64,000 bases of DNA from NCBI GenBank assembly GCA_000967895.1, contig FO203512.1, forward strand, positions 3,471,531 through 3,535,530. The letters are read 5' to 3'. Made by a program: the position numbers and the translations under genes. Under the pieces are notes generated by a model. That model was not told the DNA's origin. It did not search any database and saw only the letters and a list, made by a program, of their open reading frames with translations. The DNA comes from Oleispira antarctica RB-8 (GTDB lineage: Bacteria > Pseudomonadota > Gammaproteobacteria > Pseudomonadales > Oceanobacteraceae). Shown in pieces: positions 1-64,000 of this stretch. Each line of letters starts with the position of its first letter. Positions within the stretch are counted from its first letter, which is position 1.

Positions 1-210
1 TTGTTCGCCATCGGCTAACGACCACACCATTTCGGGCTCGGCAGTTAAACCTAATTGACGATCAGCTTGCTCGTTATTAGCGTTATTGAACTGACCTTCT
101 TCAAAATGCTCACGCCACTCTAAACCGACATAACCACTTAGTTCAAAATCAGCCGCATGCGTTAGGTTGGCACTCAGCAGTGCACTGGCTATTAATAATT
201 GTTTATTCAT
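1..210 (-). CDS. Putative outer-membrane protein, N-terminal part (runs off the window)
   Basis: Only the first 70 codons are visible; the gene continues past base 1. The ATG at 208-210 overlaps the stop codon of the gene upstream by one base, so the two are translationally coupled. The translation opens with a short signal peptide ending near THAA, followed by DFELSGYVGLEWREHF, the alternating pattern expected for the first strand of an outer-membrane beta-barrel. With the LolA-like and MMPL genes upstream it forms the layout RND exporter, periplasmic carrier-like protein, outer-membrane protein, suggesting an envelope lipid or lipoprotein export pathway. The exact family cannot be named from the fragment. 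Confidence 0.7.
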   Translation of the reverse strand, partial: MNKQLLIASALLSANLTHAADFELSGYVGLEWREHFEEGQFNNANNEQADRQLGLTAEPEMVWSLADGEQ

Positions 211-1025
211 TAGCGAGCACGCTTCAACGTCGCTTTATTAAAATCAGAATCTTTTAAACCGGTTTTAAATGCTAATGTTATTGTATTCAACTCTGTACTT
301 TTTTTCGTTTGATGGTTAATCATATCCATCTGCATTGGGCGCCAGTATTTATCTAAATACAGCTTGTAATCAGAAAAGGTTAACGTTTTTAATAATGACT
401 TTTTACGATCATAAAAATTAACTTTCTGACCACGAAAATGCTCTTTATCTAACCAAGCAACCTGACGTGTATAGCCTGAATTTTTATCAGTCGGGATTTG
501 CTCAACTTTATAACAATCTACGCCATTCACTTTTTCTTCTGCTAAAAACTTAAAAGTGTACTTTCCAATTTCAAACGAGCTTAAATCTTCATAAGCAAAT
601 TCACTGCCCATAAAAGGACCCGATTTATTACGTGAAGAAATACGTTTTACACGTTTAAGCGCCGGTAAATACAACCATTGATCATCGGACTTATCAATAT
701 GGGAAAAGTTCAAAAACGCAGTTCCTTTAACATCTTTTGGCATATCAAAAATGGTTAAGCCCTTATCGCCATCATCGCTAATTTCCAAAGACTGCATGCG
801 CATTTCACGAATACTCTCTTCACCTTGTGCATTACGTAACGTCATCGTGACGGAAGATGATGAATCTCCCCAGCCGATATCACGCGCCTTACGCTCTTTA
901 GCAATAGCTAAACCTTGCTCTTCTGCAGACAAACCCGATAAGTTAAATTCCGCTTGTGCGCTCATACCCAATATTAATGCAATACTGGTTGCCAATGAGA
1001 TCGCTAAATTTTTAAATGTATTCAC
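210..1025 (-). CDS. LolA-like outer-membrane lipoprotein-sorting protein
   Basis: This 271-aa protein has a signal peptide ending at about residue 25 (MSAQA/EF), so it is probably periplasmic. The body has the LolA/LolB-like pattern: repeated short beta strands, a WLYLPALKRVKRI segment and YKVEQIPTDK followed by a WLDKE strand, as in outer-membrane lipoprotein-sorting proteins commonly found beside MMPL-type RND exporters. It lies 59 bp downstream of the MMPL gene on the same strand, and its stop overlaps the next start. The likely role is to carry a lipid or lipidated cargo between the exporter and the outer membrane. The cargo is unknown, and this is not the housekeeping lolA. Confidence 0.75.
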   Translation of the reverse strand: MNTFKNLAISLATSIALILGMSAQAEFNLSGLSAEEQGLAIAKERKARDIGWGDSSSSVTMTLRNAQGEESIREMRMQSLEISDDGDKGLTIFDMPKDVKGTAFLNFSHIDKSDDQWLYLPALKRVKRISSRNKSGPFMGSEFAYEDLSSFEIGKYTFKFLAEEKVNGVDCYKVEQIPTDKNSGYTRQVAWLDKEHFRGQKVNFYDRKKSLLKTLTFSDYKLYLDKYWRPMQMDMINHQTKKSTELNTITLAFKTGLKDSDFNKATLKRAR

Positions 1026-1084
1026 TATAGTGTTCCTTATTTTTATACATAGTCTTTCTGCAATTAGTTTATTCTAAAATCGAT

Positions 1085-3409
1085 TTAGAATTTAGTATTC
1101 GCAAGTTTAGTTTCGCCTTTCATACCATCATTTTCACGTTTATCCGCCAACAATAAAAAAGCGGGCAAGAACAAGAAATCAACAACGAGAGCGACAAATA
1201 TAATAATAGCGGTTGCCATTCCCATATCCGCATTCATACGAAACGCTGAAAACGTTAATAATGAGAAACCTGTGCACAATACCAATGTCGTAATCGCCAT
1301 CGCACGCCCTACGCTAGAAAAAGCATAACGAATGGCTTGTTCAGTATTTTGGCCATCGTTACGAGCTCGCTGATATTTGCTTAAGAAGTGTACGGTATCA
1401 TCAACAATAATACCGAGTGTCATTGAGACAACAATCGACAATCCTAGATTAATTTCACCCGATATTAATGCCCAAATACCAAAACCTACTGCCGCAGGGC
1501 CAATATTAGGAATTAAGCTAATCATACCTAAACGAAATGAACGTAAAGCGAAAATCAGCAACATTGAAATTAAAAACATCGCCGCTGTCATGCTAATAAT
1601 CATACTGTCCATATTTGTCTCACCAATATGAGCAAACATAAGCGTTGGGCTAGAAGCCGCCATACGAATTTGTGGAGCATTGATGGCAAACCAATCCATC
1701 GCTCGCTGCTCTAAGGCAACATATTCTTTACTGCCCAAATTTTTCAATGTACTAACGATACGCGTTGATGATTTATCGATATTCAACTGATTGGTTAAAT
1801 CTAAACCGTAAGGCAAAGACATTTCGTACATTAATAAATATTGAGCCGTTAATTCACGTTCTTTCGGTAAACGATAAAATGTTTCGTCATCGCCATTCAT
1901 ACTTTTATTTAAGCGTTTAAGCGTATCTGAAATCGTCGCAACATGATCAGTTTCTGGCTGTATACGCAACCAATCACTAAAGTCAGAAATGACTTGAGTA
2001 AACTCAGGATTATTAATACCTTGAGGCTCACCACTGTATAACCCCCAGCTGATGCTCGACATCCCCGAAATCGTTTCTTCTTGCTTATCAACCGACTGAC
2101 GGAATTCAGTTGAGGTATCAAAATACTTAGTCGCTTCATCATTAATTTCGTTCAGTGGCACTAAGCAAGCAAAAAATAACATAACGGCAGAACTAACAGG
2201 CAGAATGATCTTATTATGTTTAATAACCCAATCTGCTAATTTTTCCATACCACCATGATGCTCAGGCGCCACTTTAACGCGCATGGGAATAACAACCATC
2301 AAAGCCGGTAATAAGGTCACGGATAAAAAGAACGCGATCATCACACCCATCGCACTCATTTCACCAAAGTCAGCCAGTACAGGTGATTCAGAGAACATTA
2401 AGGTCAAGAAGCCAATCGCTGTGGTTGCACTGGTAATGAAGACGGGCATTAAATTTAAATCCATCGCAAATTCAACGGCCTCACGACGGGACTTACCTTG
2501 GCGCATTGCAAACTGAGTAGAAGCCACCAAATGCACACAGTCGGCTACCGCCAGCGTCATCACAACAATAGGCACATTGATCGTACCTGTTGATAAGAAA
2601 TAACCAAACCAACCGCCGGTCCCCATCGTCGCCGTAATAGTGAAGAAAATAACCACCATGGTCATCAACATACCCGTTAAGCTTCGTAATAAAAGCGAGA
2701 GCATAAAGATGATGATTAAAAACATGCCTGGCACCAGGGTGCTCATGTCTTTTTGACCTTCTGTGGCGAAGCTGTAATTCATCAAGATAACGCCGGTATG
2801 ATAAAAATCAGCGCTTTGATATTTCTCTGCGAAGGTATTGGTTAATTGCTTCGCGAACTCGGTCACTTGAATCACTTCGTCAGTATTGTTTTCTTGATCT
2901 GGCAACTGAATAGTAATGTTTACCACAGCGACTTTGCCATCCGGTGAGACCAAACTATTAACCAAGTTAGGCTCTACGGTTGAGATCTCTTTTGTACGCT
3001 GTACCGAGGCGGGATTAATCGTGTCCAGCTCCAAAATAAGGTCTTCAACGACTAGGTCATCTTCATCGGCCCAAGTATGTTGATAGTTCGTGATGGAATC
3101 CACACGGCTTGAAAACGGTGTCTGCCACGCTTCATCTGTCAGCTCTTTGATTTGTGCCATCATCGGCTCTGTAAAAACAGTACCTTCTTTAGGCACGACA
3201 ATGATGGAAACATTATCGTTTTTATTAAATAAGCGCTGCATCTCTTCGTGAGCCTGCAGTTGAGGAAAATCTTTATCGAAGAAAACTTTATAGTCCCCTC
3301 GAAAATAAAGATTTTCACCACCATAAGAAGCCGCTACCGCAATGGCAACCACCATAAGTATTGTCATCCATGGGTGGCGGATAATGCTGTTAAGCCAAGT
3401 TTTTCTCAT
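1085..3409 (-). CDS. MMPL/RND-superfamily exporter
   Basis: A 774-aa inner-membrane protein with the duplicated RND layout: one N-terminal helix, a large periplasmic loop (about residues 50-220), a bundle of about five helices, then a second helix, loop and bundle. Each bundle carries the MMPL signature, seen as VVMTLAVADCVHLV in the first half and SMTLGIIVDDTVHFLSKY in the second; the acidic residues there are the expected proton-relay positions. These are predicted exporters of hydrophobic molecules powered by proton flux. It sits between a TetR gene and a LolA-like gene in one minus-strand cluster. Substrate is not predictable. Confidence 0.85.
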   Translation of the reverse strand: MRKTWLNSIIRHPWMTILMVVAIAVAASYGGENLYFRGDYKVFFDKDFPQLQAHEEMQRLFNKNDNVSIIVVPKEGTVFTEPMMAQIKELTDEAWQTPFSSRVDSITNYQHTWADEDDLVVEDLILELDTINPASVQRTKEISTVEPNLVNSLVSPDGKVAVVNITIQLPDQENNTDEVIQVTEFAKQLTNTFAEKYQSADFYHTGVILMNYSFATEGQKDMSTLVPGMFLIIIFMLSLLLRSLTGMLMTMVVIFFTITATMGTGGWFGYFLSTGTINVPIVVMTLAVADCVHLVASTQFAMRQGKSRREAVEFAMDLNLMPVFITSATTAIGFLTLMFSESPVLADFGEMSAMGVMIAFFLSVTLLPALMVVIPMRVKVAPEHHGGMEKLADWVIKHNKIILPVSSAVMLFFACLVPLNEINDEATKYFDTSTEFRQSVDKQEETISGMSSISWGLYSGEPQGINNPEFTQVISDFSDWLRIQPETDHVATISDTLKRLNKSMNGDDETFYRLPKERELTAQYLLMYEMSLPYGLDLTNQLNIDKSSTRIVSTLKNLGSKEYVALEQRAMDWFAINAPQIRMAASSPTLMFAHIGETNMDSMIISMTAAMFLISMLLIFALRSFRLGMISLIPNIGPAAVGFGIWALISGEINLGLSIVVSMTLGIIVDDTVHFLSKYQRARNDGQNTEQAIRYAFSSVGRAMAITTLVLCTGFSLLTFSAFRMNADMGMATAIIIFVALVVDFLFLPAFLLLADKRENDGMKGETKLANTKF

Positions 3410-3460
3410 GTGTACCTTCCATTGTATTATTAGAGTTATATTTATATTTTAGGTATTAAA

Positions 3461-3514
3461 TCTTTTTTCTTTTTCTCTTCTCTTCTTTTCTTTTCTCTTC
3501 TCTTCTCTTTTCCT
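3461..3514. repeat. 54-bp homopurine/homopyrimidine tract between tetR and the MMPL gene
   Basis: The plus strand here is almost purely C and T, made of imperfect units of TCTTT and CTCTT; the mRNA sense strand is therefore G/A only. It begins 5 bp after the TetR stop and ends about 50 bp before the MMPL start. Such tracts can form triplex DNA and are prone to slippage. Confidence 0.85.
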
Positions 3515-3518
3515 ACTT

Positions 3519-4385
3519 TTACGTATTCTTCCGCGACTTAATTAACTGGATATCATCAGCAAAAATTTCTTCTTCAACTCGCTGCCACGTCTTTTGGTAA
3601 TCCCAATCTTTCGAAAGTGGCTGCCAATTCATACCGTCTAATAAAATACCGATATTTTGTAATAAGAGCGTCGTAGGGTCTAAACGATTAATCGCGGTGG
3701 CTTCAGCCGCCCCAGCAGCAAGAGCATTGGTGCCAAACGACATGGCCCAATTTGAAAAAGTCAGTGTCTCTATTGATAGGTGCGAAGGGAGATCTAAACT
3801 TCCATCCGCTACCGCATTGCGAAACATTGCATCACTAAAGTTATTTATTTCGAACTCTAGTGCATCCATAATTTGTGTACGTTCTGGCGATGTTTTTTCG
3901 CGTACGCCCGGTGACTTACTACTCAGTACCGCCATAAACATAGTCGGCTCTAAGCGTGCATATAATTGATAAGCGTAATGCACCGCTACTGTTTTCTCTC
4001 TTGAACAGCCATCAAACATCAATGCGCGTTTAAACAGTTCTAAAATCGAGCTGACAGCGCGGATACATAAAGCCGATAAGCAATCCTCTTTGCTGGAAAA
4101 ATGGTTATAAATAGTGCCTTTTGAATAACTGGATTTAGCCGTAAGCTTTTCTAAACTCAGTCCGCCAAAGCCTTCTTGATTAAGTATCAGAACCGCAAGG
4201 TCGACCAGTTCTTGCTCCCGATCTACTTTTTTCTGCTCACTTTTAGACAAACCGATTTTAGCTAACGACTTGCCCAATAATCCTTTTAATCCACCCTTTA
4301 AACCTTCATGGATACAGCCATTGGATGAGCTATCTGACGCTGGCTCAGGATTAATAAGCTGTGAAAGTTCATGGTGTTTAGACAT
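3519..4385 (-). CDS. TetR-family regulator with an N-terminal extension
   Basis: The 288-aa product has a TetR helix-turn-helix at about residues 62-108, including GFGGLSLEKLTAKSSYSKGT and YNHFSSKEDCL, followed by a variable ligand-binding domain. About 55 residues precede the HTH, longer than the usual 5-20, and contain glycine/lysine-rich GLKGGLKGLLGKSLAKIG. It is first in the minus-strand cluster with the MMPL exporter, as expected for a local repressor of an export operon. An imperfect palindrome just upstream of its start (4412-4443) is a plausible autoregulatory operator. Inducer unknown. Confidence 0.85.
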   Translation of the reverse strand: MSKHHELSQLINPEPASDSSSNGCIHEGLKGGLKGLLGKSLAKIGLSKSEQKKVDREQELVDLAVLILNQEGFGGLSLEKLTAKSSYSKGTIYNHFSSKEDCLSALCIRAVSSILELFKRALMFDGCSREKTVAVHYAYQLYARLEPTMFMAVLSSKSPGVREKTSPERTQIMDALEFEINNFSDAMFRNAVADGSLDLPSHLSIETLTFSNWAMSFGTNALAAGAAEATAINRLDPTTLLLQNIGILLDGMNWQPLSKDWDYQKTWQRVEEEIFADDIQLIKSRKNT

Positions 4386-4411
4386 TCAAATATTATCCGC
4401 TAATTACATTC

Positions 4412-4443
4412 GTGACGATTCGTCGTTTTTGACGGTTCGTCAC
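4412..4443. promoter_or_regulatory. Imperfect palindrome upstream of tetR, likely TetR operator
   Basis: Arms GTGACGATTCGTC (4412-4424) and GACGGTTCGTCAC (4431-4443) match at 11 of 13 positions around a GTTTTT spacer. The site is 27 bp upstream of the tetR start and about 100 bp upstream of the divergent TonB-receptor gene, so either could be controlled. Assignment to this TetR protein is inferred from position. Confidence 0.55.
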
Positions 4444-4591
4444 AATAAATCCTTTCCACGAATAAAACAAGTCACCCATTAAGCTGAATTTAGTAAAAAA
4501 AGAGACTTCTCAAGTCTCACTAAACAAATCATTCACTGTACAAATGGTAAGTATTCGCACCAATAATACAATATTCATACTAATACAAATC

Positions 4592-4624
4592 ATTATCATT
4601 TATATTACCGTAATAAATGATAAT
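4592..4624. promoter_or_regulatory. Fur-like inverted repeat before the TonB receptor gene
   Basis: A perfect 12-bp inverted repeat, ATTATCATTTAT (4592-4603) and ATAAATGATAAT (4613-4624), with a 9-bp spacer. Each arm carries the Fur half-site ATTATCA or its complement. It lies 18-51 bp upstream of the preferred start codon at 4643, fitting iron repression of a siderophore receptor. Confidence 0.65.
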
Positions 4625-4642
4625 TTTATGGATTACAGTCTA

Positions 4643-7114
4643 ATGACAAAAACCTTTCTTAAATTGCCGCTTTATTGTGCGATGTTTGGCTTAGGTAGCA
4701 TGGTTAATACCACTCATGCAGAAGATACCAATGCCGAACCTGCATTAGAAAAACAACTAGTGACAGCGACACGTACAACAGAAGGTTTAGCCTCTTTACC
4801 CTATACCGTACAAATTATTGATCAGGATGAAATTACTCGCCAAGCTACAACTGGCCAAGAACTTGGCGGCATATTAGGTCAGCTAGTCCCTGGCTTGGGT
4901 GCGGGTGATAACTCAGTATCGAATTATTATCAAAGCCTTCGCGGCCGCGGCATTCTAGTATTGATTGATGGTATTGCTCAGCGCTCAAACCGTGGGGTAT
5001 CTCGTCAACTTTCAACAATTTCCCCAAGTAACATTGAACGCATTGAAATTATTTCCGGTGCAACAGCCATTTATGGCGCTGGCGCAACAGGTGGTGTTAT
5101 CAACATCATCACCAAAAAAGCCAGTCAAGACGGTCTCACCTTCCATAGTGAATTAGGTTTGACTATGAGTACTGAAGATAGAGATTCTGAAAATCAAAGC
5201 TATAAGCTGGCTCAAGATGTCGCAGGGAAATTTGGTAAGTTTGATTTCTTAGCAGGCATTAGCTTGGAGCAGCGTGGCAATTATGTCGATAGTGATGGCG
5301 ACCGTATTGCAACAGACCCAAATCAACTTGCTCGTGATAATACAGATACCGTTGATTTTATACTTAATGGTGGTTACCAAATATCTGATACCCGCAAAAT
5401 TAGTGCAGGCCTGCAATATTTCGATGAAGAAATGGATACTGATGCTGCCGCCGATTTTGGTGAACCATCCGCAGCCTATTTAGGTTTGCCGCTAGGGGTT
5501 GTAGGGAAATCAGGGGATTACGAACCACAATCGATTGATGGTCTGAAACTTAATCAGCAACCTGCCACAAAACGCCAAAGCTTCACATTAGACTTCACTG
5601 AAGAAAACTTTTTTGGTCAAACCTTAATTGCACAAGCCAGTTATCGCGAACAGGATTTATATTTTTATCCTTACCTCGGCGCGCCTCTTTTTATTCAAAC
5701 TGATTGGGCTCAGGCAGCATCTTTTATAGGTCAAGGAGCGAGTACCACAGCGGCTATTTTTGGTTCTTCCGCTGCGGGTTCTACGATTACACAATCTAGA
5801 ATTGAAACAACAACCTTAGATTTTAAAGTCGCTCTCGATAGCAAAATAGAGATTGATGGTAAAGATTTAGGTCTGACATACGGTATTGACTATATTCAAG
5901 ACAAAGGAAACCAAACTTCAATTGAATATAATTACAATGAATACATTGCGAGTGGTCAAACAACATTAAATAAAACAGGCACTGTTGTTAACGCAGGTCC
6001 AGAAACAGAAACGACAACTCAAGCAGCCTTTCTTCAAGCTCAATTTGCCCCTGTTGAAGCTTTGACTTTACGCGCAGGTCTTCGCTATGAAACGATTCAT
6101 GTGGAAGTCGATGACTTTGTTTCTGGAGACGATGTTCTAAACGCTGCTTTCTATAATAGCCAGCTAGAAGATACCAACTTACAAACATTAGCCGGCCTCA
6201 ATGGCATGACCACGAATCAATTTCTTGATTACGTCACAGACTTGGAAGCTGGTGCGTTGGGAGGTGTCGGCAGCTACCTAAAATACTCCGATACGGTAAG
6301 CACACGCGAAGGTGGCAGCAAAGACTTTGATGCAACGTTATTCAATGCCGGTGCAGTTTATGACCTTAATAAAGCGCAACAAGTCTACATAAGCTTTGGT
6401 CAAGGATTCACTGTTCCTGATATTACTCGCTTATTACGCAATGTTTCGGTATTCACTGATAATGCTTCCTCGGAACCTGTTTTAGAAAGTAATAACATTG
6501 ATGCTATTAAAACAAACTCTTGGGATTTCGGCTGGCGTGGACAATTTGATAGCTTAGAATTATCCGCTGCGGGCTTCTTCAACCGCTCCGATAAATCGAT
6601 CTACTTCAACGCCTCAACCGGTGAAGCAGAACTGTTAGATCAGGAAGAAGAAATTTGGGGTTTCGAAGGTTTAGTCAATGCTTACTTAACCGACAATATT
6701 AATACTGGAGCAACGTACTCTTATACGCGAGGGAAAACACGCAGTGAAGGAAGTGGCTGGGTTTCACTGCCTGCTGAACGGGTTTCTCCACAAAAAATTA
6801 CGGCACACCTAGGCTATCAAATGCCTGGTATTTTCAATACTCGCTTACAAGCACTTCACTTAAGCGACTACAAAGAAGCCCATCGCGAAGGTAATAGCGC
6901 AACAACGGTTCCTTTTGTTGGATATACAACCTTTGATTTATTAACCTCATTTGAATTACCCAAAGGTACTTTAGGGATTGCGATTCGTAACTTGACCAAT
7001 AAAGAATACCAACATCTTTATAACCAAGTTCGTGGTTACCCGAGCACAGGTGTCTCGTCAGATTTACCGGCACAAGGTCGTACGCTTAGCATGAACTACA
7101 GTATCGATTATTAA
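4643..7114 (+). CDS. TonB-dependent siderophore receptor
   Basis: An outer-membrane receptor of 823 aa from the preferred ATG at 4643, which gives a clean signal peptide (MTKTFLKLPLYCAMFG to THA). An in-frame ATG at 4544 would add 33 residues translated from the Fur-like palindrome and is unlikely. Features in order: TonB-box/plug start (LVTATRTTEGLASLPYTVQI), plug domain with RGRGILVLIDGIAQRSNRG and GATAIYGAGATGGVINIITK, then a 22-strand-type barrel with large loops, ending in aromatic residues (NYSIDY). The plug motifs resemble aerobactin/hydroxamate receptors such as IutA. Downstream PepSY and small membrane genes support a role in ferric-siderophore uptake; the ligand is uncertain. Confidence 0.88.
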   Translation: MTKTFLKLPLYCAMFGLGSMVNTTHAEDTNAEPALEKQLVTATRTTEGLASLPYTVQIIDQDEITRQATTGQELGGILGQLVPGLGAGDNSVSNYYQSLRGRGILVLIDGIAQRSNRGVSRQLSTISPSNIERIEIISGATAIYGAGATGGVINIITKKASQDGLTFHSELGLTMSTEDRDSENQSYKLAQDVAGKFGKFDFLAGISLEQRGNYVDSDGDRIATDPNQLARDNTDTVDFILNGGYQISDTRKISAGLQYFDEEMDTDAAADFGEPSAAYLGLPLGVVGKSGDYEPQSIDGLKLNQQPATKRQSFTLDFTEENFFGQTLIAQASYREQDLYFYPYLGAPLFIQTDWAQAASFIGQGASTTAAIFGSSAAGSTITQSRIETTTLDFKVALDSKIEIDGKDLGLTYGIDYIQDKGNQTSIEYNYNEYIASGQTTLNKTGTVVNAGPETETTTQAAFLQAQFAPVEALTLRAGLRYETIHVEVDDFVSGDDVLNAAFYNSQLEDTNLQTLAGLNGMTTNQFLDYVTDLEAGALGGVGSYLKYSDTVSTREGGSKDFDATLFNAGAVYDLNKAQQVYISFGQGFTVPDITRLLRNVSVFTDNASSEPVLESNNIDAIKTNSWDFGWRGQFDSLELSAAGFFNRSDKSIYFNASTGEAELLDQEEEIWGFEGLVNAYLTDNINTGATYSYTRGKTRSEGSGWVSLPAERVSPQKITAHLGYQMPGIFNTRLQALHLSDYKEAHREGNSATTVPFVGYTTFDLLTSFELPKGTLGIAIRNLTNKEYQHLYNQVRGYPSTGVSSDLPAQGRTLSMNYSIDY

Positions 7115-7145
7115 TTTTTATAAATAGAAATTAATGTAAATAATT

Positions 7146-7171
7146 AGGCCAGACTGAGTTCTGGCCTTTTC
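7146..7171 (+). terminator. Rho-independent terminator after the TonB receptor
   Basis: Stem AGGCCAGA (7146-7153) pairs with TCTGGCCT (7160-7167) around CTGAGT and runs into a T tract. Genes at 7232-9445 therefore either use read-through or have their own promoter. Confidence 0.8.
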
Positions 7172-7231
7172 TATTTAATCATCACTGAACGTATAGTGTA
7201 TTTATAATAAATTTTCGAAAGGTTCTAGATA

Positions 7232-7603
7232 ATGCCCTTAGGAATATTTTTAATCTGGCCAGCACTTCATTTGATGTACGGATTAACAGAACATCGTAGT
7301 ATTAAAATTAATCAAACACGTCGTTATGCTGGCAGACTGCTGATTGCTTTTTCAACATTACTTATGGGCCAACCGTTTGGTTTTGAAAAAGGTTTGTTCT
7401 ATGGGTTATTTGCTTTAGTTGCTCTCGGTTTATGCTTTGTACAACTCAGAATTTGGCAGCCTAGAATCATTGTGTTTATAACCATTGCGAGCATGCTCGG
7501 TTTTGTTCTTTTATGCTTTGATTTAGGTCTGCATTTAGGCCTAGATTTAAACCTAAGTTTAGGACTAGAAAATACAGGAGCCAACCATGTCGGTACCGAA
7601 TAA
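7232..7603 (+). CDS. Small membrane protein of the iron locus (DUF3325-like position)
   Basis: A 123-aa hydrophobic protein with about three or four predicted helices (FLIWPALHLMYGL, LLIAFSTLLMGQPFGF, LFALVALGLCFVQL, IIVFITIASMLGFVLLCF) and a leucine/glycine-rich tail. Small membrane proteins of this size occur between TonB receptors and PepSY proteins in many gammaproteobacterial iron loci (DUF3325 and DUF3649 types). I cannot confirm the family by eye. Its end overlaps the next start by 17 bp, so they are co-translated. An AAAGG ribosome site lies just before the ATG. Confidence 0.6.
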   Translation: MPLGIFLIWPALHLMYGLTEHRSIKINQTRRYAGRLLIAFSTLLMGQPFGFEKGLFYGLFALVALGLCFVQLRIWQPRIIVFITIASMLGFVLLCFDLGLHLGLDLNLSLGLENTGANHVGTE

Positions 7604-7898
7604 ACGATTAGGCGAACGTTTAAAAAACATAATCGATAGTCATGGCAGTAAAAACACCGCGGCTATTTTAGGCGCGTTGATTACCACGATAGCCCTCACG
7701 GTATGCATCACATTAATTTGGCCATTTGGTGATGTCATTGAGCAGATATTTGCGGGCGGTACCTTCTTCTTTGTTTTTTGGGCGGCATTATTTTATTGGG
7801 CAATATTGGCTACGAATGGCCGTCATGCGTGGTTAAGAATACTGTCGGTTCTTGTGATCGCAATCGTTATAATCATTTTCAGTTTACTCATTAAATAG
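7587..7898 (+). CDS. Small membrane protein of the iron locus (DUF3649-like)
   Basis: The 103-aa product has a charged N-terminus and three hydrophobic segments (about residues 25-47, 52-72 and 83-102), including a tryptophan-containing FFFVFWAALFYWAILA. Size, topology and position before a PepSY gene match the DUF3649 group linked to siderophore-iron reduction, but this is inferred mainly from context. It overlaps the previous gene by 17 bp and is followed after 8 bp by the PepSY gene, so all three look like one transcript. Confidence 0.6.
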   Translation: MSVPNKRLGERLKNIIDSHGSKNTAAILGALITTIALTVCITLIWPFGDVIEQIFAGGTFFFVFWAALFYWAILATNGRHAWLRILSVLVIAIVIIIFSLLIK

Positions 7899-7906
7899 GC
7901 TCTGGC

Positions 7907-9445
7907 ATGCAACAGAAAACTCATAAAACGCTATACAGTAGCCACTCGTGGATCGGAATCATATCGGGAATACTGCTTTTCATTGTCACCTTTTCAGGCA
8001 TACCTGCGCTATTTGATCATGAAATTGAATACTGGCAATATCCAATATTTAGTGAACAACAATCTAAGCAGCAAGAAAAAGTATTTGATTTAGAACGAAC
8101 CATTCAGGCGAGCAAAGAAATCAACTTTCAGCATGAAAAGTTTTTCATTCAGCCCGCTAACGACATTAATAATCACATAATATTTGCTCATTTTTATGAA
8201 GACAAAGAACCAGACTTGCGTTATTTGAATGCCAGCAACTATCAAGAATTTCCACCGTCACCTTCTGAACTGAATCATTTATTAGCGCACCTTCATACCG
8301 ACTTACATTTACCCAATCCATGGGGACGCTATTTGGTTGGGCTTTCTGGAATGGCCATGTTATTAGCCATTATTGCAGGCATTTTTATTCACTTAAAATG
8401 GCGCAAAGAGTTTGTTATGTTGCGCCCGAAACGCAGTTGGCGATTACTGCTAACAGACCAACACAAATTACTGGGTCTATGGTCACTGCCCTTTACATTA
8501 ATCTTGGCTTTTACCGGAACCATTTTAGGATTACTGGGCTTAATATCTCCTATTCTTGCCTTAGCAGCATTTAATGGCGATGTAGAAAAAGCGACGGTTG
8601 CGGTACTCGGGCCTAGAGCTGAAATCACTGGAGAATACGCTCCCGTTTATCCTTTGAATACGTTATTTGATCAACTAGAAATCGACTTACCGAATACGTC
8701 TGTGGAGCTTATTCAAGTGGATGGCTTGCAAGCATCCGCCTCAGATCAACACACAGAATTAATGGCCGATGTCGGCGGCATTATTAAATTCAGTGGATAC
8801 CATAAAGACAAACTGAGTAACCTTGAAACCGTCACGTATAACCTCACGTCAGGCGAAAAAATACACCAAGGGTCTTTTGTCGGCAAAGGTCCCTTTCAAC
8901 GAATTTTTGCTGCCGTAACACCCCTGCACTACGTTTTGTTCGGCAATACCTGGCTCAAAGTTTTCTACGCATTATCGGCACTGGCCGCCTGCGGACTTAT
9001 TTTAACCGGTAATATATTATGGCTGCACCGACGCGGGCATGGCATGGAGCATTGGTTAAGCAAATTGACGCTAGGGATTTGTGGAGGCTTGGTTGTCGCA
9101 ACGAGTCTGACATTTGCAGGCAGTCAAATATTGTATGGTTTGAATTTAGCACCAGATTCGGGCTTGCATCATCATGCAGAGGAATGGGTTTTCTGGAGTA
9201 GCTGGTTGCTAATGATACTGGCGCCTTTCGTTATTAAAGACGGTTTTAAACTCAGTCATTACTTGCTGCGTTTAACCAGTATAGGATTTATTGTGACCTT
9301 ACTGGCAGACGGTTTTATCAACAATCGCTGGTTATGGCTAACCGAGGGTTGGATTTTAACCATTCAATTAAGTCTATTGGTATCGGCTTTGCTATTTATT
9401 TATCTAGATTGGAAGATGCCAAATCAAGTCTCGAAAAAGTCTTGA
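7907..9445 (+). CDS. PepSY-associated TM protein, probable ferric-siderophore reductase
   Basis: This 512-aa inner-membrane protein starts with the PepSY_TM signature (HKTLYSSHSWIGIISGILLF then FSGIPALFDHE). It has a periplasmic domain with HLLAHLHTDLHLPNPWGRYL, a paired-helix region with DQHKLLGLWSLPFTLILAFTG, and extra C-terminal helices. The conserved histidines in these helices are the expected haem ligands. Relatives (FoxB, PiuB, FsrB types) take part in reductive release of iron from imported siderophores. Gene order receptor, two small membrane proteins, PepSY protein is a recurring iron-uptake unit. It ends at a strong bidirectional terminator shared with hpt. Confidence 0.8.
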   Translation: MQQKTHKTLYSSHSWIGIISGILLFIVTFSGIPALFDHEIEYWQYPIFSEQQSKQQEKVFDLERTIQASKEINFQHEKFFIQPANDINNHIIFAHFYEDKEPDLRYLNASNYQEFPPSPSELNHLLAHLHTDLHLPNPWGRYLVGLSGMAMLLAIIAGIFIHLKWRKEFVMLRPKRSWRLLLTDQHKLLGLWSLPFTLILAFTGTILGLLGLISPILALAAFNGDVEKATVAVLGPRAEITGEYAPVYPLNTLFDQLEIDLPNTSVELIQVDGLQASASDQHTELMADVGGIIKFSGYHKDKLSNLETVTYNLTSGEKIHQGSFVGKGPFQRIFAAVTPLHYVLFGNTWLKVFYALSALAACGLILTGNILWLHRRGHGMEHWLSKLTLGICGGLVVATSLTFAGSQILYGLNLAPDSGLHHHAEEWVFWSSWLLMILAPFVIKDGFKLSHYLLRLTSIGFIVTLLADGFINNRWLWLTEGWILTIQLSLLVSALLFIYLDWKMPNQVSKKS

Positions 9446-9449
9446 AACC

Positions 9450-9479
9450 AAAAACGGCTATGGAAACATAGCCGTTTTT
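9450..9479. terminator. Bidirectional terminator between the PepSY gene and hpt
   Basis: A perfect stem, AAAACGGCTATG (9451-9462) with CATAGCCGTTTT (9467-9478), closed by a GAAA tetraloop. Flanking A and T runs make it work for both convergent genes. Confidence 0.92.
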
Positions 9480-9487
9480 GCTGAAAA

Positions 9488-10051
9488 CTAAAGGCCTTTA
9501 ACTGCAAAGATACCTTCGGCATTACGCCAGTAGCCACGGTAATCCATGCCATAACCAAAGACAAAACGGTCTTCAACGTCCAGACCACAGAAATCAACCT
9601 GAAGATCTGTATTCTTACGGTCATGAACCTTATTAATTAATACTGCAGTGATAACTTCTTTAGCACCTTGAGCTTTGCATGCTTCAACCACTTCAGCCAA
9701 GGTATTACCTTCGTCGAAGATGTCATCAAGAATCAAAACCGTACGACCATCCATAGGACAAGAAGGAAGGGCTTGCCACTGAAGCTCAGTTTGGCCCTGA
9801 GTTTCGCCGCGATAACGCGTCGCGTGCATATAACCTACTTCTAAAGGGAAGCTCAAAAGAGGTAGCAATTTACCCGCAAAAATAAGACCGCCATTCATAA
9901 TGGAGTACACGACAGGCATGCTCGATGATAAGCGTTCAGTAATACCACCGGCCAATTGATCCAAAGCGACCTCAATTTCTTCCTTAGATTTCAACAGATC
10001 AGCATCAGCCATTATTTGGTTTAACTGGTCAAGGGTCAGAGATTCGCTCAT
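9488..10051 (-). CDS. hpt: Hypoxanthine-guanine phosphoribosyltransferase
   Basis: A 187-aa cytosolic purine-salvage enzyme that converts hypoxanthine or guanine plus PRPP to IMP or GMP. The PRPP-binding loop is clear (VLILDDIFDEGNT, about residues 105-117), and the N-terminal PVVYSIMNGGLIFAGKL and C-terminal DRFVFGYGMDYRGYWRN segments fit the HGPRT fold (the last is the base-binding region). An AGGAAG ribosome site precedes the ATG. It is convergent with the PepSY gene and divergent from trmJ. Length matches the usual 175-190 aa. Confidence 0.9.
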   Translation of the reverse strand: MSESLTLDQLNQIMADADLLKSKEEIEVALDQLAGGITERLSSSMPVVYSIMNGGLIFAGKLLPLLSFPLEVGYMHATRYRGETQGQTELQWQALPSCPMDGRTVLILDDIFDEGNTLAEVVEACKAQGAKEVITAVLINKVHDRKNTDLQVDFCGLDVEDRFVFGYGMDYRGYWRNAEGIFAVKGL

Positions 10052-10145
10052 TAAGAAGGCTTCCTAATCGATTATTATATAAGCCGAGTATGATACCATT
10101 TCAAAAATTTTTACCAACTGTTTTAGCTAAAGTGGGAATTCTCGA

Positions 10146-10916
10146 GTGAATAGCTCAAATAACATATTAGATTCAATTCGCATTGTTTTAGTCCAAACCT
10201 ATCATCCAGGGAACATCGGCGCGATTGCCCGAGCGATGAAAACAATGGGCTTAAACGAGCTGTATCTTGTCGATCCTAGAGAGTACCCCGCCGACGAAGC
10301 CAGTAGCCGTGCGGCTGGAGCACTGGACGTATTAGATAACGCCATCGTGGTTGAATCGCTAACAGAAGCCATCGCCGACTGCACTCAGGTATTCGCCACC
10401 AGCGCTCGCAAACGCAATTATACTCGCCCGCAAGTCAGTGCCGAAGAAGCCGCAGGCTGGATAAAAGCCAACCCCAATGAGAAAATCGCCATCGTATTTG
10501 GCCGTGAACGCATGGGATTAAGCAACGAACAGCTCGGACTCTGCCAGCAACTGCTTTATATTCCAGGAAACCCTGAGTATGACGTGCTTAATATTGGCTC
10601 AGCTGTCCAGATAGTCAGTTACGAATTATTCAAACAATTCGGCCTACACCGCGATGATCTAGTATCAACGACTGAAACATCCAGCATTGAAGCATCTGCC
10701 GAATCGGAAGAGTATGCCAGCCAACAAGACATGGAACGCTTCTATCAGCATCTAGAATCCACATTGTCAGATACCGGCTTCCTCGTCAAAAATCATCCAG
10801 GTGAAGCCATCTTACGCCTACAACAGATGTTTGCCCGCGCCCAGCCGAATGCAAAAGAATTGCGCATGCTGCGTGGAATATTAGGATCGGTGGATAAGCT
10901 GACAAATAAAACATGA
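10146..10916 (+). CDS. trmJ: tRNA (cytidine/uridine-32-2'-O)-methyltransferase TrmJ
   Basis: This 256-aa SPOUT-class enzyme methylates the ribose of nucleotide 32 in tRNA. The family signatures are visible: RIVLVQTYHPGNIGAIARAM near the N-terminus, GRERMGLSNEQL in the middle, and the SAM-knot segment YIPGNPEYDVLNIGSAVQIV. The C-terminal helical extension ends with an LRMLRGILGSVD motif. The start codon is GTG at 10146; the N-terminus MNSSNNILDSIRIVLVQ matches the expected family length. It is followed after 63 bp by dapE. Confidence 0.92.
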   Translation: MNSSNNILDSIRIVLVQTYHPGNIGAIARAMKTMGLNELYLVDPREYPADEASSRAAGALDVLDNAIVVESLTEAIADCTQVFATSARKRNYTRPQVSAEEAAGWIKANPNEKIAIVFGRERMGLSNEQLGLCQQLLYIPGNPEYDVLNIGSAVQIVSYELFKQFGLHRDDLVSTTETSSIEASAESEEYASQQDMERFYQHLESTLSDTGFLVKNHPGEAILRLQQMFARAQPNAKELRMLRGILGSVDKLTNKT

Positions 10917-10958
10917 TACAATCGCGCGCATCCTGTTATATACAAACACCCAACATAA

Positions 10959-12128
<1,170 letters not shown>

Positions 12129-12143
12129 AAGATTCTAAATAAA

Positions 12144-13424
12144 ATGACTGCATCAATTTTATTATGCCCTGTATGCAAGGAAAGCCTACACGCAAACGAG
12201 AGCAATAAAAGTTTGAGCTGTGTGAATAATCACAGCTTCGACCGTGCACGCCAAGGATATTTAAACCTTCTTTTAGCGCACAAGAAAAAATCTAAAAACC
12301 CGGGAGATAGCCAAGAAATGGTTATCGCTCGCCAAGCATTTTTGAACTCAGATTTTTACCGTCCAATCTCTGATAGCTTGAATCAAATTGTTGTTGATTG
12401 CGGCCTTAAAATTTCAGCCTCGAAGCTTGATGCGCCCGAAAAAGAAAACCCTCTTCAAGTGCTAGACATCGGCTGTGGCGAAGGTTATTACAGCCAGCGC
12501 ATGCATCACAGTTTAAGTGATCATCAAATCAAACATACCTTGTTTGGTTTAGATATCTCGAAAGATGCAGTAATTGCGGCGGCAAAACGTGCAAAAGCAG
12601 AAGCAAACAAAGAAGACGCTGCGAATACCAGCACCAGCGAATGGTTAGTGGCCTCTGCTATCGACATTCCTCTGCAAGCACACAGTGTCGATATTGCTAC
12701 CTGCTTATTTACCCGCTTGATGCCAGAGAGCTATCACAAAGTGATTAAACAAGATGGATTTTTCATCTGCGTTAATACCGGTGAAAAGCACTTAATTGAA
12801 TTGCGTGAAAAGCTGTACGAAGAAATCACCAAAGCCGAATTTGATCCGGTGAAAAACATGGGTGATGATTTTGAACTGATTGATCATCAGCAAGTAAGCT
12901 ACCAAAATACCCTCAGTAGCCAACAACAGATTCAAGACCTGCTCTTAATGACGCCGCACAACTGGCGCACCAAAGCAGATAAAAAAGAATCGTTAGCCAG
13001 CTTAGAAGCATTGACCGTTACGATTGATGCACAAATTCATGTGTTTAAGGCAAAAGCCAAAGCGGTTGTAGAAGTTGAACCTAAAACATCGGGTTCAGTT
13101 AATCCGTGGGCTAAATCTACAGCAGAAATAGAGCCTAATACTCAACCTATTCCTGAGATGCCTGCTGAAGCGATTACTGAGCTTCCAGTTGAAGCGCCTA
13201 TTGAAATGCCGATTAAAGCGCTAACTGAAATGCCTATTGAAGCGCCTACCGAACTTCCTACTGCCACACCGGTTGAAATACCAGCTGCAGAAAATGCTCA
13301 ATCCAAAGCGGCGAATTCAAACAACCCTTGGGGAAAAGCTAAAGTAGACGTTGAAGAGAGTTCTGTAAAAGAAGAAACTGCGACTGAATCAAAAGGGAAA
13401 CCTAATCCCTGGTCAAAAAGCTAA
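12144..13424 (+). CDS. rlmA: 23S rRNA (guanine-N1)-methyltransferase RlmA with a repetitive C-terminal tail
   Basis: The 426-aa product starts with the RlmA zinc finger (C8, C11, C26, H30) and RARQGYLNLL, then the SAM site VLDIGCGEGYYSQRM and the family's LFTRLMPESY region. It methylates a G in helix 35 of 23S rRNA. The known enzyme is about 270 aa; here the catalytic part ends near residue 310, and about 115 residues follow. These hold proline/glutamate repeats of the type EMPIEAP and ELPVEAP, and three copies of an NPWxK motif (NPWAK, NPWGK, NPWSK), the last at the extreme C-terminus. The tail is probably disordered. It ends at a strong terminator. Confidence 0.88.
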   Translation: MTASILLCPVCKESLHANESNKSLSCVNNHSFDRARQGYLNLLLAHKKKSKNPGDSQEMVIARQAFLNSDFYRPISDSLNQIVVDCGLKISASKLDAPEKENPLQVLDIGCGEGYYSQRMHHSLSDHQIKHTLFGLDISKDAVIAAAKRAKAEANKEDAANTSTSEWLVASAIDIPLQAHSVDIATCLFTRLMPESYHKVIKQDGFFICVNTGEKHLIELREKLYEEITKAEFDPVKNMGDDFELIDHQQVSYQNTLSSQQQIQDLLLMTPHNWRTKADKKESLASLEALTVTIDAQIHVFKAKAKAVVEVEPKTSGSVNPWAKSTAEIEPNTQPIPEMPAEAITELPVEAPIEMPIKALTEMPIEAPTELPTATPVEIPAAENAQSKAANSNNPWGKAKVDVEESSVKEETATESKGKPNPWSKS

Positions 13425-13430
13425 AAATCA

Positions 13431-13471
13431 TTAACCATAGAGGTATTTGCTACCTCTGTGGTTAATTTTTT
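13431..13471. terminator. Bidirectional terminator between rlmA and the BMP gene
   Basis: A 15-bp stem, TTAACCATAGAGGTA (13431-13445) with TACCTCTGTGGTTAA (13451-13465), loop TTTGC, followed by a run of T and preceded by a run of A. One G-T pair. It serves the two convergent genes. Confidence 0.92.
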
Positions 13472-13473
13472 CT

Positions 13474-14568
13474 TTAGAAAGACAACAAAGATCCCGTTAC
13501 GCCTTCCACATACCAGTTCATACGCAATAGCTTATCATCAGACAATTTCTTACCTTCTCTAATGCGCACACGGCCACGATAATTTTTAATCGGCCCAGCA
13601 AACACTTCAAACTTACCTGATATTATATCGGCTTGCTTATTCGCAACCAGCTCACGAATCTTCACGGGAATTTTAGGACTCAGTGAAACCAGCTTCGACG
13701 TTGACTCAGCCATTCCAGACCATTCGCTACCCGACTTCCAGTTATTATCTAACAACGCTTGAATACGCTTAGCGTAATAAGGACCCCAGTTATGAATAAC
13801 CGAGGCTAAATGATTATTTGGAGCAAAATCTTTCATATCAGAATTATAGCCAATAACAAAAACATTGTTCTTCTCAGCAGTCTCCGTCACTGATGAGGAA
13901 TCGGTATGATGGGTTAGCACATCAGCACCTGAAGCGACTAACTTATTAGCTAACTCAATATCTTTTTCTGGATCGTACCAAGCTTTCGTCCACTCGATTT
14001 CCACTTCAGCTGTTGGATTAACTTCTCGTACCCCTAAAGTGAAAGCATTGATACCGCGAATAACTTCTGGAATAGGATGCGCGGCAATGTAACCAATTTT
14101 TCCACTTTTCGTCATACTTCCAGCAATTAAACCAGAAAGGTATCGAGGCTGATAAGCACGCGTTGCATAGTTACTCAGGTTTTTGCCTTGGCGAGAACCT
14201 GTTGCATGCTCAAACATGACTTTTGGATTATCACGAGCGATGCCTTCTGTTGAAATCATGTAACCAACAGACGTCGAAAAAACAATATCGTTTCTTGAGG
14301 CCAATTCTTGCAATACTTCTCGGGAAGCACGACCTTCCGGTACAAATTCAACAAATTCAGTTTCTATTTGAGCACCAAATTTTTGCTCTAAAAAGCGACG
14401 CCCTTGATCATGTGAGTAACTCCACCCTACATAATTAGCCGGCCCAACTAAGATAAATGCCGCCTTAATTGGAGCCGAATAACTAATATTTGAAATGGCG
14501 AGCGACAACAACAAGCCCATAAGGGTGAGCACATTTAAAAGAATTTTTCTTGATTTGATATTTAACAC
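13474..14568 (-). CDS. BMP-family (basic membrane protein) ABC-transporter substrate-binding protein
   Basis: A 364-aa exported protein with a signal peptide ending near SYSA. The BMP/PnrA-like fold is shown by KAAFILVGPANYVGWSYSHDQGRRF, NPKVMFEHATGS, KIGYIAAHPIPEVIRGINAFTLG and SGADVLTHHTDSS. Such proteins bind purine nucleosides or related heterocycles for an ABC importer. No permease or ATPase gene is adjacent. A perfect 16-bp palindrome 34 bp upstream of the start has the TGACCA-NN-TGGTCA core of RutR-type TetR regulators of nucleobase catabolism, which supports a nucleobase-related ligand. Confidence 0.85.
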   Translation of the reverse strand: MLNIKSRKILLNVLTLMGLLLSLAISNISYSAPIKAAFILVGPANYVGWSYSHDQGRRFLEQKFGAQIETEFVEFVPEGRASREVLQELASRNDIVFSTSVGYMISTEGIARDNPKVMFEHATGSRQGKNLSNYATRAYQPRYLSGLIAGSMTKSGKIGYIAAHPIPEVIRGINAFTLGVREVNPTAEVEIEWTKAWYDPEKDIELANKLVASGADVLTHHTDSSSVTETAEKNNVFVIGYNSDMKDFAPNNHLASVIHNWGPYYAKRIQALLDNNWKSGSEWSGMAESTSKLVSLSPKIPVKIRELVANKQADIISGKFEVFAGPIKNYRGRVRIREGKKLSDDKLLRMNWYVEGVTGSLLSF

Positions 14569-14601
14569 GAAAACGACCTAGCGATGCTTGCTTGATAAAG
14601 T

Positions 14602-14617
14602 CTGACCAATTGGTCAG
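14602..14617. promoter_or_regulatory. Perfect 16-bp palindrome upstream of the BMP gene (RutR-like operator)
   Basis: CTGACCAATTGGTCAG is fully self-complementary and sits 34 bp upstream of the BMP start. Its core matches the established RutR consensus (TTGACCANNTGGTCAA) at all positions except the outermost pair. No rutR-like gene is in this window. Confidence 0.6.
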
Positions 14618-14741
14618 GCGCGCATTATCAGCATCTTAAACAACAAGGTCAATAAGCAAACAGCGGTAAAGCAAAGAGATTATGAGACACAGAAGGCATT
14701 ATTGATATTTATCTAAAAAAGACAATATTTATAGCGTATTT

Positions 14742-15395
14742 TTACGACTGAATTAGCCGAAATCGCTCAACATCGGCCACTTCATCGACATCCCAAACCT
14801 TTAATAAATAGGCTGCATTAATTTTTAATTTTTCAACATCTGATTTTGTCGATTGGAAAACAGTATCAGAGCCCCAGAATTTATTGACGAATAAAGCGGA
14901 ATAAAACTGCGTCATTCCGAGCAAACCATAACCTCCATCTTCTGCAGGGCTGATCACTAAGTCATATTTTTTAAATTGAGTTAGACAGTTTTTTAAATAT
15001 TTTTTATCTAAATCGGGAACATCCACCCCGATTAAAATAGGAATACAACCGCGCGCTAATGACGATTGTACAGCCAGTGCCATTCTTTCACCCAGATCTC
15101 CCGCGCTAGGCTGCTGATAAAACGTTGCCAAACTAGACCAAGATTTAAAAGCTTCATGGTCGGAATCTCCTGCAATCCATAACGCAACTTGAGACGTTAG
15201 CGGCGTATCGACTAATACTTCGCTTAAACTCTCTCTCAAACGCGTAAGCAGCTGCTTATAAACATCACAAGCGCCTTGCTCACCCAAGGCAGGAATTAAA
15301 CGCGTTTTGACCAAACCCGCAATCGGCGCTTTGCTTAATACCACCCACTCGAATTTTTGGTCAGAAAAATTTCTCTGATCGCCAGCTTTAACCAT
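14742..15395 (-). CDS. Arsenosugar-biosynthesis glycosyltransferase-like protein (TIGR04282/DUF2064)
   Basis: The 217-aa protein has the nucleotide-sugar-transferase-like fold of DUF2064: KAPIAGLVKTRLIPALG near the N-terminus, QPSAGDLGERMALAVQSSLARG, then IGVDVPDLDKKYL and SPAEDGGYGLLGM, ending with VWDVDEVADVERF. This family is repeatedly encoded with the radical SAM protein ArsS. It overlaps the previous gene (the TIGR04283 protein) by 8 bp, so they are translationally coupled. Precise reaction is not established. Confidence 0.82.
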   Translation of the reverse strand: MVKAGDQRNFSDQKFEWVVLSKAPIAGLVKTRLIPALGEQGACDVYKQLLTRLRESLSEVLVDTPLTSQVALWIAGDSDHEAFKSWSSLATFYQQPSAGDLGERMALAVQSSLARGCIPILIGVDVPDLDKKYLKNCLTQFKKYDLVISPAEDGGYGLLGMTQFYSALFVNKFWGSDTVFQSTKSDVEKLKINAAYLLKVWDVDEVADVERFRLIQS

Positions 15396-16107
15396 AATAT
15401 TTCTTTACCAATTTTCTCGGTGAAACACCCAACCAATAAAGCAACCTAAGTTGCCACATTAATAATACCGTTTTTACCCAGCCATCTTTTTGCCAACGTC
15501 GCGCACTGGTTTTCAAAATCGGGCCAGCACACTCAGCGCCACCCAATATTCGTAAACGCTTTGAAATTTCCACATCTTCCATCAAAGGAACATCAGCATA
15601 ACCTTGTAGCTGCTGGAAAATATCACTACGAATAAAAATACCTTGATCCCCTGTCATTACCTGAGTAATACGAGAGCGAAGATTAATAAACTTGGAAATG
15701 ATACCAAAAGGAAAACGATCAGGATTTAACTGCACATCAAACCGCCCCCAAATAACATCGGAGCTTAAAGCACGTAAATACGAACAGTGTTTATTCGACA
15801 ATCCACTATCACTGTGCAAAAACCACACAAGACTAAGCCCTGATCTATCGTCACGCATACGCGATAATAAAAACTCAGCACCAGCATTCATTTGCAGTGC
15901 GCGGCCTTTATCTGACGTTAAATAAAAAACATTATCTTGCTGAAAAATACGATTATTCTGGAGAATACTATCTCCTGTAGTTAACGCATCACTGGCATCG
16001 ACGACGATCAGTCGATCCCCTGCTTTCAAATAGCTCACAACCTGCTCCAACCAAAACAAAACAGATTCACCTTCGTTATACACAGGAATAACAATATCTA
16101 ATCTCAT
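15388..16107 (-). CDS. Arsenosugar-biosynthesis glycosyltransferase (TIGR04283, GT-A family 2)
   Basis: A 239-aa family-2 glycosyltransferase. It begins with RLDIVIPVYNEGESV, has the VVDASD nucleotide-binding segment, WFLHSDSG in the DxD position, MTGDQGIFIRSDIF and PLMEDVEISKRL as acceptor-site motifs, and a basic hydrophobic C-terminus (KTVLLMWQLRLLYWLGVSP). TIGR04283 proteins are encoded with ArsS and TIGR04282 proteins. It lies 49 bp downstream of arsS and overlaps the next gene by 8 bp. Confidence 0.85.
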   Translation of the reverse strand: MRLDIVIPVYNEGESVLFWLEQVVSYLKAGDRLIVVDASDALTTGDSILQNNRIFQQDNVFYLTSDKGRALQMNAGAEFLLSRMRDDRSGLSLVWFLHSDSGLSNKHCSYLRALSSDVIWGRFDVQLNPDRFPFGIISKFINLRSRITQVMTGDQGIFIRSDIFQQLQGYADVPLMEDVEISKRLRILGGAECAGPILKTSARRWQKDGWVKTVLLMWQLRLLYWLGVSPRKLVKKYYG

Positions 16108-16156
16108 AAGACTCTTTGCTTAATACTCTTCAGCGACCCACTAACCCATCGCGCCT

Positions 16157-17179
16157 CTAATCAATCGCACCACCGCAACTGCTGCCTTGCCCCGCCGTAC
16201 AACCATAACAATGATCTGCAACTGCAATAGGGAAGCCATTTAGATCAGAACTTAATAGATCACTTAAGTGATAGCTCGATTTATCCCCTTTAATCTTATT
16301 GGCACCCTCAACATGCCTGGCACTCTCAATATTATTAATGCCATGACTTCCAGAAAGTGGTATCTCTAACATCTGGTTAAAATCACAATCATAAAGATTG
16401 CCTTCCCAACCTACACTCACCGTATTCAAACACATAACACCGGCCAAATTAGCAGGCGAATAACTGTTTTTAAGCAAATTCATATAATCGTAAAACTCAC
16501 CCTGCGCTAATAACACCGCACCAAAACGCGAGATCGGCATGTTAGTAATAGTGAACAGATTATTAAACTGAATATTATGTTCAGCGCCAAGCTCTTCTTT
16601 ATAAGCCGCTTCTAACTCAACCTGGCCTGGGGGTAAAAAAGCACCGCCGGGGTTATAGACAAGATTTAAAGGTAATGTTGAATCATCCTTGCCATAGCCA
16701 AGCTGATTAAGCTTTTGCAAACCTTCAATACTCGATTCAAAAACACCCTTACCACGCTGCGCATCAACATTGTCTTCGCTATAACAAGGTAATGAGGCAA
16801 CAACTTCAACATGGTTATCGGCTAAAAATTGAGCAAGATCTTCTTGGCCGGGCTCATTTAAAATCGTCAAATTACAACGATCTATCACAGTAACCCCAAG
16901 TTCACGCGCCGCTTTAACCAAATAACGAAAATGCGGCATCAACTCCGGCGCGCCCCCCGTTAAATCCAGCGTCTCAACTTTATGCTGCTTTAAAATTTCA
17001 ATCACCAAATCAATATTGGCTTTATCCATTTGCTCGGTACGCTTAGGCCCCGCATTTACATGGCAATGCGTACAACTTAAGTTACAGGTATAACCAAGAT
17101 TCACCTGTAGTATTTCCAGCTTAGAGCGAGTTAATGCAGGGAAATTGGATACCATTAATAAAGGCTTTGTATCTCTCAT
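16157..17179 (-). CDS. arsS: Arsenosugar-biosynthesis radical SAM protein ArsS
   Basis: This 340-aa radical SAM enzyme has the cluster motif CNLSCTHCH (C32, C36, C39), the DLTGGAPEL SAM-binding turn, and a Cys-rich C-terminal domain ending CYGCTAGQGSSCGGAID. Both features are typical of ArsS (radical SAM/Cys-rich protein with DUF3641). ArsS is implicated in adding an adenosyl-derived sugar to dimethylarsenic compounds, giving arsenosugars. Some homologues carry selenocysteine in the C-terminal motif; here cysteine codons are used. The gene leads a three-gene minus-strand operon. No arsM, arsR or transporter gene is nearby. It sits immediately outside the genomic island. Confidence 0.9.
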   Translation of the reverse strand: MRDTKPLLMVSNFPALTRSKLEILQVNLGYTCNLSCTHCHVNAGPKRTEQMDKANIDLVIEILKQHKVETLDLTGGAPELMPHFRYLVKAARELGVTVIDRCNLTILNEPGQEDLAQFLADNHVEVVASLPCYSEDNVDAQRGKGVFESSIEGLQKLNQLGYGKDDSTLPLNLVYNPGGAFLPPGQVELEAAYKEELGAEHNIQFNNLFTITNMPISRFGAVLLAQGEFYDYMNLLKNSYSPANLAGVMCLNTVSVGWEGNLYDCDFNQMLEIPLSGSHGINNIESARHVEGANKIKGDKSSYHLSDLLSSDLNGFPIAVADHCYGCTAGQGSSCGGAID

Positions 17180-17310
17180 GTAAAAAACAAACCACCAAAT
17201 AATTATTATTAAACAAAGATAACGTAATTAGAGAAAGGAAGCGCGCATAAGTTCACTTAACGAGGTTGTCATAAGCCCCCCGAAAGTAATAGAATAGCGT
17301 CGCTGCATGT

Positions 17311-17386
17311 CTCCCCATAGTTTAACTGGATAAAACAGGGCCCTCCTAAGGCTTAGCTCCAGGTTCGAGTCCTGGTGGGGAGACCA
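17311..17386 (+). tRNA. tRNA-Arg (anticodon CCT)
   Basis: A complete cloverleaf of 76 nt including an encoded CCA. Acceptor CTCCCCA pairs with TGGGGAG, D stem GTTT with AAAC, and anticodon stem GGGCC with GGCTT (two G-U pairs). The loop CTCCTAA gives anticodon CCT; the T arm is CCAGG-TTCGAGT-CCTGG, with discriminator A. Its 3' end is the left boundary of the island; the same element, degenerate, reappears at 38037-38059. Confidence 0.93.
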
Positions 17387-17388
17387 TT
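17364..17388 (+). repeat. attL-like site: 3' end of tRNA-Arg(CCU)
   Basis: This 25-nt stretch of the T arm and acceptor stem is matched at 38037-38059 with two substitutions and a 2-nt deletion. tRNA 3' ends are the classical target of tyrosine integrases, and all genes between the two copies are accessory in character. Confidence 0.65.
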
Positions 17389-17418
17389 TAATTCCTGCTG
17401 TGCTATCACACGAGAGAC

Positions 17419-17982
17419 TCACACAGCACCCCACTTCTTACTGGATTTTGACTGTCGCTTAATCTTTTTAGTTTTAATTAGTTTATTGATAACTTTTGAA
17501 AACTCTGATTTAGACAACCCAAGCGCTATCTGCACATCGTATGCCTTGGAAGGTTTTGCAAAATTTTCCAAAATTAAGTTTTCAAGATTAGACAGATTGT
17601 CCTTTTTCTTACCTCCATCATTTGGTTTCGTTTTATTATTTCCTAGCGGAAAAGTGGTGGTATTATTTATTCCAGCCAACGAACACTGAGAATTAAGAGC
17701 TTTCAGTAAGTCTTGATCTTTTGAACAAAAAATAAAATTAACGGCCCCTTTCTCTTTATTAGATAGCTGAGAAAGCAACCTTGTTAAATGAGCAATCATA
17801 TGGAAATCAGCCTGATTCTTCCCTGCTGGATAACCATTGACACAGTTATAAAGAAGCTTCTCGCATTCTAATTTAAAGCTCTCGTTATTGCTAAAAACAA
17901 ATACCTTGTCTAATACTGAAATATTTTTTTCTTCTAAAAAATCCATACCAACATTTTCAGCATCCACATAATATATTTTCAT
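17419..17982 (-). CDS. PIN-like (NYN-type) predicted ribonuclease with C-terminal winged helix
   Basis: A 187-aa protein from the ATG at 17982, chosen because it begins MKIYYVDAENVG, the classic N-terminal strand of PIN-like nucleases. The spaced acidic residues expected for metal binding are present: D7 and E9, D59 in GKNQADFHMI, and D89/D91 in CSKDQDLL. A lysine- and asparagine-rich linker (about 110-130) leads to a winged-helix domain (about 130-180, KAYDVQIALGLSKSEFSKVI) and a basic tail. RNA or DNA cleavage is inferred from the family. It is the last gene of the four-gene unknown cassette, 65 bp after the P-loop/PRTase gene and next to the tRNA. Confidence 0.68.
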   Translation of the reverse strand: MKIYYVDAENVGMDFLEEKNISVLDKVFVFSNNESFKLECEKLLYNCVNGYPAGKNQADFHMIAHLTRLLSQLSNKEKGAVNFIFCSKDQDLLKALNSQCSLAGINNTTTFPLGNNKTKPNDGGKKKDNLSNLENLILENFAKPSKAYDVQIALGLSKSEFSKVINKLIKTKKIKRQSKSSKKWGAV

Positions 17983-18071
17983 GTAATGTATCCCTAGTCG
18001 AAGCAACTAGCCGCTCTCCTAATTGCTTTTCCCTTATTTATGATCGTTGTGTCTTGTATTTTTAGCCAAAC

Positions 18072-19181
18072 TTAATCTGGCGTGCCATATAATCGAGCGC
18101 CCATATCAAAGATGCCTTTTGGACGATTTGTTTTATTTGAAAATCCTAAACAATGAAATTCAACAGTCTCTTTATAGCTTTCAATCATCTCTAAGGCTTT
18201 AATATTGATCGCTAAGCACACCACATGAATAGGCTGAACATACGTACTGGGCAGCGCCTCAATAATATTGCGAACCGTATTACCTGAATCTATTACAGAA
18301 TCTATGATAACTAGACCTTTAGATTCATCCATATCACAAACAATTTCAGCAGGCTCCTTACTCATGATAAATCTACCATTAAAACCTTCACAAAAGCCAT
18401 TGGCTATATAGTTACCTGACCTTGGTATGGATAGCACCTGAAAGTTAGAAAGATCAGCTCCCACTTTCTTCTCAAGTGGCTCCACTAGCTTAGAACCGAG
18501 TTCATAATGCTGTTTACGTAGCGATGATGGTGATAAATCACTCTCAAACTGGGCCTTATAAAGCTCTCTTAACTTAGTGTTTTTGCTCAAATAATAGTCA
18601 TTTAAATAATAAACATCATCAAAGCCTACTTCAAAAAATTGCCCAGCCAAGGAGATATTATTCAAAACCCCAAAGGCAATGGAATTCAGCAAGCAATAAT
18701 CTTCTGCCCCTTGAAACTCTTCCTCGGAAAGTTCATTCAAAACATCAATACTGCACTCACTTCTATTGCGCTTGCCCGACTGGTTATCGCTATCAATATT
18801 AGAAGCAACAACCTCATTAGGTGTATTTAAAAATATGAGCCCATCCGATACATCGTTATTCTCACTAGCCATTGCATTAACACGAAGGCCAGTATTAGAG
18901 TTCGTTACAAACATGTGCCCATCTAAAAACGTATACGAATTTTTGCTTTTATCTTGCAAAAACGAATGATGAAGACCATTAATTAAGTCCTCACGCTTTT
19001 CATGAGATATTGCATCTAGGCTTTTAGGGGTTTCTACTCCATTTTTTTTAATAAAATCCATAAAACGCCCAGAAGTCTGCGGTGCAGCGCCACCATCAAT
19101 ACACTCAGCCAGCTGCTTGCACACTGTTGTTTTACCAGCACCCGCCAAGCCCACGACATAATAAAGTTTATTGCTATCCAT
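18072..19181 (-). CDS. P-loop kinase-like / phosphoribosyltransferase fusion protein
   Basis: This 369-aa protein has two parts. The N-terminal half starts with a Walker A loop, GLAGAGKTT (residues 11-19), as in small-molecule kinases, with FLDGHMFV as a possible substrate strand. The C-terminal half (about 205-369) looks like a uracil-type phosphoribosyltransferase: LSIPRSGNYIANGF, the PRPP loop VIIDSVIDSGNTV (291-303), and the ending GIFDMGARLYGT, which mirrors uracil phosphoribosyltransferase C-termini. Its ATG overlaps the stop of the radical SAM gene by 8 bp. I know no named pathway with this pairing; a role in modifying or consuming nucleotides is inference. Confidence 0.7.
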   Translation of the reverse strand: MDSNKLYYVVGLAGAGKTTVCKQLAECIDGGAAPQTSGRFMDFIKKNGVETPKSLDAISHEKREDLINGLHHSFLQDKSKNSYTFLDGHMFVTNSNTGLRVNAMASENNDVSDGLIFLNTPNEVVASNIDSDNQSGKRNRSECSIDVLNELSEEEFQGAEDYCLLNSIAFGVLNNISLAGQFFEVGFDDVYYLNDYYLSKNTKLRELYKAQFESDLSPSSLRKQHYELGSKLVEPLEKKVGADLSNFQVLSIPRSGNYIANGFCEGFNGRFIMSKEPAEIVCDMDESKGLVIIDSVIDSGNTVRNIIEALPSTYVQPIHVVCLAINIKALEMIESYKETVEFHCLGFSNKTNRPKGIFDMGARLYGTPD

Positions 19182-19561
19182 GTTTAATCACCTTATCCAT
19201 ATACTTCTCAGCTTTTGCTACTATTTTTTCTATATCTGTACTCACTTGCTCAGCAACCGGTATTTGAGAGCAATTACCAACTGTGGCACAGGAATAACAC
19301 GCTTGTTTTGGTTTAGTAGAATTCAAGTATTCATCAATAGCAGACAATGAAGTTATCGACTCTATTAACAGCCCCTGCTCATCCCATTTCTTCTTCGCAA
19401 TACGAGAGCAAGAGAATAAGCGGCCACGCTCTAGGGTCACGTCATAACTTCTATAGAAGCAACTATTCCAATGATGCTCCGTTAACGCAGCATCGTTTTT
19501 GACTTCACTGAATAAATCATCCCAAGCACTTTTTCTGCGAAAGTCGATTTTATTGCGATAA

Positions 19562-19570
19562 CCAGAAGCT
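19562..19570. repeat. Target-site duplication, left copy
   Basis: CCAGAAGCT directly flanks the left end of the IS and is repeated exactly at 20940-20948. A 9-bp duplication is within the 8-9 bp range of the IS256 family. Confidence 0.9.
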
Positions 19571-20939
19571 GAGGTATGATCATTTCTGGTGTATCGGGTA
19601 AATAAGTAGCAGCGTATCCTGTTGATTGATCTTGGCGGATCAACAACCAAAAGGAGTACACTGCATGAATGATAATAATATTTCTCAGCTACATAAACCA
19701 GAGCCAACTGACTTATTACAACAAGTTTTAAAGCAAGGCGCGCAGCAGTTGTTAGCCCAAGCGATTGAAACCGAAGTTCAACAGCTTTTAGCCGATCATA
19801 AAGGGTTATTAACAGAAGATGGAAAGACTGGCCTGGTGCGCAATGGCTACCTTCCTGAGCGAACTATACAAACAGGCTTAGGAGATATTGATATCAAAGT
19901 TCCTAAGGTGCGTGACCGTACTGATAATGGCATAAAATTCAACAGCTCACTTGTACCGCCTTATCTAAAACGCAGCCAAAGTATTGAAGAGTTTTTACCG
20001 TGGCTTTATTTGCGCGGCATTTCAACGGGTGATTTTAGTGAGTCGCTAAAGCACCTATTGGGAGAGGAAGCGAAAGGCCTTTCGGCTGCTACAATCAGCC
20101 GGTTGAAAACAAGCTGGGAGGCTGATTTCACCCAGTGGCAGAAAAGAGATCTAAGTAAAAAGCGTTATGTTTATGTTTGGGCTGACGGCGTTTATTGCAA
20201 TGTAAGAATGGATGATAAAGTCTGCTTGCTGGTGATCATTGGCTCGGACGAGCTGGGAAATAAAGAGCTCATCGCCGTGAGTGATGGCTATCGAGAGTCA
20301 GAGGCAAGCTGGTCTGAAGTATTACTCGGCCTAAAGCAAAGAGGCTTAAGCATCGAGCCTAAAGTTGCTGTCGGAGACGGGGCCTTAGGCTTTTGGAAAG
20401 CGCTTTCTAAGTGCTGGCCAACGACACAAGGGCAGCGTTGCTGGGTTCATAAGACAGCGAATGTGCTCGCTAAGTTTCCTAAAGCGATGCAACCAAAAGT
20501 AAAAAGCGCACTGCATGAAATTTGGCAATCTGAAACAAAAGAAGAAGCCAATAAAAGCATGACAAATTGCGTTAAATTATTTGAAGCTAAGTACCCGAAA
20601 GCGATGAGGTGTCTTGAAAAAGATCGAGAAGCCTTGTTGGTATTTTATGATTTTCCTGCTGAGCATTGGGGCCATTTACGTACATCTAATCCGATAGAAT
20701 CTGTTTTTGCGACGGTGCGGTTAAGAACAACAAAAAGTAAAAATTGTGGCAGTCGAGTAACGACGTTAGCGATGGTATTGAAGTTAATGGAAACGGCTCA
20801 GAAACGGTGGCACAGATTACGAGGTTATAATTTATTAGCGGATGTGATTACGGGTGTGAAATTTCGTGATGGCATCAAACAAGAACAACAGGATCAGGAT
20901 GCTGCTTGATATTCTGTACACCAGATTTGACTATAGCTC
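19571..20939 (+). mobile_element. IS256-family insertion sequence (1369 bp, complete)
   Basis: Terminal inverted repeats of about 24 bp bound the element: left GAGGTATGATCATTTCTGGT and right (complement) GAGCTATAGTCAAATCTGGT, matching at 15 of these 20 positions and continuing GTA in both. The single transposase gene fills the interior and 9-bp direct repeats flank it. It is inserted in the minus-strand radical SAM gene with the transposase on the plus strand. Confidence 0.93.
19665..20909 (+). CDS. IS256-family transposase
   Basis: A 414-aa DDE transposase starting at the ATG at 19665, chosen for the AAAGGAG ribosome site 10 bp upstream; an in-frame upstream start at 19626 lacks one. The first acidic residue lies in VYVWADGVYCNV, the second in VAVGDGALGFWKAL, and the glutamate in HLRTSNPIESVFATVRLR, with the conserved CW in GQRCWVHKTANVL. 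These are the Transposase_mut (IS256/IS285) signatures. The gene appears intact, so the element may be active. Confidence 0.94.
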   Translation: MNDNNISQLHKPEPTDLLQQVLKQGAQQLLAQAIETEVQQLLADHKGLLTEDGKTGLVRNGYLPERTIQTGLGDIDIKVPKVRDRTDNGIKFNSSLVPPYLKRSQSIEEFLPWLYLRGISTGDFSESLKHLLGEEAKGLSAATISRLKTSWEADFTQWQKRDLSKKRYVYVWADGVYCNVRMDDKVCLLVIIGSDELGNKELIAVSDGYRESEASWSEVLLGLKQRGLSIEPKVAVGDGALGFWKALSKCWPTTQGQRCWVHKTANVLAKFPKAMQPKVKSALHEIWQSETKEEANKSMTNCVKLFEAKYPKAMRCLEKDREALLVFYDFPAEHWGHLRTSNPIESVFATVRLRTTKSKNCGSRVTTLAMVLKLMETAQKRWHRLRGYNLLADVITGVKFRDGIKQEQQDQDAA

Positions 20940-20948
20940 CCAGAAGCT
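20940..20948. repeat. Target-site duplication, right copy
   Basis: Exact copy of the 9-bp CCAGAAGCT at 19562-19570; together they mark the point where the radical SAM gene was cut. Confidence 0.9.
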
Positions 20949-21497
20949 TCTAAATATTGACGCCAATGGGTTTCAAAACTATCAGTGCAAATATAATCAC
21001 TGATAACCAAGCTATCTAATTGAAGTAAAACTTCTTTAGATACTCCTTGTGGATAAAGACCATTAGTCACTAACTCAATTTCATCAGAAATACCTATCTG
21101 TCGAATTTGAGTTATATATTCAGGCAATGATTTTGCTAAAGCGGCTTCACCACCCACCAGCACAATTTTCCCAATTGACAACCCCAAGCCCTTCAACTGA
21201 TAAAGCGCTGCAATATGCTGATCAATCCCCTCACCACTTACCGCCGCAATTTGGTTTGGCACATCAAAGCCACAACCACGGCAGGTCAAATTACATTTAT
21301 TGGTTACCGTAACTTCTAATTCTCGTATCTTTAAATTAGAAGTATCAGAAAAAGGATTCGCTTTTTTCTTTGTTCTTTTATCTGAGTTATTAGCTAAGCT
21401 ATTTATCATATTCATTGTTCTTTATCCGAATTTTAAGCACACTAATCCCTATCGAAAATTCAATATGAAAGGAATTAGTTACTTATGGTTTTATTTC

Positions 21498-23135
21498 TTA
21501 ATAGATACTTCTAAAGCCAGGAGTCTTATATCCAAAAAGAGCAAGACTTTCACTTAACTCGTTGATACAGATTTCAGATTCCTTATCACTGCCTAATAAA
21601 CCTTCAGCTTCCTCTAGAACGCTTTCAGCATCATCAAATACATATATATTTTTATAATACCCATCATTATCACTCTCGTACTGACTACTTTTACCTTCCT
21701 CATATTCATAGCCAAATACTAAAGCAAGCTTATTGCTAAATAATCGATAACAGCGAATATTTTTAGACTCTTCAGTATTTTCTTTTCCTTTAGCCTCACC
21801 AAATATGATTTCTCCACAAACTTGAACAGTTTCACTTTCAATATCGATATATTGATCATATGAATTATCGCGAGAACAAAGTGACTTACAGTATTCTGTA
21901 AAAACCGTACTCATATTAAGCTCAATCTCATGGCGACGACGGTCATACTCCCAACTTTCTAACTCTTCATACGCTAACGTAAACTTCAATTCACCATAAA
22001 GCTCCGCTGCCAGCTTTTTAAACTCACCGCCAATTGCATGCAAGTTCTCACTCAAAACAATCGAGTTTAAATCGTATTCTTTTGAATAACGCCCAAAAAC
22101 TTGTCGACTTTCTTTCTCTCTCAACCACTTAGCAGTTTCTTCAGCATACTTTAATTTATAGCTTTCACTGAGCGCAGACAATTCATCAGTAATTTGGTTA
22201 AACGCTACTTTGTAAGCATCATCCAAACCACCTTCAGAAACTTTCTCACCCAAAGCATCTTCAATAGCACTTATTAATTCACCCTCCTCATTTTTAGATT
22301 GTTCAGGCATAGGAAAGTGTCTATCAAGTATCTTGCCTCTCTTTTCTTCATCTAAATCAGCCAGCTCTGGATTACTTGCTAGATATTCACCACGACTTTC
22401 TTCCCATACTTCAATTTGTTGCTCAAAATCAACCTGAGCATCCTCATATTCAGATCTAAGCTGCTCAAGGTGATTTTTACGTAACAACAACTCTTCATTA
22501 GCGGGTTCATGCTGACTATGCAGCCCATCTAATGCGACACGCTCTTCAGCAAGAATACCTTCCAGTGCATAGCGCTGAATATTGCTTTCGTTAATGTTGC
22601 TCATACCACGCGCATTTTTTTCTAAATACCCTACCACTGCACGTATTTCCCAGTCATCTGGCAAACTAAGAGTTACACGCTTAACCACCTCCTCGATAAA
22701 GAATTCTTTACCTGGGGCTAATGGCGATATGTGATCAATCAACGACTCTAGCTGCTCTCCTGTGGCCTTGCTTTGCCCACCAAGCCACTGTGATATCTGA
22801 GACTGAGACACTTGGCACATCTCCGCCATATCAACTTGCTTAAAGCCTCTTAGCTCAGCTAATAAAAGCACCTCCCTTGTGTAAGGGTGTCTACCCGAGC
22901 TATTTGATGAGTATAGGATTTTATCCTCACCAAGCTCACTCACTCTCTGACTTAGCCATGCCTTGTTATCATTCTTATGGCTTTCTTTTTTCTTACCTTC
23001 TTGCTTCTTGTCCGCTTGTTCAGTGCCTTTAACTTTCTTACTGCCATCAACCTTTCCTGCTTCACCATCATTATTTTTTTGCTTATTTATCAATAACTTA
23101 CCTTCTTGACTCATCTGAATATCATTAGTTTCCAT
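21498..23135 (-). CDS. HTH / coiled-coil protein of unknown function
   Basis: Translation from the ATG at 23135, which has an AAGGG ribosome site 8 bp upstream, gives 545 aa. Residues 1-65 are a lysine/glutamate-rich low-complexity segment. A phage-repressor-like helix-turn-helix follows at about 90-125 (GFKQVDMAEMCQVSQSQISQ then WLGG). Residues about 190-370 are strongly charged and helical, probably coiled coil. The C-terminal 150 residues are acidic with a beta-rich stretch (LALVFGYEYEEG). I do not recognise the family. It is first in the minus-strand cassette with the radical SAM, P-loop/PRTase and PIN-like genes, and could be its DNA- or RNA-sensing part. Confidence 0.62.
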   Translation of the reverse strand: METNDIQMSQEGKLLINKQKNNDGEAGKVDGSKKVKGTEQADKKQEGKKKESHKNDNKAWLSQRVSELGEDKILYSSNSSGRHPYTREVLLLAELRGFKQVDMAEMCQVSQSQISQWLGGQSKATGEQLESLIDHISPLAPGKEFFIEEVVKRVTLSLPDDWEIRAVVGYLEKNARGMSNINESNIQRYALEGILAEERVALDGLHSQHEPANEELLLRKNHLEQLRSEYEDAQVDFEQQIEVWEESRGEYLASNPELADLDEEKRGKILDRHFPMPEQSKNEEGELISAIEDALGEKVSEGGLDDAYKVAFNQITDELSALSESYKLKYAEETAKWLREKESRQVFGRYSKEYDLNSIVLSENLHAIGGEFKKLAAELYGELKFTLAYEELESWEYDRRRHEIELNMSTVFTEYCKSLCSRDNSYDQYIDIESETVQVCGEIIFGEAKGKENTEESKNIRCYRLFSNKLALVFGYEYEEGKSSQYESDNDGYYKNIYVFDDAESVLEEAEGLLGSDKESEICINELSESLALFGYKTPGFRSIY

Positions 23136-23662
23136 GCACACTACCCTTCATAAAAATATTTTTAATGGCTCAACCGCCTCGCTATGGATTACAAATATAA
23201 CCATAAAATCCGACAAAACAAGCAATAATTTACTTATATTTAACTTATATTAGTTTAATTTAATACTTATAAAGTACTTATATTAACAAAAACACAGGGC
23301 CAGCCATAAGAATGCCAAAAAGGACTAAGAACACGACAAAAACAACCACAGAGCCTCCACACCCTCAAGAAACACCACTCCCTCAAGGCAAGTAAGAAAA
23401 CAGACACGCAAGACTCAGAGGTTAAAGAAAATACTAATAAAGTACTTATAAATAATATTTATTAATTCTAACTAAAACCAAAACGCCAAGCGCAAACCCA
23501 CAAGCAACCACAGAAACAATCAAAAATAGAGATAACTAATAGATCACTAAACCATAGAGAAATATAATATTTATATTAAGCTTATATATGACTGATAATT
23601 ATTAGACGCATAAATAGAAGAACTCATAATCGAAAGGTTATGAGAGAACAACATTGAGAGGT
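23136..23662. other. 0.5 kb non-coding gap with a repeated AAGTACTTATA motif and a T-poor central strand
   Basis: No convincing gene lies here. AAAGTACTTATA occurs at 23271-23282 and AAAGTACTTATA again near 23439-23450; its core AAGTACTT is a palindrome. Several ACTTATATT-like units cluster at 23231-23290. Between 23286 and 23430 the plus strand is rich in A and C with few T. The gap is the upstream region of the HTH/coiled-coil gene and the downstream region of mcrC. It could hold an operator, an iteron-like array or a small RNA. Confidence 0.5.
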
Positions 23663-24976
23663 TTAATACACCAATTCCCCCTTCATCAAATCAAACGGCA
23701 CCACAAACAGTTCAAAATCTTCCTCATAGGTAAACTTAGACAAAGGCTCTTTGAAATTCTCATTCATAGGGTAAATAAGCATCAACTTCTTATCACCCGT
23801 TAAATACTTATGCCCATACGCATACAGCTGATACATATCACTCTGTGAGATTCCGTAATTCTTAGCCCTACTATTACCGTTAATCAGCTTCCACTTGGTA
23901 TCCATTACCCACAAAGCCTTATCACCTTCTATAGCCATAAGGTCTGGACGTAAACGGAACATCGGTTTGTCATTATGATCATTGATTAGCGCCTTACCAC
24001 CGACTTGGGTTTTAAGTCTTGCACCTTCACCCAATGCCTCTGGCATGTTTTTATGCAAGCAATGAGCAACGTAGTCTTCAAATATGCGCTCCATAGGATA
24101 AAGCAACGATAAGGTATTAAACGCCCCTGCAGAAGCAGTAGGCCCCAAGCCAGACAACAGCAATTTCGTCCAAGCTAATACTTCTTGGTAATGCTGCATG
24201 CCTCTATCAATCTTTACTTTTTGAAAGTCGCCTGCAATATCATGACTCTTCGGTACGTCTTCAAAAACAAAACTAAGCTCTCGTGCCAAGCGCTGATTAC
24301 GGTTAGACCTAGCCAGCTTAGCGACTTTCACTAATGCCGTTTTAATTAATCGATTCGCAGGTCGGTTAACCTGATATTCAGAATGCTCTATATAAAAGCG
24401 TTCACTATGAATGCTATTTTTACGAATTTGCTGACTAACTAATAACCGCCCCTTCAAGAATTTTGAATTCTTCTGAACTTTCACATAATCTGAGCGTATA
24501 CCACGCTTAACCAGCTGATTAGCCAATGCCAAGAATTGGCTAATATACACTTCCAGCAAAGGCATCTTGGCATCGTGAATATCTGCCCTACCCGCATCTT
24601 TAAAAGGGCTATCTCTTAAAGTACGCAACATTTTCAACAAGGCGCTACGACAGTACTCTTCTTCATTACCACTATTAGGATTATAAATCTTAGGCAACAC
24701 TTCAATTTGAGTACCACAAGCTGTTTGAAGCACCCCGACATAATTACGCACTTGTAATGCAGGCTTACGACGATAGATAGCAGGTTTTAAAAATGGTTGA
24801 ATATCGGCATCGCGGGCGCTATCGCTATATTGCAGCGCCATCAAGCTTTCATACGCTTTATTAGGCAAAACAACTACATTAGTCGCGAGCTTGTCACTTT
24901 TCGTACTCTCTGAAAATCCATGAGCCTCGCTCACTAAAAAGCCAAACTCACGAATACAGTATGGCTTATTCACCAT
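23663..24976 (-). CDS. mcrC: McrC-family protein (5-methylcytosine restriction, nuclease subunit)
   Basis: The 437-aa protein starts at the ATG at 24976, overlapping the mcrB stop by 11 bp. McrC pairs with the GTPase McrB to cut modified DNA. The N-terminal half holds the McrC signature region (LQVRNYVGVLQT, CGTQIEVLPKI), and the C-terminal half holds a PD-(D/E)xK nuclease core: LRPDLMAIEGDKALWVMDTKWK gives the D…(D)xK pattern (split here as LRPDLMAIEG and WVMDTKWK). YGISQSDMYQLYAYGHKY follows, as is usual. No truncation seen. Confidence 0.88.
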   Translation of the reverse strand: MVNKPYCIREFGFLVSEAHGFSESTKSDKLATNVVVLPNKAYESLMALQYSDSARDADIQPFLKPAIYRRKPALQVRNYVGVLQTACGTQIEVLPKIYNPNSGNEEEYCRSALLKMLRTLRDSPFKDAGRADIHDAKMPLLEVYISQFLALANQLVKRGIRSDYVKVQKNSKFLKGRLLVSQQIRKNSIHSERFYIEHSEYQVNRPANRLIKTALVKVAKLARSNRNQRLARELSFVFEDVPKSHDIAGDFQKVKIDRGMQHYQEVLAWTKLLLSGLGPTASAGAFNTLSLLYPMERIFEDYVAHCLHKNMPEALGEGARLKTQVGGKALINDHNDKPMFRLRPDLMAIEGDKALWVMDTKWKLINGNSRAKNYGISQSDMYQLYAYGHKYLTGDKKLMLIYPMNENFKEPLSKFTYEEDFELFVVPFDLMKGELVY

Positions 24977-27293
24977 AAATACCTTTATAAGCTTCAATCT
25001 CTTCTAGTGCTGCATCATTACGCTGATAAGTAACAATCTCATCCAACCTTAGATTCTCTGCTTCTTCATCATTACCAAATAAATCACCAATAGAATTATT
25101 CTTAACCATAGAGATAAAAGCCAAGTTTTGATCTGTTTTCTGATTATCACCCAATACCAAACGGATTTTTTCCCAGTCTTCAAAGAAATACTCTTCTAAC
25201 AAGGGTAAGATTTTATTCTTGAAAATACCTTGAAGCATATTAAAACGTTTATCTTCCGCCTCATCTTTTAACGGCATAAAGAAAGCGTGACCTAGAGTAT
25301 GCTCACGATCATAAAGCACTTCTATTCGCTTATTAATCACTTCAAGCATCTTAGAAATATTAATACCATCAACGTCAATACCAGCCAATTTATTTAAATT
25401 TGGCATCATTTCAATAAAATCAAAACGGCGGCGTAATGCGGTATCCATTAACGCTAGTGATCTATCTGCAGTATTCATGGTGCCGATGATATGAAGATTA
25501 TTGGGAACAGAAAAAGATTCTTTAGAATAGGGAAGCTCTACAGAAAGCGCTTCTTCTTGACCTGCTCTTTTGCTAGGTTCAATTAAAGTAATTAAATCAC
25601 CAAATATACTGGAGATATTACCCCGGTTAATCTCATCAATGATGAGGACATAATTATCTTTATCAGCAGTCTGTGAATAATTATATTCTTCTAGCTTAAG
25701 CTCGCGTTTAAAAAACCCTAGAATACTTTTAACATATGATGCGTTATATAGATCTTTAACTTCTGGGTTCTGATACAACCTTCTAATATTATCAATAGAG
25801 ACTGGATAACCCCTTGCTAGATCATCATTTTTTGAGCCGTTTGGAAATACTCTAAAGGTTGAATTTCCATGATATTCAACCTTATATCGCCTACCCTGTA
25901 CGGTGGTTAGCTGAAGATCAGGCTCTGCATCTATTTTATCTTTAAATTGCTGCAAAGCCTTATCAAAACTATTAGATGCCTTTGCGCCTATACCAGCAAC
26001 CTGACATATTCTTTTAAAGATACCTGGCTCCACTGAATAACTGATTTGACCAGCATCAGTAGTAGCTCTTAAACCTTCAATGAACTCTTCATAGCTAAAG
26101 CTTTGATGGAAAGTTATAAAGTGAATGCGTTGATCTTTAACTAGCTCATCATAACGTTTCTTTATTTCAGTACGAGTGCCTACATAACTTGGATCAGCTG
26201 CATTAACTGCTCGGTTGATAGTATTGAATGTCTTTCCAGTTCCTGGGGGGCCATAAAGAATAGTATTTAAAGATTGATTAAGATTTTTATTCTTTTTGAT
26301 CACTGTTATCCCTTCTGCACCCAACTCTTCACTAAAGACATTTTCTACCTCACCTAGCAAGTGCTCTTTTAAAATGTAGATAAAGGTATTTAGGAGATAA
26401 GTATCTTCTTCCTCAAAACCTCGAAGTTTAATAGTCTTAACTACTCGGCTATTTAATTCAGCCCAATTTCCTCTGGGATCAATATTCGGACCGAACCCAC
26501 TTTTATTCCAGTGGCCAGCGAAATCTCTTAACTGCTCATGATTGAGAATTGTGCAGTAACTTGACGGAGAGCAAGCGCAAAAATAGCGATTTATTACACC
26601 ATGTTTGATTGTATTAAACTTACCTTCTTTTTTAGCAATAGAAGCCCAACTTTTTACATCATCATACTCATCAGAAGTTGGAGAGCTATAAATACCCATA
26701 CTTATTTTTGGTAATTCTGCTTTTAAAGCAAAGTACTCTTCATCACTAAAAAAACCAGGCTTAACGCTACTAATTTCATTTTGCTGAGAACGCCAGTAAT
26801 TTTCTAAAAAATCTTCAGAAGAAAAATTAAATTCATCAACATTGATGGATTCTAAATATTCACATTGGATCCTATAACCATCAATCCATTCCTGTGCAGG
26901 ATTCTTTTTATAGAATTCAAAATACTTAGATAGTGTACTATCTCTATCCGCAAGGATTTTAATCGTTAAATCATTATCTCTAGCCCAAACCACAAATGCG
27001 TCTATATTGCCGATACCCCATTGACTCCAGACAAGGAATGTTACCCCATTAGAGTCGCTGACTGGGTCAGTTTTAAAATATCTTTTTTTCGTATCAGGGT
27101 TGGAATTTAGTTTTTCTTTATAATCTAATTTTTTAATTATCACATTGTCGTTGAAGCCTTTTGGCTCAAGAGATGCTTTGAGACTTTCGAAGGTTTTACC
27201 TTCTATTACGACTAGGTGTTTAATAACGGCTAAAACCAAAGGTCCTTTACCAAGTTTTTCACCATTGAATTCGTATAACGTTCTATCAGCCAT
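24966..27293 (-). CDS. mcrB: McrB-family AAA+ GTPase with an unfamiliar N-terminal domain
   Basis: A 775-aa protein whose C-terminal half is a McrB AAA+ motor: Walker A YGPPGTGKT (about 347-355), FHQSFSYEEFIEGLRA, Walker B LIIDEINRGNISSIFGDLI, and the McrB signature MNTADRSLALMDTALRRRF. The first 330 residues should read the target DNA. They do not look like the E. coli McrB methylcytosine reader; they include FLVWSQWGIGNIDAFVVWAR and a Cys-containing RYFCACSPSSYCTIL segment. GTP-driven translocation with McrC is family knowledge; the recognised modification is unknown. It is 36 bp downstream of ptuB. Confidence 0.88.
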   Translation of the reverse strand: MADRTLYEFNGEKLGKGPLVLAVIKHLVVIEGKTFESLKASLEPKGFNDNVIIKKLDYKEKLNSNPDTKKRYFKTDPVSDSNGVTFLVWSQWGIGNIDAFVVWARDNDLTIKILADRDSTLSKYFEFYKKNPAQEWIDGYRIQCEYLESINVDEFNFSSEDFLENYWRSQQNEISSVKPGFFSDEEYFALKAELPKISMGIYSSPTSDEYDDVKSWASIAKKEGKFNTIKHGVINRYFCACSPSSYCTILNHEQLRDFAGHWNKSGFGPNIDPRGNWAELNSRVVKTIKLRGFEEEDTYLLNTFIYILKEHLLGEVENVFSEELGAEGITVIKKNKNLNQSLNTILYGPPGTGKTFNTINRAVNAADPSYVGTRTEIKKRYDELVKDQRIHFITFHQSFSYEEFIEGLRATTDAGQISYSVEPGIFKRICQVAGIGAKASNSFDKALQQFKDKIDAEPDLQLTTVQGRRYKVEYHGNSTFRVFPNGSKNDDLARGYPVSIDNIRRLYQNPEVKDLYNASYVKSILGFFKRELKLEEYNYSQTADKDNYVLIIDEINRGNISSIFGDLITLIEPSKRAGQEEALSVELPYSKESFSVPNNLHIIGTMNTADRSLALMDTALRRRFDFIEMMPNLNKLAGIDVDGINISKMLEVINKRIEVLYDREHTLGHAFFMPLKDEAEDKRFNMLQGIFKNKILPLLEEYFFEDWEKIRLVLGDNQKTDQNLAFISMVKNNSIGDLFGNDEEAENLRLDEIVTYQRNDAALEEIEAYKGIYGE

Positions 27294-27329
27294 TAAGTAA
27301 TACCCTTTTTATGATAGGCAGATTCATAT

Positions 27330-28100
27330 TTAGCCAATATAACCAATATCCGTTAATTGGTGCTCAGCAGCGCTTCCCAGATAATCACGCAATGACGAAA
27401 AGAATGCTGGCCAGTGATCTTGATCGTTTTTCCTTAACAATCCTCTAGCAAGCCTAGATCGCGCATCCTCTATTTTCATACCTTCCGCAATTAATTCCTT
27501 GAGGGAGTCATTTACATTATCAAGCGCAGCTTTTCTTAATCGTCGTAAGCGGTCACTATCAAGTCGTAAATTATCAATCGTTGCTTGTGCTTTAACTTTA
27601 TCCACACCTACTTGATCGCAATTATCGTTATTGAGCGAAATTGCGCCATCTGTTCGATTAAAGGAAAATAAAATAGGCGTATGTGGAATATTTAACGGAT
27701 TCAGAATCACATCATCCCAATTCTCATTTCCCTTAGGTACATCACATGAATGATCAGGACTACTGTGGCGCTCTCCCGCCTCAACTACGTTAGCTTGACT
27801 TCCTCCATGGCAACAGCCTAATAGATTCTGCCAATCTAAATGCCAGTTATGCACGGTCGAATAGTCAGATTTAGGGTGAAAATGTTCAACTCTAAAGTCT
27901 GCCTTTCCATTTTCATCAGCATTCTTTAAATTAATTTCACAATAGGCACAAAGACCGCCTTGATCGCCTTTTATGTGATTCTGAGCCTGCTTTCTTCTAT
28001 TAGTTTTATCTACAAACTTCTCCCACTTTGCTGTTGGGCGTAACCGCCTATATGCTTCGAGCTTGGTAGGAGCATCTGTCTTATCAATTTTCTTCATCAA
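27330..28100 (-). CDS. ptuB: PtuB-like HNH endonuclease (TIGR02646 type)
   Basis: The 256-aa protein holds an HNH fold: zinc-binding CAYC (C51, C54), the catalytic region RVEHFHPKS (H73, H75) and a second zinc site NLLGCCHGG (C96, C97). This matches the HNH partner of Septu and of the retron-associated ATPase/HNH pair. Its start overlaps the end of ptuA by 17 bp. The ATPase probably senses infection and the HNH protein cleaves nucleic acid. No reverse transcriptase is present, so this is Septu-like, not a retron. Confidence 0.85.
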   Translation of the reverse strand: MMKKIDKTDAPTKLEAYRRLRPTAKWEKFVDKTNRRKQAQNHIKGDQGGLCAYCEINLKNADENGKADFRVEHFHPKSDYSTVHNWHLDWQNLLGCCHGGSQANVVEAGERHSSPDHSCDVPKGNENWDDVILNPLNIPHTPILFSFNRTDGAISLNNDNCDQVGVDKVKAQATIDNLRLDSDRLRRLRKAALDNVNDSLKELIAEGMKIEDARSRLARGLLRKNDQDHWPAFFSSLRDYLGSAAEHQLTDIGYIG

Positions 28101-29391
28101 GACGATCCATTTCTTTCAAACGAATATCGATATCTAATCGAGCTAACTCAGGTTCATACTCAGAACCCCAGGCATCAAGCTTCTTTCGTAAGCTCAGTGC
28201 TTCTTGGGTATCCCATAAGTCCTTAGAAACCAATTCTTGGTATTGAATTAAGTTTTGTACAATTGGGAGGTCTTTTACGCGTGGAGATTCAAGCCCTAAA
28301 ACTTCCATTAAAACCTGTTGCGATTCAGCACCTTCAGAGAACGAGACTGATTTAATACTTGGCTTCTCACCCATCCAATCAATCACTCTCAAGCATTTAG
28401 GCTTAACGGATGAAATTACCTGCGGGCTATGTGTAGATACTATAAATTGAAGGTTTTTGAACGTTCGCATTAAATCTAGCAATATCGTTTGCTGCCAGCC
28501 AGGATGTAAATGCAAATCTACTTCATCAATCAATACAATACCAGAAGCTAATAAAGGATCATCCATCTCTGGATTGGCTTCAGCCATACGGCCTGCAATA
28601 TCCATAACCATAGCTAAGGTCGTTCGATAGCCGTCACTGAGTTGTTCAATACGAAGTTTCTTCGTCTGCTCACCTACTTTCCAATCGACCTGAATACCAG
28701 CAGGCTTAGCGCCTTTGGGATTTGAAAAATCAGGAAGCATTGCCGTAATCGCTTTGCGTATTGCACGAAGCTCTGGAATGTCTATATCAAATGATCGCAC
28801 TTCTTGCTGGCGGTCACTCTCTGTTTTTTCTAAAGAATAAAAATATTCAACAAAGCTCTTAAAATTTGCTCTGCTTTCTAGTCCCCCAGTAAACGCATCA
28901 AAACGCCTAAATATCTTATTAAAGCCTTTTGTACGCTGTGGCATTTCAAATACACCACGACCCGTTCCATAATAAATAAAAATAGGAAGCTCGTAAGTTT
29001 CACCTTCGTTATCTGCATCAATAAATTGATCCACATAATTATTTAAGTCTTTAATACCCTTCGCTTCAGGTATCGCTTCAGCTGTTTTCTTAGTCTGATC
29101 TCGTTTTTCTGTTCGATCCCACTTAATACCTTCAAATGTTTCGCAGGCTATGCGCATATAAGGTGGTTTCTTACCATTAGGTAATAACTGAAAATCAGTT
29201 TCCTTCGGGTTTATTCCAGCTACTTTGGGAACACGAGTTAAGAATGACCCAAGCAAGGTTGCTATAGCATCTAAAATACTGGACTTGCCAGCACCGTTTC
29301 TAGCAACCAATACCGTTAGTTGTTCATCAAATTCAATCTCTAGGTCAGAGAAACGACGAAAGTGATTAAGTTTTAATCGTTTTATTTTCAT
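28084..29391 (-). CDS. ptuA: PtuA-like SMC/ABC-type ATPase of a Septu-like system
   Basis: This 435-aa ATPase has Walker A ARNGAGKSS (residues 30-38) after the typical KRLKLNHFRRFSDLEI start, an ABC signature-like LSDGYRTTLAMVMDIAGR, Walker B GIVLIDEVDLHLHPGWQQ and a switch histidine in FIVSTHSPQVI. The architecture matches PtuA and related AAA_21/AAA_15 anti-phage ATPases. The start codon overlaps the hsdS stop (ATGA), and the gene is followed with overlap by ptuB. It therefore appears translated together with a type I restriction system. Confidence 0.86.
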   Translation of the reverse strand: MKIKRLKLNHFRRFSDLEIEFDEQLTVLVARNGAGKSSILDAIATLLGSFLTRVPKVAGINPKETDFQLLPNGKKPPYMRIACETFEGIKWDRTEKRDQTKKTAEAIPEAKGIKDLNNYVDQFIDADNEGETYELPIFIYYGTGRGVFEMPQRTKGFNKIFRRFDAFTGGLESRANFKSFVEYFYSLEKTESDRQQEVRSFDIDIPELRAIRKAITAMLPDFSNPKGAKPAGIQVDWKVGEQTKKLRIEQLSDGYRTTLAMVMDIAGRMAEANPEMDDPLLASGIVLIDEVDLHLHPGWQQTILLDLMRTFKNLQFIVSTHSPQVISSVKPKCLRVIDWMGEKPSIKSVSFSEGAESQQVLMEVLGLESPRVKDLPIVQNLIQYQELVSKDLWDTQEALSLRKKLDAWGSEYEPELARLDIDIRLKEMDRLDEEN

Positions 29392-30974
29392 TTGTTAGCC
29401 ACCTTCTTTTGAATCGTTTTAGGCTTTTTCTTTATGACTAGTTTATCACGCTCTTCTGTAATCTTGGCCAGCAATGCCTCAGCACTATTGTCGCCCGTAA
29501 TCAAATCAGGGTTCTCTGCGCGCCATTGTGCGGTGAGTTCACCACGAAAAGCTTTTGCCAATATGGATTGAGTAAGGTTATTCACACGCATCTGTGCGTT
29601 TTTTACTTGTTGTTCGATTTGATCGGCGAAGGCAAAGAGTTCTTCTACGCGGCGGACGATTTCGCTTTGTTCTTCTATCGGCGGTAGCTGGATAGGATAT
29701 GAGGCTAAGCTTTTTGCAGATAGATTCGGTTGTGCAGAACCATTATCATAATTTTTGATTAACTTTTTAGACTCAGGACCAACCAAAAAATAGTAGGTAA
29801 AATCACGATTTAAACTTCTACCCGCCCTTACAATCACTAAGGATGAAGCTATTGCACCAATATCGTAATTAACACGAGCAGTCTTACCCATTGTTGCTCC
29901 ACGTAAACAGTAAACAAGATCACTTGGTTCAACCTTACCGCCCCCTAAAGAATTATATTTTTCTTCTGATATATAATTCATTCTTTCATCAGATAATGTC
30001 CCATTGGGATCTATATGACCTGTATTTATAAAGGGTATCCCTTTTTCCACATACTCAGATTTGTTTGGGTAGTTCTTCCCTCTATCTCCGTTTATTAACT
30101 TAGAAACAGAGCCTAATCGCGTCCAAATCCATCCGTCTATAGTTGTAGAATAAAGATCATCCGCATCTAACCTCGGTAACTTTGAATCATGGGAAACCTC
30201 TGGGGTCTCACACTCATTCCCCCCCCGCCATTCTTCTGTTAGCTTGCCACTCACGGCGGCGGCTAATACGCTTTGGCGGAAGGTTTTTAGGATTTTTGGA
30301 ATGGCGTCGAGGCGGGTTTTGATGTTATCCACTTGTGCCAGTAGGGTATCTAGGGTTTGGGCAATGACGGTTTGTTCGGCTAGAGGGGGGAGGGATATTT
30401 CATGCACCTTAATCAAGGCTTGAGAAATATTTGGTTGAGCTCCACCTTTTCCCTTTGCGATAAAAGCATCTTTTTCATTTTTCAAAAAATAATATAAATA
30501 ATCTGTTGAAGTGACATTTTCAATTGGATTCCCAACGGCACAGGCTTGGTTTGTTGTTGCATCAATTCCTAAAATCGATGTTTTACCGATTGTTGCTCCA
30601 TACATAGCCAACGCAACAGAACCTTTTGGAAAGTACTTAGCACTTGAATTTTTTACAGCTTCTTCTGTTATAAACTCCGTCGCGGCCGTAACATACCTTG
30701 GCCCTAAGTCTCCGGTTTTAACCCAAGGTATCTCTCCACCATAGTAATCAGCATTTTTTCTTGATGGTGTACCGCCTGACCCCCACATAGCAATATCTGC
30801 AAGAGTTGCTCTAACCCACCCTTCCGGCAGTCTATCATTAGCTTCACTATTTTCTGGAGTCGCGAGCAGGCTCGCTTCTTCATTATCTCCCAATGAATTT
30901 TCTAAACCGCCCAATACTTGTTCGGTATTTTCTAGAGTGGTGTTGAGACTTTGCTGTGTTTTTTTCACGGTCAT
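29388..30974 (-). CDS. hsdS: Type I restriction-modification specificity subunit HsdS
   Basis: A 528-aa subunit with two target-recognition domains. The first starts at about residue 50 (LPEGWVRATLADIAMWGSGG) and ends with LPPLAEQTVIAQTLDTLLAQVDNI. The second starts near 275 (DGWIWTRLGSVSKLINGDRG) and ends with LPPIEEQSEIVRRVEELFAF. The helical repeats after each (TLDTLLAQVDNIKTRL and VEELFAFADQIEQQV) set the spacing between the two half-sites of the target. Dual domains imply a bipartite target sequence, which cannot be read from the protein. It is 112 bp downstream of hsdM. Confidence 0.92.
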   Translation of the reverse strand: MTVKKTQQSLNTTLENTEQVLGGLENSLGDNEEASLLATPENSEANDRLPEGWVRATLADIAMWGSGGTPSRKNADYYGGEIPWVKTGDLGPRYVTAATEFITEEAVKNSSAKYFPKGSVALAMYGATIGKTSILGIDATTNQACAVGNPIENVTSTDYLYYFLKNEKDAFIAKGKGGAQPNISQALIKVHEISLPPLAEQTVIAQTLDTLLAQVDNIKTRLDAIPKILKTFRQSVLAAAVSGKLTEEWRGGNECETPEVSHDSKLPRLDADDLYSTTIDGWIWTRLGSVSKLINGDRGKNYPNKSEYVEKGIPFINTGHIDPNGTLSDERMNYISEEKYNSLGGGKVEPSDLVYCLRGATMGKTARVNYDIGAIASSLVIVRAGRSLNRDFTYYFLVGPESKKLIKNYDNGSAQPNLSAKSLASYPIQLPPIEEQSEIVRRVEELFAFADQIEQQVKNAQMRVNNLTQSILAKAFRGELTAQWRAENPDLITGDNSAEALLAKITEERDKLVIKKKPKTIQKKVANK

Positions 30975-31001
30975 TAGCTGATGCTCCGTGAGTGCTTATA
31001 T

Positions 31002-31072
31002 TTACCCTTCGACCGCTTCGCGCTCAGGGCGAACGGTAATTTTGATGGAGTAGCCTGCAAGCAGCCTGCTAC
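31002..31072. repeat. REP-like extragenic palindromic sequences between hsdM and hsdS
   Basis: Two adjacent imperfect hairpins fill the gap: 31004-31036 (CCCTTCGACC… to CAGGGCGAACGG, reminiscent of the widespread REP ending in GCGAACGG) and 31050-31072 (GTAGC…GCTAC with internal GCAGGC copies). REP elements at this spot may protect or attenuate the hsdM-hsdS transcript. Identification is by resemblance only. Confidence 0.45.
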
Positions 31073-31086
31073 AAAAAAAGTATTCA

Positions 31087-32718
31087 TTATTCTGTGCCCT
31101 CTGCTGCTAGGCCCAGTGATTGTGCCAATAAATATTTTTGTACTTTGGCTTGGTCGCTAGCGCCTAATGCGGTCATTAAACTGTCTAGCTCGCGCAGGGC
31201 TTCTGTTAATTCCGACATGGCTTCTGCGGCTAATACATCGGGCTCGGGCAGATCGGCAGCGTCTATGCTGTCTTTGTCTTTTAGCCAGCTTATGTCGAGG
31301 GAGTCACCTTTGGTGTCGCGAATGTAGTCGCGGGTGAAGCATTTCCACCTTGTGTTATCGGCGTTCTTTTCTATCAGAAGTTCAGGGCTGTTTTCTTTAC
31401 TCTCTTCCGTAAAGCTCCACTCTTCTTCGGTGCGTTTGCTAGTACCGTCGGCTTTTTTACCAAAGACTTTTTCAAACGGTTTTAAGTGACTTTCACCAAA
31501 CGGCGTGCGTTTACCAAAGCTAGGCATGTTGGTGCGTAGATCGTATACCCATGTGTGGGTGGTGCAGTTTTCTTCTTGCTTTGGTTTTTTGGCGGTGCCT
31601 TTACTAAAAAACAGTACGTTGGTTTTTACCCCTGCCGCGTAAAAGATACCGGTAGGTAGTCTTAGAATGGTATGCAGGTTGCATTTGTTCATTAGGTCGC
31701 GACGAATGTCGGTGCCTTTACCCGCTTCGAATAATACGTTATCGGGTAGTACCACGGCGGCGCGGCCACCGGGTTTTAAGTTGCGGTAGATATGTTGTAA
31801 AAATGCCAGTTGTTTGTTGCTGGTTTCAAACGTTAGGTCGTCACGTGTGATCGATGCTTCGCCGCCTTTGGATGTTCCAAACGGTGGATTAGCTAAAATC
31901 ACGTCGGCTGGTTTTAAACTTTTACCTGCATCGCCAAGGGCGTTACCTAAATGAATAACGCCTTCCGATTCATCAGTACTGTCGCCTTCGATGCCGTGTA
32001 ATAGACAGTTCATTAGCGATAATCGGCGCGTACCAGGTACCAGTTCGATACCAACAAACGCATTATTTTTTTGAAAGTTTTGTTCTTTTTCGGTTAGGTC
32101 AAAGAGGTCGTCGGTTTCACTTTTTATGTAGCTATCGGCAGCGATTAAGAAGCCTGCGGTGCCTGCCGCCGGGTCTTGTATAACTTCACCGGCTTGCGGT
32201 TTTACGCAGCGCACGATGCTGTCGATGAGTGCGCGTGGGGTAAAGTATTGACCAGCGCCCGATTTAGTTTCGGTGGCGTTTTTTTCTAATAACCCTTCGT
32301 ATAAATCCCCTAGTCCATCGGCTTCGATGTTGAACCAGTCGATTTGGTCGAGGCTTTTGATCATTTGCTTTAGGTGGCGCGGTTCACGTAAGCGGGTTTG
32401 TGCATCGGCATAGATAGCTTGTATGAGCTTGTCTTCGTGAACTTTATTGCCGTTCGCATCGGTACCCGTTGATAGGCTTAATAGAATACGTTTGTAGTCG
32501 TTTAGTAATGTAATGCCGTCTTTGTCGTTAATGTCTTCCCAGCGGCAACCTTCTGGCAATGGGTGACGGTTGAACAGACCTGCTTCGGTTTTTTCGTGAA
32601 CCATTTTTAAGAACAGTAATAAAACCAGCTCGGTGACGTAGTCGCTGTAGTTGATGCCGTCGTCACGCAATACGTCACATAGGTTCCAGAGTTTTTGTAC
32701 GATGTTGTTATTGGTCAT
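31087..32718 (-). CDS. hsdM: Type I restriction-modification DNA methyltransferase HsdM
   Basis: The 543-aa adenine N6-methyltransferase has an N-terminal four-helix domain (IVQKLWNLCDVLRDDGINYS), SAM motif QDPAAGTAGFLIAADSYI, and catalytic ANPPFG (about residue 283), the gamma-class N6-adenine signature. A GQYFTPRALIDSIV segment precedes the SAM site as in EcoKI-type HsdM. With HsdS it forms the methylase, and with HsdR the restriction complex. Confidence 0.94.
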   Translation of the reverse strand: MTNNNIVQKLWNLCDVLRDDGINYSDYVTELVLLLFLKMVHEKTEAGLFNRHPLPEGCRWEDINDKDGITLLNDYKRILLSLSTGTDANGNKVHEDKLIQAIYADAQTRLREPRHLKQMIKSLDQIDWFNIEADGLGDLYEGLLEKNATETKSGAGQYFTPRALIDSIVRCVKPQAGEVIQDPAAGTAGFLIAADSYIKSETDDLFDLTEKEQNFQKNNAFVGIELVPGTRRLSLMNCLLHGIEGDSTDESEGVIHLGNALGDAGKSLKPADVILANPPFGTSKGGEASITRDDLTFETSNKQLAFLQHIYRNLKPGGRAAVVLPDNVLFEAGKGTDIRRDLMNKCNLHTILRLPTGIFYAAGVKTNVLFFSKGTAKKPKQEENCTTHTWVYDLRTNMPSFGKRTPFGESHLKPFEKVFGKKADGTSKRTEEEWSFTEESKENSPELLIEKNADNTRWKCFTRDYIRDTKGDSLDISWLKDKDSIDAADLPEPDVLAAEAMSELTEALRELDSLMTALGASDQAKVQKYLLAQSLGLAAEGTE

Positions 32719-32776
32719 GGTGTCTTCTTAAATATGTTTTAAAGTAAATTTTGAATCTGTTTTTTTAAATTTGGTT

Positions 32777-33901
32777 TTAAACAGTCGTCGCAGGCAGTAC
32801 GGTTTTGCCTTCACATATATTTAGCAAAGCTGGAAAAGCATATATCGCTGGGCGACGGCCTATACCTTCTCTTAATATTGTTAATGGCCCCTCAGGCTGT
32901 TGTAACTGTCTTAGTAACCCGTGCAATGTTTGCTTATTAATGCCTGAACGCTGCACCACATCACTCACTCTAAATATCGGGCGATCGAATAATGTGTCGA
33001 CTAACTGCGCGGTATGTTGCGAGCGGGTTATATCGCGAACTTGAACCTTGGTCGCTTCGTATAAGTTCATAATGGCTTTTACTTGCGATACGTTTTTTCT
33101 CGCTTGCTGGGTGATTGCGCCCAAAAAGAATTTTATCCACCCTGTCCAATCACCGTGCTGAGAAATGGCGGATAATCGCTGATAATATTCATCTCTGTTG
33201 GATTCTAAGAAATCAGATAGATAAAACATGGGGCTTGAAAGACGCCCTTTTGAAAACAAAAATAGTGGGATCAATAATCGTCCAATTCGCCCATTGCCGT
33301 CTTTAAACGGGTGCAGCAATTCAAATTGCGCATGCACAATGGCGGTTTGCGCTAACACGTCAAAATCGTTGCCGCCCATATAGATTTGCCAAGTTTCAAG
33401 GTAATTGGGCAATTGAAAAGGCGACGGGGGTACAAAGCTGGCTTCTTCCATGGTGCAGCCGTATCGTCCGATCCAATTTTGGTCTTTTCTAAATTCACCG
33501 GGTGCCTTGTTTTGTCCACGCACACTGTCCATTAAAATTTCATGCAGATGCAGTATTAAACTAAGGGTTATGGGTCTTTGATCTTGTAGGTGGTCTTGCG
33601 ACAGCATCAGGGCTTTGCGGTAATTCAAAATTTCGTTGATATCAGCTTTCTTGCTTTCATCAAATTCTTCACCGGCTTCGTGTTCAAGTACTTCTTCGAC
33701 TGTGGCTTGTGTGCCTTCTATCTTTGACGAAAGTACCGCTTCTTGCTGAGTTAATGGCGATAGCATAACCGCAGGATTCACGATGCCTTGAAGTAGCCCA
33801 CTGTATTCGGCTAATGCCGCATTGGCTTCGCCCACATGAGTAATCAACTGAGCAAAGTCTAAGCCTTGTATTGGTAAATTATTGGGTTCGTACGGCTGCA
33901 T
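32777..33901 (-). CDS. Fic-family AMP-transferase-type protein
   Basis: A 374-aa protein with the full Fic motif HPFKDGNGRIGR (residues 197-208) and an N-terminal inhibitory helix with SSKIEG (58-63), making it a class II self-inhibited Fic protein. A winged-helix-like C-terminal domain (VVQRSGINKQTLHGLLRQL) follows. Fic proteins usually transfer AMP to hydroxyl side chains. It sits between hsdR and hsdM, a common placement in type I loci. Its upstream region contains two copies of GTATG-N6-CATAC, which its own winged helix might bind. The target protein is unknown. Confidence 0.88.
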   Translation of the reverse strand: MQPYEPNNLPIQGLDFAQLITHVGEANAALAEYSGLLQGIVNPAVMLSPLTQQEAVLSSKIEGTQATVEEVLEHEAGEEFDESKKADINEILNYRKALMLSQDHLQDQRPITLSLILHLHEILMDSVRGQNKAPGEFRKDQNWIGRYGCTMEEASFVPPSPFQLPNYLETWQIYMGGNDFDVLAQTAIVHAQFELLHPFKDGNGRIGRLLIPLFLFSKGRLSSPMFYLSDFLESNRDEYYQRLSAISQHGDWTGWIKFFLGAITQQARKNVSQVKAIMNLYEATKVQVRDITRSQHTAQLVDTLFDRPIFRVSDVVQRSGINKQTLHGLLRQLQQPEGPLTILREGIGRRPAIYAFPALLNICEGKTVLPATTV

Positions 33902-34211
33902 TTCTCTACTCCTGCCAACTTCTTATATATCAAGAGTTAGCCTATATAATACACAAACTCTAATTTTGGCTTAATATAGTCCTATAAGGCCTAGATTTAT
34001 AGTCTTGTGTATTAAATAATTACTTTTGTCATATGGAAAGCTCTTTGTGTATGGTGGCTCATACGCTATTTGTGTTGTGTATCGTTATTCTAACAATCTA
34101 ATACATAACGTTGTTTCTGTATGATGTGTCATACAGAAACTCTGTTGTGTATTGCAAGAGTAAAAATACCATACAAAAGATCACCACATGTCTATTGCGT
34201 CGACATGTGTG
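33902..34211. promoter_or_regulatory. 310-bp non-coding region before the Fic gene with paired GTATG-N6-CATAC operators
   Basis: GTATG-N6-CATAC occurs at 34049-34064 and 34119-34134, exactly 70 bp apart. The second is part of a longer perfect 12-bp stem (34113-34124 with 34129-34140, loop TGTG). TTGTGTAT recurs at about 34014, 34045, 34074 and 34144. Near the hsdR end, CACATGTC and GACATGTG (34186-34209) form a hairpin that may end hsdR transcription. The arrangement suggests a self-regulated promoter for fic-hsdM-hsdS. Confidence 0.6.
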
Positions 34212-37200
34212 TTAAACCGCATCCCACAGGTGTTCTCGTAGCTCTTCGAGTACGTCATCTAATTGATTGTTGAGTACTTTATTGAAGCGTGTGATTCCGC
34301 CCTTATCTGCGAAGCGGTTGTTGATGAACTGGCTATCGACAATCACTTCGTGGACTAGCTGCTTGGCTAGGCGGTCTAGCCATTGCTTTTGCACCTTGCT
34401 CCAAGCTTGCTGCTGATAGATGCCTTCCATTGCGTGTTGTACTCGTTGCTCGAATGGGATCAGTGCTTCACCTAAAGCGGCGCGTCGAATGTGGCCAATA
34501 ATACTGGCGGCGATCTCTTGGTTGGTTTGGTTGCGCCAAGCAGTATTGAGTTTGGTTTCGCTATAACCTTGGCTATCGAGTAACAGGCGAATTTCTTTTA
34601 GCTGTTCACGGGTGAGTTCTTTGGGTTTTGAACAAACGATTTTAAGCGCGGCGTGGCTGTTCATTTGGTCTTTTACAAAATCAGAAAAACTGTCAAGGAA
34701 ATCTGCAGGCTGTTCTGCTACACCGTAACCTTGCTTTACCTCTATGAGCTTATCTTCACCTTCATAAAATATAGGGCGATTGCTACTGCCGATATGAGCC
34801 TTCACTTCTTCTAGCTGGTTTAATAGATTGCTATGTTGGCTTAAAAACTGTTTCGCTTGCTGTGGGCCAAGCTCGTGTAAGTGCTTGTGCAGCTTGGCGG
34901 GTTCTACTCCCCAGAGTTCTTCGAGTTCGTCTAGCTTCACTTTTAGCGCTTTGTTTTTCTCTGGCTCGGTTTCTGCTTTGTTGCTGGCTTTACGCAATAT
35001 ACGCATGACTTTTTGTGAAAGCTGGTCGAGTACGTCGTGAGCATGGCTGGTATCTTCTTGACTGCCGGGCGCATCAAAACTCGCAGGGTTCTGCATTTCG
35101 TCGAGCAATTGATCAAGGGTGATATTCGGATCTTTCACCAAGGGTTTCATGGTATTCACTTCTTGCAGGGTTTTGTATAAACCAACTGCGTCGTGAATGT
35201 AGAAAGCCGTTTTACCAATATCGTCGCAACGCCTTGTTGCACGACCAATCATTTGTTCATAAAGAATTCGAGATTTCACGCGGCGTAAAAATAGCAGATG
35301 ACAAATTGGTGGTACGTCGATGCCTGTGGTTAAAAGATCAACGGTAATGGCAACGGAGGGATAGCGTTCGTTTTTATAACGCGAGATAGCATCTTTTACG
35401 CGGTCGGTTTTGCCCGTGATAATTTGCACCGCGTTGGTATTGTATTCTTCTTGCCAGAGTTCTTTGAATGCTTTTTCTAAGGTGTTTTTAAACAGCTCTG
35501 CATGTTCTTGGTTTACACAGAAGACCATGGTTTTTTCGTCGCCCGTTGGGTCAAATTCTTGAGCAAACGCTTCGGCGATGACGCGGTTGAAATCTGGGGT
35601 GATGACGTTGCGGTTGAATGATTCAACTTCGAACAATACCTCATCTTCGAGCATGGCTAGATCAAGCTGTCCTGTTGCACGATCAATAACACTGACTTCT
35701 TCACCCTCGGCTATTTTGATGCCATTTTGGTTCAGCTGTGTTTCGTACGTTAGTGGCGGTTCGTGATCTATTAACCAATCATCGGCCACGGCTTCACGAT
35801 AGCTGTAGGTGTAAACAGGAAGACCGAATATTTCACTGGTGTGGGCTGCGGGTGTTGCGGTTAAACCGACTTTGAAGGCATCAAAGTAATCTAATACACG
35901 GCGGTAGCTGGATAGAAATTGATTACTATCACGAACCTGCATTTCGCCTTCGCCCATTTCTTGATCTAGGGCGTAACCACGGTGGGCTTCGTCGACGATG
36001 ATACAGTCGTATTCATCGATAGGAATAGGGTTATCGTTATCAAATACTCTTTTTACCATCGCTTGAACCGTAGCGACGTGTACTCGCGTTTCTGCTTCGG
36101 CGCGCATGTCGCCTAGATCGGCAATATTATAGATTTGAGTGAGCGATTGGTTTTGTTCTAGCTTGGCTTCGGTGAATGAATCGAATGCTTGATCACCCAG
36201 TGCTGTGCGATCGACTAAAAACAGGATTCGGTTGAAGCGTTCAGCTTTTAAGAATCGATACATTAAACCAATGATGGTTCGAGTTTTACCTGTGCCCGTC
36301 GCCATAGCTAATAGTGCGTGTGGCTGGTTATTCTCTAATGCATTTTCTACGGCGGTAATTGCTTTTTGCTGATATTCACGCAAGCCTAAATAACCAAAGC
36401 CTTCTTGTTTCAGCTTTGCTTCTGCTTCGCTTTTACTGCGTGTGAGTTTGTCGAGTAAGCCGCTTGGACTATGGAAAGAAGAGAGCGCTTTTGCGGTATT
36501 GCTAGGGTGGCGAACATCGCGTATCCAGGTACCGGATTTTTCTGCATATTGCTTTACGAATGGACGGCCATTGCAGGAATAAACAAATGGAATTTGATAG
36601 TGGCCTTCTTCTCCCTGCGGCCATGCAATGGTGCGGCCTTCTTCTGCCCAAGCAGGGATAAATTGTATTTGTTGTTTAAAGCCTAACGAGTAACGCTGCG
36701 CTTGAGGAATTTTAGCGGATACGTCTTGGTTTTCTTTTTTAGCTTCAACTACCGCAATGGGGATTAGGCCTGCAAATAAGATGTAGTCTGCGCGACCCGT
36801 TTTGCCGCTCTTTTTATCTCCAAGCGCAACTGCTGACGTTGGCCATTCAGCGATTGCTTTGTTAATGCCTTTTTCAGGACGACAACCGTTTTTATAAGTG
36901 AGGGCTTCTGTATCAGCTAACCAACCCGCGTCTTGTAATTGCTTATCGATTAATACGCGAGTTTCGGCTTCGCTAAGTTCTACTTTTGCTGAGGCTTTAC
37001 GAGTATTTTCTTTAATACCTTGTAGGCTTTCTTTTTCACGTTTGAGACGTTCGGTCTCTTCCGTTAATGCTTTGATCTTTGCATCGAACGCAGCCTTGCT
37101 GGTATTTAACTCGTCTTCTTGTTGGTAATAGAGATCTTCGAAGGTTTTGGCGTCTTCATCACGCTGCGCGGCAAGCTCTTTTGCTTGCTGGGCTTCTTGC

Positions 37201-37784
37201 TTAATCAGCTCAAGAAAATCTGTATCTTCATCAACAGATTGTGACGATTCTTCTAGCTGAGTTTTAAGCTTAGATATTTCGGTTTGCAGCTGACGTAAGT
37301 TAGCACTAGGGTCTTCTGGCAGAATAAAGGCGCCAGGTTTAAAAGCATCCCCCTTCTTACCAAATGAACGGTGATACCAAATAGCTAATTCGCGAGCGAC
37401 TTTAATTCCATCCATTGCATCTTTATAGCTGGTAACAAACTCATGGTTTGCATGATTGCCTGATGTGCGTAGAAGATGAAAGAGGTCTTGAACGGTTCGA
37501 TCTAGGTCAAGCCTGGAGCGAAGTTTGTTGAGTAGGTCTAACTGAGTTTCACGCTCGGTGCGCATTAAGCCCACTTGAGTCGCAAGATCTTGCGCTAAGG
37601 CTTCGCCAAACTGGCGCAACTTCATTAAACAGGCATTAGGATCAATAGCAAAAATGCGTTCGGCATTATTGGTTAGCTGAAAGAAAACTGGGTCGTGTTC
37701 TTTTAGGAACTCGAAGTTGCTTGTTTTCTTAATCGAAGCTTTCGCGGAAGCAATCTTGGAAGAGTGAGTACCCTGCACAGCCAT
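34212..37784 (-). CDS. hsdR: Type I restriction endonuclease/translocase subunit HsdR
   Basis: This 1190-aa protein begins with a DUF4145-type helical domain (DPNACLMKLRQFGEALAQDL, HANHEFVTSY) and a coiled coil (about 180-270). The nuclease domain has a YILFAGLIPIAVVEAKKE PD-ExK core. The SF2 motor has Walker A AMATGTGKT, DEAH box VDEAHRGYAL, FKVGLTATPA and the RQ-rich MIGRATRRCDDIG motif. A C-terminal helical domain binds the methylase. It first translocates DNA, then cuts. It heads the minus-strand defence cluster and is complete. Confidence 0.94.
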   Translation of the reverse strand: MAVQGTHSSKIASAKASIKKTSNFEFLKEHDPVFFQLTNNAERIFAIDPNACLMKLRQFGEALAQDLATQVGLMRTERETQLDLLNKLRSRLDLDRTVQDLFHLLRTSGNHANHEFVTSYKDAMDGIKVARELAIWYHRSFGKKGDAFKPGAFILPEDPSANLRQLQTEISKLKTQLEESSQSVDEDTDFLELIKQEAQQAKELAAQRDEDAKTFEDLYYQQEDELNTSKAAFDAKIKALTEETERLKREKESLQGIKENTRKASAKVELSEAETRVLIDKQLQDAGWLADTEALTYKNGCRPEKGINKAIAEWPTSAVALGDKKSGKTGRADYILFAGLIPIAVVEAKKENQDVSAKIPQAQRYSLGFKQQIQFIPAWAEEGRTIAWPQGEEGHYQIPFVYSCNGRPFVKQYAEKSGTWIRDVRHPSNTAKALSSFHSPSGLLDKLTRSKSEAEAKLKQEGFGYLGLREYQQKAITAVENALENNQPHALLAMATGTGKTRTIIGLMYRFLKAERFNRILFLVDRTALGDQAFDSFTEAKLEQNQSLTQIYNIADLGDMRAEAETRVHVATVQAMVKRVFDNDNPIPIDEYDCIIVDEAHRGYALDQEMGEGEMQVRDSNQFLSSYRRVLDYFDAFKVGLTATPAAHTSEIFGLPVYTYSYREAVADDWLIDHEPPLTYETQLNQNGIKIAEGEEVSVIDRATGQLDLAMLEDEVLFEVESFNRNVITPDFNRVIAEAFAQEFDPTGDEKTMVFCVNQEHAELFKNTLEKAFKELWQEEYNTNAVQIITGKTDRVKDAISRYKNERYPSVAITVDLLTTGIDVPPICHLLFLRRVKSRILYEQMIGRATRRCDDIGKTAFYIHDAVGLYKTLQEVNTMKPLVKDPNITLDQLLDEMQNPASFDAPGSQEDTSHAHDVLDQLSQKVMRILRKASNKAETEPEKNKALKVKLDELEELWGVEPAKLHKHLHELGPQQAKQFLSQHSNLLNQLEEVKAHIGSSNRPIFYEGEDKLIEVKQGYGVAEQPADFLDSFSDFVKDQMNSHAALKIVCSKPKELTREQLKEIRLLLDSQGYSETKLNTAWRNQTNQEIAASIIGHIRRAALGEALIPFEQRVQHAMEGIYQQQAWSKVQKQWLDRLAKQLVHEVIVDSQFINNRFADKGGITRFNKVLNNQLDDVLEELREHLWDAV

Positions 37785-38123
37785 CTTTCGTTAAATCCTT
37801 CTAACCAGTTCAAATAACATACAGAGAATAATTATTATGCTGAAAATGTCATGTATAAATTAATGTTATATTTATACCTGAAATACGATTTTTTGACCAT
37901 ATTAATAATAATGGAATTATTAAGCTTATTTGACCTAAAAGAGTAAAGCTTTAATTCTATTGGGGGTACATACGGGGGTACAGCGACAACCCGAACTGGG
38001 CAAAACCCTTTAACTACGTGGCCTGCAGGGCATTAATTCGGGCCCTGGTGGGGACCATTCTATTATTTTTCCCCACACCTCAAATATTGCACAATCCGCT
38101 AAGTCTATTAGTAGTGCTATCCA
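37785..38123. other. Non-coding right edge of the island: hsdR promoter region and relic att site
   Basis: GTATAAAT and ATTTATAC (37853-37860 and 37870-37877) form an inverted repeat upstream of hsdR, a possible operator. Farther out, GGGGGTACATACGGGGGTAC (about 37963-37982) is a tandem of GGGGGTAC units of the kind often seen upstream of tyrosine-integrase genes. It is followed by the degenerate tRNA-end copy. No integrase reading frame remains. Confidence 0.5.
38037..38059 (+). repeat. attR-like site: degenerate copy of the tRNA-Arg 3' end
   Basis: TTCGGGCCCTGGTGGGGACC followed by ATT matches the tRNA-Arg end at 17364-17388 apart from A/G and T/C changes and loss of one GA. It marks the right boundary of the island at about 20.7 kb from the tRNA. 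Confidence 0.62.
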
Positions 38124-38816
38124 CTACGCAATAACCCGCTCCACAAACCCTTGAATGTGCTTATTAACAACCTCTGCCTGCTCAGCAAATACCATATGCG
38201 TACCATTTTCAATAACGGTCAGCTCACTGTGCGTGATACGTTCATGTAAAAAAGAAGCGTATTTCATTGGTGTCATTCTATCTTTTTCACCGACGATGAT
38301 TTTCACGGGTAGATGAATATTTTCTAACTGCTCCATCACATCAAACTTATCGCATAAATTAAAATCATCGAGCATGGTTTGTGCGCCATTCTCTTTTATC
38401 GCTGCGTTGATGTTTGTTTTAAACGGTTCTGGAATGTTCTCATTAGCTTGCAAGAAGCTGTCTGGAATACTGGCTAATTTGTCGACCAATGCAGACAGTG
38501 AGGTGATTAGCTGAGGAATCACTTTTAAGCGCGCTCCTGCACCGATTAAAACAATCCCTTTAATATTTTTATCGGCTAATAAAGCAGCTTGCATTACCAC
38601 GGCCGCACCTAAAGAGTGACCGACTAATACAACATTCTCTAACGCGTGATCATTAATATAATCAATCAGCCATTGAGCAAGATCATTTACACTCTCTAAG
38701 ACCTCGCCATTGGATCGACCTGGTAAATCAAGTGCGATGCTGCCGTCAAAGAAAGACAACTGCTGATCCCAAACATTTTTGCTGCAACCTGAACCGTGCA
38801 AGAAAATCAAATTCAT
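38124..38816 (-). CDS. Alpha/beta hydrolase
   Basis: The 230-aa cytosolic protein has the alpha/beta-hydrolase fold: FLHGSGCSKNVWDQQL for the oxyanion region, the nucleophile elbow VLVGHSLGAAVV (Ser), the acid strand VKIIVGEKDRMTP (Asp) and a late histidine in NGTHMVFAEQ. It is a single gene outside the island between the att remnant and the ectoine cluster. It may be an esterase or C-C hydrolase; substrate not predictable. Confidence 0.82.
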   Translation of the reverse strand: MNLIFLHGSGCSKNVWDQQLSFFDGSIALDLPGRSNGEVLESVNDLAQWLIDYINDHALENVVLVGHSLGAAVVMQAALLADKNIKGIVLIGAGARLKVIPQLITSLSALVDKLASIPDSFLQANENIPEPFKTNINAAIKENGAQTMLDDFNLCDKFDVMEQLENIHLPVKIIVGEKDRMTPMKYASFLHERITHSELTVIENGTHMVFAEQAEVVNKHIQGFVERVIA

Positions 38817-38985
38817 TGTTATTACTCATTTATAGAGAGGTTTTATGCGGATTTTTATAATGAAGTTGTGGCTGATTCTTATGATTTTTTAATAGTATAA
38901 GTGACTACAGGATCTGCACAAGGTGTGTGCATTTAGAATGCCGAAGGGAGCTTAGTAGAAGTACTGACAAGCAAAATAAAGAATC

Positions 38986-39025
38986 ACCTTCAACCCAACG
39001 GCGAATGCCTCTCTGAATTGAAGGT
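38986..39025 (-). terminator. Possible terminator hairpin downstream of the ectoine cluster
   Basis: ACCTTCAA and TTGAAGGT form an 8-bp stem around a long loop, 16 bp past the TPR-protein stop. Reading on the minus strand it is followed by an interrupted T-rich stretch, so termination would be weak. Confidence 0.35.
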
Positions 39026-39040
39026 AAAAAGGAGCGATGA

Positions 39041-39964
39041 TTACTTATGAACGTCGTCCATGGCGATCAGTTCTTTAAATAAATCATGCTCAACCAAAGG
39101 CTGTAAGGCAGGATCGGCCTTAATATCATCTAAGTAACTGTCACGACTTAACGCTTCTTTTAGATAGCGAATAGCCTCATCCATTTGATTCATAGCCGTA
39201 TAAGCGCACGCCAGCTGGTAGAAGGCATGACTGTTCTCTGGATCAGTCTTTAATGCTTGGCGACATAGGCTTGCTGCCCATTGAGGCTCATCTAGCTCTA
39301 GTACGGCATCGGCTTTATAAGTTAATGCTTCGCAATCGTTGCTCTTGAGCTTTAAAATGTCATCGTAAATGGATATTTTATTGCTTGGCGAAGGTTCTTG
39401 CTGTGCTCGCAGCCAATGCGATTGAAGTTCTTGCGTTAATTCAATTTCTTCTCTGTTTTCTTCAATGTCTTGTGTCTTTTGCTTCATCAAAGATTCCATC
39501 GCGAGCAGTCGAGATTCATATTCTGCAATTAATCGAGAAATCTCAGTATCCGCTAATGAATGCACTCGATCTTTCATGTCTCGAATCGAAGTCCAACCCA
39601 CTAATACCAATAATGATGATGCCGCTGCAATAATATAGAAGAAATACGTAACCGTATTGGTCGCATACGCAACCCCTCTGTCTACTGAGCTGTGCTCTCT
39701 ATCGAGTATTTGCTGAATTAAATCGTTTTTGGTGGCGGCTTGATCAATCCTGAGCTGCTTAAGTTCATTAAGCACATACATTTCAACAAAAGGAGAGTAG
39801 ATAGGCTTCTTTAATTCTGCAATCTCAGGCGCTACGTCTGAAGGGGTTTCTGTTGTGGCTTGTTCTGTTACTGCTTGCTCTGCTACTACTTCCACTGCAT
39901 TGGCTTGGAAGCCAAGCAATGCAGTAAAAAGAAATAATGTAGCTAGGGTCATGATGCGAGGCAT
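39041..39964 (-). CDS. Membrane-anchored TPR protein coupled to the ectoine aspartokinase
   Basis: The 307-aa product has a signal peptide (cleavage near FQANA), a transmembrane helix at about residues 106-127 (TVTYFFYIIAAASSLLVLVG), a coiled coil (about 130-185), and C-terminal TPR units (ISIYDDILKLKSNDCEALTYK, split here; AFYQLACAYTAMNQMDEAIRYLKEAL likewise). The start overlaps the aspartokinase stop by 16 bp, so it is translated with ask. TPR domains bind proteins; a link to osmotic stress is inferred only from position. Confidence 0.72.
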   Translation of the reverse strand: MPRIMTLATLFLFTALLGFQANAVEVVAEQAVTEQATTETPSDVAPEIAELKKPIYSPFVEMYVLNELKQLRIDQAATKNDLIQQILDREHSSVDRGVAYATNTVTYFFYIIAAASSLLVLVGWTSIRDMKDRVHSLADTEISRLIAEYESRLLAMESLMKQKTQDIEENREEIELTQELQSHWLRAQQEPSPSNKISIYDDILKLKSNDCEALTYKADAVLELDEPQWAASLCRQALKTDPENSHAFYQLACAYTAMNQMDEAIRYLKEALSRDSYLDDIKADPALQPLVEHDLFKELIAMDDVHK

Positions 39965-41397
39965 ATTGCTCTTCCGTGGTCGTGCACTTCTACTAATGAT
40001 GTGTGTAAACTTTTTACAGTTTCTTCATAGTCACATTCGTTAACAATAAACTGCATGTCAACCTGACGCATGGTTTGATGAAATGCTAGCACACTGATCG
40101 TTTTAGACGCTACAGCTTTCACGGCTTTCGCTAAAATGCCTGGAATTTTCATATCACTGCCAATCGCGGAGACTATCGCCACTTTTTGCTGATCAACTTC
40201 GGCCGTTGGGTACTTTTCTTCAATCGCTGCACGAATGCGTTTTACTGTTTTTAGACTAGCAGATAAATAGTGCGTGATGGTATTCGCGTTAATATCTTTT
40301 GAAACGATGTGCGCTTTAAAGCGACGAAGAATGGCTAATACTTCTCGGTCGTAATCATGCAAGCTTCCCGACATGTCTTGATCGAAGACTTGCAGTGCAA
40401 AAATTCCTTTACAGCCAGCAATGATTTCTACACAAGGGGAATCGCTAATATAGTCACCTGTAATCAGCGTACCGGTATGCTCTGGCTCGAAAGTATTCTT
40501 TACGCGCAAAGGAATGTTGTTTTGACGCAATCCTTTTGCCGCTTTCGGGTGAATCGCTTCCATACCCAAGCTGGCGAGCTGGTCTGCAACGTCGTAGTTG
40601 GTACGACCAATTGGCACGGCATTATCTTCGCCAACTAAGCGAGGATCAGCGCTGCTTAGGTGAAATTCTTTGTGAATAACGGCTTCTCTTGCATCCGTCA
40701 ACACCGCTAAACGACTGAACGTCATTTCGCTGTAACCACGGTCAAACGATGACATTAAACCACTGTCGCTATGGGCGTAACCCGTTACGATAGGCAGTTG
40801 TGAATCTAGGTCGATATTGTCGAAGGCTAAACGAATACGCTCGTCGAGGGAGATGTGCTTATTGGTGCGCCAGCCTGTTAGGTCAACGAAGCAAGCGTTC
40901 ACACCATCACGGCGTAATAACTCGGCAGTATTCCAGGCACTGTGTGCTTCGCCAATACTGGCCAGCATTTCACGTACGGTTTCTAAATGAGATTCTAATT
41001 CGAAGTGGCCGTGCTGACATAGGCTTTGTAAATCGAGCAGGCATTGCTTAGCGTTCATTAGACGTTCGTCTAAAAACTTGTTGGCTTTTAACAATAAAGG
41101 AGTTTCGCCGAATAGGTCTTGGTTGATGACATAAAGTTGTTGTCTTAAATCATCAAATTTTTGCATCCAGGCATTGTCTTCCATGCCGTTTGCAAACAAT
41201 TCAAAAATACCGGGCTGACCGCTTTTTTTATGTTCTAGTAATTCGTTGGTAATACCACCATAAGCAGACACGACAAAAACCCGCTGAAAAAGTGTGGTTC
41301 TTTTACCACCTAATACAACGTTGTCACGAACGGATTCGTAATTAGACATTGAGGTGCCGCCAATTTTTTCGATGGTATGTATATTATGTTCGCTCAT
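39949..41397 (-). CDS. ask: Aspartate kinase, ectoine-cluster type
   Basis: A 482-aa enzyme that phosphorylates L-aspartate, the first step toward aspartate-semialdehyde and ectoine. The start at the ATG 41397 is preferred over the in-frame TTG at 41409 because TTAGG lies just upstream and the N-terminus then reads MSEHNIHTIEKIGGTSM, with the kinase motif KIGGTSM. Other signatures are IVTGYAHSDSGLMSSFDRG and FSRLAVLTDAREAVIHKEF. Two C-terminal ACT-like segments follow. Being encoded with ectABC, it is the ectoine-specific isoform. It is 74 bp downstream of ectC. Confidence 0.92.
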   Translation of the reverse strand: MSEHNIHTIEKIGGTSMSNYESVRDNVVLGGKRTTLFQRVFVVSAYGGITNELLEHKKSGQPGIFELFANGMEDNAWMQKFDDLRQQLYVINQDLFGETPLLLKANKFLDERLMNAKQCLLDLQSLCQHGHFELESHLETVREMLASIGEAHSAWNTAELLRRDGVNACFVDLTGWRTNKHISLDERIRLAFDNIDLDSQLPIVTGYAHSDSGLMSSFDRGYSEMTFSRLAVLTDAREAVIHKEFHLSSADPRLVGEDNAVPIGRTNYDVADQLASLGMEAIHPKAAKGLRQNNIPLRVKNTFEPEHTGTLITGDYISDSPCVEIIAGCKGIFALQVFDQDMSGSLHDYDREVLAILRRFKAHIVSKDINANTITHYLSASLKTVKRIRAAIEEKYPTAEVDQQKVAIVSAIGSDMKIPGILAKAVKAVASKTISVLAFHQTMRQVDMQFIVNECDYEETVKSLHTSLVEVHDHGRAICLAS

Positions 41398-41483
41398 GTA
41401 TAAATCCAACCTAATAATAGTTTTAGAATTTTCGCTCTGGAAATGTACACAGAGCGAATAAAATGCACTTTATTAAAAGATTA

Positions 41484-41882
41484 TCAGATCGTATCGGCCA
41501 CTAATTCGTAAGCGCCTTCTTTGTTATGCACTTCTTTACCATTTAGCGGTGGGTTAAAAACACATGCCAATTTCATTTCTTCGAAGGCACGTAAAATATG
41601 CTTATCATGCTTATCTAATATATACAAAGTGCCTTCTTCAATAGGGAAAACTTTATTATCTTCCAAGCGAACAATCTCACCACGACCTGACATGCAGTAA
41701 ACAGATTCTAAGTGATTCTGGTAGTGCATTTGAAAATCAGCACCTTTAAAGATGGTAGTAATATGAAATGAAAAGCCCATGTTGTCGTCTTTAAGCAGTA
41801 AGCGTGTGCTGTCCCAATTACCATCTGGAGAAACTATTTTACGGTTTGTTTGTGCTGCTTCAGCTAACGTTCTAACGATCAT
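41484..41882 (-). CDS. ectC: L-ectoine synthase
   Basis: The 132-aa cupin cyclises N-gamma-acetyl-diaminobutyrate to ectoine. Signatures: [17 protein letters not shown] at the N-terminus, and the cupin strands [20 protein letters not shown] and [15 protein letters not shown], with metal- and substrate-binding acidic and histidine residues. Length equals the family norm (about 130 aa). It lies 198 bp downstream of ectB, a wider gap than usual, with AT-rich direct repeats (AACTTTTAAC) that may mark an internal promoter. Confidence 0.96.
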
Positions 41883-42080
41883 GAGGGTACCTTTATATAT
41901 TTTGTGAATATTTCAGTAATAACTACTAACTACAAATAATAACGATCTAACTTTTAACGTCTATTTAACTTTTAACTAACTTTATACTTCATTTTGCATC
42001 TAACGACTTATTCAACTATTTCTTAGTCTAAGCAACCACCCGTGATTCCCTCGAGTGATTACTTATTTTTTATTAAAGAA

Positions 42081-43373
42081 TTAGTCTTGGAAGTAAAGCT
42101 TTTCTTCAGGAATGTCGCCTTCTTTTGAGCAAACTTCTTTAATCGACTCACGAAGAATTTCGATGCCTTTCTCAAGGTTTTCTTGCGTAATCGTCAGTGG
42201 GCAAAACAATTTAACGATTTGATCGTCAGCACCACTGGTTTCAATAATCATGCCTTTTGAAAATGCTTTCTTAGTGATTTTCGCAGCAATTTCACCGTTA
42301 ACACAGTTAATACCTTGGAACATACCACGGCCTTTATTGGTGAAGTTACCTTCGCCGTATTGACCTACGATATCGATTAGCTGTTCTTTAACGTATTCGC
42401 CTTTGGCTTTTACTTCGTTAGAAAACACATCGTCACTCCAGTAGTGATCAATGGCATCTTTAGCGGTGACGAACGCAAGGTTATTACCACGGAATGTACC
42501 GTTGTGCTCACCCGGCTTCCACTGATCTAGCTCTGGCTTCATCAGTACTACAGCGAATGGCAAACCATAACCACTGATTGATTTTGACATAGTAATAATG
42601 TCTGGCTTAATGCCTGATTCTTCAAAACTAAAGAAAGTACCCGTACGACCACAGCCTGCCTGAATGTCATCAACAATCAGCAATAGACCGTGCTTTCGGC
42701 ATACTTTTTCTAAATTCTGTAGCCATTCAATGCTTGCGACGTTAACGCCACCTTCACCCTGAACAGTTTCAAGAAGTACAGCTGCTGGAGAATTAATACC
42801 GCTGCTTGAATCTGACAAAACCTTGTCTAAATATTCAGTCGTATCAATCCCATCACCTAAGTAGCCATCGAATGGCATACGGTGAATACCGTTTAAACTA
42901 ACACCCGCCGCATCGCGGTGATGAGAGTTACCTGTCGCTGACAATGCACCCAAACTTACGCCGTGGAAGCCATTAGTAAAGGTTACGATGTTTTGCTGGC
43001 CGGTTACGTTACGCGCCAATTTCATCGCTGCTTCAACCGCATTGGTACCGGTTGGGCCAGTAAACTGAACCATGTATTCCATGTCGCGCGGCTTTAGAAT
43101 TTTTTCATTAAAGGTATTTAAAAAATCCCCTTTAGCCTTGGTATGCATGTCTAAGCCGTGAGTAATGCCATCTTCCATTATGTACTTCATAAGATTGGCT
43201 TTAAGATGATCGTTATTGTGGCCGTAGTTCAATGTGCCTGCGCCCGCCAAGAAATCTAAATAACGATTACCTTCTTCATCCCACATAAATTCATCTTTAG
43301 CGCGATTGAATACGCAAGGGAATGAACGTGCATAGCTTTGTACTTCTGATTCGATTTCTTTAAAAATTTTCAT
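42081..43373 (-). CDS. ectB: Diaminobutyrate-2-oxoglutarate transaminase
   Basis: This 430-aa class-III PLP aminotransferase converts aspartate-semialdehyde to diaminobutyrate with glutamate as amino donor. It shows YLDFLAGAGTLNYGHN, the PLP-phosphate segment TGPTGTNAVEAAMKLA, the acidic VDDIQAGCGRTGTFF motif, and the Schiff-base lysine in TMSKSISGYGLP. Length is normal. It starts 2 bp after the ectA stop. Confidence 0.96.
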   Translation of the reverse strand: MKIFKEIESEVQSYARSFPCVFNRAKDEFMWDEEGNRYLDFLAGAGTLNYGHNNDHLKANLMKYIMEDGITHGLDMHTKAKGDFLNTFNEKILKPRDMEYMVQFTGPTGTNAVEAAMKLARNVTGQQNIVTFTNGFHGVSLGALSATGNSHHRDAAGVSLNGIHRMPFDGYLGDGIDTTEYLDKVLSDSSSGINSPAAVLLETVQGEGGVNVASIEWLQNLEKVCRKHGLLLIVDDIQAGCGRTGTFFSFEESGIKPDIITMSKSISGYGLPFAVVLMKPELDQWKPGEHNGTFRGNNLAFVTAKDAIDHYWSDDVFSNEVKAKGEYVKEQLIDIVGQYGEGNFTNKGRGMFQGINCVNGEIAAKITKKAFSKGMIIETSGADDQIVKLFCPLTITQENLEKGIEILRESIKEVCSKEGDIPEEKLYFQD

Positions 43374-43375
43374 AA

Positions 43376-43882
43376 TTATATTTTATCCTGTTGAATAGTG
43401 AATGGCCCAATTGACACTAGGGCTTCTGATTCATGCTGACCATCAAAGTGCTTCTGCTTTTCTAGCCAGATTGATGAGTTCAGCTCGGTTGATAATTTCT
43501 TGGCTAGGCGTTCGAATAATGCCCAAGAGCCTTTATTATCTTCGGTGATGGTGGTCTCTAAACGATTTACGTTTTCGCATTGAGATCGCTGCAATATATG
43601 CATCAACATGTTTGATGCTAAGCCTAGACCTCGGGCTTTTTCATCAACGGCTACCTGCCAAACAAACAAGGTATTTGCCTGTTCTGGTTTTTGGTAAGCG
43701 GAGATAAAGCCGACAATCTCGCCGTTCATAACAGCGGCGACTGAGGTTTGAGCAAAATGGCCACACTGCAAAATGTTGCAGTAACTGGAATTGGTATCCA
43801 GTGGCGGGCAGCGCTCAACTAAGCGGTAAACATCCATGCCATCGCAAAGGGTTGGGATTCGTAATTCGATTTCATTCGACAA
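43376..43882 (-). CDS. ectA: Diaminobutyrate acetyltransferase
   Basis: A 168-aa GNAT enzyme that acetylates diaminobutyrate at the gamma amino group. The family markers are RIPTLCDGMDVYRLVERCPPL, split in two halves, WQVAVDEKARGLGLASNML (acetyl-CoA site) and ETTITEDNKGSWALF. The start appears to be TTG at 43882, with GGAG upstream; no in-frame ATG occurs before residue 15. It heads ectABC. Confidence 0.95.
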   Translation of the reverse strand: MSNEIELRIPTLCDGMDVYRLVERCPPLDTNSSYCNILQCGHFAQTSVAAVMNGEIVGFISAYQKPEQANTLFVWQVAVDEKARGLGLASNMLMHILQRSQCENVNRLETTITEDNKGSWALFERLAKKLSTELNSSIWLEKQKHFDGQHESEALVSIGPFTIQQDKI

Positions 43883-44149
43883 GTTAAAGGGACTCCACTA
43901 AAACTCTAATTATTAGTACTCTAATTTAATTATATGATCTTTTTATACTGATACAGCCATAAAACTGTAATATTAGTATAAAAAAGCAACAAATTCATAT
44001 AATCCCTTAGGTGCGAATGCATAGTACACTAAACATTAATAGATATCCAGCCCCGATACTGCCTCGTTAATATTGTACTTTTATTTAGAGATCAATGGAT
44101 TTTTCGTCGCGAAAAGTCGATAATTGCTTACCCATTCATTTTCAGAGGT
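43883..44149. promoter_or_regulatory. Divergent ectA/ectR control region
   Basis: On the minus strand a TATAAT -10-like hexamer lies at 43929-43934. Near-repeats ACTCTAATTA and ACTCTAATTT (about 43902 and 43917), and TAATATTAGTATAA, flank it and may be the EctR-binding site. A perfect hairpin TTTTCG-TCG-CGAAAA lies at 44101-44115, about 40 bp before ectR. Confidence 0.4.
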
Positions 44150-44155
44150 TTGCCA

Positions 44156-44668
44156 TTGAACAGTATTGAAGCCGTCTTAGTTGCCTTGCGCCGTGTTATC
44201 CGCGCTACCGACTTACACTCTAAGCACCTTGCTAAAACCACAGGTTTAACCGCACCACAGATTTTGCTATTGCAAACAATCCGTGACCAAGGAGAGGTGA
44301 CCATTGGTGAAATTGCCAATGAGATGAGCTTGAGCCAAGCAACAGTGACGACGATTATCGATCGCTTAGAAAAGCGCGGTTTGGTTTATCGCCAGCGTTC
44401 AAAAACAGATAAGCGTAAGGTGCATGCACATTTAACCGATGAAGCGGTTGAGACACTGAAAAGTGCGCCGATTCCCTTGCAAGACCAATTTGCTCGCCAA
44501 TATGCAGACTTACAAGAATGGGAACAGACGATGATTATTTCGTCTTTGCAACGCGTTGCTGAGATGATGAACGCACAGCATATTGATGCTTCACCAGTGC
44601 TGTATGTCGGTACATTCGATAAACAGGCAAATGCCGAAGAAAAACCGATTGAATATCCTAAAAGCTAA
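44156..44668 (+). CDS. ectR: MarR-family regulator EctR
   Basis: The 170-aa winged-helix protein belongs to the EctR group that controls ectABC. MarR features are GLTAPQILLLQTIRDQGEVT, the recognition helix SLSQATVTTIIDRLEKRGLV and wing RQRSKTDKRKVHAHL. Two TTG codons compete as start (44150 and 44156); the second is preferred because AGAGG then lies 7 bp upstream and the protein begins MNSIEAV. It is divergent from ectA and convergent with the LysR gene, with a 4-bp overlap of ends. Confidence 0.9.
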   Translation: MNSIEAVLVALRRVIRATDLHSKHLAKTTGLTAPQILLLQTIRDQGEVTIGEIANEMSLSQATVTTIIDRLEKRGLVYRQRSKTDKRKVHAHLTDEAVETLKSAPIPLQDQFARQYADLQEWEQTMIISSLQRVAEMMNAQHIDASPVLYVGTFDKQANAEEKPIEYPKS

Positions 44669-45510
44669 ACCGACCAGTAATCCAATGTTTTGGATTGCTG
44701 CTTTAATGCATACGTAAATCGAGAAAGTGCCTCAGACACCGCTTGCTCACCATAAAGTAAATAAACAGGGTAGCTAAATTCTGGCGCCCCAACGACTCGC
44801 TCCAACTCACCACTGGCTAAATACTTTTGCACCACTCGGGTGCGAAAATAACCATTCCCTCCCTGACTTAACATCACTTTTAGCGCTAATGGCCCCAAGT
44901 TAGTTTTAAATCCTTGCTGCCTTGGGTGTGGCAATACTGCGTCGTATTGCGCTTTGAATTCGTTACCCCAATCAATAAACAGATTAGGCAGGGGCTCTTT
45001 CGTTGATCGCACATGAATGAGCTTTTCTTCCATTAGCAACTCCACGACAAGGTTAGAGCGATAGTGCGGCTTATGCACCAGTACGGCATCTAATAAGCCT
45101 TGATCGAGCTGTTTAATCAGCAGCGACTCTTCTTCTATGCGCGCATCAAAAACGATGTTTTGTTTTTCTACCAAGAGCTGATTAATGGTTTCGACTAAGA
45201 GTGGATTCCATAAACTGTTTTCTACCCCCACGACCAACCCTGGGGCCGCCTCGCTGGGTTTTGATAAGTCGAGCTTGGCTCGCTGCCAGGTAAAAACTAG
45301 GTTTTTAGCGTGCTCAACAAAGCGCTCTCCCTCCTGAGTCAAAGAAGCCCCCGCTCGATTGCGAATAAATAAACGACAACCTAAAGACTCTTCAAGACTT
45401 TTAACCCGAGCGGTCACGGTGGTTTGAGTGACATGCAGTCGTTTAGCAGCCTCCTGAAAGCTGCCTGCACTCATAATCTCTAAAAATGTTTTGGCTAGCT
45501 GAATGTCCAT
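44665..45510 (-). CDS. LysR-family transcriptional regulator
   Basis: A 281-aa regulator from the ATG at 45510, with GAGGAG just upstream. The N-terminal HTH reads AKTFLEIMSAGSFQEAAKRL then HVTQTTVTARVKSLEESLG, followed by a periplasmic-binding-like effector domain (about residues 90-281). It is divergent from the HPP-family gene (171 bp between starts), the classic LysR/target arrangement, so it may control that transporter. Effector unknown. Confidence 0.85.
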   Translation of the reverse strand: MDIQLAKTFLEIMSAGSFQEAAKRLHVTQTTVTARVKSLEESLGCRLFIRNRAGASLTQEGERFVEHAKNLVFTWQRAKLDLSKPSEAAPGLVVGVENSLWNPLLVETINQLLVEKQNIVFDARIEEESLLIKQLDQGLLDAVLVHKPHYRSNLVVELLMEEKLIHVRSTKEPLPNLFIDWGNEFKAQYDAVLPHPRQQGFKTNLGPLALKVMLSQGGNGYFRTRVVQKYLASGELERVVGAPEFSYPVYLLYGEQAVSEALSRFTYALKQQSKTLDYWSV

Positions 45511-45680
45511 TTTTCTCCTCATTCACTCTGACATACCGACATGAATCCACTCGTGCATCCATTCACATACATTTTAAATATCAATATAAATGCTATTAAA
45601 CTTCATTAATATTAATTATGCAGCATAAATATGCACCTTTATAATGCGCACAGCTTAAATTTGAACCAAAAAGAAGCATC

Positions 45681-46496
45681 ATGAAACAAACATTGGCAGG
45701 CATACATCGTTTTATTAAAGAATGCATGAAAACCCTTGGGGTCGAAAACAATACGACTTTGCACAGTGAAAAATACATTTCAGCAATCGGTGTTTTCATC
45801 AGCATGGCGGGCTGCTATCAAATTACTCAGTATTCGCTCTCTGACGAAAGCACGCATTTGTTTGTCGCCTCAATGGCGGCCAGTGCGGTGCTTTTATTTG
45901 CCGTGCCTCACGGTGCATTGTCGCAGCCATGGCCATTAATTATGGGCAATATTTTATCAGCAGTGATCGGTGTCGCTTGTTATAAGTTTTTGGGAAATAC
46001 CTTAATCAGCGCCTGTGTTGCGGTGAGTGTCAGTGTATTGGTGATGTATTATTTAGGCTGTTTGCACCCACCGGGCGGCGCGACGGCTTTTTTTGCCGTA
46101 ACGTCTGGGGCTGATGTACACACATTAGGGTTTGATTTTGTTTGGTTAGTGATCGCCGCCAACATTGCTTGTTTGTTAGTGGTTGCGATTGTGTATAACG
46201 GTTTCTTTCACTGGCGCCGCTACCCTGCGCATTTATTTCAAGCGACTGATGCTAAAAAAGACAATGCCTCTATTGCCTCTGTAGGTCTTGCGAGTGCAGG
46301 GATTTCAGAGAAAGACATTACTGTAGCCCTGCAGCAGACCAATTCTTTTATTGACGTGACTCCCGATGACTTAATGGCTATTTTTGAATCAGCTTCCCTG
46401 CAGGCTAAAAGCAGACAAGCGGTGCAAGCTGCTTTAAATAATAAGAAGCCTGCCAAGAAAATTGCTTTTAGAAGAATGTATAGCAGAGCAGGATAA
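45681..46496 (+). CDS. HPP-family membrane protein
   Basis: This 271-aa protein has four to five helices in its first 190 residues and the diagnostic HPPGGATAFFAVTSG segment. A soluble C-terminal region (about 190-271) includes EKDITVALQQTNSFIDVTPDDLMAIF. HPP proteins are small integral membrane proteins; plant members move nitrite in plastids, but bacterial substrates are mostly untested. It is divergent from a LysR gene. Confidence 0.83.
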   Translation: MKQTLAGIHRFIKECMKTLGVENNTTLHSEKYISAIGVFISMAGCYQITQYSLSDESTHLFVASMAASAVLLFAVPHGALSQPWPLIMGNILSAVIGVACYKFLGNTLISACVAVSVSVLVMYYLGCLHPPGGATAFFAVTSGADVHTLGFDFVWLVIAANIACLLVVAIVYNGFFHWRRYPAHLFQATDAKKDNASIASVGLASAGISEKDITVALQQTNSFIDVTPDDLMAIFESASLQAKSRQAVQAALNNKKPAKKIAFRRMYSRAG

Positions 46497-46578
46497 GTAG
46501 GGTCCTTTCTAGCTTTCTGATAAACTGCGGCCATTTACCGTTCGGCTAATGGCCATCTTCATCAGAAAGGATTTAGAC

Positions 46579-47481
46579 ATGTCTGCAATCAATCTTGAAT
46601 TTCACCAAGCCCCTGGCATCGCCTGCGCGATGGCCAAGGCTTTATTTCTGCGCCGCAAAGGCTTTAAAGCGGAAGTCGGTATGCCAGAGATCAATGCAAG
46701 TTGGTATGGCGCTCAAGCCGACCAAGGCGCACTAAAAGATTATTGCGAAACCCTAGACATTGAGTTCACGAACACCCTGCCTGTACTTTATCCTCACGTA
46801 ATGGCTGGCGGCATGCACATGCACATGCTGACCCATAAAGTTTTCCCTATTGGCTTGCTAGGTGCTGTGCATCTTAAAAATACCATCACCCAACATAAAG
46901 CCATCGCGATTAGCGACAAGATGGATATTCACGCGCAAATGGGAGGTTTCCGCTTAACGGCCAAAGGCGTTGAGTTTGATTTCACGACTCAAGTTAAAAT
47001 TGCCGATGACGTTGTTTGGGAAGAGTTAAGTATTTACTTTATGGCTGGTAAATTTGGTGGCAAAGAAAATCCTTCAACAGAAACAAGTTTTGATCTCGCC
47101 AGTTTAGATAATATGTCCGATGTTGCATCGTGGTCTGTTCCCAAAAATCGTGGTAAAAAATATGCGAGTATTAGTGGCGACTACAACCCAATTCATACCT
47201 CTAAATACCTTGCTAAGTTATTTGGTTTTAAACGCGATATCGCTCATGGTTTCGGTATTTTGGCGCAAGCCGTTAATCAATCTGAATTAGCCAACAAGAC
47301 GAATATCTCAGCTGGAAAATGCCAAGTGGATGTTATTTTTAAAGGTCCTCTTTATCTAGAAAATGATGCAAGCTTGAAGCAAGCAGCCGATGCGGTTTCT
47401 GATACTCAAGAACAGCGCTTTGATTTATTTTCAGGTTCAAATCCTAAGCCCAGCATTTGTGCCAGCATAAAAAGTTTATAA
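46579..47481 (+). CDS. MaoC-like (hot-dog fold) hydratase-domain protein
   Basis: The 300-aa product from the ATG at 46579 (AGAAAGGA upstream) has a C-terminal MaoC domain with the hydratase-like SISGDYNPIHTSKYLAKLFG segment and HGFGILAQAV, in which Asp and His are the expected catalytic pair. The N-terminal half looks like a degenerate second hot-dog domain, as in proteins acting on enoyl-CoA. It probably handles a CoA-linked substrate. It is monocistronic. Confidence 0.75.
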   Translation: MSAINLEFHQAPGIACAMAKALFLRRKGFKAEVGMPEINASWYGAQADQGALKDYCETLDIEFTNTLPVLYPHVMAGGMHMHMLTHKVFPIGLLGAVHLKNTITQHKAIAISDKMDIHAQMGGFRLTAKGVEFDFTTQVKIADDVVWEELSIYFMAGKFGGKENPSTETSFDLASLDNMSDVASWSVPKNRGKKYASISGDYNPIHTSKYLAKLFGFKRDIAHGFGILAQAVNQSELANKTNISAGKCQVDVIFKGPLYLENDASLKQAADAVSDTQEQRFDLFSGSNPKPSICASIKSL

Positions 47482-47530
47482 CTTCATATAAACCGATGAG
47501 TGAAGCACTCTGATAGTAAACCACTCTAGT

Positions 47531-47562
47531 AAACCTCTTTGATTATCCAATCAGAGAGGTTT
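47531..47562 (+). terminator. Hairpin terminator after the MaoC-like gene
   Basis: AAACCTCT-T-TGATT (47531-47544) pairs with AATCA-G-AGAGGTTT (47549-47562) around ATCC. The following T tract is short, so strength is moderate. Confidence 0.6.
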
Positions 47563-47624
47563 ATTGCTTTACGATTCAACCGCATTAAGTTCAACCGAAT
47601 AGTATCTCGCATAAAGAATACTTC

Positions 47625-47639
47625 GCACAAAGAAAGTGC
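47625..47639. promoter_or_regulatory. NtrC-like binding site upstream of amt
   Basis: GCAC-N7-GTGC matches the NtrC operator spacing seen at enterobacterial glnA. It lies about 180 bp upstream of the predicted sigma-54 transcription start, a normal enhancer distance. Confidence 0.5.
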
Positions 47640-47780
47640 CACTCTGTTAAAGATGCCATATTACAGTGCTTGTTTTTAATTCTATCACTACTAATTCAGC
47701 CCGCGCTTTGCACTCAGACAAACTTCGAACTTTCCTATAAAGTCCTATCGACTGGCGCCTGTCATAAATAAATATATGAA

Positions 47781-47796
47781 TGGCACACTAGTTGCT
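47781..47796 (+). promoter_or_regulatory. Sigma-54 promoter of amt
   Basis: TGGCACACTAGTTGCT matches the consensus TGGCAC-N5-TTGCW, with GG and GC exactly 10 bases apart. The predicted start is near 47807, about 31 bp before the amt start codon. Fits nitrogen-limitation control. Confidence 0.8.
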
Positions 47797-47837
47797 CTCC
47801 TTAACCATCCTTTCACTACCACCCAGGTAGTAAAGCA

Positions 47838-49160
47838 TTGACCGAGGATAGGCCTATTAAAACATTACTTTTTTTCAGTTTAACTTTTTTATCAACGCAC
47901 GTTTTTGCTAGCGATAGCATTGTCGACTTAAAATTAAATACCCTTTGGGTGGTCTTTGCTGCGATTCTTGTCTTCTTCATGCAAGCGGGATTTGCGTTAT
48001 TAGAAAGTGGTATGTCACGATCAAAAAATGCAGTCAATGTAATGATGAAAAATTACATGGATGTGTGTTTAGCCAGTTTGATTTTTTGGCTTGTAGGTTT
48101 TGGTATTATGTTTGGTAATAACTCAAGCGGATTTATTGGCGAAGATAACTTTGCTCTAAGCTTTGCATTAATTGATACCGCCCCTTGGGACTATACTTTA
48201 TTACTTTTTCAGACAATGTTTGCTGCTACAGCAGTTACTATTTGCAGTGGAGCAATGGCCGAGCGCACTAAATACAATGCTTACTTAGTGGCGGCGTGCA
48301 TCATCATCGCTATCATTTATCCTATTTTTGGAAGCTGGGTATGGGGAGGGTTTTATGGCGGCAGTGGTTGGTTAGCCGATATGGGCTTTATCGATTTTGC
48401 GGGTTCTACCGTTGTGCATTCTATCGGCGCTTGGTGCGCACTTGCTGGCATCATTATATTAGGCCCTAGACTAGGTCGCTTTGATCCCGAGACCGGTGAA
48501 GCACGAGAAATTCCAGGACATAATTTATCTCTTGTCGCGTTAGGTGGTTTTATTCTTTGGTTAGGTTGGTTTGGGTTTAATGGTGGCAGTACATTAAAGG
48601 CTGATAGCTCGATCGGCTTGATTGTACTCAATACTCAACTGGCTGCTTCTGCCGGTGCTTTAGGCGCACTAATTTCAAGTCGCTTAGCGGGCTCTCCTGT
48701 TTTATTAACATCAACAATTAATGGCAGTATTGCAGGGTTAGTCGGCATAACCGCGGGCTGCGCCACCATGAGTCCTGGTTTTGCAATTATCACGGGGTTC
48801 ATTGCCGGTGCGATTTCGATATGGGGCGCTAAGGGGTTATTAAAAATGAAGCTTGATGACGTGGTGGGTGCAATTCCTGTGCATGGTTTTGCGGGAATTT
48901 GGGGAACCCTTGCGGCCGGTTTATTTATTACCGGTGATCTTTTTAATTGGGACCAAGCTCTCATTCAATTATTAGGTATAACGGTCGCATTTTTCTGGGC
49001 ATTCCCTAGCGCTCTTCTTATTTTTTATGTGATTGATAAAACGATAGGTTTACGTGCGAGCAGTCAACATGAGCAACAAGGTCTAGATTTTACCGAACAT
49101 GATGAGGTGGGTTACCCAGAATTTAACCAGTCAGTCACTTATCATAAGGGGGCTTTATGA
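47838..49160 (+). CDS. amt: Ammonium transporter (Amt family)
   Basis: A 440-aa inner-membrane transporter with an apparent signal peptide (FSLTFLSTHVFAS) and 11 predicted helices. Family signatures include MKNYMDVCLASLIFWLVGFG, FAGSTVVHSIGAWCALAGII and PVHGFAGIWGTLAAGLF, with the twin pore histidines in the last two. No ATG is available; the start is likely the TTG at 47838, with AGG 9 bp upstream. Unusually, the gene coupled downstream is not a GlnK-type PII protein but an unknown 216-aa protein whose ATG overlaps the amt stop. Confidence 0.92.
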   Translation: MTEDRPIKTLLFFSLTFLSTHVFASDSIVDLKLNTLWVVFAAILVFFMQAGFALLESGMSRSKNAVNVMMKNYMDVCLASLIFWLVGFGIMFGNNSSGFIGEDNFALSFALIDTAPWDYTLLLFQTMFAATAVTICSGAMAERTKYNAYLVAACIIIAIIYPIFGSWVWGGFYGGSGWLADMGFIDFAGSTVVHSIGAWCALAGIIILGPRLGRFDPETGEAREIPGHNLSLVALGGFILWLGWFGFNGGSTLKADSSIGLIVLNTQLAASAGALGALISSRLAGSPVLLTSTINGSIAGLVGITAGCATMSPGFAIITGFIAGAISIWGAKGLLKMKLDDVVGAIPVHGFAGIWGTLAAGLFITGDLFNWDQALIQLLGITVAFFWAFPSALLIFYVIDKTIGLRASSQHEQQGLDFTEHDEVGYPEFNQSVTYHKGAL

Positions 49161-49807
49161 AACTTGAATATAAACGTCGAGCGATCTACACCGTATTATC
49201 CGAAGTGATTAGTGAGCAAGATTTATTGGATACCATGTGGCATTGGCAAAATACGTATTCCGAAAAATCTCACTTTGAACTCAATCACTTTTTATCTGAC
49301 TGTAAAAATATTTCTGAAATTGCGAGTAATAGAAGCTGGTTGTATCGAAAAATAATTGCTTTATTAATAACAGAAGAAAAGGAACTTAAGCAAGACCCTT
49401 TACCCTTGATGCTAGCTTACAAGGAAGACAAGCTAAGCGTTAATAACGACATATCAAATAATCGTGAGAATTGGTCAGAAATTTTTACTACCGTTATGAT
49501 CGAGTTATTTTCTAAATTGCGTTCAGACACTGAACGCTCCGTTTCACGCTATGTTACTCAGCACGCAATTAAACTCGATCTGCCTCAATCTCTCGTGCAC
49601 TCGCTTCATGTCTGGACAGATAAAAAAGAGACGATTGATGCCCATGAAGCAGATCGGGCACAGTTACAAAAATTGCTAAACCTTACGTACATTGCGCTCT
49701 GTGAATACATAGGTCCCATTAAGGCCGACCTGTCTTTAAGTAATGCGATTAAAGAAGCGAGCTTTGTTCATAATCGCAGTGAACTCGATGCACGATTGTT
49801 ATTATGA
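49157..49807 (+). CDS. Unknown soluble protein translationally coupled to amt
   Basis: I do not recognise this 216-aa protein. It has no signal peptide or membrane segment, and is mostly helical and charged, with tryptophans at LLDTMWHWQNTYSEK and a central ENWSEIFTTVMIELFSKLRS helix. Its ATG overlaps the amt stop by 4 bp (ATGA), and it would be driven by the same sigma-54 promoter. A role in ammonium sensing or Amt regulation is inferred from position. Its end overlaps the convergent MocR gene by 6 bp. Confidence 0.72.
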   Translation: MKLEYKRRAIYTVLSEVISEQDLLDTMWHWQNTYSEKSHFELNHFLSDCKNISEIASNRSWLYRKIIALLITEEKELKQDPLPLMLAYKEDKLSVNNDISNNRENWSEIFTTVMIELFSKLRSDTERSVSRYVTQHAIKLDLPQSLVHSLHVWTDKKETIDAHEADRAQLQKLLNLTYIALCEYIGPIKADLSLSNAIKEASFVHNRSELDARLLL

Positions 49808-51262
49808 TTCGTGCATTATTCGATATGCCAATTCACCTAATTTAACGATGGCGTCTTTTACTTTATCATCCCAAGGCGTTGCGCAGTTTAATCGAATGTA
49901 ATTTTTAAACTGATCACTGTTAGAGAAAATATCTCCAGGGACGATCGAAATAGATTCTGCTTGCGCCAGGTGTAATAGTTCAATTGAGCTAACCTGCTCG
50001 GGCAAACAAATCCACAAAATAAATCCTCCTGCAGGCACTGATAAACGAGTTCCTTTGGGGAAATAATATCGAACCGCTTGAGAAAATAATTTTATATTGC
50101 CGGTAACCATCTGACGTAAGTTACGCAGATGTTTATCATAATGGCCATTTTGCAAATACGACGCCATCGTCAGTTGCGGCAAACTGCTCGTCGCCATCGT
50201 ACTGAATCTTTGAGCTTGTATTACCAACGCTTTATTTCGCCCCGGTATGCACCAACCAATACGTAACCCTGGCCCTACTGTTTTAGAATAGGAAGAGCAA
50301 TACATAACGCGATCATCGCTATCATGCGTTTTCAAAACCGTATTAACAGGCTCACTGCCGGCTTTCACATCCATACTATTATCAAGCGGCATTTCGCCAT
50401 AAATATCATCTTCAATAATTTGGCAGTCATATTGACGCGCAAGCTCAATCAGTTGCTTTTGCTTCTCGGTACTGATGCTACTTCCTGAAGGATTACTATA
50501 ACGACTGGTAACCATAATCGCTTTAATTGGCCATTGATCTAATGCTAGCTTTAACGCATCAATACTAATCCCTCGGCTAGGATCAGTAGGAATTTCAATA
50601 ACTTTTAAGCCACGCAGTTTTGCCATTTGTAAAAAACCATAATAACAAGGGGATTCAACCGCAATAATATCGCCGCGCTGAGTCGCGCTGCTTAGGCACA
50701 AATGCAAGGCTTCTGAACACCCCTGAGTAATCACGATATCATCCGCATGGCAGCGCAAACCCACATCGCGCATACGCAATGCAATTTGCGCACGTAAACT
50801 TTCTAAGCCTGGAGAGAATTGATAATTAAATACTTCCTCCATATTAAAACGCGTCACTTTTTGCATATGGGTTTGCAAAGAGCGATAAGGCAAAAAAGAA
50901 TAATCAGGAATGGCACATCCTAAATCGACACTGCTTTTTACATTAACGTGTTCTAAAATATGATTGATCAACTCGGTCTTGGTAACAGCTTTAGGCTGCC
51001 CACCTTGAGAAACAGGCGGCGCTACCGGTTCATCATTTGCACCCTTTCTTACAAAATAACCCGCTTGTGGCTTCGCTCGAATCAAGCCTTGGTCTTCTAA
51101 CAATGCATAGGCTTGGCTAATCGTTGATATACTGACTTGTAGCTGTTTGCTGAGCTTGCGTACACTAGGGATTTTTTGCTCGGCCAGATAAACCCCTTGC
51201 TCAATGTCTAAAGCAATATCTTCGGCAACTTGTCGATACAAGGTGGTATTAGCGCTACTCAT
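49802..51262 (-). CDS. MocR-type GntR/aminotransferase fusion regulator
   Basis: The 486-aa protein starts at the ATG at 51262. Residues 1-75 are a GntR winged helix (ALDIEQG-type DIALDIEQGVYLAEQKIPSV, then LQVSISTISQAYALLEDQGL). A class-I PLP aminotransferase fold follows, with YSNPSGSSIS, IIEDDIYGE and the Schiff-base lysine in YCSSYSKTVGPGLRIGW. MocR proteins use the PLP domain as a sensor. It is divergent from the DMT exporter, with four matching half-sites between them, so it most likely controls that gene. Confidence 0.9.
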   Translation of the reverse strand: MSSANTTLYRQVAEDIALDIEQGVYLAEQKIPSVRKLSKQLQVSISTISQAYALLEDQGLIRAKPQAGYFVRKGANDEPVAPPVSQGGQPKAVTKTELINHILEHVNVKSSVDLGCAIPDYSFLPYRSLQTHMQKVTRFNMEEVFNYQFSPGLESLRAQIALRMRDVGLRCHADDIVITQGCSEALHLCLSSATQRGDIIAVESPCYYGFLQMAKLRGLKVIEIPTDPSRGISIDALKLALDQWPIKAIMVTSRYSNPSGSSISTEKQKQLIELARQYDCQIIEDDIYGEMPLDNSMDVKAGSEPVNTVLKTHDSDDRVMYCSSYSKTVGPGLRIGWCIPGRNKALVIQAQRFSTMATSSLPQLTMASYLQNGHYDKHLRNLRQMVTGNIKLFSQAVRYYFPKGTRLSVPAGGFILWICLPEQVSSIELLHLAQAESISIVPGDIFSNSDQFKNYIRLNCATPWDDKVKDAIVKLGELAYRIMHES

Positions 51263-51323
51263 GTGGCGTCTCTTTTTTACTATCAATGAAGCAATGGGTT
51301 TTATCTGACTAGACTATCAGTTC

Positions 51324-51395
51324 AACTGTACTGTATCGCAGTACAGTTCTTTTGTTTTGAACCAGTACAGTTGATATTCTAACCGAACTGTACTG
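51324..51395. promoter_or_regulatory. Four-half-site MocR operator
   Basis: AACTGTACTG at 51324-51333 and 51386-51395, and its complement CAGTACAGTT at 51339-51348 and 51363-51372, give four exact 10-bp half-sites. The first pair forms a perfect hairpin palindrome with TATCG between. They lie in the divergent region of the MocR and DMT genes. Confidence 0.82.
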
Positions 51396-51498
51396 CTTTT
51401 TATGCCTTCTGCTGCCTCTCTGAACCCACTTATATTTACGCCACACTGTTCAAGCTCAAGAAACGTTCTTGGCCAATCTAAAAACAGTGAGTAAAAAA

Positions 51499-52467
51499 AT
51501 GACAAGTCTAACGCGCTCCAACAATAATCTGGTGTCGACCTCTATCCAAGTCCCTCACGCGTCTACTGGCATTGCCAAAGGTTTTTTTGCTGTGGTTTTA
51601 TTCGCGATGACGATCCCGATGACTAAATTAGCATTGCCATTATTCAGCCCTGAACTCATTGCGGCTTGCCGTGCCTTTTTTGCGGGCTTACTCGCCTTAG
51701 TGGTTATCGGTCTTAATCGCTGGTCACTACCCGATAAGCAAACATGTGTTTGGATCGCCTTAGCAGGAGCAGGTGTTGTTGTTGGATTTCCCTACTTATT
51801 AAGTTATAGCCTAGTGAATTTATCGGCTGCCAATATGGGGGTTGTGTTAGCGGGTCTACCGTTAATGACGAGTCTATTTGCCGCTGTGATTATGAAAGAA
51901 CGCTATAGCCGGGGCTTCTGGATTTCATCGGCTCTAGGCGCGTTATTATTGCTGGCTTATTTTTTAACGGGTGTTTCATCCGCAGGCTGGAATATACAGA
52001 CGGCGGGGATTTTATGTTTAGTCCTCATGTTTGGCGGACTGGGTTATAGCGCTGGTGCAAAAGCGTCGCAAAGTCTTGGAGGATGGCAAACAATCTGCTG
52101 GATGTTGGTTTTATATTTACCCTTCTCTGCCATCGCGTTTGGCTATTACGCAGCTGACGAGGCTTTCATCAATCAGTTCACGCAAACAATAAACAACCCA
52201 GCTGAGCAACGTAGCTTTTGGATTTCGATAGCAGGCTTACTCTGGCTGGCAGTGATTAGCCAATGGTGGGGATTTCGTTTTTGGTATCAAGCGATGGCAG
52301 AAGCTGGAGCCGGCCGCATTAGCCAGATTCAATTATTACAGCCATTTTTCACGTTGTTTTTTGCAGTGATATTTTTAGGTGAGTCGTTTGCACTGGAGCA
52401 AGGGCTATTTGCTTTATTGATTGTCTTAGCGATTTGCGCTGCGCTGCGCTCTAAGTCATCATCTTAA
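51499..52467 (+). CDS. EamA-type DMT-superfamily transporter
   Basis: This 322-aa membrane protein has ten predicted helices in two EamA repeats: GFFAVVLFAMTIPMTKLAL begins the first and GAGRISQIQLLQPFFTLFFA lies in the second. The ATG at 51499 follows GTGAG; an upstream TTG at 51469 would add 10 polar residues and is unlikely. DMT exporters of this kind remove amino acids or related metabolites. The divergent MocR regulator suggests an amine or amino-acid substrate. Confidence 0.87.
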   Translation: MTSLTRSNNNLVSTSIQVPHASTGIAKGFFAVVLFAMTIPMTKLALPLFSPELIAACRAFFAGLLALVVIGLNRWSLPDKQTCVWIALAGAGVVVGFPYLLSYSLVNLSAANMGVVLAGLPLMTSLFAAVIMKERYSRGFWISSALGALLLLAYFLTGVSSAGWNIQTAGILCLVLMFGGLGYSAGAKASQSLGGWQTICWMLVLYLPFSAIAFGYYAADEAFINQFTQTINNPAEQRSFWISIAGLLWLAVISQWWGFRFWYQAMAEAGAGRISQIQLLQPFFTLFFAVIFLGESFALEQGLFALLIVLAICAALRSKSSS

Positions 52468-52517
52468 TAAGATTACAGGCCTTAAAAATTAAAGCGTAAA
52501 ATATTTAGTACGTTAAA

Positions 52518-52549
52518 AAAATCCCGGATCAAAGTGTCCGGGATTTTTA
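52518..52549. terminator. Bidirectional terminator
   Basis: AAAATCCCGGA (52518-52528) and TCCGGGATTTT (52537-52547) form an 11-bp stem around TCAAAGTG, with A and T runs on either side. It serves the convergent DMT and phospholipase-like genes. Confidence 0.92.
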
Positions 52550-52573
52550 TTCACTTAATAAATAACAACTATT

Positions 52574-54154
52574 TTACTGAGCAGCCCCTGTCCAGTTTTG
52601 GTTAGAGCCACCGTGTACAGACCACAGCCCCACATTATCACCAGAGTTTTTACCGAACGCATCAATCGCCAGGTTGTGATTAACTCGCGGACGAATACTA
52701 TCGCCGATCACATCAAACTTTTGATTATTGTTAGATACACTGCAGCTCCATAGCTGAATATTGCCACCATTGCTGAAGTTGCTAGCAGACACATCCAAAC
52801 AATAGTTCGTATTTAATTGACTGCGGAACATGCCCGAAGCAGCGTCATAGGTAAACTTTTCATTAGCGGTACCTGAACACCCATGCAAGCGCACGTTTGC
52901 ACCATTAAAAGCATCACCACCCCAAACATTCATGCACAGGCCAGCACGCTGGTCTTTTAATAATGTGGCAGATGCTGGAAAGGTATTAGCAGAATCTGTC
53001 CAGTCGCCTTCGTTATTCGCATCACTAATGGCTAGCCATACACGATCATAGCCTGCATCATTCGCGGCATTACGAACCGCATTATTGTATTTAGAGTTTG
53101 TAGGCGTTTTAAAGTGCCAATTTGTACCGAGATTCTGACAAGCAGCCTCGCCCTCCGCATAAGTACCGGTATCAGTCACTGTAATGTCCCAGTTCTCTGT
53201 CCCTTCTTCGTTACAGGCATAAGGGTGTATACGATTGTCGCCACAACCCACATCCGCCCAACGCCCTGAATCTAACATAATGGCGCAATCTTCGTTATTC
53301 ACGTTATTTGGTTCGTTGGTATTCCAGCTCCAGATAGCCGCTGTTTGACGATTGTCGTAAGTAAAATCATCTAAGTTAACGATGTTGCGCCCAAGCTTAA
53401 ACATTTCTCTGACGTCGGTAGCATCAATCAGACCATCACCTGCGTTATCAAAAATAGCGCCAATCACAGTGCGATCTTCCCAAACACGGTCGATGTTTCC
53501 TAGGTCTGTAAAGACGGTAGAATTCATATTTGAATTACCAGAACAGCCCGCGTCTTTCCATACGACAACTTGTGAACCAGAATTTAATACATCTGCTTTT
53601 GTTAAGTCTGAAGGAATGGATTTACAGCCATTACTCTTATAAACATAAGAGCCAATTTTACTCATCAGTTCACTGTGCATATTGCTGTGTTTGTCCGTTG
53701 CATGGTCTTCAATATAAAGAATCACAACCTGATTTTTAGCTTCGGGGCTTTCTAACCATTGCTTCATCTCCTCGAGGCCTTCATGAAAGAACTTGTCATT
53801 ACCACTGCAAGCGCCGCCATGACAAAGCAACAAATGATAGCGCCAGTCACTCCAGTTAAATTTCCAATGTAAATCGAGCTCGATAAAACGTGCACCCAAT
53901 TGCAGTTGTTCTTTAATCGTATGTTTTTGCTGAGGATCGATATAACGAACATAACCGTCATTGGCGTATTCAGAAGAGTTATAGGTATTGTGCGAACCTA
54001 AAATATTGTTCTTGCTCATCGGGGTGTGCAAATCAATCTGGTTTTGTAAACGTAATGTCTTTGATTCCCAGCTGCTTGCTTCGTTGCCTATGCCTGCAGA
54101 AGCAGCCGTACTCAAAGCCAAACCTGCTAGCGTGAAAAGTGTTTTAAACTTCAT
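52574..54154 (-). CDS. Secreted PI-PLC-like protein with C-type-lectin-like and ricin-type lectin domains
   Basis: A 526-aa exported protein with a signal peptide ending near ASA (residue 20). Residues 45-200 resemble the PI-PLC X domain, with the two histidines in NNILGSHNTYNS (H55) and LLCHGGAC (H112). Residues about 275-390 resemble C-type lectins: SWNTNEPNN then WADVGCGDN and HPYAC, followed by a second CTLD-like start (AEGEAACQNLG, WLAISDANNEGDW). Residues 398-526 are a ricin B-type trefoil with three repeats ending NEKF, NQKF and NQNW. It probably binds glycans and cleaves a phospho-lipid or similar ester outside the cell. Confidence 0.83.
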   Translation of the reverse strand: MKFKTLFTLAGLALSTAASAGIGNEASSWESKTLRLQNQIDLHTPMSKNNILGSHNTYNSSEYANDGYVRYIDPQQKHTIKEQLQLGARFIELDLHWKFNWSDWRYHLLLCHGGACSGNDKFFHEGLEEMKQWLESPEAKNQVVILYIEDHATDKHSNMHSELMSKIGSYVYKSNGCKSIPSDLTKADVLNSGSQVVVWKDAGCSGNSNMNSTVFTDLGNIDRVWEDRTVIGAIFDNAGDGLIDATDVREMFKLGRNIVNLDDFTYDNRQTAAIWSWNTNEPNNVNNEDCAIMLDSGRWADVGCGDNRIHPYACNEEGTENWDITVTDTGTYAEGEAACQNLGTNWHFKTPTNSKYNNAVRNAANDAGYDRVWLAISDANNEGDWTDSANTFPASATLLKDQRAGLCMNVWGGDAFNGANVRLHGCSGTANEKFTYDAASGMFRSQLNTNYCLDVSASNFSNGGNIQLWSCSVSNNNQKFDVIGDSIRPRVNHNLAIDAFGKNSGDNVGLWSVHGGSNQNWTGAAQ

Positions 54155-54284
54155 GATTCACCACCTTTTATTATTATTTGATATCAGCGCTACTGCACTG
54201 CCAAAACAGTACCATAGTCCAACCATCACATCTTTGCCCAAATGGGCCAATAACAAGGGTTTCACAAAATGATTTGTAACAGAA

Positions 54285-54304
54285 ACAGAGACCGTGGTCT
54301 CTGT
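54285..54304 (-). terminator. Hairpin after topB
   Basis: ACAGAGAC and GTCTCTGT pair around CGTG, 30 bp past the topB stop on the minus strand. The tail has only a few T, so efficiency is uncertain. Confidence 0.45.
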
Positions 54305-54333
54305 GGAGTTATGGGGTTGCCGTAAGTTAGGTT

Positions 54334-56367
54334 TTACTTTTGCTTCTTACTGTATTTCTTCACCGCGGGCTTTCGGCTAGTGCTTTTAGCTTTGCTACTT
54401 TTCCTTTTAAAACTTTGACCCTGACCTTTCAATCCTTGCAGTGCTGTTGGTATGTGCTGTTTAGCTTGCTCGATCAAGCCCAATAAGTGCTGATTGAGCG
54501 GCCCCATAAAACCTTGATAATTCAACTCTCGCTGACTGATGGCATTCAATTGCTGTTCCCACAGTGCCGTCATGTCTGGTGTGATCGCCGACTCGGGCAG
54601 GCTCTTAATCAACCCCCTTCCGACGTCTGTGCTACGAATCTGTTTGCCACTACGCTGTAAAAAATTGCGCTTAAATAGTAATTCAATAATACCCGCGCGA
54701 GTTGCTTCGGTGCCTAAACCATCGGTTTCTTTTAATGTTCTTCTAATATCTGCATTCGTGACATAACGAGCGATGCCAGTCATCGCGGCTAACAACGTCC
54801 CATCATTAAAATACTCGGGGGGTGTCGTTTGTTTTTCTATCAAGTTCCCGTTTTTACACAGCCAAGCATGTTTTCCATGTTGCTTATCGTTGGGGTCGAG
54901 GGAGATCGGCGGTAAATCTTGTGATCCTTTCCCTCCGATCTGCTCACCTGGTTGCTGATTTTTTGTGTTATTTGAGTTTGCTTTATCGCCATACAACGTT
55001 TTCCAACCAAGCTTAAGTGGCTGCTTAGCTTGGGTTTTAAATAACCCACCCGCAATCATTGCTTCAACCTTGGTCTCAGCATATTGATACGCAGGAAAGA
55101 ATTGCATTAGATATTGGCGTGCGATGTGACGGTAGACCTTTTTCTCAAACTGGTTCAATTTTTCAAATTGCGCAGACGAAATTGATTTTTCACTGGGCAC
55201 AATCGCATGGTGCGCCTCCACCTTGCTATCATTAAACGCTTTGCTTTTTAAGCTGGGCTGGGCGAGTTCGCAATAGTGTTGCAGTGGCTGGCAGTTTTGA
55301 CCAATCGCCTGAATCACATTGGGCGCTAAACTGTGCTGCTCAACGGGTAAATGGCGACTGTCGGATCTGGGATAAGTAATTAACTGATGACGCTCATACA
55401 AACTTTGGCAAGTATCTAACACTTGCTGCGCACTCATGGCGAATGCTTTGGCCGCTTCGATTTGCAGCGTCGATAAATTAAACGGCAATGGCGGAGGCTG
55501 TTGCTTATCTTTTTGTTCGAGCTTGGTAATTTCAGCAGGTTGTTGATGAATACGCTGGCAAACATTTTCCGCGAGTGGCTTATGCAGTACCCGCCCCTCT
55601 TCGTCCTGATAAGGTTTACAGGCTTCGCTGGGCTGCCACTTTAAGAGAAAAGATTCATCATTGGCATTCACCAAGCTTGCTTCTACTTGATAAAAGTCGC
55701 GACTGACGAAGTTGGCGATTTCTTCATCACGCTTAACTACCAAGCCTAATAAAGGAGTCTGTACGCGTCCGACCGATAATACTCCCTGATAACCCGCCTT
55801 CTGGCCTTGCAAGGTATACGCTCGGGTCATATTCATACCGTACAGCCAATCGGCTCTAGAGCGAGACAGTGCGGATACCGATAGCGGCACAAATTCTTGA
55901 TTACTGCGTAAATTGATCAAAGCGCGCTTAACGGCAGGAGGATTCAAATCGCTGATTAAACAACGCTGGGTATTCTTTCTTTTATGGGCACTGATTTTAA
56001 GATGGCTTAACACCTCATCCACCAATAACTGGCCTTCACGATCGGGATCACCCGCATGAACAATTTGGTCCGCTTGTTTAACCAGTTTTCGCAGTACGGT
56101 TAACTGAGACCGAGTTTGGCTTTTGGCTTTTAATTGCCACTCTTGCGGCACAATCGGCAGGTGTTCGAGCTTCCACGACTTATACGCTTCATTATAAGCA
56201 TCCGGCTCTGCCTGCTCTAGTAAATGACCAATACACCAACTCACCACATCGCCATTCGCCAGCTCGATATAACCTTGCTGCTTTCTATGTGGTTTGTTTA
56301 ATAAACTGGTTAAGCCATCGGCAATGGCGCGCCCAAGGCTGGGTTTTTCAGCGATATACAGTTTCAT
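54334..56367 (-). CDS. topB: DNA topoisomerase III
   Basis: The 677-aa type IA topoisomerase starts at the ATG at 56367, giving the canonical N-terminus MKLYIAEKPSLGRAIADGL. The TOPRIM acidic motif is in VHAGDPDREGQLLVDEVL, the catalytic tyrosine in LITYPRSDSRHLP, and the late motif GLGTEATRAGIIELL is present. The last 30 residues are lysine/serine-rich and probably bind DNA. It decatenates replication and recombination intermediates. Alternative upstream ATG at 56397 would add ten residues foreign to the family. Confidence 0.94.
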   Translation of the reverse strand: MKLYIAEKPSLGRAIADGLTSLLNKPHRKQQGYIELANGDVVSWCIGHLLEQAEPDAYNEAYKSWKLEHLPIVPQEWQLKAKSQTRSQLTVLRKLVKQADQIVHAGDPDREGQLLVDEVLSHLKISAHKRKNTQRCLISDLNPPAVKRALINLRSNQEFVPLSVSALSRSRADWLYGMNMTRAYTLQGQKAGYQGVLSVGRVQTPLLGLVVKRDEEIANFVSRDFYQVEASLVNANDESFLLKWQPSEACKPYQDEEGRVLHKPLAENVCQRIHQQPAEITKLEQKDKQQPPPLPFNLSTLQIEAAKAFAMSAQQVLDTCQSLYERHQLITYPRSDSRHLPVEQHSLAPNVIQAIGQNCQPLQHYCELAQPSLKSKAFNDSKVEAHHAIVPSEKSISSAQFEKLNQFEKKVYRHIARQYLMQFFPAYQYAETKVEAMIAGGLFKTQAKQPLKLGWKTLYGDKANSNNTKNQQPGEQIGGKGSQDLPPISLDPNDKQHGKHAWLCKNGNLIEKQTTPPEYFNDGTLLAAMTGIARYVTNADIRRTLKETDGLGTEATRAGIIELLFKRNFLQRSGKQIRSTDVGRGLIKSLPESAITPDMTALWEQQLNAISQRELNYQGFMGPLNQHLLGLIEQAKQHIPTALQGLKGQGQSFKRKSSKAKSTSRKPAVKKYSKKQK

Positions 56368-57158
56368 ACACTGACTGTATAGATAAACAGTACTCATTTC
56401 AACATCAAGTTTGAGTAAGGTTTTTGATCAACCATATTTGTTCGACATTGGTTAAATCGTGACATTTTCAATAAATGTCCTCTCCGTCAACATTCCAACT
56501 CTTTGTCGTTGTTTGTCCTAAAAATAAAATTTTAGCGTTCAAAAAACCATCATATTGACTCAGTGCGAGACGCAGCAAGGCCCCGATGCAGTTTAAACAA
56601 TCTTATACCCAACCTTATCCACACAAACTGTGGGTAAGATTATGATAAGTAGTGAAATTAATTCGTTTTTATTGAAAATCAAGACTTGCTTTGCACTTTT
56701 TTTCATTTTTTTTAGCACGTATTTTGTCCAATAAATATTTTCAATTTTATCACTCAAACCCTTGACTTCAGGGGCTTTCAGAGAAAATGACACACTGATT
56801 AAAAAATAGACAATCTGACTGAGAGCTAGGTAAAGCGGGGGCAAAATAGAGTTATATTTAGATTACACACAGAGTTATACACAGAAGTTGTTAGTAACCT
56901 GTTATTTTGGGGTATTTAGACGTTTTGTGGGTATTTTATTCTCCCTGTCATATTAATTGGGTGTCAATTTATTCACTAAATGAATGTTTCTTTAAGTCTT
57001 AAGGAAGTTACTAACAGTCATAGAATATCAAGATCACTACCCTATAAATATCACGTAGAATCAATGTCGATCTCTTGTCTGAGCCACAAGCAAGATTCCA
57101 GACAAGGTGCTAGAATAGTCACATTCAACGTTCATCTTCTATCGCCATCGGAATCATC
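56368..57158. other. 0.8 kb AT-rich gap with DnaA-box-like sequences
   Basis: No credible gene. A perfect DnaA box, TTATCCACA (56615-56623), faces an inverted near-copy TGTGGGTAA (56629-56637), five bases apart. Another, TTATACACA, lies at 56875-56883. The gap separates divergent topB and yejK and must hold both promoters. It is not near dnaA or another replication initiator gene. Confidence 0.5.
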
Positions 57159-58253
57159 ATGCCTGTTACTCATTTCATTACTCATCAGATCAATAAAGAA
57201 GCGCAAAAACCTGCCGCGATGGTGACAACGACCGCTAATGAAGCCGAAGTTGATGATTACTGCCACCTCGTGATGAGTCAGTTAAAAGGCACCTTTGTAC
57301 AGCGCGCAAGTAAACGCTATGGCTGCTTCAATCCTGAAGTGACTCGATTTAAAGGTCTTACACTTAATTGGCTGAACGATCAGCAGAGTTTTTTATCTTG
57401 GACTAAAAAGATCAGTGAGCAATTCGCTGACATGATGGACAATACCGAGCTAGAAATTGATGGCTACCTCGCCTTTGCAACGGAAGAGCTCGCCGATACC
57501 GATAAGCTGTATATATTCCACCTGCGTGAAAAAAGTAACCTGTGTCTCACCGCCGATATGCAACTGAGCGAAAGTCGCATTCTCGATTTTTCCAATACCG
57601 GTTTTGTATTGTGCATCGATACTTCGGCACTTAAGAAAGAACAAGAAGAAGGTAAGCACAGCGAAGAAAAGTATTTTACTTTCAGCTTTGGCCGCGGAGA
57701 TAAGCCGATTCAAAAGCTCTTCTCTGATTTCGCAGGCTTCATCGATACCCTCGATACTGAACAAGAAACCCAAGAGTTCTTACAGATTGTGGAAGAGTAC
57801 GCCTCCACGTTGCCAGAAGATCAATCAGCCGAAACCAAGACTAAAGTCATTGAGTATTGTGTTGAGCAAGATAAGCAAGGTGAAGCGGTTGAGTTTAAAA
57901 CCCTATCCGGCCAGCTCGATAGCAGCGCACCAGAAAAGTTTGAACAATTTGTTGCGCTTAAAAAGCGTGAACGCAGAGAGGTTCGCCCACGTTCAGAGTC
58001 GACAATGAATGAAGGCCATAATTCAGAACTCGCTCAGGGTGAAAGTGTGATTAAAACAGACCTGATTCCTGATCGGAAAAGCTTGAAGAACTATTTACGC
58101 TATAGCGGCAAAAATAAAGAAGTAACACTGAGTTTTGCAGCAACGGCTCTGGGCAGCGATATAAGCTTTGACCCTAGTGAAAATAGTTTAACTATTAAGA
58201 ATCTACCCAGTCGTTTGTTAAAACAATTAAAACCTGAATCTACATCTGACTAA
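57159..58253 (+). CDS. yejK: Nucleoid-associated protein YejK (NdpA)
   Basis: This 364-aa protein matches the 37-kD nucleoid-associated family: FITHQINKEAQ start, DDYCHLVMSQLKGTFVQRAS split, FLSWTKKISEQFADMM, and the diagnostic YSGKNKEVTLSFAATALGS then DISFDPSENSLTIKNLP near the C-terminus. Relatives bind DNA and modulate topoisomerase IV and gyrase. It is divergent from topB, an interesting functional neighbour. Length is slightly above E. coli YejK (335 aa). Confidence 0.9.
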   Translation: MPVTHFITHQINKEAQKPAAMVTTTANEAEVDDYCHLVMSQLKGTFVQRASKRYGCFNPEVTRFKGLTLNWLNDQQSFLSWTKKISEQFADMMDNTELEIDGYLAFATEELADTDKLYIFHLREKSNLCLTADMQLSESRILDFSNTGFVLCIDTSALKKEQEEGKHSEEKYFTFSFGRGDKPIQKLFSDFAGFIDTLDTEQETQEFLQIVEEYASTLPEDQSAETKTKVIEYCVEQDKQGEAVEFKTLSGQLDSSAPEKFEQFVALKKRERREVRPRSESTMNEGHNSELAQGESVIKTDLIPDRKSLKNYLRYSGKNKEVTLSFAATALGSDISFDPSENSLTIKNLPSRLLKQLKPESTSD

Positions 58254-58299
58254 AAGATCACCTAATTAAAAGAGTCTCTAATTAAAAGAGTGTATTACT

Positions 58300-58614
58300 A
58301 TGCTTAAAAAGATTCATCAATGGTTACTAAAACGAGCAGACAAACAAGCTGATAATATTTGGATTTTCACCCTGGGCACTGTTGGATTTTTCTTTGGGGT
58401 CGGCATCATTCTATATGCGCAAAATACGTTGGCGTCGTCTGTAGGCCAAGAAATCATTGTGCTATTTGGGTTTATTCTAGCGATTATCGGAGGGATTGCC
58501 GCTATAATAGGTTATCTGTCTTTAAGCCTTTTACGTTTTTTAAGCTTTGCGAATCGCGAACGCGTTAAAACCCCTACCCTTGAATCTATTGAAGTCGAAG
58601 AAAAATCACTATGA
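58300..58614 (+). CDS. Small two-helix membrane protein
   Basis: I do not recognise the 104-aa product. It has a basic N-terminus, two transmembrane helices (about residues 22-40 and 48-78) and an acidic tail ending LESIEVEEKSL. Its end overlaps the next gene by 4 bp (ATGA), so the two are coupled. It lies 46 bp after yejK. Confidence 0.68.
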   Translation: MLKKIHQWLLKRADKQADNIWIFTLGTVGFFFGVGIILYAQNTLASSVGQEIIVLFGFILAIIGGIAAIIGYLSLSLLRFLSFANRERVKTPTLESIEVEEKSL

Positions 58615-58976
58615 GCGAACGTTTTCCTGATATTGAAGTGTACCTACTTAAAGCTGAAGCCAGCGAAATTTATGACTGGCTTTGCACTCAGTTTTCAAAA
58701 GTAGAAGAACAAAAAAATACACCAAAAACTGTACAATGGTTAGTCGATGGTGAAGAAGTTTTATTCACCATCAACAGCAATAAGAATTTTGCCAGCTTGT
58801 GGTTTAAAGTGAACATGACCCCTTGGAATAATGATCTGGACTGTGGCCGCATTCTACATGCTGCACTGGGTAAAGAAGTTCGCTGTTCTAATGCCGCATG
58901 GCAAGAAACTGATGAAGGTCCTGCTTGGACAAAGTTGATTCACGGTGAAGAAAAAGATTTCGACTGGGACAAATAG
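58611..58976 (+). CDS. Conserved hypothetical cytosolic protein
   Basis: A 121-aa acidic protein with no signal peptide or membrane helix. It has an alpha/beta pattern and conserved-looking tryptophans (YDWLCTQF, VQWLVDGEEV, FASLWFKVNMTPWNNDLDCG, KDFDWDK). Two cysteine-containing segments (LDCG and EVRCSNA) are present but no metal motif. It overlaps the small membrane gene and is followed after 3 bp by the sigma-54 activator gene. Function unknown. Confidence 0.7.
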   Translation: MSERFPDIEVYLLKAEASEIYDWLCTQFSKVEEQKNTPKTVQWLVDGEEVLFTINSNKNFASLWFKVNMTPWNNDLDCGRILHAALGKEVRCSNAAWQETDEGPAWTKLIHGEEKDFDWDK

Positions 58977-58979
58977 TGA

Positions 58980-60500
58980 GTGCCTAACAATAATCAAAGC
59001 AACAGCCTTAACCGCCTTTCATTAAAAGACCTTCAGCAACGCTACTTTCGGTTGCTGGAAGCGATGTCGGAAGGTGTTTATGGGCTGGATGCTGATGGTT
59101 TAGCTACTTTTGTAAATCCCGCTGCAGAACGTATCACAGGTTGGTCTGCCGAAGACATTCTAGGCAAGAATATTCACCAATTCCATCACCATAGCCACGC
59201 CGATGGCAGCCCCTATCCCGATAAAGATTGCCCTATTTACAAGACACGTCTTACTGGCGAAAGCGCTCAATGTGAACACGAAGTATTTTGGCGTAAAGAT
59301 GGTAGCTATTTTCCTGTTGAATATTCGAGCACTCCGATTGAAGAAGATGGCCAGCGCTTAGGTGTCGTCGTTGTGTTCAAAGATATTAGCGAGCGTTTCG
59401 TTCAACAGCAAAAATTGAAAACTGCCTTACAACAAGTTGAGCGCCTAAAAGAGCAATTGATTGCAGAGAATCACTTACTCAAACAAGAGATTCAACTTCA
59501 GTCGCAGCAAGAGCTTATTGGCCAAAGTGATATCATCGCGGCGCTGCTTGAACGCATAAGTCAGGTAGGCCCAACAGATGCTTGCGTGCTTATTCAAGGC
59601 GAAAGTGGCACAGGTAAAGAACTTATCGCTCAAGCTCTGCATGGTGCGAGCCAAAGAAAAGATAAACCAATTGTCAAAGTGAACTGCGGTGCTATTGCCG
59701 AAAGCCTTATCGAAAGCGAGCTATTTGGACATGAAAAAGGCGCGTTTACGGGGGCAACTCAACGTCGCTTAGGGCGTTTTGAAGTGGCTGATGGTGGCAC
59801 GTTATTTCTCGATGAAATTGGTGAACTTACCCAATCCGCGCAAGTAAAACTGTTAAGGGTTTTACAAGAACAAGAATTTGAACGCGTAGGAAGTAGCAGC
59901 ACCGTTAAGGTCGATGTTCGTATTATTGCAGCGACCAATCGCGATCTACAAAAATTAGTCGAGCAAGGTGAATTCCGTGCTGATTTATTTTATCGCTTGA
60001 ATGTCTTTCCACTCTGGGTACCTGCACTGCGTCAAAGAGCGACAGACATCCCTCTGCTTGCCAATTATTTTCTAACTAAAATTCAACGTCACATAGGGCG
60101 TTACTGCGAAGGTTTTACTCCGCTTTCACTGCAAAAAATGATGCAATATTCTTGGCCGGGCAATGTACGAGAATTGTATAACGTCATTGAACGCTCTTTA
60201 ATACTTCACTCAGGGAACGGCCTATTAGTATTGCAATTGGATGCTGAGCTGGCGGTTTCTAACAATTCACTGCCCCACTCATCACGCGATGAACGTACTG
60301 ATAATAAGTCTCTTGCAGGCCAATTTGAAAACAGAGAAATATTAACGTCTTATGACGCAGAAAAGCAGCATATTTTACGTGTCTTAGAATTTTGTAATGG
60401 TCGGATTTCGGGTAAAAAAGGCGCTGCCGAGTATCTCGACTTGCCCGTTTCAACACTGCGCTCTAGAATGAAAAAGCTCGATATACAGCTTAATAAGTGA
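58980..60500 (+). CDS. Sigma-54-dependent activator with PAS sensor
   Basis: The 506-aa activator begins with GTG at 58980. An N-terminal PAS domain (about residues 20-140: SEGVYGLDADGLATFVNPAA, RITGWSAEDILG, FKDISERF) leads through a coiled coil to an AAA+ domain with Walker A GESGTGKE (207-214) and the sigma-54-contacting GAFTGA (254-259). The Fis-type HTH is at the C-terminus (GKKGAAEYLDLPVSTLRSRM). It is followed by ccoG, which has a near-consensus sigma-54 promoter and repeated palindromes upstream; it very likely activates that gene. The PAS signal may be oxygen or redox state. Confidence 0.9.
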   Translation: MPNNNQSNSLNRLSLKDLQQRYFRLLEAMSEGVYGLDADGLATFVNPAAERITGWSAEDILGKNIHQFHHHSHADGSPYPDKDCPIYKTRLTGESAQCEHEVFWRKDGSYFPVEYSSTPIEEDGQRLGVVVVFKDISERFVQQQKLKTALQQVERLKEQLIAENHLLKQEIQLQSQQELIGQSDIIAALLERISQVGPTDACVLIQGESGTGKELIAQALHGASQRKDKPIVKVNCGAIAESLIESELFGHEKGAFTGATQRRLGRFEVADGGTLFLDEIGELTQSAQVKLLRVLQEQEFERVGSSSTVKVDVRIIAATNRDLQKLVEQGEFRADLFYRLNVFPLWVPALRQRATDIPLLANYFLTKIQRHIGRYCEGFTPLSLQKMMQYSWPGNVRELYNVIERSLILHSGNGLLVLQLDAELAVSNNSLPHSSRDERTDNKSLAGQFENREILTSYDAEKQHILRVLEFCNGRISGKKGAAEYLDLPVSTLRSRMKKLDIQLNK

Positions 60501-60521
60501 CAATAATCATCCTAGAGAAAG

Positions 60522-60580
60522 TGGCGATATATCACATATATAAACGATATATCGCCATCAAAATACGCTATATATCGCTA
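60522..60580. promoter_or_regulatory. Putative enhancer sites upstream of ccoG
   Basis: A perfect 12-bp inverted repeat, TGGCGATATATC (60522-60533) and GATATATCGCCA (60546-60557), plus a related GCTATATATCGCTA at about 60567-60580. Each unit is near-palindromic around CGATATATCG. They lie 50-110 bp upstream of the sigma-54 promoter, right for an enhancer. Confidence 0.7.
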
Positions 60581-60630
60581 TTAAATCAATAATAGTGATA
60601 AATACTCTATAAAAACAACAACTTAACGAT

Positions 60631-60646
60631 TGGCGCACTGTTTGCT
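60631..60646 (+). promoter_or_regulatory. Sigma-54 promoter of ccoG
   Basis: TGGCGCACTGTTTGCT matches TGGCAC-N5-TTGCW with one change, and GG and GC are exactly 10 bases apart. The predicted start near 60657 leaves a 26-bp leader with GAGAG before the ccoG ATG. Confidence 0.78.
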
Positions 60647-60682
60647 ATCTAGCCTCATGCTATTTGATGATATGAGAGCTTT

Positions 60683-62071
60683 ATGAGTAAATTAATCGCC
60701 ACCTCCCAAGCACCACAATCCTCTGGGTTTAGACAATTTCTAAACTTCTTCAAAGCCGACTCTCTTCCTCACAGAGTGCGTCTTATCTCCGGTCGGTATC
60801 TGACGTTACGAAGAATAATCAGCTGGCCGTTATTACTTGCCTGCTTCCTAACACCTTGGTTAACGTGGAATGACTTGCCTCTGGTTCATTTTGATCTCGT
60901 CGCCAAACAGTTTCGCATGGGCACAGTAATATTTTGGTCGGAAGACCTTATGGTGCTGACCTGGGCCATGCTAGCAGGAGCTTTTGGGTTGTTCTTTGTT
61001 GCAATGGTATCAGGGCGGCTCTGGTGTGGTTTCAGTTGCCCACAAACCGTCTGGACGTTTCTTTTTATTCGCTTAGAAGAAATTATTGAAGGCTCTCGCC
61101 ATAAGCGTTTAAAAATGGATCGGCAGCCGTGGAGTATTGAGAAAGTATTACGTAAGTCCATTAAGCATATTAGCTGGATCAGCTTGAGCTTGTGGACGGG
61201 CATCACCTTTATCTCTTACTTTTATCCATTAGAAGTGATGGCCCATGATTTTGGTCAGAGTGATCTTGCTGGCATGGGGTTGTTTTGGATTCTATTTCTA
61301 GCCGTGATGACGTATTTAAATGCTGGTTTTTTACGCGAACAAGTCTGTACTCACATGTGCCCTTATTCACGCTTTCAATCTGTCATGTCAGATAAATCGA
61401 CTTTAGTGGTGCAATACGATGAACCGCGTAATGATTGTATCGATTGCAAAGTTTGTATTCATGTTTGCCCAACGGATATTGATATCCGCGATGGCATGCA
61501 GCTCGCGTGTATTGCCTGCGGCGCCTGTGTGGATGCTTGTGATAGCATTATGGAAAAAATAAATAAACCAACGGGGCTTATTGCTTTTCGCCCAGGTGAA
61601 TCCACGATGAAGGAAGCGCTTGATTTAAAACAGCGCCCTCGTTTAGTTGGCTACGCTCTGGCTTTTTTATTGTCTGTTTCTCTCATTGGATTTCAAGTCG
61701 CTAGCCGTGACGTTATTCAGCTCAGCTTAGAGCGTGATCGCAATAGCCTGTATCGTATTAATGTGAATGATGAAGTTGAAAATGGCTTCTCTTTAAAAAT
61801 GCATAATAAAACACAACAAGATATGGCGGTTCGCTTGCTCATTACCGACAATACTCAAGGTTTCAAAATCAGTCAGAAGAAATTTAATATTCCTGCAGGT
61901 CAACGCCAGCAATTTCCATTATTTATTTCTCTCCCTCTGCCAGCATCAGGATCGTCATCAGCGCTTAAATTATCGAGTAGAACGGCGATCAATATTGAAG
62001 TCATTGCAGAAGGAATTGAGCAACCCATTAATGAAATGAGTACTTCTTTTTTTACGCCGAACATTCAATAA
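60683..62071 (+). CDS. ccoG: Cytochrome c oxidase accessory protein CcoG
   Basis: A 462-aa membrane iron-sulfur protein (FixG/RdxA type) needed for copper delivery to cbb3 oxidase. It has about five helices, the GFSCPQTVWTFLFIR motif, a ferredoxin domain with CIDCKVCIHVCP and CIACGACVDACD (two 4Fe-4S clusters), and a C-terminal Ig-like FixG domain (about residues 345-462). It normally sits by ccoNOPQ or ccoHIS; here it stands alone under its own sigma-54 promoter. Confidence 0.92.
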   Translation: MSKLIATSQAPQSSGFRQFLNFFKADSLPHRVRLISGRYLTLRRIISWPLLLACFLTPWLTWNDLPLVHFDLVAKQFRMGTVIFWSEDLMVLTWAMLAGAFGLFFVAMVSGRLWCGFSCPQTVWTFLFIRLEEIIEGSRHKRLKMDRQPWSIEKVLRKSIKHISWISLSLWTGITFISYFYPLEVMAHDFGQSDLAGMGLFWILFLAVMTYLNAGFLREQVCTHMCPYSRFQSVMSDKSTLVVQYDEPRNDCIDCKVCIHVCPTDIDIRDGMQLACIACGACVDACDSIMEKINKPTGLIAFRPGESTMKEALDLKQRPRLVGYALAFLLSVSLIGFQVASRDVIQLSLERDRNSLYRINVNDEVENGFSLKMHNKTQQDMAVRLLITDNTQGFKISQKKFNIPAGQRQQFPLFISLPLPASGSSSALKLSSRTAINIEVIAEGIEQPINEMSTSFFTPNIQ

Positions 62072-62133
62072 CTGCCGTAAAATAGCGTATTAAATGTCTA
62101 TATTGTTAATCATTATAATTAACAAAATAAACC

Positions 62134-62163
62134 ATAGAGCCTTCAAAACAAAGGCCCTATTTA
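62134..62163 (+). terminator. Hairpin terminator after ccoG
   Basis: ATAGAGCCTT (62134-62143) pairs with AAGGCCCTAT (62151-62160) with one mismatch, followed by TTAAA. Weak to moderate. Confidence 0.5.
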
Positions 62164-62312
62164 AAGGTTTATAAAACGGACTCATTAGCATTTAGAATTG
62201 CTTATCCCGCCGCGGCACTTATCAAAATCTTGATATTTCTAAATAGTCCTTTACAAATTTTTTATTTCTTTTTAAATGGTCGTATTAGTAACGCACTTAT
62301 ATAGGTACAGTC

Positions 62313-62783
62313 ATGCAAGGTAATCCCAAAATCATTAGTACTCTCAATAAGGTTCTGACCACAGAACTCACGAGTATTAACCAGTTCTTTTTACACGCCC
62401 GCATGTTTAAAAACTGGGGCTTAGAAGAGCTCAACGAAAAAGCCTATAAAAAATCCATTAAGGACATGAAACAAGCCGATGAACTGATCGAGCGTGTTTT
62501 ATTTCTTGAAGGTTTGCCCAACTTACAACAACTTGGAAGACTTCAAATTGGCGAAAATGCCGAAGAGATGCTGCAATGTGATCACAATGTTGAAACGACT
62601 CAAATTGCTGAGTTGCGTGATGCCATAGAGTTGTGTGAACAAGAACGAGACTATATCAGCCGAGAACTGCTACAAAGCATTCTTGAATACGAAGAAGAAT
62701 ATATCGATTGGATTGAAGCTCAACAGCTATTGATCAAAACGACGGGCTTAGAAAACTACCTACAATCGATGATGACGAGCTAA
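62313..62783 (+). CDS. bfr: Bacterioferritin, haem-type subunit lacking ferroxidase ligands
   Basis: A 156-aa ferritin-like subunit with the Bfr start (KIISTLNKVLTTELTSINQF). It keeps E18 and the haem-ligand methionine M52, but the ferroxidase positions are altered: D51 for Glu, Q54 for His, and Tyr in place of His near 130 (EEEYIDWIEAQ). In two-subunit bacterioferritins one chain holds haem and the other oxidises iron; this is the haem-type chain. It is followed after 13 bp by the complementary gene. Confidence 0.9.
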   Translation: MQGNPKIISTLNKVLTTELTSINQFFLHARMFKNWGLEELNEKAYKKSIKDMKQADELIERVLFLEGLPNLQQLGRLQIGENAEEMLQCDHNVETTQIAELRDAIELCEQERDYISRELLQSILEYEEEYIDWIEAQQLLIKTTGLENYLQSMMTS

Positions 62784-62796
62784 ACGGAGCGCTAAA

Positions 62797-63279
62797 ATGA
62801 AAGGTAATATCAAGGTCATTGACCTATTAAACAAGCAATTAACCCTAGAGCTCACTTCAATGGATCAGTATCTTGTCCATAGCAAGATGTATGAAGACTG
62901 GGGCATTAATAAGCTGCATGAAAAATTAGCCCATGAATACGAAGAAGAGTTAGGCCATGCACAACGCTTGATAGAACGTATTCTATTCTTAGGAGGCACT
63001 CCAGATACTGCCTCACGCGATCCTTTAATGATTGGCGATAATGTTGAGCAAATGCTGCGCAACGACCTAGCCGCTGAGAATACCGTTGCTGCTAGCCTAA
63101 GAGATATCATCGAAGTCTGCGAACAAGAACGTGACTATGTTAGTCGTGAGATGCTAGAAGTCTTATTAGACGATACAGAAACCGATCATATTCATTGGCT
63201 AGAGCAGCATTTAGGCCTAATCGATAAAATCGGTTTGCAAAACTATGTGCAAAGCCAGATGGGTGCAGCAGCGGTATAA
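62797..63279 (+). CDS. bfr: Bacterioferritin, ferroxidase-type subunit
   Basis: The 160-aa partner of the preceding subunit. It keeps the diiron ligands E18, E51 and H54 and the late Glu/His pair (in TETDHIHWLEQ), plus Y25, but has leucine at the haem-ligand position 52. The pair probably forms a mixed 24-mer that stores iron, using this chain for oxidation and the other for haem-assisted release. The ribosome site is GGAGCG-like just before the ATG. It lies upstream of bfd. Confidence 0.92.
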   Translation: MKGNIKVIDLLNKQLTLELTSMDQYLVHSKMYEDWGINKLHEKLAHEYEEELGHAQRLIERILFLGGTPDTASRDPLMIGDNVEQMLRNDLAAENTVAASLRDIIEVCEQERDYVSREMLEVLLDDTETDHIHWLEQHLGLIDKIGLQNYVQSQMGAAAV

Positions 63280-63334
63280 TTTACGCAGCAACCTGATTAA
63301 CCTGACAGATTCAAATTATTAAACGGAATATGAT

Positions 63335-63349
63335 TGATAACTATTATCA
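63335..63349. promoter_or_regulatory. Fur box upstream of bfd
   Basis: TGATAACTATTATCA matches the 7-1-7 Fur consensus TGATAAT-N-ATTATCA at 13 of 14 specified positions and lies 45 bp before the bfd start. Fits induction of bfd under iron starvation. Confidence 0.82.
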
Positions 63350-63393
63350 TTAGCGATAGTATTACCTCATCAGTCATAATCAGTGGTTATAAA

Positions 63394-63591
63394 ATGTACG
63401 TTTGCATCTGTCGTGGGGTTAACGAAAAAGCTATTCATCAAGCCGTTGCTGACGGTGCTCAAAGCGTACGCGATGTGCGCCGATGCCTCGATGTCGGCTC
63501 TCAGTGTGGGCAATGCGTGCGCCATGCACATGAAGTCATTGAGCAGGCTAAGTCATCCCTCATCGAAAAACCTGAATTTTACGCGGCTTAA
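63394..63591 (+). CDS. bfd: Bacterioferritin-associated ferredoxin
   Basis: A 65-aa [2Fe-2S] protein from the ATG at 63394; an upstream in-frame ATG at 63334 would translate the Fur box and is rejected. The cluster cysteines are in YVCICRG and SQCGQCVRHA, the Bfd_Fer2 arrangement. Bfd reduces bacterioferritin haem to release stored iron. It follows the two bfr genes but has its own Fur-type promoter, the expected opposite regulation. Confidence 0.93.
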   Translation: MYVCICRGVNEKAIHQAVADGAQSVRDVRRCLDVGSQCGQCVRHAHEVIEQAKSSLIEKPEFYAA

Positions 63592-63593
63592 CA

Positions 63594-63621
63594 CGCACAG
63601 AGATGTTCTCTGTGTGCATTT
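63594..63621 (+). terminator. Terminator after bfd
   Basis: CACAGAGA (63596-63603) and TCTCTGTG (63607-63614) form a stem with a TGT loop, extended by two further pairs and followed by ATTTCT. Confidence 0.65.
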
Positions 63622-63777
63622 CTAAACAAACCATTTGTCATTTTTTCTTAAAGTTTTTACAAAGACTTCTATAACTCCTTCTTATTAAACGCCAATATGT
63701 ACCTATACTTAACAGTATCTCTTGAATTCTAAATGGGTTGAATTCAGGCCTTATACGGTTATTTAAAAGGTACAGTT

Positions 63778-64000
63778 ATGGCGTTTCGTGTTTTACCTCT
63801 CTATCTCTATGCGTTTATCGGGCTACTTGTTGCACTGCCTTCCGCAAGCCAAAGCCAAGAACCCATTAAGATAATCACCAATAACTGGACTAGCCAAATT
63901 GTGCTCTCTGAGATCACGGGCCATATTTTTCAGTCAATGGGATCTTCTGTTGAATACTTACCCAGCTCAATATCAGACCAATGGGGTGCTCTTGCTCATG
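63778..64000 (+). CDS. Glycine-betaine/choline-type ABC substrate-binding protein, N-terminal part
   Basis: Only 74 codons are visible. The ATG at 63778 has AAAAGG upstream. A signal peptide ends near PSASQSQ, and the mature start (IKIITNNWTSQIVLSEITGH, then FQSMGSSVEYLP and DQWGALAH) is the OpuAC/ProX pattern of binding proteins for betaine and related compatible solutes. A link to osmoprotection would fit the ectoine genes in the window, but the ligand is not certain from the fragment. Confidence 0.75.
   Translation, partial: MAFRVLPLYLYAFIGLLVALPSASQSQEPIKIITNNWTSQIVLSEITGHIFQSMGSSVEYLPSSISDQWGALAH

What the first reader, a model, noticed from the sequence alone, without database searches (positions are those of the whole stretch)
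17419..23135. Unnamed four-gene cassette: HTH/coiled-coil protein, radical SAM protein, P-loop/phosphoribosyltransferase fusion and PIN-like nuclease
Seen: four minus-strand genes between a defence cluster and the tRNA att site, with the radical SAM stop and P-loop/PRTase start overlapping by 8 bp. The fusion carries Walker A GLAGAGKTT and PRPP loop VIIDSVIDSGNTV plus a uracil-PRTase-like C-terminus. The last gene has PIN-like acidic residues and a winged helix. I know no named defence or modification system with this set. Inference: a nucleotide-modifying or nucleotide-depleting module with a sensor (HTH/coiled-coil) and an RNase effector, placed in a defence island. Alternative: unrelated genes gathered at an integration hotspot.
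Basis: partly seen in the sequence, partly recalled or inferred. Interest (0 to 1): 0.85.

Follow-up and report, generated by a model that had tools for sequence, protein, structure and literature searches.

The report
Two-gene nucleotide-making module, IS-broken here
Inside a cluster of bacterial anti-virus genes lies an undescribed pair of enzyme genes that probably make an unusual nucleotide; in this genome a jumping gene has broken one of the pair, and the two neighbours counted with it do not look like lasting partners.

Summary
The genes are there, but the four-gene cassette does not look like one unit. The radical SAM gene is split by a 1369-bp IS256-family element (19571-20939, 9-bp target duplication). 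The genome holds seven identical copies of it, one of them here, and an eighth at 95%; the insertion is recent and the gene presumably dead.

A relative from another genus of the family (G985) shows the core: an intact radical SAM gene (53% and 58.5% identical to the two window pieces) overlaps by 4 nt a 41% identical kinase-PRTase fusion gene, 47 nt after a type I HsdR gene, with no HTH/coiled-coil or PIN relative detected. Genome G570 has an unfused analogue: PIN-ankyrin, radical SAM/SPASM, kinase-HAD and UPRTase genes before two GmrSD genes.

HTH/coiled-coil relatives sit on four plasmids, three with an adjoining NYN gene. PIN relatives stand apart. The island (17387-38059) holds McrBC, Septu, type I RM and Fic genes.

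Most likely: the PRTase joins a uracil-like base to PRPP, the kinase phosphorylates it, and the radical SAM enzyme remodels base or sugar, giving a defence nucleotide. Chemistry and defence role are inferred. The pair is rare, so the sample is small.

The parts
17311..17386 (+). tRNA-Arg (CCT), integration site of the island
   Evidence: ARAGORN; Rfam
17419..17982 (-). PIN7-like domain plus C-terminal winged helix, 187 aa from ATG 17982 (195 aa from TTG 18006); accessory, not part of the core pair
   Evidence: Pfam PF18475 E 1.7e-5 on the 195-aa form, 25.8 bits against cut-off 34; relatives elsewhere lie apart; model pLDDT 64.8
18072..19181 (-). core gene 2: P-loop kinase (AAA_17/adenylate-kinase-like) fused to a UPRTase-like phosphoribosyltransferase, 369 aa
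19174..19570 (-). core gene 1, 3' piece of the broken radical SAM gene: twitch-like cysteines, 8-bp overlap with the fusion start
19562..19570 (.). target-site duplication, copy 1 (CCAGAAGCT)
19571..20939 (+). IS256-family insertion sequence interrupting the radical SAM gene (transposase 19626-20909)
20940..20948 (.). target-site duplication, copy 2
20940..21415 (-). core gene 1, 5' piece of the broken radical SAM gene with CX3CX2C (CNLTCRGC)
21498..23135 (-). HTH/coiled-coil protein (GTG alternative start 23141); separate gene
23663..37784 (-). rest of the defence island: McrC (PF10117 E 9.5e-100), an McrB-like AAA_5 gene, PtuB and PtuA (Septu), HsdS, HsdM, Fic, HsdR
38037..38059 (+). imperfect repeat of the tRNA-Arg 3' end, probable far boundary of the island

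Best explanation
The functional unit is a pair of translationally coupled genes: a small radical SAM enzyme with a twitch-like auxiliary cluster domain, and a kinase-phosphoribosyltransferase fusion. The PRTase half joins a uracil-like base to PRPP, giving a nucleoside monophosphate. The kinase half phosphorylates it. The radical SAM enzyme remodels the base, nucleotide or sugar. The product is an unusual nucleotide that blocks an invader's nucleic acid synthesis, as viperin's product does, or signals to neighbouring effectors. Shown here: the pairing, the conserved catalytic motifs and the place near restriction genes. Inferred: the auxiliary cluster, the order of reactions, the product, and the defence role. 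In this genome the pair is presumably inactive because an insertion sequence splits the radical SAM gene.
For: G985 keeps both genes overlapping (4 nt), with different neighbours from the window. The identities are 53% over 155 aa and 58.5% over 123 aa for the radical SAM pieces and 41% for the fusion. CX3CX2C, the stretch CFYRSYDVTLERGRLFSCSRIAKK and CYSC are shared by both radical SAM proteins. GxxGxGK, LDGH, the DSVxDxGxT PRPP loop and the GxxDMGARLYGT tail are kept in the window and G985 fusions. G, D, G, RL and GT of that tail are invariant in an alignment of three PRTases with two annotated uracil PRTases. The PRTase profile matches UPRTase structures best (E 2.6e-5). G570 has the same kinds of activity as separate tightly packed genes, its PRTase a clear UPRTase (PF14681 E 1.1e-26). 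The kinase-HAD (E <= 1e-5) and PIN-ankyrin (E <= 1e-20) proteins occur in G570 only, 1 of 37 family genomes in each search. Restriction genes lie within 2.3 kb in all three loci. The sparse, island-bound distribution is typical of defence genes.
Against: No activity or phage test exists. The intact homologous pair was seen in one genome only. The radical SAM scores for substrate-assigned families are superfamily-level (MoaA 37.9 bits against a cut-off of 284). The G570 radical SAM belongs to another subfamily, nearest to peptide- and protein-modifying enzymes, so a shared product is not secure. PF14681 is below its cut-off in the window protein (21.5 against 27) and just at it in G985 (27.0). 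NCBIfam lists no family for the G985 fusion at E <= 0.001. The MAG with the 79% identical fusion shows only a 31% radical SAM match, though its contig breaks inside the fusion gene. In the window the nearest restriction gene is 2.2 kb away, with the HTH/coiled-coil gene between. The structure model of the fusion failed (pLDDT 43).
Confidence: 0.42

Rival explanations
1. The fusion is a toxin-like effector (PRTase effector with a kinase switch) that consumes PRPP or alters nucleotide pools on infection, and the radical SAM enzyme controls or activates it.
For: Weak matches to conflict-system PRTases: PF24390 PRTase-CE, 26.1 bits against cut-off 27, and PADLOC PRTase_III-A, E 7.6e-7. Passages of PMC12548924 call the PRTase the usual effector of type III retrons.
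Against: The C-terminal tail is closer to enzymes making UMP. In G985 neither PRTase-CE at E <= 0.01 nor a PADLOC model at 1e-5 is reported for the fusion. No reverse transcriptase was reported for the island proteins scanned with Pfam.
Confidence: 0.18
2. The pair modifies bases in nucleic acid or in the precursor pool (a host tag that neighbouring restriction enzymes respect or attack), in the way that phage thymidine hypermodification joins a kinase with a radical SAM enzyme (recalled).
For: Weak match of the G985 kinase to 5-hmdU DNA kinase PF18748 (E 0.0045). Restriction genes lie close in all three loci, including modification-dependent types (McrBC, GmrSD).
Against: PF18748 is far below its cut-off (17 against 27 bits). 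A PRTase acts on a free base, not on DNA (established chemistry of the family). No base-transfer enzyme was recognised beside the pair.
Confidence: 0.14
3. The pair is an accessory salvage or cofactor pathway unrelated to defence that travels in islands.
For: All domains have metabolic relatives (MoaA, adenylate kinase, UPRTase).
Against: Very sparse: the fusion query matches 1 of 369 class genomes, 3 of 293 order genomes (own, a PRTase-only and a kinase-only relative) and 4 of 55 near relatives, one of them a 27-residue scrap. Restriction genes are close in the three loci read. No NCBIfam model reaches its cut-off for the window or G985 proteins among those listed.
Confidence: 0.16
4. The four genes are one system, with the HTH/coiled-coil protein as sensor and the PIN protein as RNase effector.
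For: Same strand, gaps of 82 and 89 bp and no terminator-like site on that strand in either gap in a simple scan. The PIN gene follows the fusion gene in the Oleispira MAG too. G570 also has a PIN gene at the head of its set. HTH/coiled-coil relatives pair with another PIN-like (NYN) gene on plasmids.
Against: Neither gene is detected in the G985 locus. The G570 PIN gene is a different family (PIN_4 with ankyrin repeats). PIN relatives elsewhere lie apart. The profile comparison of PIN7 proteins with one NYN protein gives probability 4.4%, E 0.0093, over 63 columns only.
Confidence: 0.1

Closest known systems
Prokaryotic viperins (pVip), some with nucleotide kinases
   Same: Small radical SAM protein next to a nucleotide-kinase-like domain in a defence setting; general match over about the first 150 residues
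   Different: Far below the viperin cut-off (33.7 and 23.8 bits against 180); twitch-like cysteines; a PRTase is fused to the kinase, which I do not recall for viperins
Ter (tellurium-resistance) biosynthetic module: PRTases plus HAD phosphoesterases proposed to make a nucleoside-like signal
   Same: PRTase-based nucleotide synthesis proposed for defence; G570 even has a HAD domain (passages in PMC7824862 and PMC5512222)
   Different: No Ter family reported for the island proteins scanned; I recall no radical SAM enzyme in Ter, and the term is absent from the main text of both papers; the Ter paper itself was not held
Type III-A retron PRTase effector / PRTase-CE (PF24390)
   Same: PRTase domain in a conflict setting, weak profile match
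   Different: Below the Pfam cut-off; no reverse transcriptase reported nearby; kinase fusion and radical SAM partner
Uracil phosphoribosyltransferase (PF14681)
   Same: GxxDxGxRLxGT tail and RxG motif; G570 PRTase is a clear member
   Different: PRPP loop DSVIDSGNT instead of DPMLATG; shortened base loop; fused kinase
Phage 5-hmdU DNA kinases (PF18748) of thymidine hypermodification
   Same: P-loop kinase in pathways that, as recalled, also use radical SAM enzymes
   Different: Sub-threshold match only

Membership tests
Prokaryotic viperin | Score above NCBIfam NF038283 cut-off (180 bits) | tested here: not met
   33.7 bits for the window 5' piece; 23.8 for intact G985
Prokaryotic viperin | Converts CTP (or UTP/GTP) to the ddh form | not testable with these tools
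   needs enzymology
Radical SAM superfamily | CX3CX2C motif and family profile | tested here: met
   CNLTCRGC / CNLTCVGC; PF04055 E 1.5e-4 and 5.9e-6, both below the Pfam bit cut-off (22.4 and 27.0 against 29.5)
SPASM (two auxiliary clusters) | CX9-15GX4C then CX2CX5CX3C | tested here: not met
   window has CX2CX5C without the fourth cysteine; G985 has CX2C only; four shared auxiliary cysteines suggest a twitch-type domain
UPRTase (PF14681) | Score above 27 bits | tested here: inconclusive
   window 21.5, G985 27.0, G570 94.1
PRTase-CE (PF24390) | Score above 27 bits | tested here: not met
   window 26.1; not reported for G985 at E <= 0.01
Type III-A retron | Reverse transcriptase next to the PRTase | tested here: not met
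   none reported by Pfam for the cassette proteins, the ten proteins of 27333-43373 and the two of 23666-27293; retron non-coding RNA was sought only with Rfam at gathering threshold in 17200-24000
Ter system | TerB/C/D or TelA genes nearby | tested here: not met
   none reported for the proteins scanned; other window genes were not scanned
5-hmdU DNA kinase (PF18748) | Score above 27 bits | tested here: not met
   17 bits in G985; not listed for the window at E <= 1
Anti-phage defence system | Protects against phage | not testable with these tools
   only guilt by association with restriction genes

The most novel reading that the evidence does not exclude
Probability: 0.27. Interest if true: 0.85.

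Novelty: new variant of a known kind. Interest (0 to 1): 0.57.

Why it matters
Viperins show that a radical SAM enzyme can make antiviral nucleotides. A compact pair that also carries its own PRTase and kinase would widen that chemistry and could yield a new nucleotide analogue. The pair is small and an intact version is known by sequence, so it is directly testable. The result also corrects the four-gene claim: the HTH/coiled-coil and PIN genes should be studied in their own settings.

Tried and rejected
Four-gene unit: set aside after G985. HTH/coiled-coil as plasmid replication initiator: considered because two carriers have ParA/ParB genes next to it, set aside because p09022A has a separate annotated replication initiation protein; no such gene is annotated on p-ED653, so the point is open there. 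NYN gene as an obligate partner: NYN relatives were found on 356 plasmid records; of four opened, three showed no HTH/coiled-coil-like gene just before it in the annotation and one had no annotation. Radical SAM as viperin or MoaA: only superfamily-level scores. Viral-contig hits for the radical SAM piece (L029-L031): L029 is another radical SAM protein with 30% identity over a short stretch, L031 a match against the reading direction of a long tail-like gene; L030, reported with the same match as L029, was not opened. G502: kinase relative with an ASCH gene and a gene weakly like acetyltransferases, query matched only in the kinase part. G980: a 27-residue match in a 69-aa frame, not counted as a relative. 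My first reading of contig L018 as Mu-like was wrong: Pfam shows a tail sheath, a small terminase of the Phage_term_smal family and a DNA methylase.

Searches without a relative: the fusion in 72,556 plasmid and 50,697 phage records and in IMG/VR, and by DNA in E. coli genomes; PRTase profile in IMG/VR; G570 kinase-HAD in plasmids and IMG/VR; HTH/coiled-coil in IMG/VR and phages; PIN in phages; G570 radical SAM in IMG/VR. Own genome only: HTH/coiled-coil profile in 274 class genomes, PRTase profile in 339 phylum genomes. The one genome-contig scan gave one locus, L004. Genome samples overlap and are one genome per species. The G570 PRTase found only annotated upp genes and one unannotated place on 9 plasmid records. 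The window radical SAM 5' piece found one plasmid record, a MoaA gene at 32%.

Structures: fusion model useless (pLDDT 43.0). PIN model pLDDT 64.8; of 1230 fold matches none has E <= 0.001, and the 50 rows shown are mostly winged-helix proteins.

Literature: ten searches., which join radical SAM with phosphoribosyltransferase or PRTase and other terms, listed no paper. So 'not in print' means not in this open-access library under those terms.
Full report
What is in the sequence. The 8-bp overlap of radical SAM stop and fusion start is exact.

A transposase gene of the Mutator/IS256 type (PF00872, E 6e-62) lies inside it on the plus strand. The element is 1369 bp, 19571-20939, with imperfect terminal repeats and a perfect 9-bp target duplication, CCAGAAGCT, at 19562-19570 and 20940-20948. 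The best-matching IS256-family elements on plasmids align over the same limits within two bases. The own genome holds 8 matches, 7 of them 100% identical over 1369 bases including this one, and one at 95%. So the insertion is recent, and the gene, though conserved on both sides, presumably cannot give a whole protein in this genome.

The island. A tRNA-Arg(CCT) gene lies at 17311-17386. An imperfect 23-bp repeat of its 3' end (TTCGGGCCCTGGTGGGGACCATT) lies at 38037-38059, in the gap after HsdR. A score this high was reached by 3 of 100 shuffled queries over the rest of the window, and an exact-pattern scan with up to 3 mismatches did not find it, so the repeat alone is modest evidence; its position just past the last defence gene makes it the likely far boundary. 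Between the two lie the four genes above, McrC (PF10117, E 9.5e-100), an McrB-like AAA_5 gene, PtuB and PtuA of Septu, HsdS, HsdM, Fic and HsdR. No integrase was recognised among the proteins scanned. In a MAG named uncultured Oleispira (L004) a 79% identical fusion gene and the PIN gene sit at a tRNA-Arg(CCT) gene too. There a remnant of the tRNA 3' end follows the PIN gene, and then comes a PD-(D/E)XK gene before the whole tRNA. This fits stepwise additions at one integration site.

Who belongs with whom. A search of 55 near relatives matched the fusion in 4 of 55: own; G978, which appears to be the same MAG as L004 since the match coordinates agree; G985; and G980, a 27-residue scrap that I do not count. 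G985, another genus of the same family, weighs most. Its fusion gene (361 aa, 41% identical) overlaps by 4 nt an intact 286-aa radical SAM gene. The window's two pieces match that protein at 53% (residues 5-159) and 58.5% (residues 159-281). The gene before it, 47 nt away, is HsdR of a type I RM operon (HsdM, HsdS, a DUF4268 protein, a 177-aa protein without a Pfam match, HsdR). The two HsdR proteins differ: their C-terminal parts match different Pfam models (T1RH-like_C; EcoEI_R_C) and their best PADLOC models differ (PDLC03040; PDLC03042). tblastn of the window HTH/coiled-coil and PIN proteins finds nothing significant in the 19.5-kb G985 locus (best E 0.65 and 0.97). The two-gene pair therefore kept together while its neighbours differ.

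A looser analogue is in G570, from another family of the same order. PIN_4-ankyrin, radical SAM/SPASM, P-loop kinase-HAD and UPRTase genes follow each other with gaps of 2, -1 and 0 nt. Two GmrSD-type genes follow. The PRTase aligns with the window's at 27% (E 2e-11) and the kinase at 23% (E 2e-6), pairwise E-values. The radical SAM protein is only superfamily-related to the window's and is nearest to sulfatase-maturase and ranthipeptide-type enzymes. Kinase-HAD (E <= 1e-5) and PIN-ankyrin (E <= 1e-20) each occur in 1 of 37 genomes of that family, G570 itself. G502 carries a related kinase beside an ASCH gene and a weakly acetyltransferase-like gene.

The pair is rare. Own genome only, in 369 class genomes for the fusion. 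3 of 293 order genomes for the fusion: own, a PRTase-only hit in G570, a kinase-only hit in G502. 2 of 293 for the PRTase profile: own and G570. 1 of 339 phylum genomes for the same profile, own. 1 of 293 for the radical SAM 5' piece at E <= 1e-12, own. These samples overlap, and G985 was in none of the earlier ones by its handle. The MAG of L004 gave only a 31% radical SAM match, but its contig begins at codon 44 of the fusion, so it neither supports nor refutes the pairing.

The two companions. Relatives of the HTH/coiled-coil protein covering at least 85% of it were found on 4 of 72,556 plasmid records and in no other of 274 class genomes. In 3 of the 4 an NYN gene follows directly on the same strand, by 8, 27 and 8 nt as annotated. 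In the fourth, from Photobacterium, no NYN gene is annotated. PIN relatives on four Aliivibrio and Moritella plasmids have no radical SAM or PRTase gene annotated nearby, though many neighbours are 'hypothetical'. Two viral contigs also carry one; only L018 was opened, and there the gene lies between a DNA methylase gene and phage tail genes with a tail sheath and a small terminase.

How it probably works. Radical SAM: CX3CX2C is present. The C-terminal part has CX11GX4C and CX2C in both relatives, four shared auxiliary cysteines and less than a full SPASM set, so a twitch-like domain with one extra cluster is my inference. Fusion: adenylate-kinase-like P-loop domain (AAA_17) and a PRTase whose tail keeps G, D, G, RL and GT in common with two annotated uracil PRTases; its profile finds UPRTase structures first. 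From the known chemistry of these families I infer base + PRPP to NMP, then phosphorylation, with the radical SAM enzyme acting on base, nucleotide or product. The order is open. Restriction genes close by in all three places (47 nt, 170 nt and 2.2 kb), the sparse distribution and the integration site point to defence, but no experiment does.

Comparison with the known. It works like a viperin with kinase, or like the biosynthetic part of Ter, in making a nucleotide for conflict. It is not a member of either by the tests run here. The Ter comparison rests on passages of PMC7824862 and PMC5512222, the retron PRTase on passages of PMC12548924; what I say of viperin chemistry and thymidine hypermodification is recalled. 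Literature searches joining radical SAM with PRTase and defence, kinase, operon or restriction terms listed no paper in the open-access library.

Verdict. A real but smaller thing than claimed: a rare two-gene module, undescribed in the sources searched, with good evidence of coupling, a plausible nucleotide-making role, unproven function, and a presumably inactivated copy in this window.

Noticed in passing
L009-L011 (plasmids NZ_CP065208.1, NZ_CP045342.1, NC_010114.1): HTH/coiled-coil gene followed on the same strand by an NYN gene (OST-HTH/LOTUS match in both of the two scanned) on three Vibrio plasmids, two of them with ParA/ParB genes on the opposite strand just upstream: a possible two-gene system of its own.
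   Followed up: partly
L012:5878-11335 (plasmid NZ_CP065043.1): The fourth HTH/coiled-coil relative lies about 2.4 kb from a gene annotated as anti-phage dCTP deaminase, with an IS3 transposase gene between.
   Followed up: no
L018, L019 and plasmid loci L013-L016; window 17419-17982: PIN7-like protein with winged helix as a cargo gene on phage-like contigs (tail sheath and small terminase genes on L018) and on marine plasmids, once near dndBCD genes (L014).
   Followed up: partly
L005:6551-13917 (G570): PIN_4-ankyrin / radical SAM-SPASM / kinase-HAD / UPRTase operon followed by two GmrSD-type genes; the kinase-HAD layout recalls polynucleotide kinase-phosphatase enzymes (recalled, not tested).
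   Followed up: partly
L006:7141-9086 (G502): Kinase of the same family beside an ASCH gene and a weakly acetyltransferase-like gene, perhaps another nucleotide-related cassette.
   Followed up: no
L004:1636-2584: tRNA-Arg 3' remnant after the PIN gene, then a PD-(D/E)XK gene, then the whole tRNA: trace of a second insertion at the same site. The remnant resembles the window's tRNA end (score 41) more than the MAG's own tRNA (14).
   Followed up: partly
window 19571-20939 and seven other places in the own genome: Expanding IS256-family element: 7 identical copies and one at 95%.
   Followed up: yes
window 14742-17179: Another radical SAM protein (340 aa, DUF3641) with a DUF2064 gene and a gene that reads like a glycosyltransferase (no Pfam match at 0.001) next to it, on the chromosomal side of the tRNA; counterparts lie beside the tRNA in the Oleispira MAG too. 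Not part of the island.
   Followed up: partly
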